Assembly: GCA_029582155.1 (NCBI GenBank)
Contig: CM055899.1
Location: 73,836,886 to 73,900,885 of the forward strand
Length of the DNA: 64,000 nucleotides
DNA from: Panopea generosa
Taxonomy: Eukaryota; Mollusca; Bivalvia; Adapedonta; Hiatellidae
Reading direction: 5' to 3'
The position numbers and the translations under genes are program-made. This document shows, in pieces, positions 1 through 64,000 of this stretch (positions are counted from its first letter, which is position 1; each line of letters opens with the position of its first letter). The notes below the pieces were generated by a model that was not told where the DNA came from, ran no database searches, and saw only the letters and a list, made by a program, of their open reading frames with translations.

Positions 1-150
1 AGTTCACACACACAAGACTAAATTATTCAATATTTGATGATTAAAAACAAATAACCCAATTCGACAAGATCATGACTTGTACGAGATATTGTGGTTATAT
101 AATTTGTGTAAGTTTCGATCAAGAAGTGTAAAAGTAAACTATTAATCTTA

Positions 151-568
151 TTTGGCCAGTTCAGGGACATGTCTGGAGTATGCTGGCATGTATGCATTTA
201 TAACCGCTTCGTATGTTTGATGAAGACCAGGCGAATACAGGTAATATCATCATGCTCAAACATACAGCCGTCATTCATTCATTGCACGGTGTTGTTTTAT
301 GTATGTATATATCAGCCAGCAAGCGACACAATCATTTCTCGTATAAAAAAAATCTGATTTGGCCAGTTCAGGGACATGTCTGGAGTATGCTGGCATGTAT
401 GCATGTATAACCGCTTCTTATGTTTGATGAAGAACAGGCGAATACAGGTAATATCTTCATGCTCAAACATACAGCCGTCATTAATTCATTGCACGGTGTT
501 ATTTTATGTATGTATATATCAGCCAGCAAGCGATACAACCATTCCTAAAAATAGTTCCTGTATAAAAA
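151..568. repeat. 207-bp direct tandem duplication, two copies
   Basis: A unit beginning TTTGGCCAGTTCAGGGACAT starts at 151 and again at 358, so the period is 207 bp. The second copy differs by scattered substitutions and diverges near 568. Short frames run through both copies but are not conserved as protein. Function unknown. Confidence 0.85.
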
Positions 569-2106
569 ACGAAACAAATATACAAATGTTTTCGTGACTT
601 CTCATGGTCTTCGGTGCATTTATAAATGCCGAAACATCTCTTATACATGAATAAATCGTGTTTAAATCTAAATTTACTGATTAGTTATTCTGATATGCAA
701 ATTAGCTGCTTCACTGACGAAAATTATCGTAAATTCCCGATTCAATCGTATTTACTCTGCAAATTACGTCATCATTTAGTATTAGAACAGTCGCTAGAAA
801 TATGCAAATATATAAATGCATATTGATAATACCTATTTTTTTTTATAAATTAAAGTAGTTTGTGAAGCACTATAGAAAAAACGCTGCCAGTGAAATGAAA
901 CTTGAATATATATATTTTTTTTATATATAACTCTTGTTTTGGGATTAGAACTCAGATCGACCGAACTACAATACGCAGATATGATATGCACTATACTATG
1001 TAGGAATACAACAAGATCAGCAGTATAAATCTAAGTTGAAACTTAATCGCTTACCAGGATTTAACCGATGACGCCTGGAAACTTCCGGACGTTTACGGAT
1101 ATAACTACTAAAGCATTAACGTTATTCCACGATTCATGTCATAAGCAAATATGGGCAATAATTATGATTTAAATGCGAATTTGTTTAACGATAAACAACG
1201 TTATTTTGCAACAGATCTAGACAGTCACACTTTATACTAAGTATTACAATTGTACAATAGATTTTTTTTATTTGAAAGGACATGCAACCTGGTTATGTCG
1301 CTTTAAATACCGAGGTACTGAACATCAATTGACTTGACGTTGTCACAAGTTAACGATGTTTAAATAAATTCTATATTGTATTTACTAAAACAAACAATGC
1401 CAAGTGGGCAGTGAACGATATTCTATCCCGCGTCAGGTCCATTGAAGCAACGTTCCGCTGTTTCCGGAATATGTTTGGTTTAATGAAATGATACATACTG
1501 ATCAGCTGTATCAAAGACTTGAAATATGATACAAGAAGCTTCCTCGTTTGGCGCTCCGCATGAGGATTGTTCCTGGTCTGGTTGGCGAGGCATCAGCATA
1601 CTGTCACTGGGTGGGTATCATTACATGTGTCACCGGCATGATACTCCAATGTGGCAGCGCACAGATGACTGTCTCAAGTAGTTACCGTCGCGATTTGACT
1701 GAGCAATTACTGAAAGCGACGCTAAACAGTATAAAAGTCAAGATTGATGTAGATCCTGTATATAATACGGGTGCTAAAATCCACACGATGTCTTATATTT
1801 GCAATTTTTGACGATTCAAGGGACACAACATTAACAATCGTCCGATCTGGCCGGCTCGTTGATTTGTCCAAAATATTATGATTTAATATATAACTTGTAA
1901 AATAAATGTTTGGTTTATGTAAACTGAAAACTGATGGTACTATAATGCACATAATGACGAATATTGACATTCTTTACGATGTTATTGTCCTAACTGCCGA
2001 ATGAACATTCAGTGAAACAAAGAGATGTTACACTACCTGCCATGTCAAAGCTCAAACATCACCCAACCCATTTTGCTAGTTCAAAGACTTGGCCGAGGTA
2101 TATTGG
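569..2106. other. No recognised feature
   Basis: AT-rich sequence. An open frame at 1548-1811 (+) gives 87 residues with no motif I recognise and uses a TTG start. I see no RNA gene, repeat or transposon end. Confidence 0.5.
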
Positions 2107-2382
2107 ATGATTGTTTAGCGTCATTTTGTTTTGTTGATGGCTAGCAGACGATCAGTTAACATTAACACTCTTTCCTGGGATTCAGGAAGGTTTACCGCTA
2201 CTCGAAGTACATCCATAAACGTAAGTAACTTTTAACTTTCCCCACTTGAATCAGAGGTGAGAGACGAACAATAAGGAGACCCAATGTCGCATATCAATCA
2301 TCACGGAGATTTTGGTCGGGTGGGGATTCGAACAAGCGACCCTTCTATTGATAGTCAGACGACTGAGCTTATCGGGCCCGGA
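2107..2382 (-). mobile_element. tRNA-derived SINE, family A, copy 1
   Basis: Read on the minus strand, this starts with a tRNA-like head: CCGGGCCCGATAAGCTCAGT gives an A box, followed about 40 nt later by the B-box-like TGTTCGAATCCCC. The body contains the block ACTTGAATCAGAGGTGAGAG (plus-strand reading) and ends near a conserved GTTTAGCGTCATTTT block. The same order of blocks recurs at 7328-7601, 25861-26110 and 55494-56061, which shows a dispersed Pol III-type retroposon rather than a tRNA gene. Confidence 0.75.
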
Positions 2383-3479
2383 TGACCGAAGTATAACACG
2401 GTTGTTCATTTGTATAACTGAATGCAAGTGAATGTCCAGTGAAGTTGTCGTACATAAGAGAGACCACAAACGATCAGACAAGAATCAGAAAATATCAACT
2501 CGGGCCTTCGATTCATGTGAGCTAAAACAGACTTGGGTTGAAGTCAGCGGTGTTTTCATTTTTCAAAAACGAAAAAAGAATCATTTTCATTGTTTCATAT
2601 TATTCTGACAAGCGTTCCTAACAAGAAACTTTAATGTTTGTAAAATTAGAGTGTTAAATACAAACATTTTATTATATGTCGGAAGTTTTGTATATTTATT
2701 AAAGTTTCCATTTAAGTCTCCAACTGTATACAGCATTGAAGTTTTAACGGTGTCGTGTCGTTTTGAATCTAGCATTAATGTTGACAAGGAAACGAAATCA
2801 GCAAAGTATCTTGATAATTAAGTATTAATTTATTTCATATTGCTTATAGTACTGTATACATTAATTATTAACAATATCTGGATCTGCGACCTTAGAATAG
2901 CCTCTTTATTTGGCAGTAGAGGCTTTACTTAGTCAAATGTAACTATATACAGATTATGCAACACTTCCGTAAACGGCAAGACTACGGAATAATAATACAT
3001 ATATATAATAATTGTTCCCATTCTATTCATTTCTATGCAATAAAACTAATGTATTTCGACCATTAAACCACTAAATTAACATCTGTTTATATTTGTACAA
3101 TGACCCTTTAGCGAAGAATTAAAAACTGTACTTGTATATCTCCTACATTTACATATTGTACACTGTTTTCCCCAAAACGTGTTCCAGAAATCGGTAGCTT
3201 TAAAATGTATCTCGTATTTTTCTGTATACTAAAAGGTGATTGAAACATTATAGTTACAAATATAGTGTCTGTGTATCCTAGTGTTACTTATAAACTCATT
3301 TACCTATGGTTACTTGTGTATAATATTTCTAGCTACCCACAAGCCGTTTTACTGCATGCAAAAATACTTATGCCTACTAACACCATGTCTTCAGAGGTTT
3401 CAAACACAATGGTAACAGTAATCTTGGGACCATTCCATACATTCTGTAGGACGCCTTCAAGTCTTATTATATCGGTTTG
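2383..3479. other. No recognised feature
   Basis: AT-rich sequence without a recognisable gene, RNA or repeat boundary. Open frames here are short and lack motifs. Confidence 0.5.
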
Positions 3480-3905
3480 ACGATTTACACGTTGGTGTGT
3501 TTTTAAACAAAGTTTTCCGCTTTTCTTTTTTACTTGATAATTGAAGAAAAAGATCTATTTTCTCCTCAGAGTATAACACGTTTCTCTCTCCTACAGTATC
3601 TGAAAAGACATCTAATTGCATAAGCGGAAATCTGATTTCTCTAATTAAGTCTAGTCCGAAAGCTTCTCTTACGTTGACATCGTTCACATCTTTCTTTTCT
3701 TCTCTGCACTTCTTTTCAGCCCATCTTACACATGCCAGATAAACATCTTATTCCTTTACTTGGAGTTTGTCCGACTCAATTATCAGATGTAAAATATCTT
3801 TCCTGAAGCACACGAACCCTGTAGATTTCAGAACTTCGTTTCTATTCTTGAATATGTAAGCCAGACTTTGCTTTACCAGATCCTGTTCATCAAACGTAAA
3901 TTTGC
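3480..3905 (-). pseudogene. BTB-BACK domain protein relic (BTBD1/2/3/6-like)
   Basis: On the minus strand the translation runs from a segment with VKQSLAYIFKNRNEVLKS through FRKDILHLIIESDKLQVKE, then an in-frame stop, then VYLACVRWAEKKC and LIREIRFPLMQLDVFSD. This order (helical pair, an ESD.L.V.E block, the WAE..C helix, an IRFPLM helix) is the BACK domain that follows the BTB domain in BTBD-type Cullin-3 adaptors. The upstream BTB domain and the downstream PHR-like part are absent, and the frame loses similarity after the FLQL segment near 3540. The TAA between the two halves makes it a relic rather than a gene. Bivalves carry many such genes, so a decayed paralogue is plausible. I am fairly sure of the domain, less sure of the subfamily. 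A spliced gene with a sequencing error is a weaker alternative. Confidence 0.6.
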
Positions 3906-3949
3906 TGAAACTACATTACATGGGGACATTTCCGTGTGTCAAGATCATT

Positions 3950-4212
3950 GTAATTGAAAAAGAGTAAATTGTCTTTTAATAATAATATGCGTTTGAAACA
4001 AGAATTAGTTACTAAGAAATATTGTAAAGTTATTATGCCAAAATTGCACATGTTTGCTTTTTCTAAGTTTAGATGCGGAGCGGCACATTTGAAGATTGAG
4101 ACAGGCAGATATAAAGTTTTATCTCTCATAAGTAGAATTTGTAATATTTGTAAACACTATGTTGAAAATGAGTGTGCTTTTTATTGTCAATTATACGTTG
4201 ATATATAAATAT
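3950..4212 (+). pseudogene. LINE ORF2 C-terminal fragment
   Basis: The frame at 3954-4208 contains FSKFRCGAAHLKIETGRYK followed by ISRICNICKHYVENECAFYC. The pairing of a SKFR.GAHHL.IETGRY block with a CX2C...C zinc-like block is typical of the C-terminus of endonuclease-type LINE ORF2. Two related versions occur in this window, at 11640-11750 (LSAHRFRIETGRYG) and 61240-61450 minus (HIETGRWTKL, then CAICNVYEDE). The fragment stops with a TATATA-rich stretch and lacks RT and endonuclease. Confidence 0.6.
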
Positions 4213-6594
4213 ATATATAAACTCAGATTTACTTTTTACTCAATATGCAATAGTATTATGTTTACCACTTACCATCTAACTATTTCATGTAGTTTCTTTA
4301 TTACCATCTATAACAGTTCATGGTAGTTCAATCAGTATATAATACCAGTGCATTCATTGTTTAGCAACGTCTATTAATTCTCATAGTAGCATGTACAGCC
4401 CTACATATTTCAACGTTATACAGTATAAATATCGACGGACAAATTCTGTAACTATTTACTTTGCAAAACACCGAATTAATTTAACACAATTTAATTACAT
4501 ATGTTACACTTTAAAATGCAGATTTCTAATACTTCATTATAAACACATTATAAACATCTCCTGATATTCCTCGGACTGTATCCTAATAAACAACTTTCAA
4601 TACTGCGAATATGAAATTAAATTCGCCGCCTTCTAGAATGTATATCAACAATTTATACAAAAATATTGCTTATATCTGCTTCTGTCGAACTATAGCTATC
4701 GGATATTTAACTTACTAAATTTCTAGAAAATATTATATAAAATGAACTCATCTAGAAATGACGCACGTAATGGTCAGTTTATGTAAAATCTCTGCCACAA
4801 CGACCCTGCAATGTTGGAATATTCTACTGACAATGATTTAAGCTTCTACACGTTTATTTATACAAGAAATCCACCTGCCACATGTTTATCTTAAAAGCAT
4901 GGACTTAGATTATCATTCAATATCGTACGACTATAAGTGTATAAAAAAGGCTAATGGTAAAATATGATTAGTTTTACAATAATTAATCACTTAACTTTTT
5001 ATCTTTAAAACTTATTACTCATCGATTTTTCATGAAATTAACGTCAAAATGATTTATTCTTTAACCCAAAAAAATGAATATGTAAAATATCTTTAAAATG
5101 TGTTATCTCCATCTAACTGGCGTTACGTTTAATAAACCTACCCTACTTATATACGTCTTTACACTATACATACAATGTTATTAGCTGACACTGATATTAA
5201 GGCCACGTAAACAAACTTATTTTGATATACTAGTGGTAACTCATTTTACAATAGACAAAACTTATGTTTAAGTTTCATTATATGGCATAAGTGCCTTCGT
5301 ATTAAATTATCAAATTAACTATATAAGTAATATAAAAAATCACCCGAACCTACTCTGTTTATTGACGCTTTATTCACAGAATGACAGTTATTTAGATAAA
5401 TTAAAAAACATACGCAATGTAAAACATGAATGTTATTATTAATCAAAAGTATAATAGTTTTTTATAAATTATTGGTCAGGGTCAATTTTTTGCCATTTGT
5501 AAACCAAGCCCGTTGTTAACAATGTTAAGCATTTAATTTTTCATTGAAACTATTAACCACATCATAAAATTATATCATTAACTCGTCTTTTTTATTTGAA
5601 ATGACACCAAAGAAAACACCCTTCCACAAAAAAACGAAACTTTCGCAAGGCTGCAGTACAGACAGCAATTTCACTTGAAGTTTGATGATTGACAAAGAAA
5701 GAACAGTCCGATGACCGCTTGTTCACATCACAACTTTGTACATGAGAACCATGAACGTATATTTTCGGCTGTCCTAAATTGTCCTAAAAGTCGCTTAATT
5801 TCGGCTATATTTTAACTAGTCTACTATGTTTATGTAAAATATATTCTTTATATACAATTATTTGTATAGTGCACACATGCAGTTATGTTTAGTATTTCAA
5901 TATTTCTGGTTTTACAGGCGATGTGATATTTAGATAACTGCATTGGAGTAAAAAAAAGATCAAGAGACTATTGCAAGAACAAAGATCGTAAGTGTGGTTG
6001 AAGACAGATTGTCGAGTGGGTTGAATCCAACAAAAAAGTACGAGTCTTTTTCCAGCCTTTGAAACGCATTAGATCCAACTTTGGCTTTTAAGGTCCAGCG
6101 ATAAAGTCTGACAATGAAACTATTACAAATACCACAGATAATAATACAGTATACGCCACCATAACCATCATTTTATACTTTTTGTGCAGTTCGGCTAAAC
6201 AATATCACTCCACGCATGGATGCGTACGGACGCATCATAGTTTTCTTGCGGCGACTCTGAATGACTATGCGTCATCTCGCGTCACGCCGAGTTTTATGTA
6301 ATGTACAATGTCCACAATACATTCATTTGTCAATGAATTGTAAACATGTAAATATTTTGTTATGTGTGTTATATTGTACGATTTTGACTGCATTACATGT
6401 AATTTATTTTAGATGATATTTATTTAGAGAAGGTAACTACCGTTGTATGGCCGCAGGGAAAGCATTTTTCTCGCTCACTTTTTGCATATACATCCCGTGT
6501 GGTTTTGGCTAAGAATATAATCACTGTCGATCTCTGCAGAGGGGTAGGAATCCTCCGAATGGGTGTCATGTTCATTTTATCATTTTTTGTCATG
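4213..6594. other. No recognised feature
   Basis: More than 2 kb of AT-rich sequence. No open frame with a motif, no tandem array, no tRNA-like boxes that I can support. Confidence 0.5.
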
Positions 6595-6872
6595 GCAAAA
6601 ATAGGATCACTGTGGCTTATGCATGTCGTAAGAAGCGACAAATTGAGTAAAACGATAGAATTTGCTGAAACTCTGCAGTTCTGCAGGTATCAATGTTTTA
6701 GGTTCATTCTGCATATTCATTTGTTGATGTATTTTTTTTAATCTGTATGTTAATTTGTTGTTTTTTGTACATGTAGAGTGAACCTGGAATCTTCCTTCCT
6801 GTTGGCGTCGAATAACCTATAATATGATGGTACGCCGTAAAACCCTATTCATTCATTCATTATTGCATATAC
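6595..6872 (+). mobile_element. Dispersed retroposon-like repeat with (ATTC)n tail, copy 1
   Basis: The block GGCAAAAATAGGATCACTGT, then GCATGTCGTAAGAAGCGAC, GTGAACCTGGAATCTTCC and TGGTACGCCGTAAAACCC is followed by ATTCATTCATTCATT. The same blocks, diverged, occur in the same order at 13030-13275. A common 3' module ending in a simple-repeat tail suggests a SINE-like retroposon. No clear Pol III head is visible in either copy. Confidence 0.5.
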
Positions 6873-7327
6873 GTCCCGTTATGGCAAAAAATAAAATAAC
6901 ATGTTAGTATTATTGCTACAACTATTAATACTATTGATGAGTATCAATTTGATTATGATTATCAATCGAAGTAGAGCACATGTACATGCGTGTACTAACA
7001 CTTATCATTATTTAATTATCATACTCGGAAAGTATTGCAATAGTCTTTGTTGTTTTGCCACGTGTGATAACTGTATAGAAAAGTACAGTACTTTCACTCT
7101 GAACTTGTCAGTATAAAGAATATAAATGTTACCACTGTGTACATGTTGTTTTCAGTTAACATTATCATTATCAAAACACACGTATGTAAATGGAGTGGTA
7201 TAAATGCACATGTAAAATAGAATGACGTTGATCATATTAATTGAATAACAATAACATGCGCGTAATGTAAATGGACATGTATAGTATCTTTGAGTCTGAA
7301 ATAAGGTCTGATTCTCTAGTTTTAATA
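6873..7327. other. No recognised feature
   Basis: AT-rich spacer between two retroposon-like repeats; nothing supported. Confidence 0.5.
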
Positions 7328-7601
7328 TGTTTAGTATATTTGCTATCGAGGGCTTACGCACGATCAGTTAACCTAACCACTCATTCTTGGGATCCTGGGG
7401 CTTTAGCCAATATTCAAGCACACCCATCTCCACAATTAACATATAAATTTCCCACTTGAATCAGCGGTGAGAGACGAATGAAAACAAGAGACCATGTAGT
7501 ATAAATCAATCATCATGGAAACAGTGGCCGGGCAATAATTCAAACTCTTCACCCCTGAATTGATAGTCGGAAGCGCTACCGACTGAGCCAACCGAGTCCG
7601 G
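7328..7601 (-). mobile_element. tRNA-derived SINE, family A, copy 2
   Basis: On the minus strand the head reads GGACTCGGTTGGCTCAGTCG followed by GTAGCGC, an excellent A box. The B box is decayed (GAGTTTGAATTATT). The body carries the family block CCCACTTGAATCAGCGGTGA (plus strand) and the distal CTATCGAGGGCT block. It lies about 0.4 kb before the LINE relic. No target duplication could be defined. Confidence 0.75.
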
Positions 7602-7959
7602 ATATTGTATCGTGTATATATTCTAAAAGGATAGTACGTACATTGGACATGGAGCGTAGACTCAGAAGAGAAATAATTTTAGAGGATCTAACTCTACAGT
7701 TATAAATTCTCTCCATATATACATGTATTTGTATAGGTGCATTTTAGATAGGTCAAGGTCGGAAAAGGTGTGAAAACGGTTTTAAATCCAGGTGAAGAAA
7801 ATTCTAAAACTTTTTGGATTGATAAAATAAGTACAAGTGTTTCAAACTTGAAAAAGTACATATGTGAAGGATTTTATGTGCATTACACTTCTGTAGTGAT
7901 CAAATGGGAAACAATACTATGAGTCCTTCTGGGTACTCGAACCCACATATCCATAACAT
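7602..7959. other. Spacer before the LINE
   Basis: Nothing firmly supported. A GGTACTCGAACCCAC stretch at about 7930-7945 resembles a reverse-oriented tRNA T-arm but has no convincing A box. Confidence 0.4.
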
Positions 7960-7994
7960 GCATACACATGCCCAATTCGTCGCAAGCCGCGATA

Positions 7995-8648
7995 CCTACG
8001 ATACCTGATAGAAACAGTAACAAAGAACTCATGCAGTTTTGAATACCAAGTTTGATGAGGAAAATAAACGATTAGAGAAACTGGACATATTAGAAAAGTG
8101 GGTGAATGACTTTGATGTGAAAATAAGTAGACTGTGGCCTGACCTGGATGTGCGTGTTTCAAAAAACACTGAAAACGTAAAATCACAAAATAAATATCTC
8201 AAAGAAACTTTGACTGACATTCAATCAAAGTCCATGATAGATAATTTGATAATCGGTGGCGTTGATGAACAACTAAATGAAACGGAGGCGACTACTGAAA
8301 TACATGTAAAAATATTTTTCAATATACACCTCAAAATTCTACAAGAAAAAGTTGATGAAATAAAATTTCACCGAGTGCACAGAACCGGTCCGAAAATACC
8401 AAATAGACCAAGGAAAATCGTCGTTGTGTTTAAGGAAACGAGAGACAAAACGTACGTTAAACGTTGCCTGAATGATACTGGTTTATTAATGCACGATCAA
8501 TACCCAGCGGAGGTCGTCGTTAATACCATTCCTTAAAAAAGCAAAGGATGACGGGAAGGAAGCTTACATCCGGTACAATAAGTTGATCGTAAACGGGAGC
8601 GAGTATACGGTAAAATCCCAGCGTAGGAGACAACCGAGGATGGTGTGA
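7995..8648 (+). pseudogene. LINE ORF1, coiled-coil RNA-binding-like protein (broken)
   Basis: The main open part (8039-8536) starts without an ATG and encodes a charged helical region (DEENKRLEKLDILEKWVNDF) suited to a coiled coil, then IQSKSMIDNLIIGGVDE and HRVHRTGPKIPNRPRKIVVV, the pattern of L1-like ORF1 RRM domains. Upstream residues ending NSNKELMQF lie in a different frame, so a one-base shift sits at about 8038. Another shift near 8535 moves the C-terminus (KKAKDDGKEAYIRY ... RRRQPRMV, stop at 8646-8648) into a third frame. The stop nearly touches the start of the endonuclease, as in LINEs with adjoining ORFs. Confidence 0.7.
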
Positions 8649-9582
8649 TAATAATTACATGGAACTGTAATGGACTAACGAAAGAAAAACGAAAAATAGT
8701 GAATTTTCTGATATATTAAGCAATCGTGATATTATATTTCTACCTGAATCTTAGACAAGCAGTAAAAGTAAAATAGAGTTAAAAGGATATAAATCTTATA
8801 TTTGTTACCGCAAATTTAAACATAAAAATGCAAAACGTAGTACAGGCGGTATTGTGTTATTATATAAAGAAATTTTGAATAAAGGCATTAAACTAGTTAG
8901 AAATCACTATGATACAATTATATGGATTAAGCTGGATAAGTATTTTTTCAATATAGAAGCTGACATATATCTGTGTGGGGCCTACATGTGAGTAGAAGGG
9001 CCACCATTGTTTAATAGTATTAATTGTGATTTGTATGAAACGTTGCAAAACGATATGGACGATTTTGATGAACTTGGTATAGTTATTGTGTCCGGTGACA
9101 TGAATGGTCGTGTGGGAAATGAAGCTGACTACCTGGAGCAAGACACCCGGATTAGTGATATAGATAGCAGTGATTTTGAACCCTGTCGAGGACCTCTATT
9201 GATAAAGTGTGTAATTCCCAGGGCACGAAATTATTATGTAAAAGTTAACGGTAAACTTGACCAAGGATCAAGCCTTACGTATTTTTTTAAAACCGGGTCA
9301 AGCGTAATTGATTATCTGTTATTAAATGAGGAGTATTTTAGTTATATAAACAATTTTCAAATACTACATTTTAATGAATTTTCAGTTCATGCACCGTTGA
9401 ATTTTACCCTACATGTCTGCACAAATAAGGATTTTAACAATGAAGCAAAAACCAATAGTTCTGTAAAATTTTCTTGGAACAATGAAGAAAAAGATAATTT
9501 CCGGAGAAAACTTATTTTCAAGTTGCCAGACGTAAATCATATTTTAGATAGGGTTAACCGGCATGACAAGACAAGTGTATAG
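8649..9582 (+). pseudogene. LINE ORF2 apurinic/apyrimidinic endonuclease domain (broken)
   Basis: In successive frames one reads TWNCNGLTKEKRKIVNFL, then DIIFLPES, RSTGGIVLLYKE, and SGDMNGRVGNEADYLEQD in the last long frame (9007-9582), followed by GSSVIDYLLLNEEY and FSVHAPLNFTL. These match the N, E, D-x-N and terminal histidine motifs of exonuclease-endonuclease-phosphatase endonucleases of LINEs. The usual SDH motif is SVH here, so one catalytic aspartate is gone. Stops at about 8717 and 8990 interrupt it. Known family role: target-site nicking for retrotransposition. Confidence 0.75.
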
Positions 9583-11050
9583 ACGCTGTATCTGATTGTG
9601 TAGGCATTATTAACTGTGTAGCTAAACCGTTATTTGGTCGTAATGTAATCAATAAACCAGAGAGTACATTTACAGAATTGTCATATAAAAAGGCGAAGTG
9701 GTTTGATAACGAATGTTTCAATAAAAAGGTATTATATAAAGATGCTTTAAATAAATGCAATGCGTGTAAGAGTAGTGAAAATCGTGAGGATGTTTGTGCT
9801 AAGAGAAAGGACTACAAACGTATATTAAGAAAGAAGAGGAGGATTTACCATTTTAATGACATGAAAACAAAATTAAACAATTGAAAGCGAAAAAAACAAA
9901 AAACTTTTGGAGATTGTTTTCAAAACCAAAGTGTACAAAGGCAGAAAATTAAATGCAAATGATTTCTTACAATATTTTTAAAATTTGACAAACGAAATAA
10001 TTATAGTACATAACAGCGACGCGGAGGATTTCTGCAAGATAAACGATTTTGATAAAAACGACCCTATATTTGAGGAATTAGATACAGTTATAACAGAAGC
10101 GGAAGTGACCGCATGTATAAGATCACTCAAGGCTTATTCTGGAGATTATATATTAAATGAGTATTTTTAAGAAGCCGGCGATATACTGTTATCACATTTG
10201 ACTGAATTATTCAATGCTATCATGGACAATGGGTGTTTTCCAGATAAGTGGACAGAAGGTTTTTAAAAAGGAGATGGGAATGACGTGAACAATTACCGCG
10301 GGATTACATTAGTTAGTTGTATGTCTCAATTATTTACCGCTGTTCTTAACAAAACAATAAACGACTGGTGCGAAAAGTACAGTAAATTATCAGATGCCCA
10401 GTTTGGCTTCAGGAAAGGATTTTCTACGGTAGATGCAATTTTTACACTGCATAGTCTAATTGAACATGTACTTAACAGTGAGAGCGAGTCTATTGCGCTT
10501 TTGTAGATTTAAAAAAGGCGTTTGACTCAGTTTATGGAAACGCGCTATGGTTGAAATTATTCAAGCTTGGGGTGAATGGCAAAATGTTGAGAATAATACG
10601 GTCAAATTTACGAGACAGTGAAATGTTGTGTAAGACATTGTGAGACGTATTCTGACTTTTTCGAAGTAGTCGTTTGATTAAAGCAAGAGGGGACAATTTC
10701 GCCAATCTTGTTTTCTCTATTCATTGAGGACTTATATTATTATATTACAAAATAGTCCAGACAGTGGTCAAAATATAAATGAAGTCACATTGATGCTTTT
10801 GTGTTTTGCAGACGATATGGTCGTGTTTCACCCGAAAAACTACAAAATAGCCTAAATAAACTGTATTCGTATTGTACCAAATGGGGCTTAGAAGTTAATA
10901 TTGCCAAAACTAAAATAGTAGTTTTCAAAAAAAGAGGCGGTTTACTTGAAACCGAGAAATGGACATATGATAATGAAATTGTGGAAGTGGTAAACGATTT
11001 TAGTTACTTTGGAGTAGTTTTTTTAATTAAACAGGGACATTTTTATTGAA
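9583..11050 (+). pseudogene. LINE ORF2 reverse transcriptase region (broken)
   Basis: After a degraded linker (9678-10170), the RT core starts with NNYRGITLVSCMSQLF (from 10285) and AQFGFRKGFSTVDAIF. Near 10506 a frame change leads to DLKKAFDSVYGNALW, then FADDMVVF around 10800 in a frame different from the longest open frame there. The thumb-like EKLQNSLNKLYSYCTKWGL and NIAKTKIVVF segments follow. Fingers, palm and thumb order is correct. At least three frame changes separate them, so no active enzyme is encoded. Confidence 0.75.
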
Positions 11051-11408
11051 TCAACAAAACTTCGCTGGCAAGGGACTTAGAGCTACAGGAGTGCTGATAC
11101 ATAATGTTAAAAAATTTGATTTTACTCCAAAAACATTGTGTCATCTGTTCGACTCGTTCGTTACGTCCATTTTAATTTATGCTTGTGAAGTTTGGGGAAA
11201 CACTAATTCAAACCATTAGAGAGAATACATTTAAAATTTTGTAAAAAGATATTAAATGTTAAAATGTCGACAAGTAACGATGGCGTATATGGAGAATTGG
11301 CTTGTTACCCAATATATATTAACCGTTGGGTAAGAATAATTACGTATTGGTTTTAATTGTTATATACAAACAATTGTGTTTTGAAAACGACATATACTGT
11401 TTCCTTAA

Positions 11409-11750
11409 TTGATTGCTCCAAAAATAAGAAGTATTGGGCGTATAGCGTTAAATATTTGTTATACAAACACGGATTTGGATACGTCTGGGAAAATCCAGTG
11501 CTCGAAAATCCAAAGGCTTTTATTTCCATTTTTAAAAAAATACTTATTGATAACTTCATGCAAAACTTTATGTAAAAAAGTGAAAACGAAGTTTGAATAT
11601 GAGCCATATCTGAATATTACAAAATATAGGAAGTACAGAAGTGGTATCACACAATTACGTTTATCAGCACATAGATTTCGCATTGAAACTGGACGATATG
11701 GCATTAATTGCAACACTAGCTTAACTTCGCTAGTTTTATTTGAATGTTAA
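11409..11750 (+). pseudogene. LINE ORF2 C-terminal domain
   Basis: The 113-residue frame ends with KYRKYRSGITQLRLSAHRF followed by RIETGRYG, the block that precedes the zinc-like region in related LINEs. The zinc-like cysteines expected next are not open here. It continues the LINE at 7960 and gives its approximate 3' limit. Confidence 0.6.
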
Positions 11751-11770
11751 TCAATTCTCTAATATGAATT

Positions 11771-13029
11771 TTCCAGACAGAAATAGTTGTAGATTAATAT
11801 CTCATATAGTTATATGTAATATGTCCAAAAAAAATTCAACCATGTCAAGAATGGCATCAATAATAAGCAGCAATACAGTAACTTAAGTCTGCTGAGTAAT
11901 AAACAGTTGCCGATACGAAATGCAAACAAATGGCGACGCTAACGGAAGTTAGTCCATATCTTCCCAAATTGTTATTAAACGGGCATTGGCGATAAGAGGT
12001 ATATCGCGGTATTATGTATACAAGGGATAAATGTATATTTTGGGTGTATGTTTCACATATTTATTATATTCAATAACATGACCACTAGTACACTGGACAG
12101 TAGCTAGTCCTTCTTACATAGGGTATATACTTAGCAAATAGAGTACAATGTATTCGAAAAATAATATTTCATAAATTGCTATTGTGTTACGTATTTCATG
12201 TCGACATAACAAAATAGCTTCAATTGTTGCCTTTGTTGTTGCTACTACTGTTACTGTTGTTTCTGAAAATGATAGTGACATATCTTTTGTAGTTTTAATT
12301 TTTGTAAGTTTATCTTTATAATATTTTTTTTTTTTAATATCTAGTGATTAAAAATGAAAATTTCTTAGTTATATTAAAATTGGAAAAACTCCATGTACAA
12401 TATTGAGGGTGATGTAATTTATTATGATCAATATCAATACTATAGCTTTATGTCAACATTTTATAAATGTAGTTGATTTTTTTCTTTAAAAATGAGTATC
12501 ATCAACACTTTTTTAACAGCATCTACTCTAAAAGTAATATATTCTCTCAACAACTATTGCAGATTAATAAACTGATATAGTTTATCAAACTATCGTCAAA
12601 TACCAATATTTTTCACCCGTTTTTCTTTTCAAATTTATACACCTGAAACGTTGGTAAACACACTAATATGTAACTTAATGCGTATCTCGACCGTGATTCA
12701 AACCTGGTACACCATGTACTGATAATCAGGACGTAGCGAAGATTGATGGGAGCGGTAACCACCTCCTGTTAGTAGAAGTACAGAGGACGATCCTAGGAAA
12801 AGTTTCAAAACTTCAACATCAAATCATGCATTCCAGTGATTTTAGTGGGGAATATTGTTGTTAGTTTGTGACCTTTAAACGTTTTTAACAATGAACTGCA
12901 CACACAAGAAGTTATTAAGATGATTTTATTATATTAAATAAATCAACCCTGGGATTGATGATTATTAATTCATTTTTTGTCATGTTCATTATTGCGGTTG
13001 AATAACCAACCCCTGTGTGGTTCAAGGGT
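11771..13029. other. No recognised feature
   Basis: AT-rich sequence with no supported gene. A stretch near 12685-12720 read on the minus strand has a weak B-box-like GGTTTGAATCACGG without a matching A box. Confidence 0.5.
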
Positions 13030-13275
13030 GCAACATTACTGATTGCAAAAAAAGAATATTCACTGAATCTCATGCATGTCATAAGACATATTGAATATCT
13101 GGACAGTTTGCAGGTATCTTATGTCATTCTTACTCGTAAAGGGCGACAATTAGAGTATTTGGGTAGAATGTTGTATGTTAATTTTTACATGGGAAGTGAA
13201 GCTGGAATGTTCCTTCCAGCTGATAACATATAACCCATAGTGATTTGATAGGCCGTAAAACTCCTATTGATTACT
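13030..13275 (+). mobile_element. Dispersed retroposon-like repeat, copy 2
   Basis: It matches 6595-6872 block by block: CATGCATGTCATAAGACA, GTTTGCAGGTATCTTATG, AGTGAAGCTGGAATGTTCC and ATAGGCCGTAAAACTCC. The (ATTC)n tail is lost, leaving only CTATTGATTAC. It is decayed and carries no coding capacity. Confidence 0.5.
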
Positions 13276-14559
13276 AGCAATATATTTTGTCTCCCTTGAA
13301 ATATCAGGTATAGTGTTCGGTCTTCTCAATTTTAATTCAGAATGAGTGTTGCGTTGCGGTACAGATGTTGTAAGAGAAATTTTTTGACTGATTATAAAGA
13401 CAGGCCGGTGATTATTGATTACGAATATAATGACGGTAAAACAATGATTAATCAGTTGATGATATCAGTAATGTCAGTAGCGAACATATCCGGATTTATA
13501 TTAAAGTATTTTTTTTCAAAATGATATTTAAAATCAAAATCTTGGAAACTAAAATATAGCTATTTACCTTCACAAATGAAAAATATTGGGTCGGAGCAAT
13601 TACAGTTGGGACGTCACGTGTTCAGTTGCTACTTGACAACTAAAGTGGAAGTTGTGTATTCAAAAGTACTCGCCAATTATAACGTTTTTTTTCATCAAAT
13701 ATGGATACAAGAATCACCAAAACCCGCCCCGTCGATTCCGGTGGACAGTAAGTGTTAAGTTATGTTGTGCAACAAAATGTAATTTCCTTGTGCATATTAA
13801 AAAACAACGTATTACTGAAGTCGCTTCTGACAAAGCAGTGGGTGTTAAACAAAATGACTTTTCTTTTCTCAAAATTTTTACTCAATAGCTTTACTCAATA
13901 TCTATTCAACTTCTTTAGGAAGCCTCTCTTCAAACGACGATTATCACACGTTAAGTGAATGTCAACTGCTATTAAATGCAGAATACGTTTATGTAAGATC
14001 AGATCATTCTAATGTTGCAACGACAACTCAGAATACCAACAGGCTCGCAAGAACTTTTTTAAAATTAAATGACCCAACCAGAAATAGTATTGGAAAATTT
14101 AGTTCGTAATTTACAATGGTGTAATATCTTGAAGTTTGCATTCAAAATATATTCTTATCCTATACTGACTGTACTATACATAATGTAGATTTAACATGCA
14201 TTAGTGTAAATAACTAAAAGCAAATTAATAAAGATTAATTTATAGATTAATTTTGCATACTCTTAAAAATACAAATATTCTGGCAGAAGCATAACGTACA
14301 TAATAATTAAATCTCTCAAAATACAAATGTAGTTATTACTCTAAACAATGTGTGTCAATTGTTTACATTATTGTTATTGCTTGTACAACTACATGGGTGT
14401 CAAATGAGTAATGAACATTAAACACGAAATATAAAAAAGCTGTTTTCATGTATTTGATACATTTATAAATTTTGATGTAAAATCAGACAACACATGTGAA
14501 ACAGATGTAAAAATCAATCAAAAACACTGTAAAGGTTAATAAAAAACACAGTACAATTT
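13276..14559. other. No recognised feature
   Basis: AT-rich, with several overlapping 60-78-residue frames at 13342-13958 that share no motif and shadow one another. Confidence 0.5.
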
Positions 14560-14800
14560 AATAAAAAAAAATGTAAAATATAGTTGACACTGAAAAAGTG
14601 CTCACGACTCTATTCTGCTTGATTTCTATTGGTTTTCCATGTGAAAGAATTGACAGAGTTGTACTATTAATGATGCTCGGGATAACATTGAATTTGTCAT
14701 CCCTGTAATCACGGACTAGAACACATGTGCAGTCAGCGTCAAGGTCATGGATACTAAATATATCATTTTATATATCAACTCCATATAAAGCTGCATGAAC
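14560..14800 (-). pseudogene. Possible degraded coding segment, unknown family
   Basis: On the minus strand one frame without an ATG reads SVHAALYGVDI, a stop, then IFSIHDLDADCTCVLVRD, YRDDKFNVIPSIINSTTLS and ILSHGKPIEIKQNRVVS. The mix of polar and hydrophobic residues looks more protein-like than the surrounding AT-rich frames. I do not recognise the family and cannot rule out chance. The TAA at about 14771 breaks it. Confidence 0.2.
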
Positions 14801-15417
14801 CGATAAAATGTCCTTAATTCTATATATATATATATTTTGTAGCCAATAAAAACCAATAGTTAAAAACATGTATATGTGTAATATACTTTAGCAGTTTTAA
14901 TTATATGTTGCAAGAGCGTATTTTGTAAAGAAAAAACAATACAATATTTTTCGGTGAGTCCACTGAAGATCAGCAACTTTTTAGCTTGTTTTTTTTGCCA
15001 AAGGCATGGTACGCTTATGTCACCGTGGTCAAGCTTTGCAGTGTTGATCACCGCCAAAATGATTATGATGCGACAGGGATTACTTTCTATTACCTGAATT
15101 TCATTTTTTCTTGTATTTGATATAAGCAATCAGAAAAAAATCAAGCAATAGAGATATATAGTGGATATTGCAATATAACATTTAAAAAAAATATGTTGCA
15201 TAAAACAAACCAAATGCTACTTATATCAATCAAATAAGGAAGGCGTATCAATATTAAACAAAGACCGGCTATCAATACTTTTATTTCAGTTAGGTCCCTG
15301 CATCATTTGTCTATTAAGGTCTATACAGCCTTTATTCAAAAAGTTAGGTCAATACAACCTTTAGTCTGCACAATTTTATTTTTGTAACGACAAGTTACAT
15401 TTAGAAACAACAACAAT
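14801..15417. other. No recognised feature
   Basis: AT-rich; a short TATATA run near 14822. Nothing else supported. Confidence 0.5.
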
Positions 15418-16175
15418 TTTTACTACGATGGTGATAAATTACGATGGTGAAAAATTCGAAAAAATAATGATGATAAACTACGATGGTAAAAAGTCGAAAC
15501 TACAATGGTGATAAACTGCGATGATGAAAAGTCGAAATTGCGGTGGTTAAAAGTGGAAACATCGATTGTGATAAACTTCGATGGTGAATAGTCGAAATTA
15601 CGATGACGAAAAGTCAAAACTACGATGGTTATAAACTATGGTGGTGAAATGTCGAAACTATGATAGTGATAAACTACGATGGTAATAAACTTTGATGATG
15701 AAAAGTCGAAACTACGATAGTGATAAACTACGATGGTGAAAAGTCGAAACTACGGTGGTGAAAAACTACGATAATGAACATTCGAAATTACGATGATGAA
15801 AAGTCGACACTACGATGGTGATAAACTACGATGGTAAAAAGTCGAAACTACGATGGTGATAAACTACGATGATGAAGAATCGAAATTACTATGGTGATAA
15901 ACTACGATGTCTACGATGGTGAAAAAGTCAAAACAACGATGTTGATAAACTACGGTGGTGAAACGTCGAAATTACGATGGTGACAAACTACGATGATGAA
16001 AAGTCGAAATTATGGTTGTGAAAAGTCAAACAACGAATTTTGACCATCGTAGTTTCACGTTTTCACAATCCTAGCTTTGAGTTTCTTCATCGTATCTCGA
16101 CTTCCTCATCGTAGTTTTGCGTTTTCGCCATCTTAGTTTCGACTTTTCACCATCGTAGTTTCGCCGTCCTGTTAC
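15418..16175 (-). mobile_element. Foldback hairpin element, 22-bp-unit family, member 1
   Basis: About 600 bp of degenerate direct units built from ACTACGATGGTGAAAAGTCG and ACTACGATGGTGATAAACT are followed, from about 16036, by the reverse complement (TTTTCACCATCGTAGTTTCG). A transcript or single strand would fold back on itself. The right end reads CGCCGTCCTGTT, the complement of the ACAGGAAGGCG end seen in other members. The opposite GGTGTCCCGTTGG end is missing on the left. No coding capacity. Confidence 0.7.
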
Positions 16176-16861
16176 TCATATGCAAGCGAAACTAAAAGCA
16201 CGGTACATTTTATATATTGTTCGACTGTAGTTTCAAATATATCTTTGTCTATGTTTATGTAACAGTGCATTTACATAATGTAGCAAAGCTATGCATTTAA
16301 ACGTAACGTCTTACACATTAATTCTGTACTGTTCTACATATAGAGACATGCACTTCTGGAACACTGGATACATTACCAATGGTTCTTAAAGTGTCTTATT
16401 CCCATAGACAGTCCGCTGTTGGTCCAATTATGCAGAAAAAAACATGGGATTGACCAGGTTGCTTTTTCATAATTTCGATTGTTCGATGGCACCCCTTCAT
16501 TTTTGCCCATTTGTTGCAGTGTATCACTACGCATCTTTAAACTGTTATTGCATCAGCAAACAGTTCCCAATGTCACCAAAACTTTGCAGAAACTATTAAA
16601 ATGTTCCAATGCTCCCATATGCACAAAGAAATATGACATTTTATGCATTTTTAATAAAAAAAATGCCCAGCCGCTTTACACAGCTTTAATTTCTTAGGCA
16701 TAAGAATCTTGCTACCGTCATGTAAGGGAGGTAATTCTTCAGCGAGAGACATAAAGCCTGCTAACGATTCAACTTATTTGTATACATCATTAATATGACT
16801 TACTAAGTCCCTGATATATCTCCTTCTTTTTAATATATCTTTTTTCTTCGAAGGAAAAGGT
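16176..16861. other. No recognised feature
   Basis: The open frame at 16479-16697 has no motif I recognise. Nothing else supported. Confidence 0.5.
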
Positions 16862-16950
16862 CTGTCCCTCGATTGCGTTGAGAGCTCAGAGAGCTTATAT
16901 GATTCGCTATCGAGTTGGCATTCTGAGTGGACTAGTATTTAGTGTTGTTG
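16862..16950 (-). mobile_element. Fragment of tRNA-derived SINE, family B
   Basis: The segment with CTCGATTGCG, CTCAGAGAGCTTATATGA and ACTAGTATTTAGTGTT aligns with the body of the complete copy at 30526-30727. The tRNA head is absent. Confidence 0.55.
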
Positions 16951-16974
16951 GATAGATAAAAGATACAAGATTGG

Positions 16975-17159
16975 GAAAAGTCGAAACTGCGATTACAAAA
17001 CATCGAAACAACGATGGTCAAAAGTCGAAACAACGAAGCTACGATAGTGAAAAGACGAAACACACTCTCGTGGATTTAACTATTTATCATCGAAGTTTCG
17101 TTTTTTCGACTTTACTTAATTTGATAAATATGCCGTGATGGCCCCAACTGGATACCTTA
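16975..17159 (+). mobile_element. Foldback element, 22-bp-unit family, member 2 (short)
   Basis: A few units of AAAAGTCGAAAC with ACGATGGTCA are followed by inverted TTTCGACTTTACTTAATTTG and the family end ATATGCCGTGATGGCCCCAA, here continued as CTGGATACC in place of CGGGACACC. Only the terminal part of one element remains. Confidence 0.65.
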
Positions 17160-18245
17160 ACTGCCAACGTGAGCGAGTGTGCATGTGTTGTCAGGTTTAT
17201 ATTGAAAGTGTTCAAGGAAATGGTTTATTGTTAGCCCGATCACACTACACCCAAGTTGAAACATGTTTTACTGCCATGCGTGCGTTATGTAATGAGACAG
17301 ATGGAGATTTTAAAGCACATTAACCGTATTCAAACTTAATTTTATTGATAAATACATGTAGTAACATAAAGCATAAATAAAATAGAAAATGAAGAATCTT
17401 GAACACCACTTCATGGGCGTCTAATAATTGTTGAAGCTTTTATACGAAAAGAAAAAACTAAAAAAAATATATCATTTCTATTGATCCATTTAATTCATCA
17501 ACTGTTTATATATCAATGAATACTTGAACATGAAACAATCCACAGTAGGAAAAAGAACGCATTTTATTGTGGCCGTTGATGAAACATTAAAGATAGATCT
17601 AATTAAAATACCGGCATAGCTCAATTGGGTGATTCAGTGACTGTAACAAACGAAGCATTGTCACTTTCTGGCACACGTATAAACGCTACGCTCCCATCAT
17701 TCGAAATATCATCTGTTAAAACATCCCTATATAATCTATAATACATACTTAAAACAACAGTCCTGCTTCCAGTTGTAACACATTTCATTATGTATCAAAT
17801 TATTTACCTGACATAAGTTTTAATATCATCATTTTTAACTTGAAGTATTAAAGAGGCCTCGTCTATACATTTTAAGTTCACGAAATGATCAAACTGTAAA
17901 TGATCTAAAAGAAACTTATTTAACATGAAGAAATCGGTGCGATTTTCTACAACAACACGTGCTTTTTTTTAGAAATAAGTGTTTGAAAAGGTCGTCATTA
18001 AACAATTATATTCGTTACTGATTTTAGAAAGCCGAATTTGTTAGTACCTGGCTACACGCCAATCTAATGACGATGGTCATTGACAGCCGTGCGCAAACCG
18101 GACAAGGTATACACTGGATGTAACAGGAGAGTAATGGCCAACACAACTAACACTTACTGTTATAAAAGTTGTATTTCTCATCATTTTTACATGTAAATGT
18201 AATGAGAGAATAAATGCCATTGTTGTTGTTGTTGTTGTTATTATC
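17160..18245. other. No gene recognised
   Basis: AT-rich. A weak A-box-like GCATAGCTCAATTGGG at about 17613 lacks a B box. A short (TTG)n run lies at 18220-18240. Confidence 0.45.
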
Positions 18246-18249
18246 ACGT

Positions 18250-18520
18250 GACATGAAAAATGAAGTGTCTATAGGCACGGCGGTTGTACCCATTATTTTT
18301 CTTATCCACACAACATTCATGCCCATTATTGTCTTTATCAGCACGACGGTCGTGTCCACTATTGCCCGGATATATACTTACACCCCTTAACTATCTGCCA
18401 TGACTTACTCGAGAGATTGAGATTGATAGGATCTGACACTCGTTATTTCATACAGAATTTTATTATACGAGTTCAGTAAAAATCCTGGACGAGTTTAATG
18501 AAATTCTGTATGGACTGACA
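18250..18520. repeat. Short palindromic-motif repeats and a hairpin
   Basis: GGCACGGCGGTTGTACCCAT and GCACGACGGTCGTGTCCA occur about 75 bp apart. An inverted relative, CACGACAGTCGTGCCGAT, lies at 18960. At 18452-18514, CAGAATTTTATTATACGAG faces GACGAGTTTAATGAAATTCTG in inverted orientation, and a third GACGAGTTTAATAAAATTCTG-like copy is at 18750-18772. I cannot assign it to a known element. Confidence 0.45.
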
Positions 18521-19828
18521 GCAAGATTCAGATTCGTTTCATCATATTTCCCACGTACATATAAAAATTCAAGTTAGTAACTTACAAAAGGACATATGCA
18601 GACCCCCTTCATGGGCCGAATAACAATAACGAGATGTGTCAGTCTGGCCTAAAAATAATTCTAACTTAAAAAACACATTTATCGAATCGACTATACATTT
18701 ATTACACAACAACATTCATTACACTCAAAGAACACTTATTAAAACTTTTCTTTGACGAGTTTAATAAAATTCTGAAGTTGTATAAATACGCGAATTATTA
18801 CAAAGATCCGGTATTGTATTGTCATGTCTTGTCTTTTTTCCTTTTCTTTACTCCTGTCATGTCTTTTCTAATATCAATTCCTTCAATTTGTTATATTGCA
18901 TCACTCATGTGCTATGTGAATTTAAATTATTCCATTGTGCCGATAAGGAAAATAATCGACACGACAGTCGTGCCGATAGCCATGTCCTTGATATTGGGTC
19001 TGTCCATTCAGTCCTGCCGGTTGTTTTAGGATCATAGATGTTTCAATGAATTGGTCGCGGGACGCGATTTAATCTATAAAAACATTCTGACTGTAAAACA
19101 CGCATTACAGAAGCAGAAAAGAACAAATGTTTCTTTACTTTATTTATTTATTTATGAATTTATTTATATTATATATAACTTTATTTATACGGTAGCATTT
19201 TAATAATCAGTGTTTTCTCCTAAAAATATCGGTCATGCCTCTTTAATCTGCTGGTTATCATATTTAAACAATGTATAACAAAGTACAGTATAAACCGAAT
19301 ATCTTATTTCCAATATATTACAAATACATGGGAAGTAATAAATGGAATGTCCGTCAATGTAATATAAATAGAGTTATTTCCCTTTTATATCTTTCATATT
19401 TGCACTGTTAAAAATGGCATGAATAAATGTATTTTATTTACAGATTCACATATAGATTAAACAAAGATGTCTGTCTGATAATACTTGACACAAACTGATC
19501 TCCAAAATCTATAGGCGCTCTTTTAACCGTAACTATATAAACATTTTTTATATTTCTTTGAAACTAGTTTGTGTCCATTTTCGTTGATATACAAGATACA
19601 ATTGTAATACTAATTGATAATCCAACACGTTTGGAAAATACGTATTTAGTCCACTGATTTAATGTCATTTTAAAGTTTTAGATTTATTAAAAACTTTTAT
19701 TGAGGTTCTCCAGGCTTCGTTGAAATAAAGTATTTTAAAGAATATTTAAGGAATTTCTTTTTTATATTTTAATCAATGTTTATAAAACAATATAGTTTTA
19801 CACTACACACCACATAGCAGCGAATTTG
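18521..19828. other. No gene recognised
   Basis: AT-rich. Apart from the isolated relatives of the preceding motifs near 18750 and 18960, nothing is supported. Confidence 0.45.
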
Positions 19829-20760
19829 TCATAGGTCATGCCCCCCTTGTTTGAGCTGAATCAAACGTGGCTTAACGGTATCTCTGTCAAACATGTTTTC
19901 TTCTTTAATATAGTAATTTGGACAAAATCCATTTTCCACAAAATTAAGCTTAACAATTAAACACAACCGTACGCATGAAAATAAGTTTTCAGGCCTCCAT
20001 ATACTGACTGATGTATTCTCTATAACGTGTTTTACAATGATAAGAGTTGATCGACTTTCCCAGTTCACGTTCTATCACATCTTGTTTGAACATTTTCAGG
20101 ATGAGGTTACACTTGTGTTGTACAGTATTAAAACTAAACATGAGTTGTCTCTCCTGTAGACAGAACGATGGCCTACGCCTACAACAAAACAGCCAGACGT
20201 TTTCATTTGTCTTGATGGCCAACCGTGTGATCGTAATCGTCTTATCCTCTCACTGCCATATTCCGGTACCGATGTTCATCTGTATGCATGTACATAATCA
20301 AGAGACTGAGACCGATATGTTTCTGCTGGTCCATTTCTCTCCAGATTACCATACCGACCACCTAAAGACGGTTGTCTCCTGCATACTCGTCCAGTACAGT
20401 CGAAATCATCATATAGATTATTAATTATATCCGTGTTATATATTGTAAGTGGTATTACATTACCAATCACCTGAAGTTTTACATATCCTGGTTGTGTGTG
20501 ATCATCACGGACCATGAGGTATGAGCGAGTGTGACCAGCAGCGTCATCAATATTTTCTATCACAGGATAAGTATCGATATATATTAAACAATCTGTATCT
20601 GAGTAAAGACCTGTTCCTTCCCAGAAACTACCGAATATAAACATGGACCCGTACCACTGATTTAGATGAAGCGTCATCGTATGAATTACCTCACAAGTAG
20701 TCGCAGTCGTCTGATGTTACTTCCGCATTGCCTCAGATCCATCGACATGTTCCAGAATGT
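19829..20760 (-). pseudogene. Mab-21/cGAS-like nucleotidyltransferase (cGLR family) relic
   Basis: Read on the minus strand. The frame at 20677-20276 (133 residues) contains SMFIFGSFWEGTGLYSDTD (FGS at 15-17, DTD at 27-29), the hGS...DxD signature of the nucleotidyltransferase fold. It continues with DHTQPGYVKLQV, RNGPAETYRSQSLDYVHAY (probable third acidic residue D127) and, past a TGA, RIRRLRSHGWPS and GCFVVGVGH. Two further frames give FSFNTVQHKCNLILKMFKQD and INSYHCKT, then WRPENLFSCVRLCLIV and PNYYIKEENMF, the C-terminal Mab-21 helical part. Domain order is complete, but one in-frame stop and at least two frame changes break it. Family members sense nucleic acid or act in development; bivalves have many. 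The broken state suggests a decayed paralogue. Low-quality assembly is the alternative. Confidence 0.75.
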
Positions 20761-20815
20761 CATATATTTTTTTTGAAAATTACGGATGTCGTCAAACATG
20801 GTTGTAACTGTGATA

Positions 20816-21135
20816 ATAAAAATAATAATAATAATAATAATAATAAAAATAATACCAATAATTCTAATAACACTAATGACAATAACATGATAATAATGAT
20901 AATAATAATGATAATTATAATGATAATAGTAATAACAATGACAATAACATAATAATAACAATAACGATGATAATAATAATAATAATAATGATAACGATAA
21001 TAACAATATAATAGTACCACTATTACTAATAATAACAAGAACAACAACAATGATAATAATAACAACAACACTATAATAATAATATTAATAGTGATAATAA
21101 TGATAAATAAAAAATAGTAATAACAACAATAATTA
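20816..21135. repeat. AAT/ATG-rich microsatellite
   Basis: About 320 bp of imperfect AAT, AAC and ATG triplets, just upstream (minus strand) of the Mab-21 relic. The long repetitive frames across it (polyN, polyY/L) are artefacts of the triplet repeat. Confidence 0.9.
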
Positions 21136-22184
21136 TCATCACCATGATAATAATTATTTCAATAACACATGTACATAATAATGTTAATAATAATAACAGG
21201 GCCAATTATAAAATAATATTTGCAAAAATAATGATATACATTAAAAGTTCACTAATATACAACATAATAATAATTAATATTATTTATTATGTTCTATAAT
21301 ATGTTAAAGTAGCAGTGACAGGTTAATGTCTCGTCGAAATATTACGAAAATAGCAATAACAGCGTTACTATTACAACTTTGTTTGTAGAAGCTTTCCACA
21401 TATTAACCTTTATAGAAAATGTACGATTGACCTTTCCACATTTCGACCTTAAAACAAAAGGTTGAAACATGACTGTAAGGAAAATCATGCAGCAACTGGA
21501 CGAAAATGGGTTCGAACTTGCAATTTCGGTGTCTGTAGATAGAACTGATTACCAGACACACCAGTTATTTAAACCATTAGCATAATAAATAGAACTAAGA
21601 TACAGTTAAACTAGTTTGTCGTCGTATTTGTGATGCAACTATTATTATTAATCAGTCGACACAGTGTTACATGCACAATGCCGTTGAAATACACGTACCA
21701 CAAGGAGCACACATCAGTCAAAATACACTTGTTACTTACAAAAAATGTTTATAAATTAGTCATTTATTCTAACACTTCCTGCCAAATTTCATCAACATAC
21801 GTTAAACAACTAAGGAGCTTTGTGGACAAGATTTTCATTTTCAAAATATCTAAGGGACACAGTGCTCTTAAAAACCTTCGAGACGGTACTAGGCATCAAT
21901 ATCCACAACTATACTTAATACTCATACTGTTTACAAGGTTTCATCAAAATCCAGTGAACGATTATTGGTTTTGTATATCAAATTTTAAAGAGGCCATGAC
22001 TCTCATCCACCGCGGTCATATGCACCCCTATATATCCCTGACATATTTATATTTGTAGAGTTTTACTGTAGTTACAGTTTTCATTTAGTAATACATTCAT
22101 AGTGTATAATTATTTTGATGCGGAAACGTATATGAATGGATTTCAACATTTACATGAGTCCTTAAAGAGCATCTTTTGAAAAAC
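21136..22184. other. Unassigned; weak tRNA-like stretch
   Basis: At 21509-21565 the minus strand carries GCAAGTTCGAACCCA, a B-box-like sequence with a poor A box, probably a decayed SINE. The 142-residue frame at 21630-22058 (+) shows no domain and looks like chance openness. Confidence 0.35.
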
Positions 22185-22250
22185 GGTGATAGCGCAGTGG
22201 ATAGATAGTGTTTAACGCTTGACCTTACAGATTACCAGTATTCGTCTGTA
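22185..22250 (+). mobile_element. tRNA-like SINE head, decayed
   Basis: GGTGATAGCGCAGTGGATAG supplies an A box, and CAGTATTCGTCTGTAC about 45 nt later resembles a decayed B box. Stems cannot be closed. Probably a SINE remnant rather than a tRNA gene. Confidence 0.35.
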
Positions 22251-22544
22251 CATTCATCATCAAAATAGTCAGTTAGCCTTACAATATAACTAATTATGTC
22301 TCTGTAACTTATTTGTATTATTTTACTTGATGTTCCGAAAAAACAAAATGTATTTCCATCATATTTTTTTTATTTTAAATATTGAATTCAACTTAAATCT
22401 TAATGTTTTGGATAGAATTAATCTGCCAAAAGGTGGTTTGACCAAAACTGGTTGGACGTGTATTTAATAGGTATTTATGTTATAGATATTAAGAAAGTAT
22501 TAACAACTGACCAGATGAACCATTTTTGTTACAAACAATGGTAA

Positions 22545-22796
22545 TATTATTCGAAGGGGCAGGGCGGAGAGGTGCTCCAACGTACGTTCAATGACACATT
22601 GATCGTGGATTTTCACTGCTACCCAAACTGGGTATTATTTCAAGCTCATTTACTAAATGTATTACAGTTTGCTCCGAACTTCAGAAAAGCCAGACCTGTG
22701 GTTCTCATAATTGACAGCCATGATATCCACGCTCCACTACCAGTCGTGGTGGTAGTCAGACATGACAATATTGTTTTGGAATCCAGTCCTGTTTAA
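22545..22796 (+). pseudogene. Possible pogo/Tigger-type DDE transposase fragment
   Basis: The 74-residue frame (22572-22796) contains WVLFQAHLLNVLQFAPNF, then ARPVVLIIDSHDIHAPLP and RHDNIVLESSPV. Pogo-type DDE_1 transposases have a W...F..WL block, then PvlLilDgH.SH, then an NnI.l..lPph segment, and this fragment follows that order and spacing. The D in LIIDSHDIH would be the second catalytic residue. The first and third acidic residues and the DNA-binding domain are absent. Similarity was judged by eye only. Confidence 0.4.
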
Positions 22797-24543
22797 GTGA
22801 AAAATTTACGTTTCTGTACATATGATAAGCATACACGGTATTATGAATTTAAAGACGAATTAGTTGCCACTAAGCATTAATGCAATACTGTATATAACTA
22901 CAGTAGTGTGCACACAAAATACTGAAAAATAGTGTTTATCTATACACATGTTACTATATATAGTAACAAAAATGAGCATGTTTTAAGCCGGCTATTGCCT
23001 TCATGCGCTGATTATCACTTATCGGCCCGGGCCGAAAACTCATAATCATAATCGGCCCGGTGAACACGTGCGCGTGAAACCAATCATTGTCAGTTTGTTT
23101 TCAACATGTCGGTTTATTCTTTCACGGATAAAAAGTAATTGTTTTTCTTTAAAAAAAATCGCTGAGAAGGTATTAAGTGTTTGTGTTCATTATTTTATTA
23201 TTTCCATTCTGTTTCTAATGTAAACAAATCAAGGGAAGCAACTGCATAGTGACCTACATTTGAAACTGAAAAACAAATATATATCTTAAACTACGACGTC
23301 AACGTCACAATGACGTAAAAGCTCAGTTGGTTATATTAAATTTTAACAATCTGAACGTCGTGTGTTTAAGACGTGTCATATCGGTTTCTTTTTGTTTTAA
23401 ATTTAAATTATTTTTATTATTATTTTTCTTTCATTATATACACGGTTGAAATAAAAATAAAGTATGTGTGCATATAATTTAGAAGCACGTATAATAAAGA
23501 GGTTAATTAATGGACATATGAGCATTACCTTGTAGTGGTAACAGTCGCGTCGAAAGTAATTACTCTCTTTGAGCGGCGCCATACCGACGTTGACGTTTGC
23601 TTTAAAGCTTTTTTTTTGACATAGGAAAGGGTGAAAGAATTGAATTGTGTAACAATTCCACTTTGCATTTTGTCTAAATAGCTAACAATCATTGTACAGT
23701 ATATTGTATGAAATCACATAACAAAATAAAAAAATCGCTTGGTTTGTTTTTTTTGTAATTTTAATTTGAACCTTTTTTCAGAATTGAGCGTCATATTTCG
23801 AAAATCATTAAAAAGGTAAGATAGAAATCGGCTGTTATGACTACATCGAAGGTCATGAGAAACCACAACAATGTTTGTCATTAATAAACAAGTTATTTCG
23901 TATTTTTAAACAAACCACCTTTCGATACTGGTTTAATGTGCTTTGATAAGTACTGACACATGTATGTATATTTCTGTAATATATTATGATTCATAAATAA
24001 TATTTCAGTTTATATTACACAATGTAAATGTTAGAATGCATTACACTAATTGTGGACTAAATAAAACGATTGTTGAATATGGTGTTGGTTGTAAAATATA
24101 TAATGTTGTTTAAAATTTATGATTGAAACTTAATTGTCATGTTAAAATCACATCCTTGAATGAAATACATACAAAATTTGTCGAAATAGAGTGTTGTTTT
24201 TTCGTATAAAAAAAAACTTTATGTCTATTGTTTCGAATCAGTTTGGTTATAATAAAAATAATGGAAACGCAAACAATATCCATGTATATACATTAAACTT
24301 AGCTTTAATAAATATTGCCTGAAACTATTTTGAATGTGATTTCCGTCATATTTTCTTTAACCTTCCATACGTGCACCGTATATAACTTTTAAAACCATCT
24401 GGTAAATAAGTGAACAAAATTATAACAGTGACAATAAGTGAAGGCATTAACTAAAACACATCGGGGCAAATTCACATTCGCTGATGAACGTGTACGTCAT
24501 CCAAATCATATTAACTGGAAAACATGACTTGCTCAAATAAGAA
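22797..24543. other. No gene recognised
   Basis: Contains two nearby ATCGGCCCGG motifs (23021 and 23051) in a locally GC-richer patch and an AACATGTCGGTTTATTC start-like stretch at about 23102. This might be promoter or first-exon sequence, but no second exon can be identified. Confidence 0.3.
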
Positions 24544-24646
24544 TGCAACAGGACGAGAAAAATATGCAGCCAGTCCGTGACTCGAACCGGGACCCTTCGC
24601 TTACAGAGTGAATGCTCTACCGACTGAGCTAACCGGACCGCTTACA
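24544..24646 (-). repeat. LTR-like repeat A with tRNA-Thr-like sequence
   Basis: Minus strand: GTCCGGTTAGCTCAGTCGG followed by TAGAGC (D arm), anticodon loop TCTGTAA (TGT), then CCCGGTTCGAGTCACGG (T arm). Terminal bases are TG on the plus side (TGCAACAGG) and CTTACA. Confidence 0.75.
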
Positions 24647-24773
24647 TACATTCTCTCCTAGTAGGTTATGTATATATTGTGATATATTCCCTCATTAATT
24701 TGGAATTCGTCAACGAATTTCCATAGAGACAAGAGAATCATGTGAATGTTTCTTAGAATGTATATGTCACAAC

Positions 24774-24790
24774 CCCACGTTGGGCGCCAA
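24774..24790 (-). promoter_or_regulatory. Primer-binding site, tRNA-Lys(CTT) complement
   Basis: The plus strand CCCCACGTTGGGCGCCA equals the 3' end of animal tRNA-Lys(CTT) with its CCA tail; the minus strand is therefore the primer-binding site. It abuts repeat B with one base between. A second site, with one mismatch, sits at 25013-25029 next to repeat C. Confidence 0.8.
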
Positions 24791-24894
24791 TATAACAGGA
24801 CGAGAAAACCATGCAGCCAGTCCGGGACTCAACCCCGGGACACTTTGCTTACATGGCAAATGCTCTACCAAGTAAGCTAACCGGACCGCTTAAA
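24791..24894 (-). repeat. LTR-like repeat B with tRNA-Thr-like sequence
   Basis: Same organisation. Anticodon loop CATGTAA (TGT). Terminal TG/CA dinucleotides are mutated (TATAACAGG and CTTAAA on the plus strand). Confidence 0.75.
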
Positions 24895-25029
24895 TACATT
24901 CTTTACTAGTACATACTGTTATATATTCCATCACGAATTTGGAATTTGTCCCTGGATTTCCATAGAAACGTGAGAATCATGTGAATGTTTCTCGAAATAT
25001 ATATGTCACTATCCCACGTTGGGCGCCAA

Positions 25030-25133
25030 TGTAACAGGGCGAGAAAAATATGCAGCCAGTCCGGGACTCGACCCAGGGACACTTTGCTTACAAGGCAAAT
25101 GCTCTACCGACTGAGCTAACCGGACCGCTTACA
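25030..25133 (-). repeat. LTR-like repeat C with tRNA-Thr-like sequence
   Basis: Best-preserved repeat, 104 bp, TGTAAC...CTTACA on the plus strand. Anticodon loop CTTGTAA (TGT), with a paired stem TTTGC/GCAAA and an intact D arm. A further 42 bp to 25175 match the spacer that follows repeat A, showing that the array was longer or was truncated here. Confidence 0.8.
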
Positions 25134-25249
25134 TACATTTCCCGCTTAGTAGGTTACATATACACTGTGACATGAAAATAAGAAAGTAAAACTCTGAGAA
25201 AAAAGCACTTACTGGTCTTATTTACATGTACACAATTAAATTATGAACA

Positions 25250-25560
25250 ACGTTTTGGATTTTCAGCTGTACAGTCGTTATCTTTTAAAAGTAAACACTC
25301 ATTGGGAAATACCTGAAATACCTGAAACTGTCAGAAAGTAAACAGGCATGCTTTATGAAATCTGGATTTCCCATTTTAACATACACTTAATCAGCATACT
25401 TGACAACATTTGATATTAAGCATATGTCTCAGTGCAGTATTATCGTCCTGAATAGTTTTGATATGTTTACAGAAATAGAGGTAAGGAAACGTGACTTTAA
25501 TCATGTCTACATGTGTGTCCTTTATAGATCGAAAGTTACTTCTAGGGTTTGTTTGCAAAT
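25250..25560 (+). repeat. Dispersed repeat S, copy 1
   Basis: ACATTTGATATTAAGCATAT, the CCTGAATAG block and GAAATAGAGGTAAGGAAACG recur in the same order, diverged, at 29580-29830. No known class assigned. Confidence 0.4.
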
Positions 25561-25860
25561 ACTCTTACACTCCAATAAGCTTTCGACTATATTTCATCTA
25601 AGACAATCTATTTATGTTTGGTCGATGCACTGTTGAAAAAATGTCCAAATTAATCAACACAAACACCTATTTCCATGTTCCGCATAGATACAGCTTAGCG
25701 TCACAACCCAAGAGCATATATAACGTAATCTTAAATTCCAATTTTACATTTGACACCTTGATGAAAAATCGTAGATCTGCCAAGGACCGTACAGTCTTAC
25801 GGTCGGTTTTGGTAGTTTGCCTAAATAATTATTTGAGACGTTCTGTGTAATTTTGGAAAT

Positions 25861-26110
25861 AAATTGATTGATTGACTGAATATTTAGCGTCATTTTTATG
25901 CCATCGAGGACTAACAGATGATCAGTTAACGTAACCACTGTTTCCTGGGATTAACCAGTACTCGAGCACACCCCATCTCCGCGAGTAACTGATAACTTTC
26001 CCACTTGAATCAGTGGTGAGAGACGAATGATAATGAGACACAATGTCGTATATCAATCATCACGGAGACTGTTGCCGTGCGGGGGGATTCGAATTGACGA
26101 CCCCTGGATT
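25861..26110 (-). mobile_element. tRNA-derived SINE, family A, copy 3 (head-truncated)
   Basis: The plus strand starts ATTGATTGATTGACTG, i.e. a (CAAT)n tail on the minus strand, then TTTAGCGTCATTTTTATGCC, GATCAGTTAACGTAACCACT and CCCACTTGAATCAGTGGTGA. It ends at GGATTCGAATTGACGACCCC without the rest of the tRNA head, so it is truncated at its 5' end. Confidence 0.75.
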
Positions 26111-26114
26111 TGGA

Positions 26115-26835
26115 AATAATGATACTTGATTAAAAGAAACTAGTGTAATTCATGACCGCCATTCTGTGACCGTCCAGAACTACGTCTTGTTTCAAACAGA
26201 TGTGTTGGGTAAAGGTGAAACATAATATTAGTAATATGAATATTTTCATGACGTTACATTTCATTGGAATGATAAATATCAAGTATTTCAGAAAATGATC
26301 ACAGGTTTATATTATATTGAATGTTTTATTGCTAATAAACATGTGTCAGTGGTTCAGTATTGCAGAACATTAACACAGACAGCTATCAGCATGTATTACT
26401 CTACATGCTATCATTCCCGACATAAGGCACACGTAGACTGAATGATATTATAAAACACTGAAAGAAAAGCTAGAAATGTATTCAAAACAAATAAATCTAA
26501 GGCTAACACGTTTTATTTAGCTAGTGGAGCCACGTCCCAAAAGGTACGTCCAAAAAGGTTCTTCGTCCTTTCTGCACAAACCCAAGTTTCCGATAGACGG
26601 CTGAAACTTAGTCTAGAGATAATAATGTCAATGTATCATTGGGACAAGCCTGAGACTCTGATAAACTAATATAATATAGCATTATACATCAATTGAATTT
26701 TTATAAGTCAACTGTATTAATTCTGCCCGGATATATAACTACCAGCACAATTACACTTGTGCGGCGAATGGGGCGTAGAAGCAGAAGTGCGTGAATTAAA
26801 AATCAGAGAGCGCCATTGTTATTTGTTTTACCCAT
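26115..26835. other. No recognised feature
   Basis: AT-rich. Nothing supported apart from short open frames. Confidence 0.45.
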
Positions 26836-28676
26836 GCAACCTATTATAAGATGTTGAAAAATATGATATTTATATAATCTATCAGTGTGCAACTGGTGAA
26901 AAGATGTTAAAACTGGGATATGATTTATCAGCGTGCAACTGCATAGCTGTCAATGCTCAAATGAACCTTAGAGTGATTTTTGATTCCTATATCGTCTACA
27001 GTGTGTTCTGGGGTGTTTTCTACACTAGCAGACGACGCAATGATGTTTACATTGACATCGGGTAACGATTATTATGTGTTAGTATATTATATACTAACAC
27101 CGTTTCCGGTGGCTAACATTACGTCAGATGCAACTTATACACGAACCAATGTTTTTACCGATTTATTCATAAAACCATAGCATTTATTTTCGTGAATTTT
27201 GTTTTAATTGAAATGCCTGAGAAATTACATAGTCAGCGTGAGACCGTGATTTCATTGCCAAAATTGTGAGACTCACGGCGAAACCGTGAGACTTGTCAGG
27301 TATGCAACTGATGATAAGATGTTAAAAATGGGATAGTTATAAGATTTATCAGTGTGCAACTAGTGAAAAAATGTTAAAAATGGGTTAGTAATATGATCTA
27401 TCAGTGTGCAACTGATGATAAGATGTTTAAAATGGGATAGATATTTGATCTATCAGTGCGCAACTGGTGATAAGATGTTAAAATTGGATAGTTATATGAT
27501 CTATCAGTTTGCAAACTGGTGATAAGATGTTAAAAATGGGATAGATATTTGTTCTAACAGCGCGCAACTGGTGATAAATGTTAAAATGGGATATATATAT
27601 GACCTATCAGTGCGCAACTGGTGATAAGATGTTAAAAAAAGGATAGCTATAAGATCTATCAGTGCGCAACTGGTGATAAGATGTTAAAAATGGGATAGTT
27701 ATATGATCTATCAGTGCGCAACTGGTGATAAGATGTTAAAATGGGATAGTAATAAGATCTATCAGTGCGCAACTGGTGATAAGATGTTAAAATGGGATAG
27801 TTATATGATCTATCAGTGCGCAAATGGTGATAAGATGTTAAAAATGAGATAGTGAGATAGTTATAAGATCTATCAGTGCGCAACTGGTGATAAGATGTTA
27901 ATAATGAGATAGTTATGAGATCTATCAATGCGCAACTGGTGATAAGATGCTAAAAATGGGATGGTTATATGATCTATCAGTGCGCAACTGGTGATAAGAT
28001 GTTAAAAATGGGATGGTTATATGATCTATCAGTGCGCAACTGGTGATAAGATGTTAAAAATGGGATAGATATATGATCTATTAGTGCGCAACTGGTGATT
28101 AGTTGTTAAAAATGGGATAGTTATATGATCTATCAGTGCGCAACTGGTGATAAGATGTTAAAAATGGGATAGTTACAAGATCTATCGGTGCGCAACTGGT
28201 GATAAGATGTTGAAAATGGGATGGTTACAAGATCTATCAGTGCGCAACTGGTGATAAGATGTTGAAAATGGGATGGTTACAAGATCTATCAGTGTGCAAC
28301 TGGTGATAAGATGTTGAAAATGGGATGGTTACAAGATCTATCAGTGCGCAACTGGTGATAAGATGTTAAAAAATGGGATGGTTACATGTTCTATCAGTGC
28401 GCAACTGGTGTTAAGATGTTAAAAATGGGATGGTTACATTTTTTCTTTCAGTGAGCAACTGGTGATATGCTTTTAAAAATGGGATGGTTACATGATCTAT
28501 CAGTGCGCAACTAGTGAAAAGATGTTAAAAATGGGATGGTTATATGATCTATCAGTGCGCAACTGGTGATAAGATGTTAAAAATAGGATAGTTATATGAT
28601 CTATCAGTGTGCAACTGGTTATAAGATGTTAAAAATGGGATAGTTATAAGATATATCACTGCGCAACTGGTGATAA
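26836..28676. repeat. 52-bp satellite array with one 0.36-kb interruption
   Basis: The unit reads GATCTATCAGTGCGCAACTG, then GTGATAAGATGTTAAAAATG and GGATAGTTATAT, 52 bp in total. About 26 units run continuously from 27301 to 28676. Two decayed units at 26836-26940 precede a 360-bp interruption (26941-27300) that is not of the same unit and contains the pair GTGAGACCGTGA and GTGAGACTCACGG. Sub-variants (GATAGTTATAT versus GATGGTTACAAG) are clustered, indicating local amplification. Frames across it are artefacts. Confidence 0.95.
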
Positions 28677-28861
28677 GAAATTATGGTGAAATTGATCATG
28701 ATATAATGAGTGTCAAATTGGTAGGTAGTTGGCAGTTTGTAGTTGAGGATTTGAATTACCAACTACCGTCAATTGTACAGATCTTTGATCAATTACGCGA
28801 GTTGTCAAAAATTCCTATTCGAAGGCCACGAACTTCCTTAAAACTTGACATGTTTGGATAA
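28677..28861 (+). CDS. Candidate terminal exon, unknown protein
   Basis: Immediately after the satellite, which ends ...GATAAG and so would provide an AG acceptor, an open frame reads GEIDHDIMSVKLVGSWQFVV, then LPSIVQIFDQLRELSKIP and PRTSLKLDMFG, stop. Composition is more protein-like than the surroundings, and an AATAAA polyadenylation-type signal follows at about 28936. If real, the satellite would lie in its last intron. I do not recognise the protein. It could equally be a chance frame. Confidence 0.25.
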
Positions 28862-29579
28862 ATATTGATGCGTGTGTGGACATGTGTATGATCTGAATAT
28901 GCTGTACATAAATGAGATGTACATGTATGTACTGAATAAAACGAATCGCTCTCGTTGGTGCGGATAGATGTATTAAAATGATTCTGGTTATGCAATATGT
29001 TTGTTTTATTTTATGATTGAAACATAATAGCCAACACCGGAGTTCAAATTTAACATTATATCCGTATAATACATTCCAAATACATCAAACCAGAAACGTA
29101 ATATTATAAATAATGATTTTATGTAAACAATAGAGTTACGTTATTAGTGCAATAACAGAACCATATGATAAAATTAATATCGATTTAAAGTAATTTGAAT
29201 GTAACCGCTTTGTGTATACTATTATCATGTTTTGTTTATAGTTACCCGTCTGTGTGTCACATCGTGTACCTTTCATAATCAGATGATAAATAAATACAAC
29301 ATTGTTTGCAAAGATAACAGTTGTAAATAAAACGCATTATTTTTACCGCTTACGGGGGAATGAACAATTGAAGGACAACTTGCACGTGACATTCACAATC
29401 TTAATATTGAAATGTATTTGCTATAATAAAACAAAGTATAAAACCGGCAAGTTTATACGATGAGATAACGATTAAGACAAAACTCCAAACATGTGCATGA
29501 TAACAAGGACAAAGTTGGTGACCACCTGATATAAAACTAAACTAATATCTATAAATAAAGTGATTATTTTCCACTATAT
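28862..29579. other. No recognised feature
   Basis: AT-rich sequence; nothing beyond the AATAAA near 28936 noted with the preceding frame. Confidence 0.45.
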
Positions 29580-29830
29580 TGGTTATGTTTCAAACGTGAA
29601 CAATGTATTCATGTATTCTAAATGAAAGAAAGCAGCCATGTTGTTATTGAATGTGGTTTTCAAACTTCAAAATACCATCCAAATATATAATCAGCCTACT
29701 TCATACAATTTGATATTAAACATATGTTATCGCCCCTGAATAATGGTGACCTGATAATAGAGATAGAAGTCAAGTCACGTGGTTTTACACGTTATCTTTA
29801 TAGTGAATATATCATCTGATTTATAGATAT
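29580..29830 (+). repeat. Dispersed repeat S, copy 2
   Basis: Matches 25250-25560 through AATTTGATATTAAACATATG, CCCTGAATAATGG and AGAGATAGAAGTCAAGTCACG. Diverged and non-coding. Confidence 0.4.
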
Positions 29831-29839
29831 ACACAATTA

Positions 29840-29910
29840 CCCCCCCCCCCCCCCCCCACACACACACCCACACACCCACACACCACACACACACACACAC
29901 TAACACCCTA
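29840..29910. repeat. Poly-C / (AC)n compound microsatellite
   Basis: A run of about 17 C followed by CACACA repeats. A similar C/AC compound occurs at 63072-63124. Confidence 0.95.
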
Positions 29911-30039
29911 TACCAACCCACGAAAGTATGACACAAGAATATTGACCCCTATCCTCCTTGACATATGGCGTAGCTTGCTGTGTAACATTTGGGCCTTTGC
30001 ACGAGTATAATGATATATTTGTTGCATGTAAGTTCTGTA

Positions 30040-30790
30040 TTAAAGGGATTATATCAGGAAATTATTTTTAAAATAGATGAAACGCATCTCATTATCATTA
30101 AGAAATTAAATCCAAATAGTTTGGTATGTCAAATCCACTAAAAACGTGACATAATCGATTTATAAATTTGAAACGAAATCTCCATTCTTAAAACAGACAG
30201 CTCTTAAATACTGCTTGACGTCATTCAGACTCGTTGTAAGATGAAACAATTTTACTACGTGTCCACCTGATCTACATCACACTTGAGGCCCCCCCCCGCC
30301 CCTACTAAACTCTCATATTTGACTAAAATTCACTATGTTTCTGCTGAATCATGTGTGTCCGTTCAGATATTCAGATCTGAAATCCCGGATACTCCACTGT
30401 GTATAACGGATACAATTGAAATTAAAATAAAAATCACATGACTCTTTTAATACGTTATCAAATATGATGCACTTATATGCGGGATATCTATATATAGTCT
30501 AACCTGGGCGCGTAGCCTAAGATAGTTTTAGTTTAAACTAATTTATTTAAGCTCGATTGCGATGAAAACTCAGAGCTTATATGAACCGCTCCCGGGTCCG
30601 CTTCCTGGGTAGAACCAGTACTGAGTGTTTTTTTTATGAGAGGTACCGGGTCGAGCTTAGGATCGAACCCGCAACCTCTGGCGTGAGCGGCCAACACTCT
30701 ATCAATTAGACTACCGCCCGGCTTTGATAGCCCAAGATAGAAAATCCTTTTTCAATATATTATTTTGACATGTTTATCGATTTAAGTTCG
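30040..30790 (+). repeat. Dispersed repeat R, copy 1, interrupted by a SINE
   Basis: Blocks AAATTAAATCCAAATAG, CTCCATTCTTAAAACAGACAG, GTGTATAACGGATACAATTG and GCGTAGCC recur in order at 42735-43290, 50765-51425 and, inverted, at 53160-53560. The distal part resumes after the SINE as TAGCCCAAGATAGAAAATCC and TATTATTTTGACATG. Class unknown; no coding frame. Confidence 0.65.
30526..30727 (-). mobile_element. tRNA-derived SINE, family B, with target duplication
   Basis: On the minus strand the head GCCGGGCGGTAGTCTAATTG (A box) and GGTTGCGGGTTCGATCCTA (B box) form a good tRNA-like 5' part, followed by a GGTTCTACCCAGGAAGCGG body and an A/T-rich 3' end. It is flanked by TAGCCTAAGATAG (30513-30525) and TAGCCCAAGATAG (30728-30740), a 13-bp target duplication with one mismatch, and splits repeat R. 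Confidence 0.8.
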
Positions 30791-30870
30791 GAGAGATATA
30801 ACTCAGTCGGTAAAGCACTTGTCTAATCAGCGAATGGTTTTGAGGGTCAAACTGACTTACTATTGTTCCC
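30788..30870 (+). mobile_element. tRNA-like SINE head
   Basis: GGAGAGATATAACTCAGTCG followed by GTAAAGCAC gives a good A box and D arm. The B box is decayed (GAGGGTCAAACTG). Probably a further tRNA-derived SINE; its body is not matched elsewhere in the window. Confidence 0.5.
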
Positions 30871-31210
30871 GTCCTGTTACATATATAAAGAAAGGTGAGC
30901 ATCAACGCCTGGTTTAATCTAGCTATGTCCCTCTGATCAAATGAAACAGCTAAATCCACCTGATCTACATCACACTTGAGGCCCCTCTGTTCCATCAGGC
31001 CTTATGCCGTCTATAGCATATACATGTATGTCTCCCTGGAAACCGTGTCTGATTCACACTCATTTTAATATGTATGCGTTGTATATTTATTGTATTTTCA
31101 ATTCCTGCATTTATTTTTGTAATTCACTGTGCACCAAACACTGTCCACGACATAGTATCTATCCTTCTTCAGTTCGTCATGACTCCCCTGCTTCTTCAAT
31201 GTGCTTAGAC

Positions 31211-31390
31211 CACAGTGATCGTCTAGTGGAAAAGAGTCCGCCTCACATGCAAAATATTGGGTTCGACCCTCTAAAGGGTCATACCCGAAAATTGAAAAAT
31301 GGTACTAGAAGATTATTCCCTTGACGTTCAGAATTTAGAGGAAAGTTCTAGGTCTCTTAAGCCCGGTGTCAGTGTAATGTTTCAGGAAAA
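31211..31390 (+). mobile_element. SINE with tRNA-Val-like head
   Basis: GTGATCGTCTAGTGGAAAAG (A box), anticodon region CGCCTCACATGC (CAC, valine-like) and TTGGGTTCGACCCTC (B box) are followed by a non-tRNA body ACCCGAAAATTGAAAAATGG. The anticodon stem is poorly paired, so a SINE is more likely than a functional tRNA. The 55-bp satellite begins about 40 bp after it. Confidence 0.6.
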
Positions 31391-31430
31391 GTGTACATGA
31401 ACGAGGTATGTCTCAAAAGTAAAAGGACGA

Positions 31431-34400
31431 TACACAACTTCACATAAATACTATTGCCTGGAATGTTTTGTGACGTAAATACTTTATATACACAACTACA
31501 TTATACTATTGCCTGGAATGTTTTGTGACGAAGATACGTCACTTTATATACACAACTATAAAATACTATTGCCCGGAATGTTTTGCGATGTAGATACTTT
31601 ATATACACAACTACATAATACTATTGCCTTAAATGTTTTGTGACGTAGATACTTTATATACACAACTACATCATGCTATTGCCCGGAATGTTTTGTGACG
31701 TAGATACTTTATATACACAACTACATAATACTATTGCCCGGAATGTTTTGTGATGTAGATACTTTATATACACAACTACAAAATACTATTGCCCGGAAAG
31801 TTTTGTGACGTAGTTACGTCACTTTATATACACAACTACATTATACTATTGCCCTGAATGTTTTGTGACGTAGATACTTTATAAACACAACTTCATAATT
31901 CTATTGCCCGGAATGTTTTGTGACGTAGATATTTTATATACACAACTACATAATACTATTGCCCGGAATGTTTTGTGATGTAGATACTGTATATACACAA
32001 CTACATAATACTATTGCCTAGAATGTTTAGTGACGTAGATACTTTAAATACACAACTACATAATACTATTGCCTGGAATGTTATGTAACGTAGATACTTT
32101 ATATACACAACTACATAATACTATTGCCCGGAATGTTTTGTGACGTAGATACTTTATATACACAACTACATAATACTATTGCCTGTTTTTTTTTGTGATG
32201 TAGATACTTTATATACACAACTACATAATACTATTGCCCGGAATGTTTTGTAACGAAGATACTTTATATACACAACTACATAATACTATTGCCTGTTTTT
32301 TTTTGTAATATAGATACTTTATATACACAACTACATACTACTATTGCCTGTTTTTTTGTGATGTAGATACTCAATATACACAACTACAAAATACTATTGC
32401 CTGTTTTTTTTGTGATGTAGATACTTTATATACACAACTGCATAATACTATTGCCTGGAATGTTTTGTGACGAAGATACTTTATATACACAACTACATAA
32501 TACTATTGCCTTGAATGTTTTGTGACATAGATACTTTTATACACAACTACATAACAGTATTGCCCGGAATGTTTTGTGACGTAGATACTTTATATACACA
32601 ACTACATACTACTTTTCCCGGAATGTTTTGTGATGTAGATACTTTATATACACAACAACGTAATTCTATTGTGCACAACTACATAATAGAATTGCCCGGA
32701 ATGTTTTGTGACGTAGATACTTTATATACACAACTACGTAACACTATTGCCCGGAATGTTTTGTGACGTAGATACTTTATATACACAACTACATAATACT
32801 ATTGCCCGGAATGTTTTGTGACGTAGATACTTTATAAACACAACTATATAATACATTTGCCAGGAATGTTTTGTGACGTAGATACTTTATATATACAAAT
32901 ACATTATAATATTTCCCGGAATGTTTTGTAACGTAGATACTTTATATACACAACTTCATACTACTATTGCCTGTTTTTTTTGTGATGTAGATAGTTTATA
33001 TACACAACAACATACTACTATTGCCTGTTTTTTTTGTGATATAGATACTCTATATATACATCTACATTATACTATTGCCCGGAATGTTTTCTGACGTAGA
33101 TACTTTATATACACAACTACATAATACTATTGTCTGGAATGTTTGTGACGTAGAAACTTATAATACACAACTACATAATACTATTGCCCGGAATGTTATG
33201 TAACGTAGATACTTTATATACACAACTACATAATACTATTGCCCGGAATGTTTTGTAACGTAGATACTTTATATACACAACTACATAATATTATTGCCTG
33301 TTTTTTTGTGATGTAGATACTTTATATAAACAACTACATAATACTATTTTCCGGAATGTTTTGTAACGAAGATACTTTACATACACAACTACATAATACT
33401 ATTACCATTTTTTTTGTAATATAGATACTTTATATACACAACTAGATACTACTATTGCCTGTTTTTTTGTGATGTAGATACTTTATATACACAACTACAA
33501 AATACTATTGCCTGTTTTTTTTGTGATGTAGATACTTTATATACACAACTACATAATACTATTGCCTGGAATGTTTTGTGACGTAGATACTTTATATACA
33601 CAAATACATAATACTATTGCCTTGAATGTTTTGTGACATAGATACTTTATATACACAACTACATAACAGTATTGCCCGGAATGTGACGTAGATACTTTAT
33701 ATACACAACTACTTAATAGTATTGCCCGGAATTTTTGTGACGTAGATACTTTATATACACAAATACATAATACTATTGCCTTGAATGTTTTGTGACATAG
33801 ATACTTTATATACACAACTACATAACAGTATTGCCCGGAATGTGACGTAGATACTTTATATACACAACTACTTAATAGTATTGCCCGGAATTTTTGTGAC
33901 GTAGATACTTTATATACACAAGTACATAATACTATTTCCCGGAATATTTTGTGACGTAGATACTTTATATACACAACTACATAATACTATTGTACACAAC
34001 TACATAATAGTACTGCCAGGAATGTTTTGTGCAGTAGATACTTTATATACACAACTTCATAATACTATTGCCTGGAATATTTTGTGAAATAGATACTTTA
34101 TATACACAACTACGTAACACTATTGCCCGATATGTTTTGTGATGTAGATACTTTGAATTCACAACTACATAATACTATTGCCCAGATTGTTTTGTGACGT
34201 AGATACTTTATATACACAACTACATAATACTATTGCCCGGAATGTGACGTAGATACTTTATATACACAACAACATACTACTGTTGCCAGTTTTTTTTGTG
34301 ACGTTGATACTTTATATACAAAACTACATACTACTATTGCCCGGAATGTTTTGTGATGTAGATACTTGATATCCACAACAACGTAATTCTATTGTACATA

Positions 34401-35438
34401 ACTCCATAATAGTATTGCCCGGAATGTTTTGTGATGTAGATACTTTATTTACACAACTACATAATAGTATTGCCCGGAATGTTTTGTGACGTAGATACTT
34501 TATGTACACAACTACATAATAGTATTGCCCGGAATGTTTTGTGACGTAGATACTTTATATACACAACTATAAAATACTATTTCCTTGAATGTTTTGTGAC
34601 GTAGACATGTCACTTTATATACACAACTACATAAAACTATTGCCTGGAATGTTTTTTGACGTAGATACTTTATATACACAACTACATAATACTATTGCAC
34701 ACAACTACATAATAGTATTGTACACAACTAGATACTTTATATAAACAACTACATAATAGTATTGCCCGGAATGTTTTGTGACGTAGATACTTTATATACA
34801 CAACTACATTATACTATTGCCCTGAATGTTTTGTGACGTAGATACTTTATAAACACAACTTCATAATTCTATTGCCCGGAATGTTTTGTGACGTAGATAT
34901 TTTATACACACAACTATATAATACTATTTCCTTGAATGTTTTGTGACGTAGATACGTCACTTTATATACACAACTATATAATACTATTTCCTTGAATGTT
35001 TTGTGACGTAGATACGTCACTTTATATACACAACTACATAATACTATTGCCCGGAATGTTTTGTGACGTAGATACTTTATATACACAACTATATAATACT
35101 ATTGCCCGGAATGTTTTGTGATGTAGATACTTTATATACACAACTACAAAATACTATTGCCCGGAATGTTTTGTAACGTAGATACTTTATATTTATAACT
35201 ACATAATACTATTGCCCGGAATGTTTTGTGACGTAGATACTTTATATACACAACTACATAATACTTTTGCCCGGAATGTTTTGTGATGTACATACTTTAT
35301 ATACACAACTACATAATACTATTGCCCGGAATGTTTTGTGACCTAGATAATTTATATACACAACTTCATTATACTATTGTCTGGAATGTTTTGTGACCTA
35401 GATACGTCACTTCATATACACAACCACATAATACTATT
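31431..35438. repeat. 55-bp satellite array, about 4 kb
   Basis: The unit is ACTATTGCCCGGAATGTTTT followed by GTGACGTAGATACTTTATAT and ACACAACTACATAAT, about 55 bp; roughly seventy units. Variants include a GCCTGTTTTTTTTGTGATG class, a truncated CCCGGAATGTGACG class and a 60-bp class with an added CGTCA. A 159-bp block (33602-33760) is repeated without visible change at 33761-33919. Because 55 is not a multiple of 3, the repetitive frames crossing it are not genes. Confidence 0.95.
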
Positions 35439-35764
35439 CATCCACATAGGACTCCATTTATACTGATCAATATGAATATATCATAGAACTTGGTTACACG
35501 GTTGAAGATTGTACTTTTCAAATTTGTGGTGCGGAAATGTCAAATAGTGTAAAATATATTTTGATTTAAAAGGGTGTGTTTCCCTTTAAATTCTTGACTA
35601 TGGTCGACATAATATCATTCACTGACTACCACTCTATATTTATAGCTTACAAATTATATAATTCTTCAAATTTAGGCACCTATACTTTTAAAGTCTGTAA
35701 TTAGTTTTGGAGTTGCATGTTGTCCAGCTTTAGTCAAAATCTCTAACACAGTACTGAAACTATG
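35439..35764. other. Spacer between two satellites
   Basis: No unit of either array and no gene recognised. Confidence 0.5.
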
Positions 35765-36790
35765 CTTATTGAGAATATTACTTTATCTATTACCAGAGAT
35801 GAAAATGTCACAAGCCTGAGTCTCTTATAGACCACTTAAACTCGGCTTATTGATAACATTACTGTATACTGTACCGAATAGAAAAAATGTCAATATTTCT
35901 TAAAGCACACGCCCGCGTCTCTGACAGACCACGTTACCTAAGCTTATTTATAATATAACTGTATATATAACCAATGAGAAACATATCAATGTTTCTTTAA
36001 GCACACGCTTTAGTCTCTGACGGACTATTTAACATAAGCTTATTTATAATATAACTGTATATATAACCAATGAGAAACATGTCAATGTTTCTTCAAGCAC
36101 ACGTCCGCGTCTCTGACAGACAACTGAACCTAAGCTTATTTATAATATAACTGTATATATAACCAATGAGAAACATGTCAATGTTTCTTTAAGCACACGC
36201 TTGAGTCTCTGACGGACTACTTAACATAAGCTTATTTATAATATAACTGTGTATATAACCAATGAGAAACATGACAATGTTTCTTTAAGCACACGCCCGC
36301 GTCTCTGACAGACAACTGAACCTAAGCTTATTGATAATATAACTGTATATATAACCAATGAGAAACATGTCAATATTTCTTTAAGCACACGCTTTAGTCT
36401 CTGACGGACTACTTAACATAAGCTTATTTATAATATAACTGTATATATAACCAATGAGAAACATGTCAATGTTTCTTTAAGCACACGCTTGAGTCTCTGA
36501 CGGACTACTTAACATAAGCTTATTTATAATATAACTGTATATATAACCAATGAGAAACATGTCAATGTTTCTTTAAGCACACGCTTTAGTCTCTGACGGA
36601 CTACTTAATATAAGCTTATTTATAATATAACTGTATATATAACCAATGAGAAACATGTCAATGTTTCTTTAAGCACACGCCCGCGTCTCTGGCAGACAAC
36701 TGAACCTAAGCTTATTTATAATATAACTGTATATATAACCAATGAGAAACATGTCAATATTTCTTTAAGCACACGCTTGAGTCTCTGCTG
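35765..36790. repeat. 96-bp satellite array
   Basis: AAGCTTATTTATAATATAAC recurs at 35940, 36036, 36132, 36228, 36324, 36420, 36516, 36612 and 36709 with a 96-bp period. Two main unit types differ in the segment after AGCACACGC: CCGCGTCTCTGACAGACAAC versus TTGAGTCTCTGACGGACTAC. They partly alternate, suggesting a dimeric higher-order unit. Two decayed units precede 35880. The array stops in the middle of a unit at the mariner relic. Confidence 0.95.
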
Positions 36791-36796
36791 TAAACA

Positions 36797-37568
36797 GGAT
36801 GCCCGATTGTCGCTGAGGATTATAGCCAGTATTACTGGTATAACAGAAGGCAGCGTGCAAACAATTCTGGAAAAACATTTGCACATGAGAAAGATGTGTG
36901 CTAGGTGAATACCCCATTTGTTCAATGAGGAGCAAAGGAAACAGCTAGCACATGTTTGAGCCACAGAGAAGGGCTGCTAACAAGCAATAGAAACGAAAAG
37001 ATCAAGCACGCCCATGTATTGCTAAGAGAACCATCAGTACGAAGAAAATGGTGTTCGTCATTTTCTGTAATTCTAGCGGGACAGTTATTCAGGTGCCTTG
37101 TCCATCTGATCATACAGTCACTGGACGCTTCTATAATAACTCTATGCTGCAAAAATTGAAAAGGTTTTCCAATAAGAAGCGTCAGAGTAAAGAGGCCCTT
37201 CTGTTTGATGACAACGCTTCCTTTCACAGGTGTGATGATGTAGAGGCTTTCTTGTGTCTGAATAATGTATATTGTAAACCATCCACTTTATTGCAACGGT
37301 CCATGCGACTATTTTTATTGTCAAGGCTTAAGAAAATGCATTCTGGGAAGAGAGATAAGTCCAGAAGTTTTCTTGGTAGCGCTATATACCAGTGTCTTAA
37401 ACAAGTCCGAAAGAAAACTACCTAACTGCATTTCGCGAATGGGTAAATAGGTTACAAAAATATGTTTCGGTAAAAGGGGAATACTTTGAACGTTTGCAAT
37501 AAAAATATTTTGATGAAACGCTGCACTTTAGAAATCAAACCCCAATGACAAAACTTTTGCAGGACCCT
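36797..37568 (+). pseudogene. Mariner-family transposase relic, copy 1
   Basis: The translation starts in the second helix-turn-helix, RLSLRIIASITGITEGSVQ and ILEKHLHMRKMCAR, where TGG (Trp) has become TGA. Then IPHLFNEEQRKQ. In other frames follow VIFCNSSGTVIQVPCPSDHT, LLFDDNASFHRCDDVEAFL (second catalytic D region), PCDYF (third D) and AFREWVNRLQKYVSV then KGEYFERLQ with its stop at 37500-37502. The order is that of D,D34D mariner transposases. The AAAACTTTTGCAGGACCCT at about 37550-37568 resembles a mariner terminal repeat. The N-terminus is lost where the 96-bp satellite begins. Several frame changes and stops make it inactive. Confidence 0.8.
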
Positions 37569-38324
37569 CGTTTTATTGAGACATGCATTTGAATTGCTTT
37601 TGCTGTGTATGAAATTCGAATAAATTTGAAGTGGTTAACACTGTTAAAACTATCATTGTACAGTCTTTGAGGTTCTTAATCGGTTTCGACTTATGCTTAA
37701 TGAAACTGTATTACGAATATACATAAAATAGATATGGTTCAAATGATTTGACTTAGTTATGACATTATCAAACTGAGCCTAAATTTAAAATCAATACATG
37801 CTTGATCACTAGGCTTACAAGATTGCAGTTTGATTTATATCTATGTTCAGACTTATTCATTTTAAATTGGGAACCACGGATGGCATTGTGTAAGTAAGTA
37901 AGTAAGTCAATAAGTAAGTATTTTATGAAAGTGACATGTGTACATGTAACGTGATATACAGATATCAATTTATTAACAACACATCCGGCCCAAATGGTCA
38001 ACAATACAAATAAATAGATATATTATTTCACATAAAATTATGATTGAAATTAATCACCATAAAAAAATAAATAATAGATACAAGGTTATTACATAGCAAC
38101 ATATTACATAAGGATGTGGGTATAAAGTATAATTATTCTCCTTATATAAGTATTAACATTATATTATGTGTGTTTAAGTTTCCATCCTTGGCACCAACCA
38201 GTCCTATTTCCTTCTTTACATAACAATTAACAAAATACATATTGCTTCCAAATAGGACATGGTTCGTTTTAATGTTTTAAATATTATGAAACCCTTTTTA
38301 AATTTTACATATAATGTACAAGTA
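37569..38324. other. No gene recognised (duplicated in copy 2)
   Basis: AT-rich. A short (AGTA)n run at 37892-37920. Otherwise nothing supported. Confidence 0.5.
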
Positions 38325-38499
38325 CAGTCGAACCTGTCTTGAGCAACCAGTCAACTTAAGGAACGAACGTGGCTTTTTAAGATAGGTAGTTCTAATGCAG
38401 GTTTATTTGCTGTAAAAGCATATAAATGGGAAATACCAAATGTGGTCGCTTAAGACAAGTGACTTCTTAATAGAGGTGTCCGACTATTCAGGTTTGACA
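38325..38499. mobile_element. MITE with CAGTCGAACCTG-type terminal repeats
   Basis: Left end TACAGTCGAACCTGTCTTGA, right end CAGGTTTGACA, in inverted orientation with mismatches. In copy 2 the right end is followed by TA (46657), so TA flanks are likely. The interior has GGTCGCTTAAGACAAGTGAC-type words. No coding capacity. Confidence 0.55.
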
Positions 38500-38649
38500 T
38501 TCTTCCTCTTTCTTTACCGATAACCACCACACTTCTTGATTCATGTCTCGTTATGAACGCGTCCAAATCTCAACCATGCAAACCATTCAGTGTACTGTTT
38601 TTGTATTCTATTATAGTTATAAATTATATTGGGATTTAAGGGGTTTTAT

Positions 38650-39240
38650 ACGGTGTCCCGTTGGGGCCATGGCGGCATATTTATTAAATTAAATAAAGTC
38701 GAAACAACGAAACAACGAAACTACAATGGTGAAAAGTCGAAACAACGAAACAACGGTGGTAAAAAGTCGCAACTACGATGGTGAAAAGTTGAAACAACGA
38801 AACAACAAACCAACGATGGTTAAAAGTCGTAGTTCCGCGTTTTCACCATCGAAGTTTCGACTTTTCACCATCGTTGTTTCACGTTTTCACCACCGTAGCT
38901 TTGCGTTTTCACCATCGCTGTTTTGCGTTTTTACCATCGTAGTTTTGCGTAATCACCATCGTTGTTTCGACTTTTCACCATCGTAGTTTCGACTTTTCAC
39001 CATCGTAGTTTCGCGTTTTCACACCATCGTTGTTTCGACTTTTCACCATCGTTGTTTCGCGTTTTCACCATCGTAGTTTCGCGTTTTCACCATCGTTGTT
39101 TCGGCTTTTCAAAATCGTAGTTTCAACTTTTCACCATCGCTGATTCGTGTTTTCACCATCGTAGTTTCGCGTTTTCACCATCGTAGTTTCGCGTTTTCAT
39201 CATCGTTGTTTCGACTTTTCACCATCGTAGTTTCTGACTT
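38650..39240 (-). mobile_element. Foldback hairpin element, 22-bp-unit family, member 3
   Basis: The left end TACGGTGTCCCGTTGGGGCC is followed by CATATTTATTAAATTAAATA and AAGTCGAAACAACGAAAC, then about 150 bp of direct units and, from 38830, about 400 bp of inverted units (TTCACCATCGTAGTTTCG and TTCACCATCGTTGTTTCG). With member 4 it could form the two arms of one 1.85-kb composite, since the terminal 65 bp of both are inverted copies. Confidence 0.75.
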
Positions 39241-40055
39241 TGAACGTGGGGTTAAACATAAGGTAAGTATTTCGTATAAGCAAAGTTTAGTTGATATATT
39301 TTATCAATTCTGTTATATAATTACACCTCTATGTAAATAAATGAATTTGGTTTGCGTATTTTATATATATTTATTACTGCTCTTCTCTTAATAAACCATT
39401 AATTACACAATGGATAACTTTGTATACGACAAGTACATGTAGGCATCCGAGATGTCCCAGTATTTGTATAGAATGTGCACGCGCCCCGGTGTTCATCTCG
39501 TACACTGTCGTTTTTTTCATTGCAGGATAAAACTGTAAACAAAAGGACAGACACCGTGTTAGAGGAGAGCAAAAGCTCAAGAAAGTGTATGTGTGTGTAC
39601 GTGCGTTTGTTCGTGCGTACGTGCGCGTGTGTGATGTGTGTGTGAGAAAGAGAGAGAGATAGAACGAGAGTGGAAACGAATGAACGGAGGGATGGAGGGA
39701 AAGAGTGAGAGTGTGAGGACGGAAGGAATATAAAGAACTGTTCGTTATTTATTGTATTTTGTTATATTGATAACAAGTTAATTACCGAAAATGTGCATGA
39801 TTAATTAGTCTTAATTTAATATAATGTAAATGAGTGCGAACTATATCTTATATAGCTACTTGTACTGACAGCTCAAGTTAAGTTCAAAATGGCAATAAGT
39901 AAGTTAGTCATTCAGTCAGTCAGTAACAAAGTAAATGAGTAAATGAATTAATGTGCAAACAAGCAAATCAGTAATTCAGTCATCAATCAATCGATCAACG
40001 AATCAATAAATAAATTATTGATTCGCCCATGCTTTTAATTTCGACTGCGCATGAG
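39241..40055. other. Spacer between two inverted hairpin elements
   Basis: Unique sequence with a GT/GA-rich microsatellite at 39585-39670 and ATCAATCGATCAACGAATC words near 39985. No gene recognised. Present also in copy 2. Confidence 0.6.
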
Positions 40056-40494
40056 CAACAGGAAGGCGAAACTACGATGGTGAAAAGTCGAAACTAAGAT
40101 GGTGAAAAGTCGAAACAACGATGGTGTGGAAACGTGAAACTACGATGGTGAAAAGTTGGAACTACGATGGTGAAAAGTCGAAACTACGATGGTGAAAACG
40201 CGAAACAACGATGGTGAAAAGTCGAAACTAAGATCGTGAAAAGTCGAAACAACGATGGTGAAAACGCGAAACTACGATGGTGAAAAGTCGAAATAACGAA
40301 ACAACAATGATGAAAAGTCGAAATCATTTCGATTTTTCACAATCGTAGTTTCGACTTTTCACTTTCGTAGTTGCGACTTTTCACCATCGTTGTTTCGTTG
40401 TTTCGACTTTTCAACATCGTAGTTCCGTTTTTTCGTTGTTTCGACTTTACTTAATTTAATAAATATGTCGCGGTGTCCCCAACGGGACACCGTA
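40056..40494 (+). mobile_element. Foldback hairpin element, 22-bp-unit family, member 4
   Basis: Left end CAACAGGAAGGCGAAACTAC. Direct units with core ACGATGGTGAAAAGT run to about 40320 and inverted units from 40325. Right end CTTAATTTAATAAATATGTC then CCCCAACGGGACACCGTA. Both family ends are present, so this is a reference copy. Confidence 0.8.
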
Positions 40495-40882
40495 GTTTCC
40501 TTTTATTCTCTTATACCTATTTCAGCAATATCTGATATCTGCATAACCTATCGGCATTCACTCACTTGAAATCTTGATGACTCATGTCTTTAGCAACTCA
40601 AATCCCCAGTTTGAGACGGACGTTCGTTCATGCCTGGACTGTTTATCGACTGATAGCGTAAGTTCAATCTCATAAATATTAACTTTAGATTATAAACATT
40701 ATTAAGCATTTATATTAAAAAACGTATACATATATTTATATTATCATCAACAAAAATTGGTAAAGATAACCAATAAGTTTGAATGAAGTGTGGTTTTACT
40801 CAGGAAGACTTCGAGCGTGATTTATCTAAATAATGTATACTAGTATATAGATATATAGAGAGAGACCTATGTAAATATATAA

Positions 40883-40954
<72 letters not shown>

Positions 40955-41344
40955 GTATCAATAATTGATGCAGAAGCTGTATCACGTGTAGAAAGTGTCT
41001 CGTTTAAGCTCTTGGATATCCGTATATTGAACTATATATTTTGGCATTTTGTATCTTGCTCGAAATTTTGAGACACCTTATCAACATATGCATATATCAC
41101 TGGTTATAGCCAGGAAGTAATGTAGGATAAACTGTTTTACAATCGATGTAAAATAAAAAGCTGTAAAATCAGATATCTTTATTATGTAATCACTGTAATC
41201 ATTGCGCATAGCACACATTTAACAATATTAACTTTGGCGAACATCTGATCAAAGTTGTATTTTTTTTTCACCCACCGTTGTCAAGTTATTAAAATATAAT
41301 AACGATGACATTCAAATAAAATAATAAAAATACAAATAATGATA
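40495..41344. other. No gene recognised
   Basis: Contains the microsatellite listed at 40882. Otherwise AT-rich with nothing supported. Confidence 0.5.
40882..40954. repeat. (GA)n(CAGA)n microsatellite
   Basis: Compound dinucleotide/tetranucleotide run. The copy-2 version (48920-48977) is shorter. Confidence 0.95.
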
Positions 41345-41560
41345 ATACAATCTAACCTGTCCTTGCGGCCACCTCTTATAAGCTGTCACCTGTGTTAAGT
41401 GGCCACTTCAAAATCCCCCCGTGTAAATTGCCTATATAAAGTACATGTATTAAACGGTCACCTCTTTAATGCGGCCAGTCTATATCATCCCAAACAATGC
41501 CCATAAGCGAACAGCGGCCAGGTGTAAGCGGTCAGATGTAGCGGCCGACCCTTATGACTT
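41345..41560. repeat. Decayed GGCCACCTC-type transposon relic
   Basis: Blocks CTAACCTGTCCTTGCGGCCA, AACGGTCACCTCTTTAATGC and AAGCGGTCAGATGTAGCGGC resemble the interior words of the MITE at 38325 and of widespread invertebrate elements with GGTCACC/TTAAG words. Ends cannot be defined. Confidence 0.35.
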
Positions 41561-41750
41561 ATCGGTCACACCTTTTGGCTGGCTGCTCTTCCGATCATAT
41601 TGTATAATCCAGTGATCAATTAACGCTTCTGCTTCTGTTATGAAAACCACCACTTTACCCAAAGCGAGTACGTATATACGTTCTCTAATAAGCAAATAGA
41701 ATAGCGAGATTAATGACGTAAGCGAAACTGTTACCTAGGCTCGGTACATG

Positions 41751-42215
41751 ACTGCCGAAACAACGATGGTGAAAACGCGAAAAAGCCAAAACTACGATGG
41801 TGAAAAGTCGAAACTACGATAGTGAAAGCGCGAAACTACGATGGTGAAAAGTCGAAACTGCAATAGTGAAAAGTCGAAACTACGATGGTGAAAACGCGAA
41901 TCAACGATTGAGAAAAGTCGAAACTACGATGGTGAAAACGCAAAACTACGATGGTGAAAAGTTGAAACTACGATTTTGAAAAGCCGAAACAACGATGATA
42001 CAAACGCGAAACTACTACAGTGAAAAGTCGAAACAATGATGTTGAAAACTTTTTACCATCGTAGTTTTGATTTTTCACCATCGTAGTTTCGACTTTTCAC
42101 CATTGTATTTTCGATTTTCACCATTGTTGTTTCGACTTTTCACCATCGTAGTTTCGTTGTTTCGACTTTACTTAATTTAATAAATATGCCGCGATGGCCC
42201 CAACGGGACTTCGTA
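41751..42215 (+). mobile_element. Foldback hairpin element, 22-bp-unit family, member 5
   Basis: Direct units with ACGATGGTGAAAACGCGAAA and ACGATGGTGAAAAGTCGAAA run to about 42045, then inverted units. Right end TAATAAATATGCCGCGATGG then CCCCAACGGGACTTCGTA. The ACAGGAAGGCG left end is replaced by CATGACTGCCGAAAC. Confidence 0.75.
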
Positions 42216-42734
42216 ATTTACGGTAGTTTTATTTAGGTTTATTGTCGCGTTAAAACACATTGGAAGCAAATTTAACTGAGGCGTGAATGCACAATTATAG
42301 AACTGGGTAAGATCAAAAAGATAATTGCAATTGGATAGTTTGTATAAATTATAATTGAATTAATTTTATCGCCTATGAATGCGGGTGCGAATTCAATGGG
42401 GAAAAAAAACAACATTATTTTTTCATATCACAATCAGATTGACCAGATGTATATCGTACACAATATCTGCTGCGAAAAGAAAGTTTTGCCAAATGGACAT
42501 AATATTTAATCAAACTGATCATTGCACAAAATATATTCTAAAATATATAATGGGTACAAAGAACTACCCTATCAGATAGGCATATGTAATTCGATTCACC
42601 TAAACAACATTAGCTAAACTAACATGTCGAAAGAAACAAAACTAGGACATAATTTCACAGTAGGTGTATATGTGCACATTTTACTTTTGATCAACCAATT
42701 TAACGGGAGTATGTCAAGAATGTCTTAAAATATA
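42216..42734. other. No gene recognised; short internal duplication
   Basis: GGACATAATATTTAATCAAA through CACCTAAACAACATTAGC (42495-42620) is a diverged relative of 44530-44670 (GGACATAATCCAATATATGA ... TACCTAAACCAACATAGC), a dispersed repeat of unknown class. Confidence 0.4.
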
Positions 42735-43290
42735 ACTTTTTATAAATTTTTAAGATAGGTAAAAAGCATCTCAAAGAAATAAAATCCAAATGGTTGATGT
42801 CATTATGTAAATTCAAGAAAACAGATGTGAAGAATAAAGGGTTTTTTTGTTGTTGAATTTTAAAAAATCAAATTTTAAAAGATAATTAAATGAAACAACA
42901 ACTGGCCCCGATGTTATAAAACATTGATCATGCCAACTCAAATTCGTACTCAAAACATATTTTTTATTAGTAACATACAAACCCAATTTAAAGCCTAAGT
43001 TTCGAATTAAAGAGTATTAATGCAGATATGAGGTATAAAATGATACGTTTTTACGTTTATTTTTTTATAATAAGTGAGTTTGCATATATATATATATATA
43101 TCTTTCTATATGTAAACTTGTATAACGGATCAAATTGAAATAAAAAATGAAACTACGTGGTTCATTTAATACGTCACACAATGTGTTGCAATTTTAAGCG
43201 GAAAATCACTTTAAGTCTTACATAGACGCGTAGCCCAAGTTAGGAAATTCCTTTTAAATATGTTATTTTGGCATTTTTTAATAGATATCA
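42735..43290 (+). repeat. Dispersed repeat R, copy 2
   Basis: Matches 30040-30790. Around 43085-43110 a (TA)n run replaces roughly 100 bp that copy 3 (50765-51425) still has, including CCCCATTCTTAAAATAGACAG. Confidence 0.65.
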
Positions 43291-44184
43291 TTTTGGTAAT
43301 TCAAGGTGAGTAATTATATATAGGCATCGTATATTGGATAAAAATGGTTTAGCCAATTTAAAATTGTGAAAAATCCTGATTAATTCCCTTTAATAAGGAA
43401 GTTTTATCAGGGGGGAAGTTACTTTTGCTTGTTGGTGGTAACTTTTGTATATTATATAAACAGCTAACCTGTGATACTTCCGCATTGGCTTACACTGACA
43501 CAATATCGTTAGATACATGCAAACGCGTATTGCAATTTAAACAATAGGGTTAAAATATGGAGACCTGCACAATAGCACAACTTTCTTTTTTTAAATTGGT
43601 CTCACCGGCTATTTTCAGTTATAAACAAATTATTCAAAAGTTTTCATTATCAATCGGCAATAGTTTTATGTCACATAAACTTGAATAACATAACGCATCA
43701 AGTTTACATCAGTTTACAATAATACAGATAAAACACGACGGAACGATATTTAAAGACCTTGACACGCGATAAAACGCCAGCGTGGTATAAATCACCTGGT
43801 ATTCTTGTTATGGTATGGTGCTTTTTCAAGAGTACTGGAGTTGCAGGTTAGAGTAAAACTCGGTGTAAAACCAGCACGTGAACTTTACCAATTCTGTGCC
43901 AATGTGGTTCTTCTCGGATTCGTGGGATTTCAACAATCAAATTGGAATCCATCTATTACCTGTAATTAAAATTACGTGCCCATTATTTCTGATTAATTGT
44001 TCGATTCATGTACATGCAACTCTTTAAGAGAACTATATCCGCGGAAGTTTTCATTATAATCTGTGATTAGTCACTGCACCATCAAACATTTGTTAATGAT
44101 GTATACATAATACTCGCTAAAATATGAAGTACATAACTGGTTTGAAATGTTTTCCAACAATCCAGCAAGACAATACGATATTAA
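43291..44184. other. No gene recognised
   Basis: AT-rich; nothing supported. Present also in copy 2. Confidence 0.5.
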
Positions 44185-44402
44185 CCCTTTACTTCATATA
44201 GACGCCTTTGGACACCTCTAATATTGAAAACATTAATTCATCACGTATTAGCAATGGGTGAATTATGATTATATTAACTGACTGTGTGGAAAACAGTGCA
44301 GAAAGTGTTCAGATTGCCCGTTACAATATGAACTTTTCCTGCACTGTTTTCAAAGGCCTTCTGTGATTGGTGCGGGAAAACGCGTATCTATGGAGTAAAG
44401 GG
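44185..44402. mobile_element. 218-bp piggyBac-type MITE with TTAA flanks
   Basis: Ends CCCTTTACTTCATATAGACGC-like (left) and ATGGAGTAAAGGG (right) are inverted repeats, flanked on both sides by TTAA (44181-44184 and 44403-44406). TTAA target use with CCC...GGG ends is the hallmark of piggyBac-related elements. Internally GAAAACAGTGCAGAAAGT faces CTTTTCCTGCACTGTTTTC, a second palindrome. Non-coding, so any movement would need an outside transposase. Confidence 0.75.
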
Positions 44403-44406
44403 TTAA

Positions 44407-44988
44407 CATGATATTTCACAATATACCAATGGCTTAAACATTCCAGTGTTAGTGAGAGCGGTGTTCGCTATTTAATTACAGTTCAAAGCATGATATGCCG
44501 ATTTTAAATAATTCTTTGTTTTCTAAGACAGATGGACATAATCCAATATATGACTGAACAAACCCCAACTCAAATATACAATATGAACAAAGCGTTACCC
44601 TATCAGGTGTACTTGTGTATTTCAATATCATATGTTTCGATCTACCTAAACCAACATAGCAAAAAAAACATAAGGAAAAATATTTGTTGTATTTGTGAAC
44701 AGTTTTTTTCTGTTTCAAGTTGTGCACCAAAGAGTTTTACTAAAGTGTTTCACTCTTTTCACAAGGACTTTTTATCAGGAGGAGGTTATGTCTTGTAAAC
44801 AATACACCCGGCTAGTATCAGTTGTTAGCAAATTATTCCAACGTTTACTGCATCAATACGCCATAGTTAGCTTAAGTCACACAAACTCTTACAAACACGT
44901 CTATATTCAGTTTACAAAAGTAACTTTTAATTTACATTGATGTACCTTACCGACTGACCCTTTTTTAAATGTTGCTGTGACAGCCGTA
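44407..44988. other. Right end of duplication copy 1
   Basis: Contains the diverged relative of 42495-42620 at 44530-44670. Frames at 44476-44940 have no recognisable domain. Confidence 0.4.
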
Positions 44989-45725
44989 TATAGCCAGTAT
45001 TACTGGTATAACAGAAGGCAGCGTGCAAACAATTCTGGAAAAACATTTGCACATGAGAAAGATGTGTGTTAGGTGAATACCCCATTTGCTCAATAAGGAG
45101 CAAAGGAAACAGCGTGCACATGTTTGAGCCACAGAGAAGGGCTGCTAACAAGCAATAGAAACGAAAAGATCAAGCACGCCCATATATTGCTACGACAACC
45201 ATCAGTACGAAGAAAAGGTGTACGTCATTTTCTTTAACTCTAGCGGGACAGTTATTCAGGTGCCTTGTCCATCTGATCATACAGTCACTGGACGCTTCTA
45301 TAATAACTCTATGCTGAAAAAATTAAATGCTGAAATAAGAAGCGTCAGAGTAAAGAGGCCCTTGATGACAACGCTTCTTTCACAGGTGTGATGATGTTGA
45401 GGCTTTCTTTGTGTCTGATTAGTGTATATTGTAAACCATCCACTTTATTGCAACGGTCCATGCGACTATTTTTATTGTCAAGGCTTAAGAAAATACATTC
45501 TGGGAAGAGATATAAGTCCAGAAGTCTTCTTGGTAGCGCTATATACCAGTGTCTTAAACAAGTCCGAAAGAAAACTACCTAACTGCATTTCGCGAATGGG
45601 TAAATAGGTTACAAAAATATGTTTCGGTAAAAGGGGAATACTTTGAACGTTTGCAATAAAAATATTTTGATGAAACGCTGCACTTTAGAAATCAAACCCC
45701 AATGACAAAACTTTTGCAGGACCCT
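44989..45725 (+). pseudogene. Mariner-family transposase relic, copy 2
   Basis: Same as the relic at 36797 but starting inside the second helix-turn-helix at the duplication breakpoint (IASITGITEGSVQ). It has lost a few bases before the DDNASFH region (CCCTTGATGACAACGC against CCCTTCTGTTTGATGACAAC) and shares the TGG-to-TGA change, so the decay partly predates the duplication. Confidence 0.8.
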
Positions 45726-46481
45726 CGTTTTATTGAGACATGCATTTGAATTGCTTTTGCTGTGTATGAAATTCGAATAAATTTGAAGTGGTTAACACTG
45801 TTAAAACTATCATTGTACAGTCTTTGAGGTTCTTAATCGGTTTCGACTTATGCTTAATGAAACTGTATTACGAATATACATAAAATAGATATGGTTCAAA
45901 TGATTTGACTTAGTTATGACATTATCAAACTGAGCCTAAATTTAAAATCAATACATGCTTGATCACTAGGCTTACAAGATTGCAGTTTGATTTATATCTA
46001 TGTTCAGACTTATTAATTTTAAATTGGGAACCACGGATGGCATTGTGTAAGTGAGTAAGTAAGTCAATAGGTAAATATTTTATGAAAGTGACATGTGTAC
46101 ATGTAACGTGATATACAGATATCAATTTTTTAACAACACATCCGGCCCAAATGGTCAACAGTACAAATAAATAGATATATTATTTCACATAAAATTATGA
46201 TTGAAATTAATCACCATAAAAAAATAAATAATAGATACAAGGTTATTACATAGCAACATATTACATAAGGATGTGGGTATAAAGTATAATTATTCTCCTT
46301 ATATAAGTATTAACATTATATTATGTGTGTTTAAGTTTCCATCCTTGGCACCAACCAGTCCTATTTCCTTCTTTACATAACAATTAACAAAATACATGTT
46401 GCTTCCAAATAGGACATGGTTCGTTCTAATGTTTTAAATATTATGAAACCCTTTTTAAATTTTACATATAATGTACAAGTA

Positions 46482-46656
46482 CAGTCGAACCTGTCTTGAG
46501 CAACCAGTCAACTTAACGAACGAACGTGGCTTTTTAAGGCAGGTAGTTCTAATGCAGGTTTATTTGCTCTAAAAGCATATAAATGGGAAATACCAAATGT
46601 GGTCGCTTAAGACAAGTGACTTCTTAATAGAGGTGTCCGACTACTCAGGTTTGACA
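46482..46656. mobile_element. MITE with CAGTCGAACCTG-type ends, copy 2
   Basis: Duplicate of 38325-38499. Right end CAGGTTTGACA is followed by TA, matching the TA before the left end. Confidence 0.55.
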
Positions 46657-46805
46657 TACTTCCTCTTTCTTTACCGATAACCACCACACTTCCTGATTCA
46701 TGTCTCGTTATGAACGCGTCCAAATCTCAACCATGCAAACCATTCAGTGTACTGTTTTTGTATTCTATTATAGTTATAAATTATATTGGGATTTAAGGGG
46801 TTTTA

Positions 46806-47300
46806 TACGGTGTCCCGTTGGGGCCATCGCGGCATATTTATTAAATTAAGTAAAGTCGAAACAACGAAACAACGAAACTACAATGGTGAAAAGTCGAAAA
46901 CAACGAAACAACTGTGGTAAAAAGTCGCAACTACGATGGTGAAAAGTTGAAACAACGAAACAACGAACCAACGATGGTGAAAAGTCGTAGTTCCGCGTTT
47001 TCACCATCGAAGTTTCGACTTTTCACCATCGTTGTTTCACCACCGTAACTTCGCGTTTTCACCATCGTTGTTTCGCGTTTTTACCATCGTAGTTTTGCGT
47101 AATCACCTTTGTTGTTTCGACTTTTCACCATCGTAGTTTCGACTTTTCACCATCGTAGTTTCGCGTTTTCACACCATCGTTGTTTCGACTTTTCACCATC
47201 GTTGTTTCGCGTTTTTACCATCGTAGTTTCGCGTTTTCACCATCATTGTTTCGGCTTTTCAAAATCGTAGTTTCTATTTTTTACCATCGTAGTTTCTGAC
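46806..47300 (-). mobile_element. Foldback hairpin, duplicate of member 3
   Basis: Left end TACGGTGTCCCGTTGGGGCC then ATCGCGGC. About 100 bp shorter than its partner through loss of inverted units. Confidence 0.75.
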
Positions 47301-48108
47301 TTTGAACATGGGGTTAAACATAAGGTAAGTATTTCGTATAAGCAAAGTTTAGTTGATATATTTCATCAATTCTGTTATATAATTACACCTTTATGTAAAT
47401 AAATGAATTTGGTTTTCGTATTTTATATATATTTATTACTGCTCTTCTCTTAATAAACCATTAATTACACAATGGATAACTTTGTATACGACAGGTACAT
47501 GTAGGCATCCGAGATGACCAAGTATTTGTATAGAATGTGCACGCGCCCCGGTGTTCATCGCGTACCCTGTCGTTTTTTTCATTGCAAAATAAAACTGTAA
47601 ACAAAAGGACAGAGGAGAGCAAAAGCTCAAGAAAGTGTATGTGTGTGTACGTGCGTTTGTTCGTGCGTACGTGCGCGTGTGCGTGTATGTGTGTGTGAGA
47701 AAGAGAGAGAGATAGAACGAGAGTGGAAACGAATGAAAGGAGGGATGGAGGGAAAGAGTGAGAGTGGGAGGACGGAAGGAATATAAAGAACTGTTCGTTA
47801 TTTATTGTATTTTGTTATATTGATAACAAGTTAATTACCGAAAATGTGCATGTTTAATTAGTCTTAATTTAATATAATGTAAATGAGTGCGAACTATATC
47901 TTATATAGATACTTGTACTGACAGCTAAAGTTAGGTTCAAAATGGCAATAAGTAAGTTAGTCATTCAGTCAGTCAGTAACAAAGTAAGTGAGTAAATGAA
48001 TTAATGTGCAAACAAGCAAATCAGTAATTCAGTCATCAATCAATCGATCAACGAATTAATAAATAAATTATTGATTCGCCCATGCTTTTAATTTCGACTG
48101 CGCATGAG

Positions 48109-48525
48109 CAACAGGAAGGCAAAACTTCGATGGTGAAAAGTCGAAACAACGATGGTGTGAAAACGTGAAACTACGATGGTGAAAAGTCGGAACTACGATG
48201 GTGAAAAGTCGAAACTATGATGGTGAAAACGCGAAACAACGATGGTGAAAAGTCGAAACTACGATGGTGAAAAGTCGAAACAACGATGATGAAAACGCGA
48301 AACTACGATGGTGAAAAGTCGAAACAACGAAACAACAATGGTGAAAACTCGAAATCATTTCGATTTTTCACAATCGTAGTTTCGACTTTTCACTTTCGTA
48401 GTTGCGACTTTTCACCATCGTTGTTTCGTTGTTTCGACTTTTTAACATCGTAGTCCCGTTGTTTCGTTGTTTCGACTTTACTTAATTTAATAAATATGTC
48501 GCGGTGTCCCCAACGGGACACCGTA
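48109..48525 (+). mobile_element. Foldback hairpin, duplicate of member 4
   Basis: Ends CAACAGGAAGGCAAAACTTC and CCCCAACGGGACACCGTA. One unit fewer in the direct arm than at 40056. Confidence 0.8.
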
Positions 48526-48919
48526 GTTTCCTTTTATTCTCTAATAACGATTTCAGCGATATCTGAAATCTGCATAATCTATCGGCATTCACTCACTTGA
48601 AATCTTGATGACTCATGTCTTTAGCAACTCAAATCCCCAGTTTGAGACGAACGTTCGTTCATGCCTGGACTGTTTATCGACTGATAGCGTAAGTTCAATC
48701 TCATCAATATTAACTTTAAATTATAAACATTATTAAGCATTTATAATAAAAAAACGTATACATATATTTATATTATCATCAACAAAAATTGGTAAAGATA
48801 ACCAATAAGTTTATCAATATGAATGAAGTGTGGTTCTACTCAGGAAGACTTCGAGCGTGATTTATCTAAATAATGTTTACTAGTATATAGATATATAGAG
48901 AGACATATGTAAATATATA

Positions 48920-48920
48920 A

Positions 48921-48977
<57 letters not shown>
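48920..48977. repeat. (GA)n(CAGA)n microsatellite, copy 2
   Basis: Shorter allele of the run at 40882-40954. Confidence 0.95.
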
Positions 48978-49769
48978 TATCAATAATTGATTCAGAAGCT
49001 GTATCACGTGTAGAAAGTGTCTCGTTTAAGCGCTTGGATATCTGTATATTGAATTATATATTTTGGGATTTTGTATCTTGCCCGAAATTTTGAGACACCT
49101 TATCAGCATATGCATATATCACTGGTTATAGCCAGGAAGTAATGTGGGATAAACTGTTTTACAATCGATGTAAAATAAAAAGCTGTAAAATCAGATATCT
49201 TTATTATGTAATCACTGTAATCATTGCGCATAGCACACATTTAACAATATTAACTTTGGCGAACATCTGATCAAAGTTGTATTTTTTTTTTCACCCACCG
49301 TTTTCAAGTTATTAAAATATAATAACGATGACATTCAAATAAAATAATAAAAATACAAATAATGATAATACAATCTAACCTGTCCTTGCGGCCACCTCTT
49401 ATAAGCTGTCACCTGTGTTAAGTGCCACTTCAAAATCCCCCCGTGTAAATTGCCTATATAAAGTACATGTATTAAACGGTCACCTCTTTAATGCGACCAG
49501 TCTATATCATCCCAAACAATGCCCATAAGCGAACAGCGGCCAGGTGTAAGCGGTCAGATGTAGCGGCCGACCCTTATGAAATATCGGTCACACCTTTTGG
49601 CTGACCGCTATTCCGATCATATTGTATAATCCCGTGATCAATTAACACTTCTGCTTCTGTTATGAAAACCACCACTTTACCCAAAGCGAGTACGTATATA
49701 CGTTCTCTAATAAGCAAATAGAATAGCGAGATTAATGACGTAAGCAAAACTGTTACCTAGGCTGGATAC

Positions 49770-50245
49770 ATGACTGTCGAAACAACGATGGTGAAAACGC
49801 GAAAAAGCCGAAACTACGATGGTGAAAAGTCGAAACTACGATAGTGAAAGCGCGAAACTACGATGGTGAAAAGTCGAAAATGCAATAGTGAAAAGTCGAA
49901 ACTACGATGGTGAAAACTCGAATCAACGATGTTGAAAAGTCGAAATTACGATGGTGAAAACGCAAAACTACGATGGTGAAAAGTTGAAACTACGATTTTG
50001 AAAAGCCGAAACAACGATGGTGAAAACGCGAAACAACGACGGTGAAAAGTCGAAACAATGATGGTGAAAAGTTTTTACCAACGTAGTTTTGATTTTTCAC
50101 CATCGTAGTTTCGACTTTTCACCATTGTATTTTCGATTTTCACCATTGTTGTTTCGTTGTTTCGACTTTTCACCATCGTAGTTTCGTTGTTTCGACTTTA
50201 CTTAATTTAATAAATATGCCGCGATGGCCCCAACGGGACACCGTA
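49770..50245 (+). mobile_element. Foldback hairpin, duplicate of member 5
   Basis: Right end GATGGCCCCAACGGGACACC then GTA, better preserved than in copy 1 (GGGACTTCGTA). Confidence 0.75.
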
Positions 50246-50426
50246 ATTTACGGTAGTTTTATTTAGGTTTATTGTCGCGTTAAAACACATTGGAAGCAAA
50301 TTTAACTGAGGCGTGAATGGAAAATTATAGAACTGGGTAGGATCAAAAAGATAATTGCAATTGGATAGTTTGTATAAATTATAATTGAATTAATTTTATC
50401 GCCTATGAATGCGGGTGCGAATTCAA

Positions 50427-50443
50427 GGGGGGGGGGGGGGGGG
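50427..50443. repeat. Poly-G run specific to copy 2
   Basis: Seventeen G where copy 1 (about 42398) has TGGGG followed by A's. Confidence 0.9.
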
Positions 50444-50764
50444 AAAAACATTATTTTTTCATATCACAATCCGATTGACCAGATGTATATCGTACACAAT
50501 ATCTGCTGCGAAAAGAAAGTTTTGCCAAATGGACATAACATTTAATCAAACTGATCATTGTACAAAATCTATTCTAAAATATATAATGTGTACAAAGAAC
50601 TACCCTATCAGATAGGCATATGTAATTCGATTCACCTAAACCAACATTAGCTAAACTAACATGTCGAAAGAAACAAAACTAGGACATAATTTCACAGTAG
50701 GTGTATCTGTGCACATTTTACTTTTGATCAACCAATTTAAAGGGAGTATGTCAAGAATGTCTTA

Positions 50765-51425
50765 AAATATAACTTATTTTTAAGATAGGTAAACCGTATC
50801 TCAAAGAAATAAAATCCAAATGGTTGATGTCATTATGTAAATTCAAGAAAACAGATGTGAAGAGTAAAGGGTTTTTTGTTGTTGATTTTTAAAAAATCAA
50901 ATTTTAAAAGATAATTAAATGAAACAACAACTGACCCCGATGTTATAAAACATTGATCATGCCAACTCAAATTCGTACTCAAAACACATTTTCTAGGAGT
51001 AACATACAAACCCAATTTAAAGCGCAAACATTTGACTAAGTTTCGAATTAAAGAGTATTAATGCAGATATGAGGTATAAAATGATACGTATTTACGTTTA
51101 TTTTGTTATAATAAGTGAGTTTGCATGTTAAACACTATTTCCAAGTAAATATAGTTTAACAGAGTCAACGAAGTCCCCATTCTTAAAATAGACAGAAATT
51201 AAAATACCTTTATATCGTCATTCGGTCTCTTTCTATGAGAAAACTTGTATAACGGGTCAAATTGAAATAAAAAATGAAACTACGTGGTTCATTTAATACG
51301 TCACACAATGTGTTGCAATTTTAAGCGGAAAATCACTTTAAGTCTTACATAGACGCGTAGCCCAAGTTAGGAAATTCCTTTTAAATATGTTATTTTGGCA
51401 TTTTTTAATAGATATCATTTTGGCA
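50765..51425 (+). repeat. Dispersed repeat R, copy 3
   Basis: Duplicate of 42735-43290 but with the additional CCCCATTCTTAAAATAGACAG segment also seen in copy 1 at 30180, so this is the ancestral form. Confidence 0.65.
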
Positions 51426-52322
51426 ATTCGGGGTGAGTAATTATATATAGGCATCGTATATTGGATAAAAATGGTCTAGCCAATTTAAAATTGTGAAAAA
51501 TCCTGATTAATTCCCTTTAATAAGGAAGTTTTATCAGGGGGAAGTTACTTTTGCTTGTTGGTGGTAACTTTTGTATATTATATAAACAGCTAACTTGTGA
51601 TACTTCCGCATTGGCTTACACTGACACAATATCGTTAGATACATGCAAACGCGTATTGCAATTTAAACAATAGGGTTAAAATATGGAGACCTGCACAATA
51701 GCACGACTTTCTTTTTTTAGATTGGTCTCACCGGCTACTTTCAGTTATAAACAAATTATTCAAACGTTTTCATTATCAATCGGCAATAGTTTTATGTCAC
51801 ATAAACTTGAATAACATAACGCATCAAGTTTACATCAGTTTACAATAATACAGATAAAACACGACGGAACGATATTTAAAGACCTTGACACGCGATAAAA
51901 CGCCGGCATGGTATAAATCACCTGGTATTCTTGTTATGGTATGGTGCTTTCTCAAGAGTACTGGAGTTGCAGGTTAGAGTCAAACTCGGTGTAAAACCCG
52001 CACGTGAACTTTACCAATTCTGTACCAATGTGGTTCTACTCGGATTGGTGGGATTTCAGATTATCGCGTAACAATCAAATTGGAATCCATCTATTACCTA
52101 TAATTAAAATCACGTGCCCATTATTTCTGATTAATTGTTCGATTCATGTACATGCAACTCTTAAAGAGAACTATATCCGCGGAAGTTTTCATTATAATCT
52201 GTGACAAGTCACTGCACCATCAAACATTTGATAATGATGTATACATAATACTCGCTAAAATATGAAGTACATAACTGGTTTGAAATGTTTTCCAACAATC
52301 CAGCAAGACAATACGATATTAA

Positions 52323-52540
52323 CCCTTTACTTCATATAGACGCCTTTGGACACCTCTAATATTGAAAACATTAATTCATCACGTATTAGCAATGGGTGAA
52401 TTATGATTATATTAACTGACTGAGTGGAAAACAGTGCAGGAAGTGTTCAGATTGCCCGTTACAATATGAACTCTTCCTGCACTGTTTTCAAAGGCCTTCT
52501 GTGATTGGTGCGGGAAAACGCGTATCTATGGAGTAAAGAG
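52323..52540. mobile_element. piggyBac-type MITE, copy 2
   Basis: Duplicate of 44185-44402; TTAA at 52319-52322 and 52541-52544. The right end is AAAGAG instead of AAAGGG. Confidence 0.75.
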
Positions 52541-53159
52541 TTAACATGATATTTCACAATATACCAATGGCTTAAACATTCCAGTGTTAGTGAGAGCGGT
52601 GTTCGCTATTTAATTACAGTTCAAAGCATGATATGCCGATTTTAAATAAATCTTTGTTTTCTAAGACAGATGGACATAATCCAGTATATGACTGAACAAA
52701 CCCCAACTCAAATATACAATATGAACAAAGCGTTACCCTATCTGGTGTACTTGTGTATTTCAATAGCATATGTTTCGATCTACCTAAACCAACATGGCAA
52801 AAAAAACATGATAAGGAAAAATATCTGTTGTATTTGTGAACAGTTTTTTTCTGTTTCAAGTTGTGCACCAAAGAGTTTTACTAAAGTGTTTCACTCTTTT
52901 CACAAGGACTTTTTATCAGGAGGAAGTTATGTCTTGTAAACAATACACCTGGCTAGTATCAGCAAATTATTCCAACGTTTTCTGCATCAGTACGCCATAG
53001 TTAGCTTAAGTCACACAAACTCTTACAAACACGTCTATATTCAGTTAACAAAAGTAACTTTCAATTTACATTGATGTACCTTACCGACTGACGCTTTTTT
53101 AAATGTTGCTGTGACAGCCGTATATACTCACTGACCCTGTATTGTCAAAATGATATGTA

Positions 53160-53560
53160 TTTAAACAAACCAACATATATATTGAAAAGGGATTTCTTAA
53201 CTTGGACTACGCACCTTGGTTAGACTAAAATAGGTTACACGCTTAAAATTGCATATTTTGTGACATATTAAATAAGTCACGTGATTCAATTTTGATTTCA
53301 ATTTGATCCGTTATACAGATTTTACACTTAAGAAGAATGTTTCATCTTCGAAAAAGACCGAATGACGGTGTGAAGATGGTCAAGCAGGATTCAAGTGCTG
53401 TTTATTTCTGGAATGGGATTTGGTTTCAATTTTAACACTCCAATTCAAATATCGGCTTTGTCACTTTTAAGTAGATTTGGCATTTCAAACCAATCGGATT
53501 GTATTTATTAATGATAATGAGAATAAATATTTTAATTTTTATAACAACTTATAGCATTTT
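53160..53560 (-). repeat. Dispersed repeat R, copy 4, inverted
   Basis: The reverse complement contains GTGCGTAGTCCAAGTTAAGA, CTGTATAACGGATCAAATTG and TCACACCGTCATTCGGTC, in the order found at 51140-51400. It lies about 35 bp outside the right duplication breakpoint. Confidence 0.6.
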
Positions 53561-53699
53561 CCCCGATTCTTCCTTTAGGATCAATGAGAAACGCTGCCAA
53601 CAAAAATTACACTTCTTGGAAATCTTACAATCGTCATAGCATAGTGAAGTGTGTGTAAAACACATCGTTTAACTGGGTCTCAGGACTGAGATGAAATCC

Positions 53700-53880
53700 G
53701 GTGTAACATTAGATTTTGTCCCCGTTGAAAAGTGACCCATGATGAGTGATCAATTTTTAACATTGAAAATTGACCAAGGCCGTTATTTAATGACCCACCC
53801 ACACGTGAAAAAATGACCCACGTTAAAATCTGATCACCAACTGTGGAAAATTGACCGAATAGTCGGCCGGACCACATTTC
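53700..53880. repeat. About 40-bp spaced GAAAANTGACC motif array
   Basis: GTTGAAAAGTGACCCA, ATTGAAAATTGACC, GTGAAAAAATGACCCA and GTGGAAAATTGACC start near 53724, 53761, 53804 and 53842, i.e. every 37-43 bp with differing sequence between. Class unknown. Confidence 0.6.
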
Positions 53881-54097
53881 AACATTGAAACTTATATTAT
53901 AAATTTGGATGTTCTTATGGATAAAAGTGTGAATTATAACTGTAAAAAGGTTGGTATTCTATATATATAAATATGGCCGGTATGCTATAGATACGTTGTT
54001 TAATTGGTGATAACACGCGTGATATGGAATGGTGTTTGTTGGAATTGCTTTTCGTTAGTATGGTTGTTGTTTCACAAGTTAAGAATGCGATGAAGCA

Positions 54098-54104
54098 CTC
54101 TCTC

Positions 54105-54140
<36 letters not shown>
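54098..54140. repeat. (TC)n microsatellite
   Basis: Nearly pure TC dinucleotides with one CCC interruption. Confidence 0.95.
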
Positions 54141-54775
54141 ATTGTTACCCATGCATCGGCGTCATACTTTTGGTTAAAAAAAACACCTACTTTATTGATT
54201 TGAAACTTCACCAAGGTTATCAAACAATCAAGTTAATTAACTCTTGGTTTAATTTAATGCAAATTATAGCCATTGTTTGACTAGTTTAAGTTTTCCGTGC
54301 AACTTGATATCATGCAAATATCTCAATAACTTCGTATGCGGTTGATTTAAAACAACACTGACGCCCTCGTGTTTTCAAACATAATCTCCCAGCTATGTCC
54401 TATACTTCTGATGGAGATTTTGACAACAATTATCCCCATTTATTTGCATTTGTATATTCTTCATCTGACCCACGGAGGGGGCCGAATTTGTTTGAAGAAT
54501 TCATGGCTCAACCAAATTTCTATACTATAAATAGAAATAGCATACGTTTAAACCACAAACAAACCTATTAGTTAATTTCTTTGCTAAATTTAAACGTTTA
54601 CAAACTCAGAAACAGATTTAGAACCCAAAACTTAATAACACTCACTTGTGTGTGAAAAGTGCATATGTATAACAATTAATATAACTTGGTCAGATTTTTT
54701 GTATCTCAACAAAATAGTGAAAACATGGCGATATTATCCAATAACAAAACTTGACGAAACTCTTTGTAAACAAAG
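54141..54775. other. No recognised feature
   Basis: AT-rich; nothing supported. Confidence 0.5.
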
Positions 54776-55016
54776 CACGATGACACGATGGTGATGGAGC
54801 GATGCTACGATGACACGATGACGATGACGCGATATTACATCGCGTCATCGTCATCGTGCCATCGTGCCATCACCATCGTGTCATCGTGTCATCGCGTCAT
54901 CGTCATCGTGCTATCGTGTCATCACCATCGTGTCATCGTACCATCACCATCGTGCTATCGTACTATCGTGCCATCACCATTGTGTCATCGTGCTATCGTA
55001 GCATCGCCTTCCTGTA
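54776..55016 (-). mobile_element. Foldback hairpin, second sequence type, member 1
   Basis: Units of the type CACGATGGTGATGG + TACGATGA (22 bp). The centre is a palindrome around ATTACATCGCGTCATCGTCA. The right end ATCGCCTTCCTGT is the complement of the ACAGGAAGGCGAT end of 57034. The left end is truncated. Inverted relative to the copy at 57034-57456. Confidence 0.75.
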
Positions 55017-55493
55017 TTTAAGTGGGATTCTTACAATAGTATCGGAAGGTATAGTTATGTGTTTATATTTAAGTATGTACATGTTAGTCATTCAACTCGT
55101 TTTGTGTTTATGTGTTTAAATATGCACATTACTGCAACATTGTACTTTGATGAGAAACTGTGTATAGTCTTCTTCTCCTCCTCCTTCTTTTACTTCTCAT
55201 TCTACTTCTTCTTCTTCTATAACTAGAAATGGAAAATCAAGAGGAACGCTTACTCGTGTACTTTATTTTAACACGACAATGAATATATAATAAAATAATT
55301 AATGTATTTAAATGAATTCCAAAGTTTTAGTCTAGTTGTCTAGACGGTATTAGGTTCGGCATGATACTCATGTGTGCAGGCACTGAACAGTTGTTGAAAA
55401 CGACAATAAACACCCAACAATACAATACAATGTACATTCAGTCATATGTCACTTGAACAATGAACGTGTTCACTTTTCTCTTACCATTTGATT
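55017..55493. other. No recognised feature
   Basis: Short pyrimidine-rich CTTCTTCTCCTCC patch at 55170-55220; otherwise nothing. Confidence 0.5.
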
Positions 55494-55549
55494 GTTGAGT
55501 TGAGTGTTTAGCGTAATTGTTATGCTATTGAGAGCTAGCAGACGATCAG

Positions 55550-55710
55550 AGTGTCGTGGGTTTGATCCCCCGCCACGGTTATGTGTGAGACGGACACTAT
55601 ATTCGTATATGCTTAGTACTGTTACTACCCAAGAATACACCGAACGTGATTTATAATAATAATTTGTGTCACATCAATGTGAAATAAATACATTTAAAGT
55701 AAGTGTTAAT
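55550..55710 (+). mobile_element. 5'-truncated SINE nested in SINE-A, 10-bp target duplication
   Basis: AGACGATCAG at 55540-55549 is repeated at 55711-55720 and occurs once in uninterrupted family-A copies, so it is a target duplication. The insert begins with a T-arm-like GTGGGTTTGATCCCCCGCC and ends ATAAATACATTTAAAGTAAG. It lacks the A-box half. Confidence 0.8.
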
Positions 55711-55784
55711 AGACGATCAGTTAAACTCATTTGTGCAACTAACTGATATCTTTCCAGTTTTACATGGTACAGGAAATAATTAAT

Positions 55785-55900
55785 TGGGACAATTTGTCTT
55801 TTGATGGGACGAGTTGTCTTTAAATAGGGGACAAGTTGTCTCGAAACTTGGGACGAGTTGTCTCAAAATGTGGGACGAGTTGTCTTTGGGGCGACTTATC
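55785..55900. repeat. 22-bp array, GGGACGAGTTGTCTC type
   Basis: GGGAC starts at 55785, 55806, 55828, 55850 and 55872, a 21-22-bp period, with a sixth degenerate unit near 55890. It interrupts SINE-A. No inverted arm is visible. Confidence 0.8.
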
Positions 55901-56139
55901 CATAACACTTTTGAAACAGTGGTTAGAGACGAATGACAATGAGACTGACATTTTATTATTAGTCATCACGGAGAATGTGTTGTAGGTTACTGGCGGGTAT
56001 TCAAACTCATGACCCTTGGATTGACAGTTAGACACGTAACCAACTGATTGAACAGGGCCCGTCTTTACCATGTATGGCCAATCCACTTTGAACAGTGCTC
56101 ACTAATTCCTAATTGGGTGTTTAACTACCAAAAATATTT

Positions 56140-56335
56140 TTTTACTCGACACTCGACTTTCTTGCTCAATACTCAGTTTTCTTACTAGACACTCATCTTT
56201 CTCACTCGACACTGAACTTTTTCACTCGACATTCTTACTCGACATTAAACTTTCTTTCTCGACACTCGACATTCTTACTCGACACTCGACTTTCTTACTC
56301 GACATTCAACTTTCTTTTAAGACACTCAAAACTCT
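56140..56335. repeat. 20-bp array, ACTCGACACTCGACTTTCTT type
   Basis: About nine degenerate units, mostly 20 bp long, with occasional 13- and 22-bp units. Pyrimidine-rich on the plus strand. No inverted arm. Confidence 0.85.
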
Positions 56336-56558
56336 ACCAAAGGTGACATATCGCCCAGCCATAGTCTCTGTGATGATTGACTGATATACGGCATTGCGCC
56401 TTATTGTCATTTGTGTTACATCGCTGATTGAACTGAAAAAGTCATCAGTTACTTGCAGAGATAGGCGTGCTCGAGTACTGGTTTGCCTCATAGGATCCCA
56501 GGAAAAAGTGTTTAGGTAAACCGGTCGCCTGAAGGAACGAACAAACGAACGTCCGAAC

Positions 56559-56628
56559 GGACGGACGGACGGACGATGGAACTGACGAACGAATGAACAC
56601 ATAAACAAGCAAAAAAAAACAAAAAAAA

Positions 56629-56659
<31 letters not shown>

Positions 56660-56690
56660 GGCAGGCAGGCAGGCAGGCAGGCAGACGGAC
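56559..56690. repeat. (GGAC)n and (CAGA)n(GGCA)n microsatellites
   Basis: GGAC repeats at 56559-56574, then a CAGA run grading into GGCA at 56630-56690. Repetitive frames with CLSVCLSV arise from this and are not genes. Confidence 0.95.
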
Positions 56691-57033
56691 AGACCACTAC
56701 GCATCGGTATTATACACCAACTATTTTATTATTTAAGATTTTGTCTGTTGTTTACCGGATCGACATCAACTTTTTGTGAATCTGTCGAAAGGACTATAAT
56801 CATAATATGTACCTTCTCAATAATTTACCATTCACGTAATAACATATTTGCAAGCATAAATAACTCACATTTAGTGATTATAATATGAAAAGAAAACATA
56901 TGACTGTGTATCTTATATGAATTTCCCTTTTCAGCAGCATTTGTGTCTCAGGGTTATGTATAACCTGACACAAAATAACCCCGAATATTTGAATGCATGA
57001 TGTGTTCCATTATTATTATTTTTCGCATGTCTT
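56691..57033. other. No recognised feature
   Basis: AT-rich; nothing supported. Confidence 0.5.
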
Positions 57034-57456
57034 ACAGGAAGGCGATGCTACGATAGCACGATGACACGATGGTGATGACACGACAGTACGATAGCACGAT
57101 GGTGATGGTACGATGACACGATGGTGATGGCACGATGGCACGATGACGATGACGCGATGACACGATGGTGATGATACGATGACACGATGGTGATGACACG
57201 ATGGCACGATGACGATGACGCGATGTAATATCGCGTCATCGTCATCGTGTCATCGTAGCATCGCTCCATCACCATCGTGTCATCGTATCATCGCGTCATC
57301 GTCATCGTGCTATCGTGTCATCACCATCGTGTCATCGTTCTATCACCATCGTGTTATCGTACTATCGTGTCATCACCATCGTGTCATCGTGCTATCGTGG
57401 CATCGCGCATGCTTGTTGACAAAGCGATAGCACGATGGCCCTAACGGAACACCGTA
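57034..57456 (+). mobile_element. Foldback hairpin, second sequence type, member 2
   Basis: Left end ACAGGAAGGCGATGCTACGA. Six or more 22-bp units (CACGATGGTGATGG + TACGATGA and variants). Perfect central palindrome around ACGCGATGTAATATCGCGT. Inverted arm to about 57405. Right end GATGGCCCTAACGGAACACC then GTA. Both ends correspond to the ends of the CGAAAC-type elements, e.g. 40056-40494. Confidence 0.8.
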
Positions 57457-58017
57457 CATATTGGAAGTTACGTCTAAAGACCATCGCAGCAAAATGAAGC
57501 CTGAAATCTTTCTTAGTAACATAAACCCAATTTCGACGTTTATGTGGATGTTTTGTCTTTTGCTTTTCTGTTTTGCGTACGATACTTACGCATACAAACA
57601 GAAATGAATATCTTTATTTCCTCCTCTTGGGAGATTAATATACAAATTGACATACAATGTGAGCAATTTATAACATATATACAAATTACATATAGCAAGA
57701 GTTAACATATAATGTGTCATGCAATGAAAATGCAAACATTTCATATTATTTTATCTTCATTTTTTGCTATGCTGAATACATATGAAACTTCTATGCACAT
57801 TTTGAAATTAAATATACAAATTTCATTTACAGTATTACTAACATTTCATTTACATCGACAAGTCAGTTTTTAGTTATGTAGCGATCTATGTTAATAGTTG
57901 ATCCCGTTTGTTTGAACCTTTTCGCGAAAGCGAAAAAAAACAACGAAAAGGGACAAGGAATGGAAATAAGTCATCCATCTTAATTCGATTCATAATTAAA
58001 GAAAGTATTGTTGGCAT

Positions 58018-58536
58018 TTAAATATGTATTTGAAAGCCATTTTTTAAGAATAATACGTTCTCCTCTATTTCAAGGGTCGGGCCAATTTCAGCACCTAGAA
58101 GTTTAAGCGTTAAATCTTTCGAATTCAAGTTCTTTATCTCGTCGATAACAGTGTGGTTGCTCAGAGTTGTGTATACAATTGTTAAAAATGTATTTCTTTT
58201 ATCAGCTGTGATGAGACAACTTGAAATACTGTGTGAAATGTTGTTATGATTTACTTCAGAACAATACGGGCATTCACTGTGTTTATCGCTTACGGGCCTT
58301 GACCAAATATTGGCGATTACTTTGATAATATAACGAAATGATTGTTCACTTGATATTTGATAAACAATAGCTGGTTTGATATCTGTATGTAACAATTTAA
58401 AGTAGTCGAAATCGCTGTCAGCGTTTAACCAGTTTTTCCACAGTATTGTTTCATGTCTTATTATTGATCTATTAACAATATTCTTCCATTCTCCTTTTGA
58501 GGGAAACGCAGGACTGTTTTCAATATATCGGTTCAT
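58018..58536 (-). pseudogene. LINE ORF2 C-terminal domain
   Basis: A 172-residue frame, in phase with the RT frame and separated from it by the stop at 58552 only. It contains SECPYCSEVNHNNISHSISSC, a CX2C...H...C zinc-like cluster expected at the C-terminus of many LINE ORF2 proteins, and ends FLKNGFQIHI. The expected N-terminal neighbour is the RT. Confidence 0.75.
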
Positions 58537-58551
58537 TATATATTGTATCTT

Positions 58552-60192
58552 TTATTTAAATAATATATTGCAAATATCGGGTATGTAACCATATTGAAGC
58601 GAGCTTGTGTTCTCCAGATACATGAAGTATTTTCTTACAAATATTTGTTGACACATAGTATCTGATCGCAATGCTAAAATTTTAAATAGGAACATGAGTT
58701 TTCTTTTCTCAACTTCGGCTGATAATCGGATCAGTCCCAACATCGACTCACAGATATCTGAACGTGTTCTAACCATAAAGCCTTGAATTCGTTTTACAAT
58801 AAAATGTTGAAACCTATTTATTGTGTCCAATTCAGTCTGTGTTAAGTCATTCCATAGCTCGCAGCCATACAATACTGTCGGTATTATCATTTTCCTATAT
58901 AGACTTGTTGATGTCAAAGGGTTTATGCCCTGAGTGTGGAGGCCGAAACCTATCATCGCAAAGAATGATTTTTTTGTTTTTTGGCACCTATCCGATATTC
59001 TTCGGGCTAATTTTAAGTTCGAGTCCTTTGTAATACCAAGATGAGTTGTGTACTGAACTTGTTGTAAATAACAGCTACCAAACAAAAGGTCAAGGTCTGG
59101 AGTGTTTCTTTTATGAGGAAAGGTCATTAAAAATGACTTGTTCACGCTTATAGAAAATCTCCATAATTTTGAATATCTATATACCATGTCAAGTAATTGT
59201 TGTAGGCTAGATGGACTTAAGGCGCTTAGGGAAATGTCGTCTGCAAATGTTGTGTTTCCGCTTTTTATTGACAAGACTCGTGTACTGTGTTTTGAGTTTT
59301 CTAGGTCCATTAACAATTCGTCTACATATACTAGGTAATAAAAAGTTGATAGTACTCCCCCCTGCCTGACGCCGCGCTCTACCTTTACCGGAAGTGACGT
59401 AATTCCTTGACATCTGATCACGCATTTAAGATCAGTATAAGAGTTAAGTAATAATCTTAATATTTTCTCTGTTATTCCTAAATGTCCTACTTTAACAAAT
59501 AGTCCTTCATGCCAGACGGAATCATAGGCACCTTTTATGTCAAGGTATGCCATGAAAACTTTGCTATTTTGTTCAATTTGATGATATATTGTTTCTTGTA
59601 CATTGAACGCCGCTGTTATGCAGCTAACTCCTTTTTGAAAACCTTGTTGTTGTAAGCATGGAAATAATTTCCCATTTGCTTTTAAGTATGTATTAAACCT
59701 ATCAAGAAGTATTTTTTCAAGCATTTTATCAAGACAAGGTAATAACGAAATAGGTCGATAACTGGTGGGGTCACATTTTGGTTTACCATTTCCTTTATAT
59801 ATTGGGATAAGTAAGCTTGTTTTCCAAGTTGTTGGTATATTTTCAGACTGTAATAACTTATTAAAGAGTATTATTATTGCTGCTTGTAGAGCTTTACAAC
59901 CGTAAATGATGTGTTCATTTAGTATAAAATCGTTTCCAGGACTTTTTCGCGTTTTTTAACATCGAACTATTTTTGATAACTCTGTATTCGTTACATCTGA
60001 TTCTAAAATATACGAGTATTCCTCGGTGTTGGAAGCTTTAAAATGTTCGAGCTTCGTTTTAACATTTTCTGAAAATGATTTTTTAATATCATTTGATATG
60101 TTTTCTGATTCTTCATTTCCTAATATTTTTGTAAAATATATCTTAAATCCGTTTACAATTTCACTGTCTTCAAACTTTTTATTTTCAAACAA
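58552..60192 (-). pseudogene. LINE reverse transcriptase (in-frame stops)
   Basis: Between the stop at 59956 and the ATG at 59724, the open frame reads KTRKSPGNDFILNEH, NIPTTWKTSLLIPIYKGNGK and TSYRPISLLPCLDKMLEK, the RT fingers. The 390-residue frame from 59724 has LDIKGAYDSV (61-70), RQGGVLSTFYY (120-130) and FADD (160-163), so all three catalytic aspartate positions are kept, then THLGITKDSNLKLARR and VLYGCELWNDLTQTELD. One residue position after LSKIVRC is TAA. Catalytic residues look intact; the stops make it a recent relic. Confidence 0.85.
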
Positions 60193-60527
60193 AAGACTCT
60201 TGCATGTAAAATTCGAGTTTGGTTTCTTTTTTCGGAGTAATCGCCTAAATAATCAGTAATCTGTTTCGGCTGCTTTATCTAATTCTTCATCAGATCGCTT
60301 TAAGTAATTTGATGACTCGTACCGTTGAAGATGTCTAAAATTGCTTTTGGCTGCTTTATAATCCGGATTAAATTTTATAATTATGTCCCCTTGGTCTACC
60401 GCATGCTATCCACTCACGCCTTAATTTACGAGATAGTTTATGCGCGCTTCGGACCTCTTGAGTCCAATATGGTTTAGAATAGGCGTTAAATTTGCTCAAG
60501 GGTAATAGTTTAGCGGCTTCATTCATT

Positions 60528-60568
60528 CATTCATATTATTATCATTATTATTATTATAATTCTTTTTC

Positions 60569-60622
<54 letters not shown>

Positions 60623-61008
60623 TATTATAATATTATAATGTTATATTATTGTATTATCATTATTATCATTATTATCATTATCATTATTATAATTATCATT
60701 ATTATTATTATCATTATCATTATTATAATTATAATTATAATTATAATTATAATTATTATTATTATTATCATTATTATCATTATTATCATTATTATAATTA
60801 TTATCAGTATTATCATTATTATTATTATCATTATATTATTATCGTTATTATTATTATTATAGTTGTTATTATTATTATTATAATTATTATTATTATTATT
60901 TTTCTTATTAATATTATTTTTATTATTATTATTATTATTATGATTATTATTATTATTATTACTGTTACTATTACTATTATTGCTATTACTATTACTATTA
61001 TTATATTA

Positions 61009-61046
<38 letters not shown>

Positions 61047-61152
61047 TATTATTATATTATAATATTATAATGTTATATTATTGTATTATTATTATCATTA
61101 TTATTGTTATTAATATTATTATTATTTTTATCATTATCATCATTATTATTAC

Positions 61153-61210
<58 letters not shown>

Positions 61211-61215
61211 ATTAC
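60528..61215. repeat. (ATT)n microsatellite, nearly 700 bp
   Basis: ATT triplets with ATC and ACT variants. On the minus strand it is (AAT/TAA)n and directly follows the 3' end of the LINE at 61216-61745, so it probably grew from that LINE's simple-repeat tail. The polyI/polyY frames are artefacts. Confidence 0.9.
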
Positions 61216-61745
61216 TTATTGATAACACGTTCGTTTTCGGATTTCAATAATTCCACAAATTTGATCAAGTTTCGGTGCCTCCAATAATAACTTGGTAAAT
61301 AATATTTTCTTAGATCAGTATACACGACACATTCTAAAGCAAAATGAGATTCGTCTTCATAAACATTACAAATAGCACATTTTCTTTCGTTTACTGAGAT
61401 GCTTTGAAGTTTAGTCCACCTGCCTGTTTCTATGTGAAGATACTCTTAATTTTGAAACACCTATTCGAAACTTTTTTTTTTGAAACGCATCGGTAGAAAA
61501 TAGCTCTACCTGAGTTATTCAATCTGCTAGACCAGTCCTGCATACATTCATATTTAAGCCTTTGCTATAAATAATTGTAAATTTCCTATACTTGGATAAA
61601 ACCAGGCGTCATGCTACCCAAAGAGCAAAGCAAGTTTTTAATTAGCGAACACCAGTTTTTCTCGTTTGGATTAGATAAATTATTGCAGATTCTTGTTTAA
61701 ATCTCGGGTAAACAGCATATATGGTATTTTCCAAATTTTGCAAAC
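61216..61745 (-). pseudogene. 3' end of a second LINE family
   Basis: Minus-strand translation, in more than one frame: EKNWCSLIKNLLCSLGSM, LKYECMQDWSSRLNNSGRA and IFYR, RIGVSKLR, HIETGRWTKLQSISV, then ERKCAICNVYEDESHFALEC and RKYYLPSYYWRHRN, ending near NKX just before the (TAA)n. CX2C...HX4C is the zinc-like module after IETGRW. Related in type to the fragment at 3950 and the LINE at 7960, not to the one at 57605. Confidence 0.7.
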
Positions 61746-62556
61746 ACAGCCGTGTTTTGCAACTTTTGGTACATGAAAGAAATGACTTATCATAACGTTT
61801 GGTGATACTTTTTCCTTATAAATTTATCTAAAGAAATCAAGAGAGAAAATACGTGAACAGTTATTTTGTATTAACTTTCAAAGTTTCGCATTTTTTTAAA
61901 AAATATGACCGACATAAAACTATCGCCATCCGAATGTTTACTTCTTGAAATTTCTACTTAATATATAGTCAATTACTATATTCCTATGATGTGTTTTTTT
62001 TATTATCAAACCCATATATTTGGTGAATACTCCACCGTATTCATTTCAATTCAATAGTGTGTATTTCGAACACAAATATTAAATGTTCAATGAAACGAAA
62101 TGGTCAACATTCTATCAGTTTTACTTTAGTACTAAATTGATTAAACCCTGACAATGTTTCAAAGAGTTATTAAACTATTATGGCCTCGGCATGTTGATGC
62201 ACGCGTTCTAGACGTTGTAGTGTGTTGTTCTACCTAGAAGTCATATCGACAACCTTGTACCTCGTGGTAATACTTGTCGTCTGTTCTCGTCTCAGTTATT
62301 TACACATTTACAGCACCAATCTTACCAACAGATACCAACTTGTCGTCTGGTTCCGTTGCTCCATCTTTCAGTACGACGGCGGTAACGAGGCTGTATTCTT
62401 GTGCTCACGTGCAACCCGTGCAAGTAGATACAGCGCTAAAATAAAATATAGAATACATCAAAGTATTTTACGTTTGATAATATCTTATACTGGGTCTGTT
62501 TATGAGGTAAATAAAACACGCTCTACTAGGACCGTCTTCAGCTCAAGCAACGCTCA
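61746..62556. other. No gene recognised
   Basis: The 112-residue frame at 62222-62560 has a hydrophobic start but no recognisable domain. A competing frame there reads TFTAPILPTDTNLSSGSV. I cannot choose between them or support either. Confidence 0.35.
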
Positions 62557-62557
62557 A

Positions 62558-62735
62558 TGAGCTTCACTCACTCACTCACTCACTCAGTCACTCACTCGCT
62601 CACTCTCATTTATTCACTCGCTCACTCACTCATTCACCAGCTCACTCACTCATCACTCACTCACTCACTCACTCACTCACTCACTCACTCACTCACTCAT
62701 TCACTCACTCACTCATTCATTCATTCATTCGCTCG
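62558..62735. repeat. (CTCA)n / (ATTC)n microsatellite
   Basis: CACT CACT repeats with ATTC variants; the Ser-Leu-Thr-His frame across it is an artefact. Confidence 0.95.
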
Positions 62736-62959
62736 TCATGTATTCCATACGTTTTAGTCATGGTATGATAGACAGATAACCGAGTATTGACTGTTTTAAT
62801 ATTTAGAACGCGATATCTCCCTTTATGTGAGCCATGTGAGGGATATTCTGTATTTTCCCGCCACACATTGTGAAGAGCTCGTGCTGCTTTTGTATTAAAA
62901 AGTGTAAGAAAAGTAATATCTTTATCGATATTTATGAAATTAATGCATATGCGTAAGAG

Positions 62960-63125
62960 CCGGGTGGGGGGGGGGGGGCGGGGGGCAATGGGTGTCCCAT
63001 TTTTCAGTTTCAGTATATACTTTGGAGCCTGGAAGTACATCCTCATACGCTCTCTCCTTAGGTTGCCATCACTCCCCCCACCCCCCCCCCCCACCCCACC
63101 ACACACACACACACCCCACACACCC
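62960..63125. repeat. Poly-G and poly-C/(AC)n tracts
   Basis: A G-run with one C at about 62965-62987 and a C-run grading into CACACA at 63072-63124, about 85 bp apart, could pair in a single strand. Confidence 0.85.
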
Positions 63126-63530
63126 AATGACTGAAACGGTCTTACACCATTGTAACGTTAAAACTGAAATGAAGGACGGTGGGCTGAAAATTGTGATGGT
63201 CAACATTGCGTTTTCGGGTGATTTATCGAATTAAGCTACTCCTGTACTTTGGTGACTGTTTCATCGAATTATTTGATTTAGACATGACATATACACCGGC
63301 TTTTGATAGTTCAATGTGTCGTTCAAAACACCTCGGCGATTATGCTAAGTCAAGTCGGAGATAATAACTATTTTTGGTAAATCTACGTTTTTTGTCTTAT
63401 TGTTTTCATATCCATTTATCAATAAGCATGACTGGGCCTCAATAAGCGGTTATGTTTAAAGATAGACAGTGTTCAAAATAGTACTTCACCTTCGTCGCCA
63501 AAATCATGACAATTACAAGTTCAAAGCACG
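63126..63530. other. No recognised feature
   Basis: Nothing supported. Confidence 0.5.
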
Positions 63531-63544
63531 AGGATAAATAAAAA

Positions 63545-63590
63545 CTTTTCAGACGATCCGAGTTCGAATCTCGGTAGCAGCTCTTTTTTA
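63545..63590 (+). mobile_element. tRNA 3'-half-like sequence with T-run
   Basis: CCGAGTTCGAATCTCGG is a perfect T arm, followed by TAGCAGCT and CTTTTTT, a Pol III terminator-like run. No 5' half or D arm is found upstream, so this is a tRNA-derived fragment rather than a gene. Confidence 0.5.
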
Positions 63591-64000
63591 TTTTATTTTT
63601 TTTTATAATTTCACTAGTAACACTTTTATTTCTTGCGTACTCCATAAATCATAAAAAAATCAACCAGCCACCAACCCTACAAACAAAAATGTTTCAACTA
63701 GTATGTACTATGTAGCAAACATTATATAATATTTAGGCATATCGGTTTTCATAATCAAAATATCCGATATTTCCGTTCAGAGATGAAAAAGAACATACAT
63801 GAACGCCGAAAGACGCCCATGTCGTCATGTTCAGTAATGTTCACGTAGCAAAAAAAGGATTACATTTGATGGACGATCATTTACAGTCTATCACCGAGAA
63901 TGATGTTATTGCTAGTGATTGATCGGAAATAAACCTATATGCAGAGTGGGTAGAATGTATCAAGTCAGGTTTTAACACAATATACGAACACGCGTTCCCT
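63591..64000. other. No recognised feature
   Basis: AT-rich to the window end; nothing supported. Confidence 0.5.

What the first reader, a model, noticed from the sequence alone, without database searches (positions are those of the whole stretch)
24544..25175. TRIM-like retroelement whose 104-bp LTRs are mostly a tRNA-Thr sequence
Three TG...CA repeats each carry a tRNA-Thr(TGT)-like cloverleaf in the element's sense orientation. Two are followed one base later by a 16-17-nt match to the tRNA-Lys(CTT) 3' end plus CCA (a primer-binding site), and a purine tract precedes a repeat. Known parallel: Cassandra TRIMs of plants carry 5S RNA in their LTRs. A TRIM with a Pol III tRNA promoter as its LTR would combine SINE-type transcription with LTR-type priming. 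I know of no described family with exactly this layout, but I could not search.
Basis: partly seen in the sequence, partly recalled or inferred. Interest (0 to 1): 0.85.

Follow-up and report, generated by a model that had tools for sequence, protein, structure and literature searches.

The report
tRNA-carrying mini retrotransposon in geoduck clam
This is a real, old copy of a small parasitic DNA element whose end repeats contain a transfer-RNA-like sequence; that kind of element was named Helenus in 2024, so it is a new member of a known kind, here in a clam not on the published host list.

Summary
Window 24544-25172 (element sense = minus strand) is an LTR-int-LTR-int-LTR array. The LTRs carry a tRNA-Thr(TGT)-like module; each internal part begins with a 16-17-nt match to the host tRNA-Lys(CTT) 3' end and ends with a purine tract. 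The stated sizes are wrong: LTRs are 143, 133 and 141 bp, not 104; two-LTR copies elsewhere are 352-397 bp, not 345.

The genome equals the published Panopea generosa (Pacific geoduck) assembly in its size statistics. The family is dispersed: 1,244 LTR 3' ends within 3 mismatches, reversed-pattern control 0. Of 32 independent insertions, 16 have exact 4-bp target duplications (re-paired mean 1.19), none 5-bp. The SINE-with-chance-PBS reading is refuted.

The layout is already described: Helenus TRIMs (Kojima 2024, PMC10886601), including tRNA-Lys primer sites and tRNA-Thr modules in bivalves. That paper's host table lists bivalves of Pteriomorphia only; geoduck is not among them. A T-run follows the tRNA in 95 of 104 LTRs, which suggests that the tRNA module is R. 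One broken Gypsy element with the same primer site is a candidate partner class. Transcription and partner use are inferred.

The parts
24544..25172 (-). whole element: LTR-int-LTR-int-LTR array
   Evidence: tandem period 239 by TRF
25030..25172 (-). LTR 1 (element 5'), 143 bp, TG...CA
25052..25125 (-). tRNA-Thr(TGT)-like module in LTR 1
   Evidence: ARAGORN; Rfam RF00005 47.8 bits
25107..25118 (-). A-box-like TAGCTCAGTCGG in LTR 1
   Evidence: box motifs as quoted in PMC10886601
25065..25072 (-). B-box-like GTCGAGTC in LTR 1 (LTR 3 has TTCGAGTC)
25044..25048 (-). T-run TTTTT after the tRNA module, putative Pol III terminator
   Evidence: TTTT in this part of 95 of 104 LTRs
24924..25029 (-). 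internal region 1, 106 bp
25013..25028 (-). primer-binding site, 16 nt, tRNA-Lys(CTT) 3' end
   Evidence: host tRNA
24924..24935 (-). degenerate purine tract CGTGATGGAATA
24791..24923 (-). LTR 2 (middle), 133 bp, ends TA...TA; T-run TTTT at 24805-24808
   Evidence: boundaries set by purine tract and primer site
24685..24790 (-). internal region 2, 106 bp
24773..24789 (-). primer-binding site, 17 nt, tRNA-Lys(CTT) 3' end
24685..24696 (-). purine tract AATGAGGGAATA
24544..24684 (-). LTR 3 (element 3'), 141 bp, TA...CA
24567..24638 (-). tRNA-like module in LTR 3
   Evidence: Rfam RF00005 33.4 bits
24558..24562 (-). T-run TTTTT in LTR 3, expected RNA 3' end
   Evidence: role inferred
25173..25176 (-). 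target duplication, element-left copy TTCA
24540..24543 (-). target duplication, element-right copy TTCT (TTCA in paralogues L003, L004)

Best explanation
An old array copy of a Helenus-type TRIM (a non-autonomous LTR retrotransposon) in Panopea generosa. Shown by sequence: LTRs with a tRNA-Thr(TGT)-like module, a tRNA-Lys(CTT) primer site one or two bases after the LTR end, a purine tract before the next LTR, TG/CA ends, and 4-bp target duplications. Inferred: Pol III starts near the tRNA module in the first LTR, reads through the T-run there, crosses the internal region and ends at the T-run of the last LTR, so that R = tRNA module with its T-run, U3 = the first ~47 bp, U5 = the last ~14 bp. 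Host tRNA-Lys primes minus-strand DNA and the purine tract primes plus-strand DNA. A Ty3/Gypsy element supplies reverse transcriptase and integrase in trans; integration makes the 4-bp duplication. The three-LTR form arose by recombination or template switching between LTRs. The locus was later copied by chromosomal duplication.
For: Target duplications: 16 of 32 independent insertions exact at 4 bp; re-paired flanks give mean 1.19, maximum 6 in 2,000; 0 of 32 at 5 bp. Dispersal: 1,244 LTR ends, control 0. Of 20 sampled zero-mismatch LTR ends, 17 sit in LTR/internal arrangements, 3 are truncated LTR pieces, 0 are intact solo LTRs. Primer site: 57 exact 17-mers, control 0; host tRNA-Lys(CTT) genes. 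Primer site and purine tract in 48 aligned internal regions. T-run in the 3' part of 95 of 104 LTRs, TTTT in the first 110 nt of 3 of 104 and in 2 of 48 internal regions. Gypsy with the same 15-nt primer site at C1:43553252: RVT_1 E 6.9e-22, RNase H domains E 2.3e-18 and 1.1e-18. Published family: PMC10886601.
Against: No RNA data. Across 73 LTRs the A box (0.930) and B box (0.927) are no more conserved than the U3-like part (0.922), and the T-run stretch is less so (0.906). The two window modules folded do not give a cloverleaf as best fold (z -1.59 and -0.87). The T-run lies in every LTR, so a Pol III start must read through it. The one Gypsy examined shares only the 15-nt primer site and the LTR-end CTGTAACA with the TRIM. 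16 of 32 insertions lack an exact duplication, the window locus among them.
Confidence: 0.93

Rival explanations
1. Ordinary tRNA-derived SINE, or tandem tRNA-like repeat, with a chance primer-site match.
For: tRNA head with A- and B-box-like motifs; some copies are tandem (L007, five LTRs).
Against: Two LTRs around an internal region, recurrent primer site with reversed-pattern control 0, purine tract, TG/CA ends, and duplications of exactly 4 bp with none of 5 bp or more in 32 insertions.
Confidence: 0.02
2. Helenus TRIM as above, but transcribed by Pol II, the tRNA module being a relic that serves only as R or filler.
For: A and B boxes and T-run not specially conserved; strict A-box pattern in 72, GGTTCGA in 58 and TTTT in 95 of 104 LTRs; no cloverleaf as best fold.
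Against: T-run right after the tRNA module and rare elsewhere in the element, which shared descent alone could also explain. I made no search for Pol II promoter or poly(A) signals.
Confidence: 0.2
3. The LTR modules are working tRNA-Thr genes spread by the element.
For: ARAGORN calls a sense-strand tRNA in 43 of 104 distinct LTRs, 41 of them Thr(TGT), against mean 24.6 (19-30) in 40 column-shuffled sets.
Against: That excess is confounded by unequal age of the copies. No cloverleaf as best fold in the two window modules. PMC10886601 argues that Helenus is unlikely to encode functional tRNA, while noting seven bivalve families that could encode tRNA-Thr.
Confidence: 0.05

Closest known systems
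Helenus TRIMs (Kojima 2024, PMC10886601)
   Same: tRNA-derived sequence in the LTRs; primer site and purine tract between two LTRs; length within 311-1263 bp for two-LTR copies; 4-bp target duplications in animals; tRNA-Lys primer and tRNA-Thr prediction among bivalve families; tandem arrays noted for LTR-11_DR.
   Different: Host is Panopea (order Adapedonta; subclass Heterodonta recalled), absent from the paper's host table, whose bivalves are all Pteriomorphia. The main text does not discuss a T-run terminator in Helenus. Sequence comparison with its families was not possible (supplement not open to me).
Cassandra TRIMs of plants
   Same: Pol III gene-derived module (5S) in the LTR; arrays of about three LTRs reported (PMC7215508, passages).
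   Different: 5S rRNA, not tRNA; plants; Pol III transcription described there (PMC10886601), not tested here.
biv-TRIM of bivalves (PMC6934838)
   Same: Bivalve TRIM with a short purine tract (7 bp).
   Different: LTRs 202-218 bp, internal 77-80 bp, no unambiguous primer site, and no tRNA module mentioned in the passages I saw.
Ty3/Gypsy elements with a tRNA-Lys primer (Gypsy-125_CGi in PMC10886601; broken element at G000 C1:43553252 here)
   Same: Same primer site (15 nt) and, for the element here, the LTR-end octamer CTGTAACA found in some TRIM copies.
   Different: Protein-coding; no other similarity to TRIM LTR or internal region found.

Membership tests
Helenus | tRNA-derived sequence inside the LTRs | tested here: met
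   window; 11 of 13 TRIM loci given to ARAGORN carry a tRNA-Thr call; 43 of 104 distinct LTRs
Helenus | TRIM: two LTRs, total under about 1 kb | tested here: met
   LTR-int-LTR copies of 352-397 bp in 25 of 32 independent insertions
Helenus | primer site complementary to a host tRNA next to the 5' LTR | tested here: met
Helenus | purine tract before the 3' LTR | tested here: met
   GAGGGAA-type tract, with variants, in 48 aligned internal regions
Helenus | 4-bp target duplications (animal Helenus) | tested here: met
   16 of 32 exact at 4 bp, 0 of 32 at 5 bp
Helenus | A box TRGCY/YGG and B box GGTTC in most LTRs | tested here: met
   A-box pattern in 72 of 104, GGTTCGA in 58 of 104 LTRs; window LTR 1 departs in the B box
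Helenus | mobilised by Gypsy (animals) | tested here: inconclusive
   one broken Gypsy with the same primer site; 1 of 7 candidate sites examined
Helenus | sequence similarity to named Helenus families | not testable with these tools
   Table S1 and Repbase not available
TRIMp3 | functional Pol III promoter | not testable with these tools
   no RNA or ChIP data
SINE | no LTRs; target duplications of variable length | tested here: not met
   LTR-ended copies with fixed 4-bp duplications; LINE-type tails were not searched for

The most novel reading that the evidence does not exclude
The tRNA module plus its T-run is the R region of an LTR retroelement: a Pol III start and a leaky T-run terminator together define R, so one LTR gives two products, a short tRNA-like RNA of about 80 nt (stop at the first T-run) and a genomic RNA of about 330 nt (stop at the last). 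Bivalve Helenus would then be older than Pteriomorphia, or have moved horizontally into the geoduck lineage.
Probability: 0.4. Interest if true: 0.5.

Novelty: new member of a known kind. Interest (0 to 1): 0.3.

Why it matters
It confirms independently, with target duplications and a shuffle control, that tRNA-bearing TRIMs behave as true LTR elements, and adds a host outside those listed in 2024. A genome with over a thousand LTRs, one sampled pair 99.3% alike (L063), is a practical place to test whether Pol III can feed an LTR retrotransposition cycle in an animal. It also warns that tRNA-gene counts in such genomes may be inflated.

Tried and rejected
Host guess Gibbula magus (18 chromosomes, 1,470 Mb): rejected because chromosome sizes differ (part 1 of 3 seen). 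Panopea generosa accepted because total length, scaffold number, longest scaffold and scaffold N50 agree to the base.

SINE reading: rejected. Special conservation of A/B boxes or T-run: looked for, not found. Cloverleaf retention by column shuffling: excess seen, but confounded by unequal age of copies. Partner with the exact 17-nt primer site: 45 of 57 sites examined (40), all with the TRIM internal region; 12 not looked at singly. Partner by a 14-nt primer site: 45 hits, 7 of them a separate ACAATGG class, 1 of 7 examined; one further odd hit, L109, was looked at only around the site. Whether L086, L051 and L057 are LTR chimeras or truncations is unsettled: the genome search for it did not complete. 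My first comparison of TRIM and Gypsy (second part) was void because a script slice was empty; one search repeats it properly. Identities of the window LTRs used ends off by a few bases; one search gives the corrected ones.

Literature: searches of the open-licence library. 'Helenus' with 'retrotransposon': 2 papers, PMC10886601 and a meeting report, PMC12859917, that cites it in one sentence (passages). 'TRIMp3': 4 papers hold a word beginning so, PMC10886601 being the only one on mobile elements by title. Seen: PMC10886601 abstract, part 1 of 6, Results, Discussion, figure legends and tables, and passages; PMC6934838, PMC7215508, PMC10729735 and PMC12859917 passages; PMC10394393 part 1 of 3. 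No supplements.

Full report
WHAT IS THERE. On the minus strand, 25172 down to 24544, the window reads LTR (143 bp) - internal (106) - LTR (133) - internal (106) - LTR (141). Each internal region starts with T + TGGCGCCCAACGTGGG(G), the complement of a tRNA-Lys(CTT) 3' end with CCA, and ends with a purine-rich tract directly before the next LTR. The host has 44 exact copies of the matching tRNA 20-mer, reversed control 0, and ARAGORN calls tRNA-Lys(CTT) there in 4 of 4 loci checked, of 10 held. The LTR holds a tRNA-like module: ARAGORN finds one of the three in the window, as Thr(TGT), Rfam two of three.

HOST. The window lies in a genome of 1,474,161,289 bases in 39 contigs, with C1 = 101,196,518 and C9 = 73,788,920 bases. 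The Panopea generosa paper gives the same total, 39 scaffolds, longest 101,196,518 and N50 73,788,920 (PMC10729735, passages). The paper gives order Adapedonta; that this is Heterodonta is recalled.

FAMILY. The 32-mer at the LTR 3' end has 1,244 genome matches at up to 3 mismatches (632 + 612), the reversed pattern none. The 17-mer primer site has 57 exact matches, reversed none. To see what LTR ends belong to, I fetched 20 of the first 22 zero-mismatch sites listed (left out: one already held as L059, and C7:36913490). This favours well-kept LTRs. Of the 20, 16 adjoin a recognisable internal region and one more (L092) has two LTRs about 110 bp apart; 3 (L099, L100, L102) are truncated LTR pieces; none is an intact solo LTR. 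The script's solo flag on L095 is a match to the purine tract, not a target duplication.

INSERTION MECHANISM. All loci then held gave 63 records of elements with near-intact outer LTR ends and an internal part (one place may be held under several ids). They collapse to 32 independent insertions, merging records whose flanks are at least 9 of 12 alike on both sides. Exact duplications of 4 bp flank 16 of 32; re-pairing flanks at random gives 1.19 on average, at most 6 in 2,000 trials. Duplications of 5 or 6 bp: 0 of 32. The misses include array pieces, such as L025 whose left flank is a purine tract. The window locus reads TTCA/TTCT and its paralogues L003 and L004 TTCA/TTCA. One or two bases lie between the LTR CA and the primer site, and TA between GAGGGAA and TG, as expected if integrase trims two bases from the ends (established for retroviral integrases; inference here).

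ARRAYS. Of the 32, 25 are LTR-int-LTR, 4 have three LTRs, 1 has five, 2 are irregular. Cassandra forms arrays of about three LTRs (PMC7215508, passages), and tandem arrays are noted for LTR-11_DR (PMC10886601). The three window LTRs are 82.0-86.5% alike, so the array looks old. The locus occurs four times within C6:73.5-74.0 Mb; aligned stretches of 2.6-3.7 kb, element included, are 95-97% alike. That is a duplication of the region, not four insertions.

HOW IT PROBABLY WORKS. A T-run begins 3 nt after the tRNA module in window LTR 1. TTTT or longer lies in the 3' part of 95 of 104 distinct LTRs and TTTTT in 46; TTTT occurs in the first 110 nt of 3 of 104 LTRs and in 2 of 48 internal regions. 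Pol III stops at T-runs (established knowledge). If it starts at the tRNA in the first LTR and stops at the T-run of the last, the RNA has the retroviral order R(tRNA)-U5-PBS-internal-PPT-U3-R and must pass the first T-run, which a four-T run may allow. This is inference. Against it: A box 0.930, B box 0.927 and T-run stretch 0.906 mean conservation against 0.922 in the U3-like part (73 LTRs), and no cloverleaf as best fold of two window modules. The T-run may reflect shared descent only.

PARTNER. Of 57 exact primer sites, the 45 examined all carry the TRIM internal region; three (L051, L057, L086) lack a tRNA-type LTR on the 5' side. A looser pattern gave 45 hits, 7 of which read ACAATGG instead of ACATTGG. 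One of these, C1:43553252, has the LTR end CTGTAACA, a 15-nt primer site, and 3.3-5.0 kb downstream a broken Gypsy pol: RVT_1 (E 6.9e-22) and RNase H domains (E 2.3e-18, 1.1e-18). Beyond the primer site and that octamer no similarity to TRIM LTRs or internal regions was found at E <= 0.01. [quoted passage not shown]

COMPARISON WITH WHAT IS KNOWN. Kojima 2024 defines Helenus as TRIMs with tRNA-derived sequence in the LTRs, with primer site and purine tract, 4-bp duplications in animals, 51 families in five Pteriomorphia orders, seven bivalve families able to encode tRNA-Thr, and primers including tRNA-Lys. The features that I could test are met, except Gypsy mobilisation, which is inconclusive. 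Panopea is not in its host table and Heterodonta is not named in its main text. So this is a new member in a host group not listed there. In the open-licence library, searches found one further paper naming Helenus, a meeting report citing Kojima. Work outside that library and the supplement were not seen.

VERDICT. Observation mostly right, interpretation right, novelty already taken. Interest 0.3.

Noticed in passing
window 38000-42400 and 46157-50431: Tandem duplication of about 8 kb (paired 276-300-nt blocks 93-99% alike, spacing 8,022-8,157), each copy with arrays of a 22-bp unit (AAACTACGATGGTGAAAAGTCG) in both orientations.
   Followed up: partly
window 15422-17062: Further arrays of a like 22-bp unit, with a switch to the reverse complement near 16034.
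   Followed up: no
window 27304-28678, 31430-35438, 35809-36787: Long satellite-like arrays with periods 52, 55 and 96 bp.
   Followed up: no
window 58552-59955, minus strand: Reverse transcriptase open frame with RVT_1 match, E 1.6e-28; non-LTR type by recall, not tested.
   Followed up: partly
L016-L021, L036, L053, L079: The same TRIM copy sits inside a larger repeat: main aligned stretches of 1.4-2.4 kb, TRIM included, are 96-99% alike to L018, so it is carried by another mobile or duplicated sequence.
   Followed up: partly
L086 1-395, L051 1-1500, L057 1-1500: TRIM internal region and 3' LTR joined at the primer site to a 5' flank without the tRNA LTR; L086 and L057 flanks end in CTGTAACA plus one base. 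LTR chimera or truncation, unsettled.
   Followed up: partly
L110 1967-2545, minus strand: DDE transposase match (PF13358, E 9.3e-12) about 0.5-1 kb upstream of the candidate Gypsy primer site.
   Followed up: no
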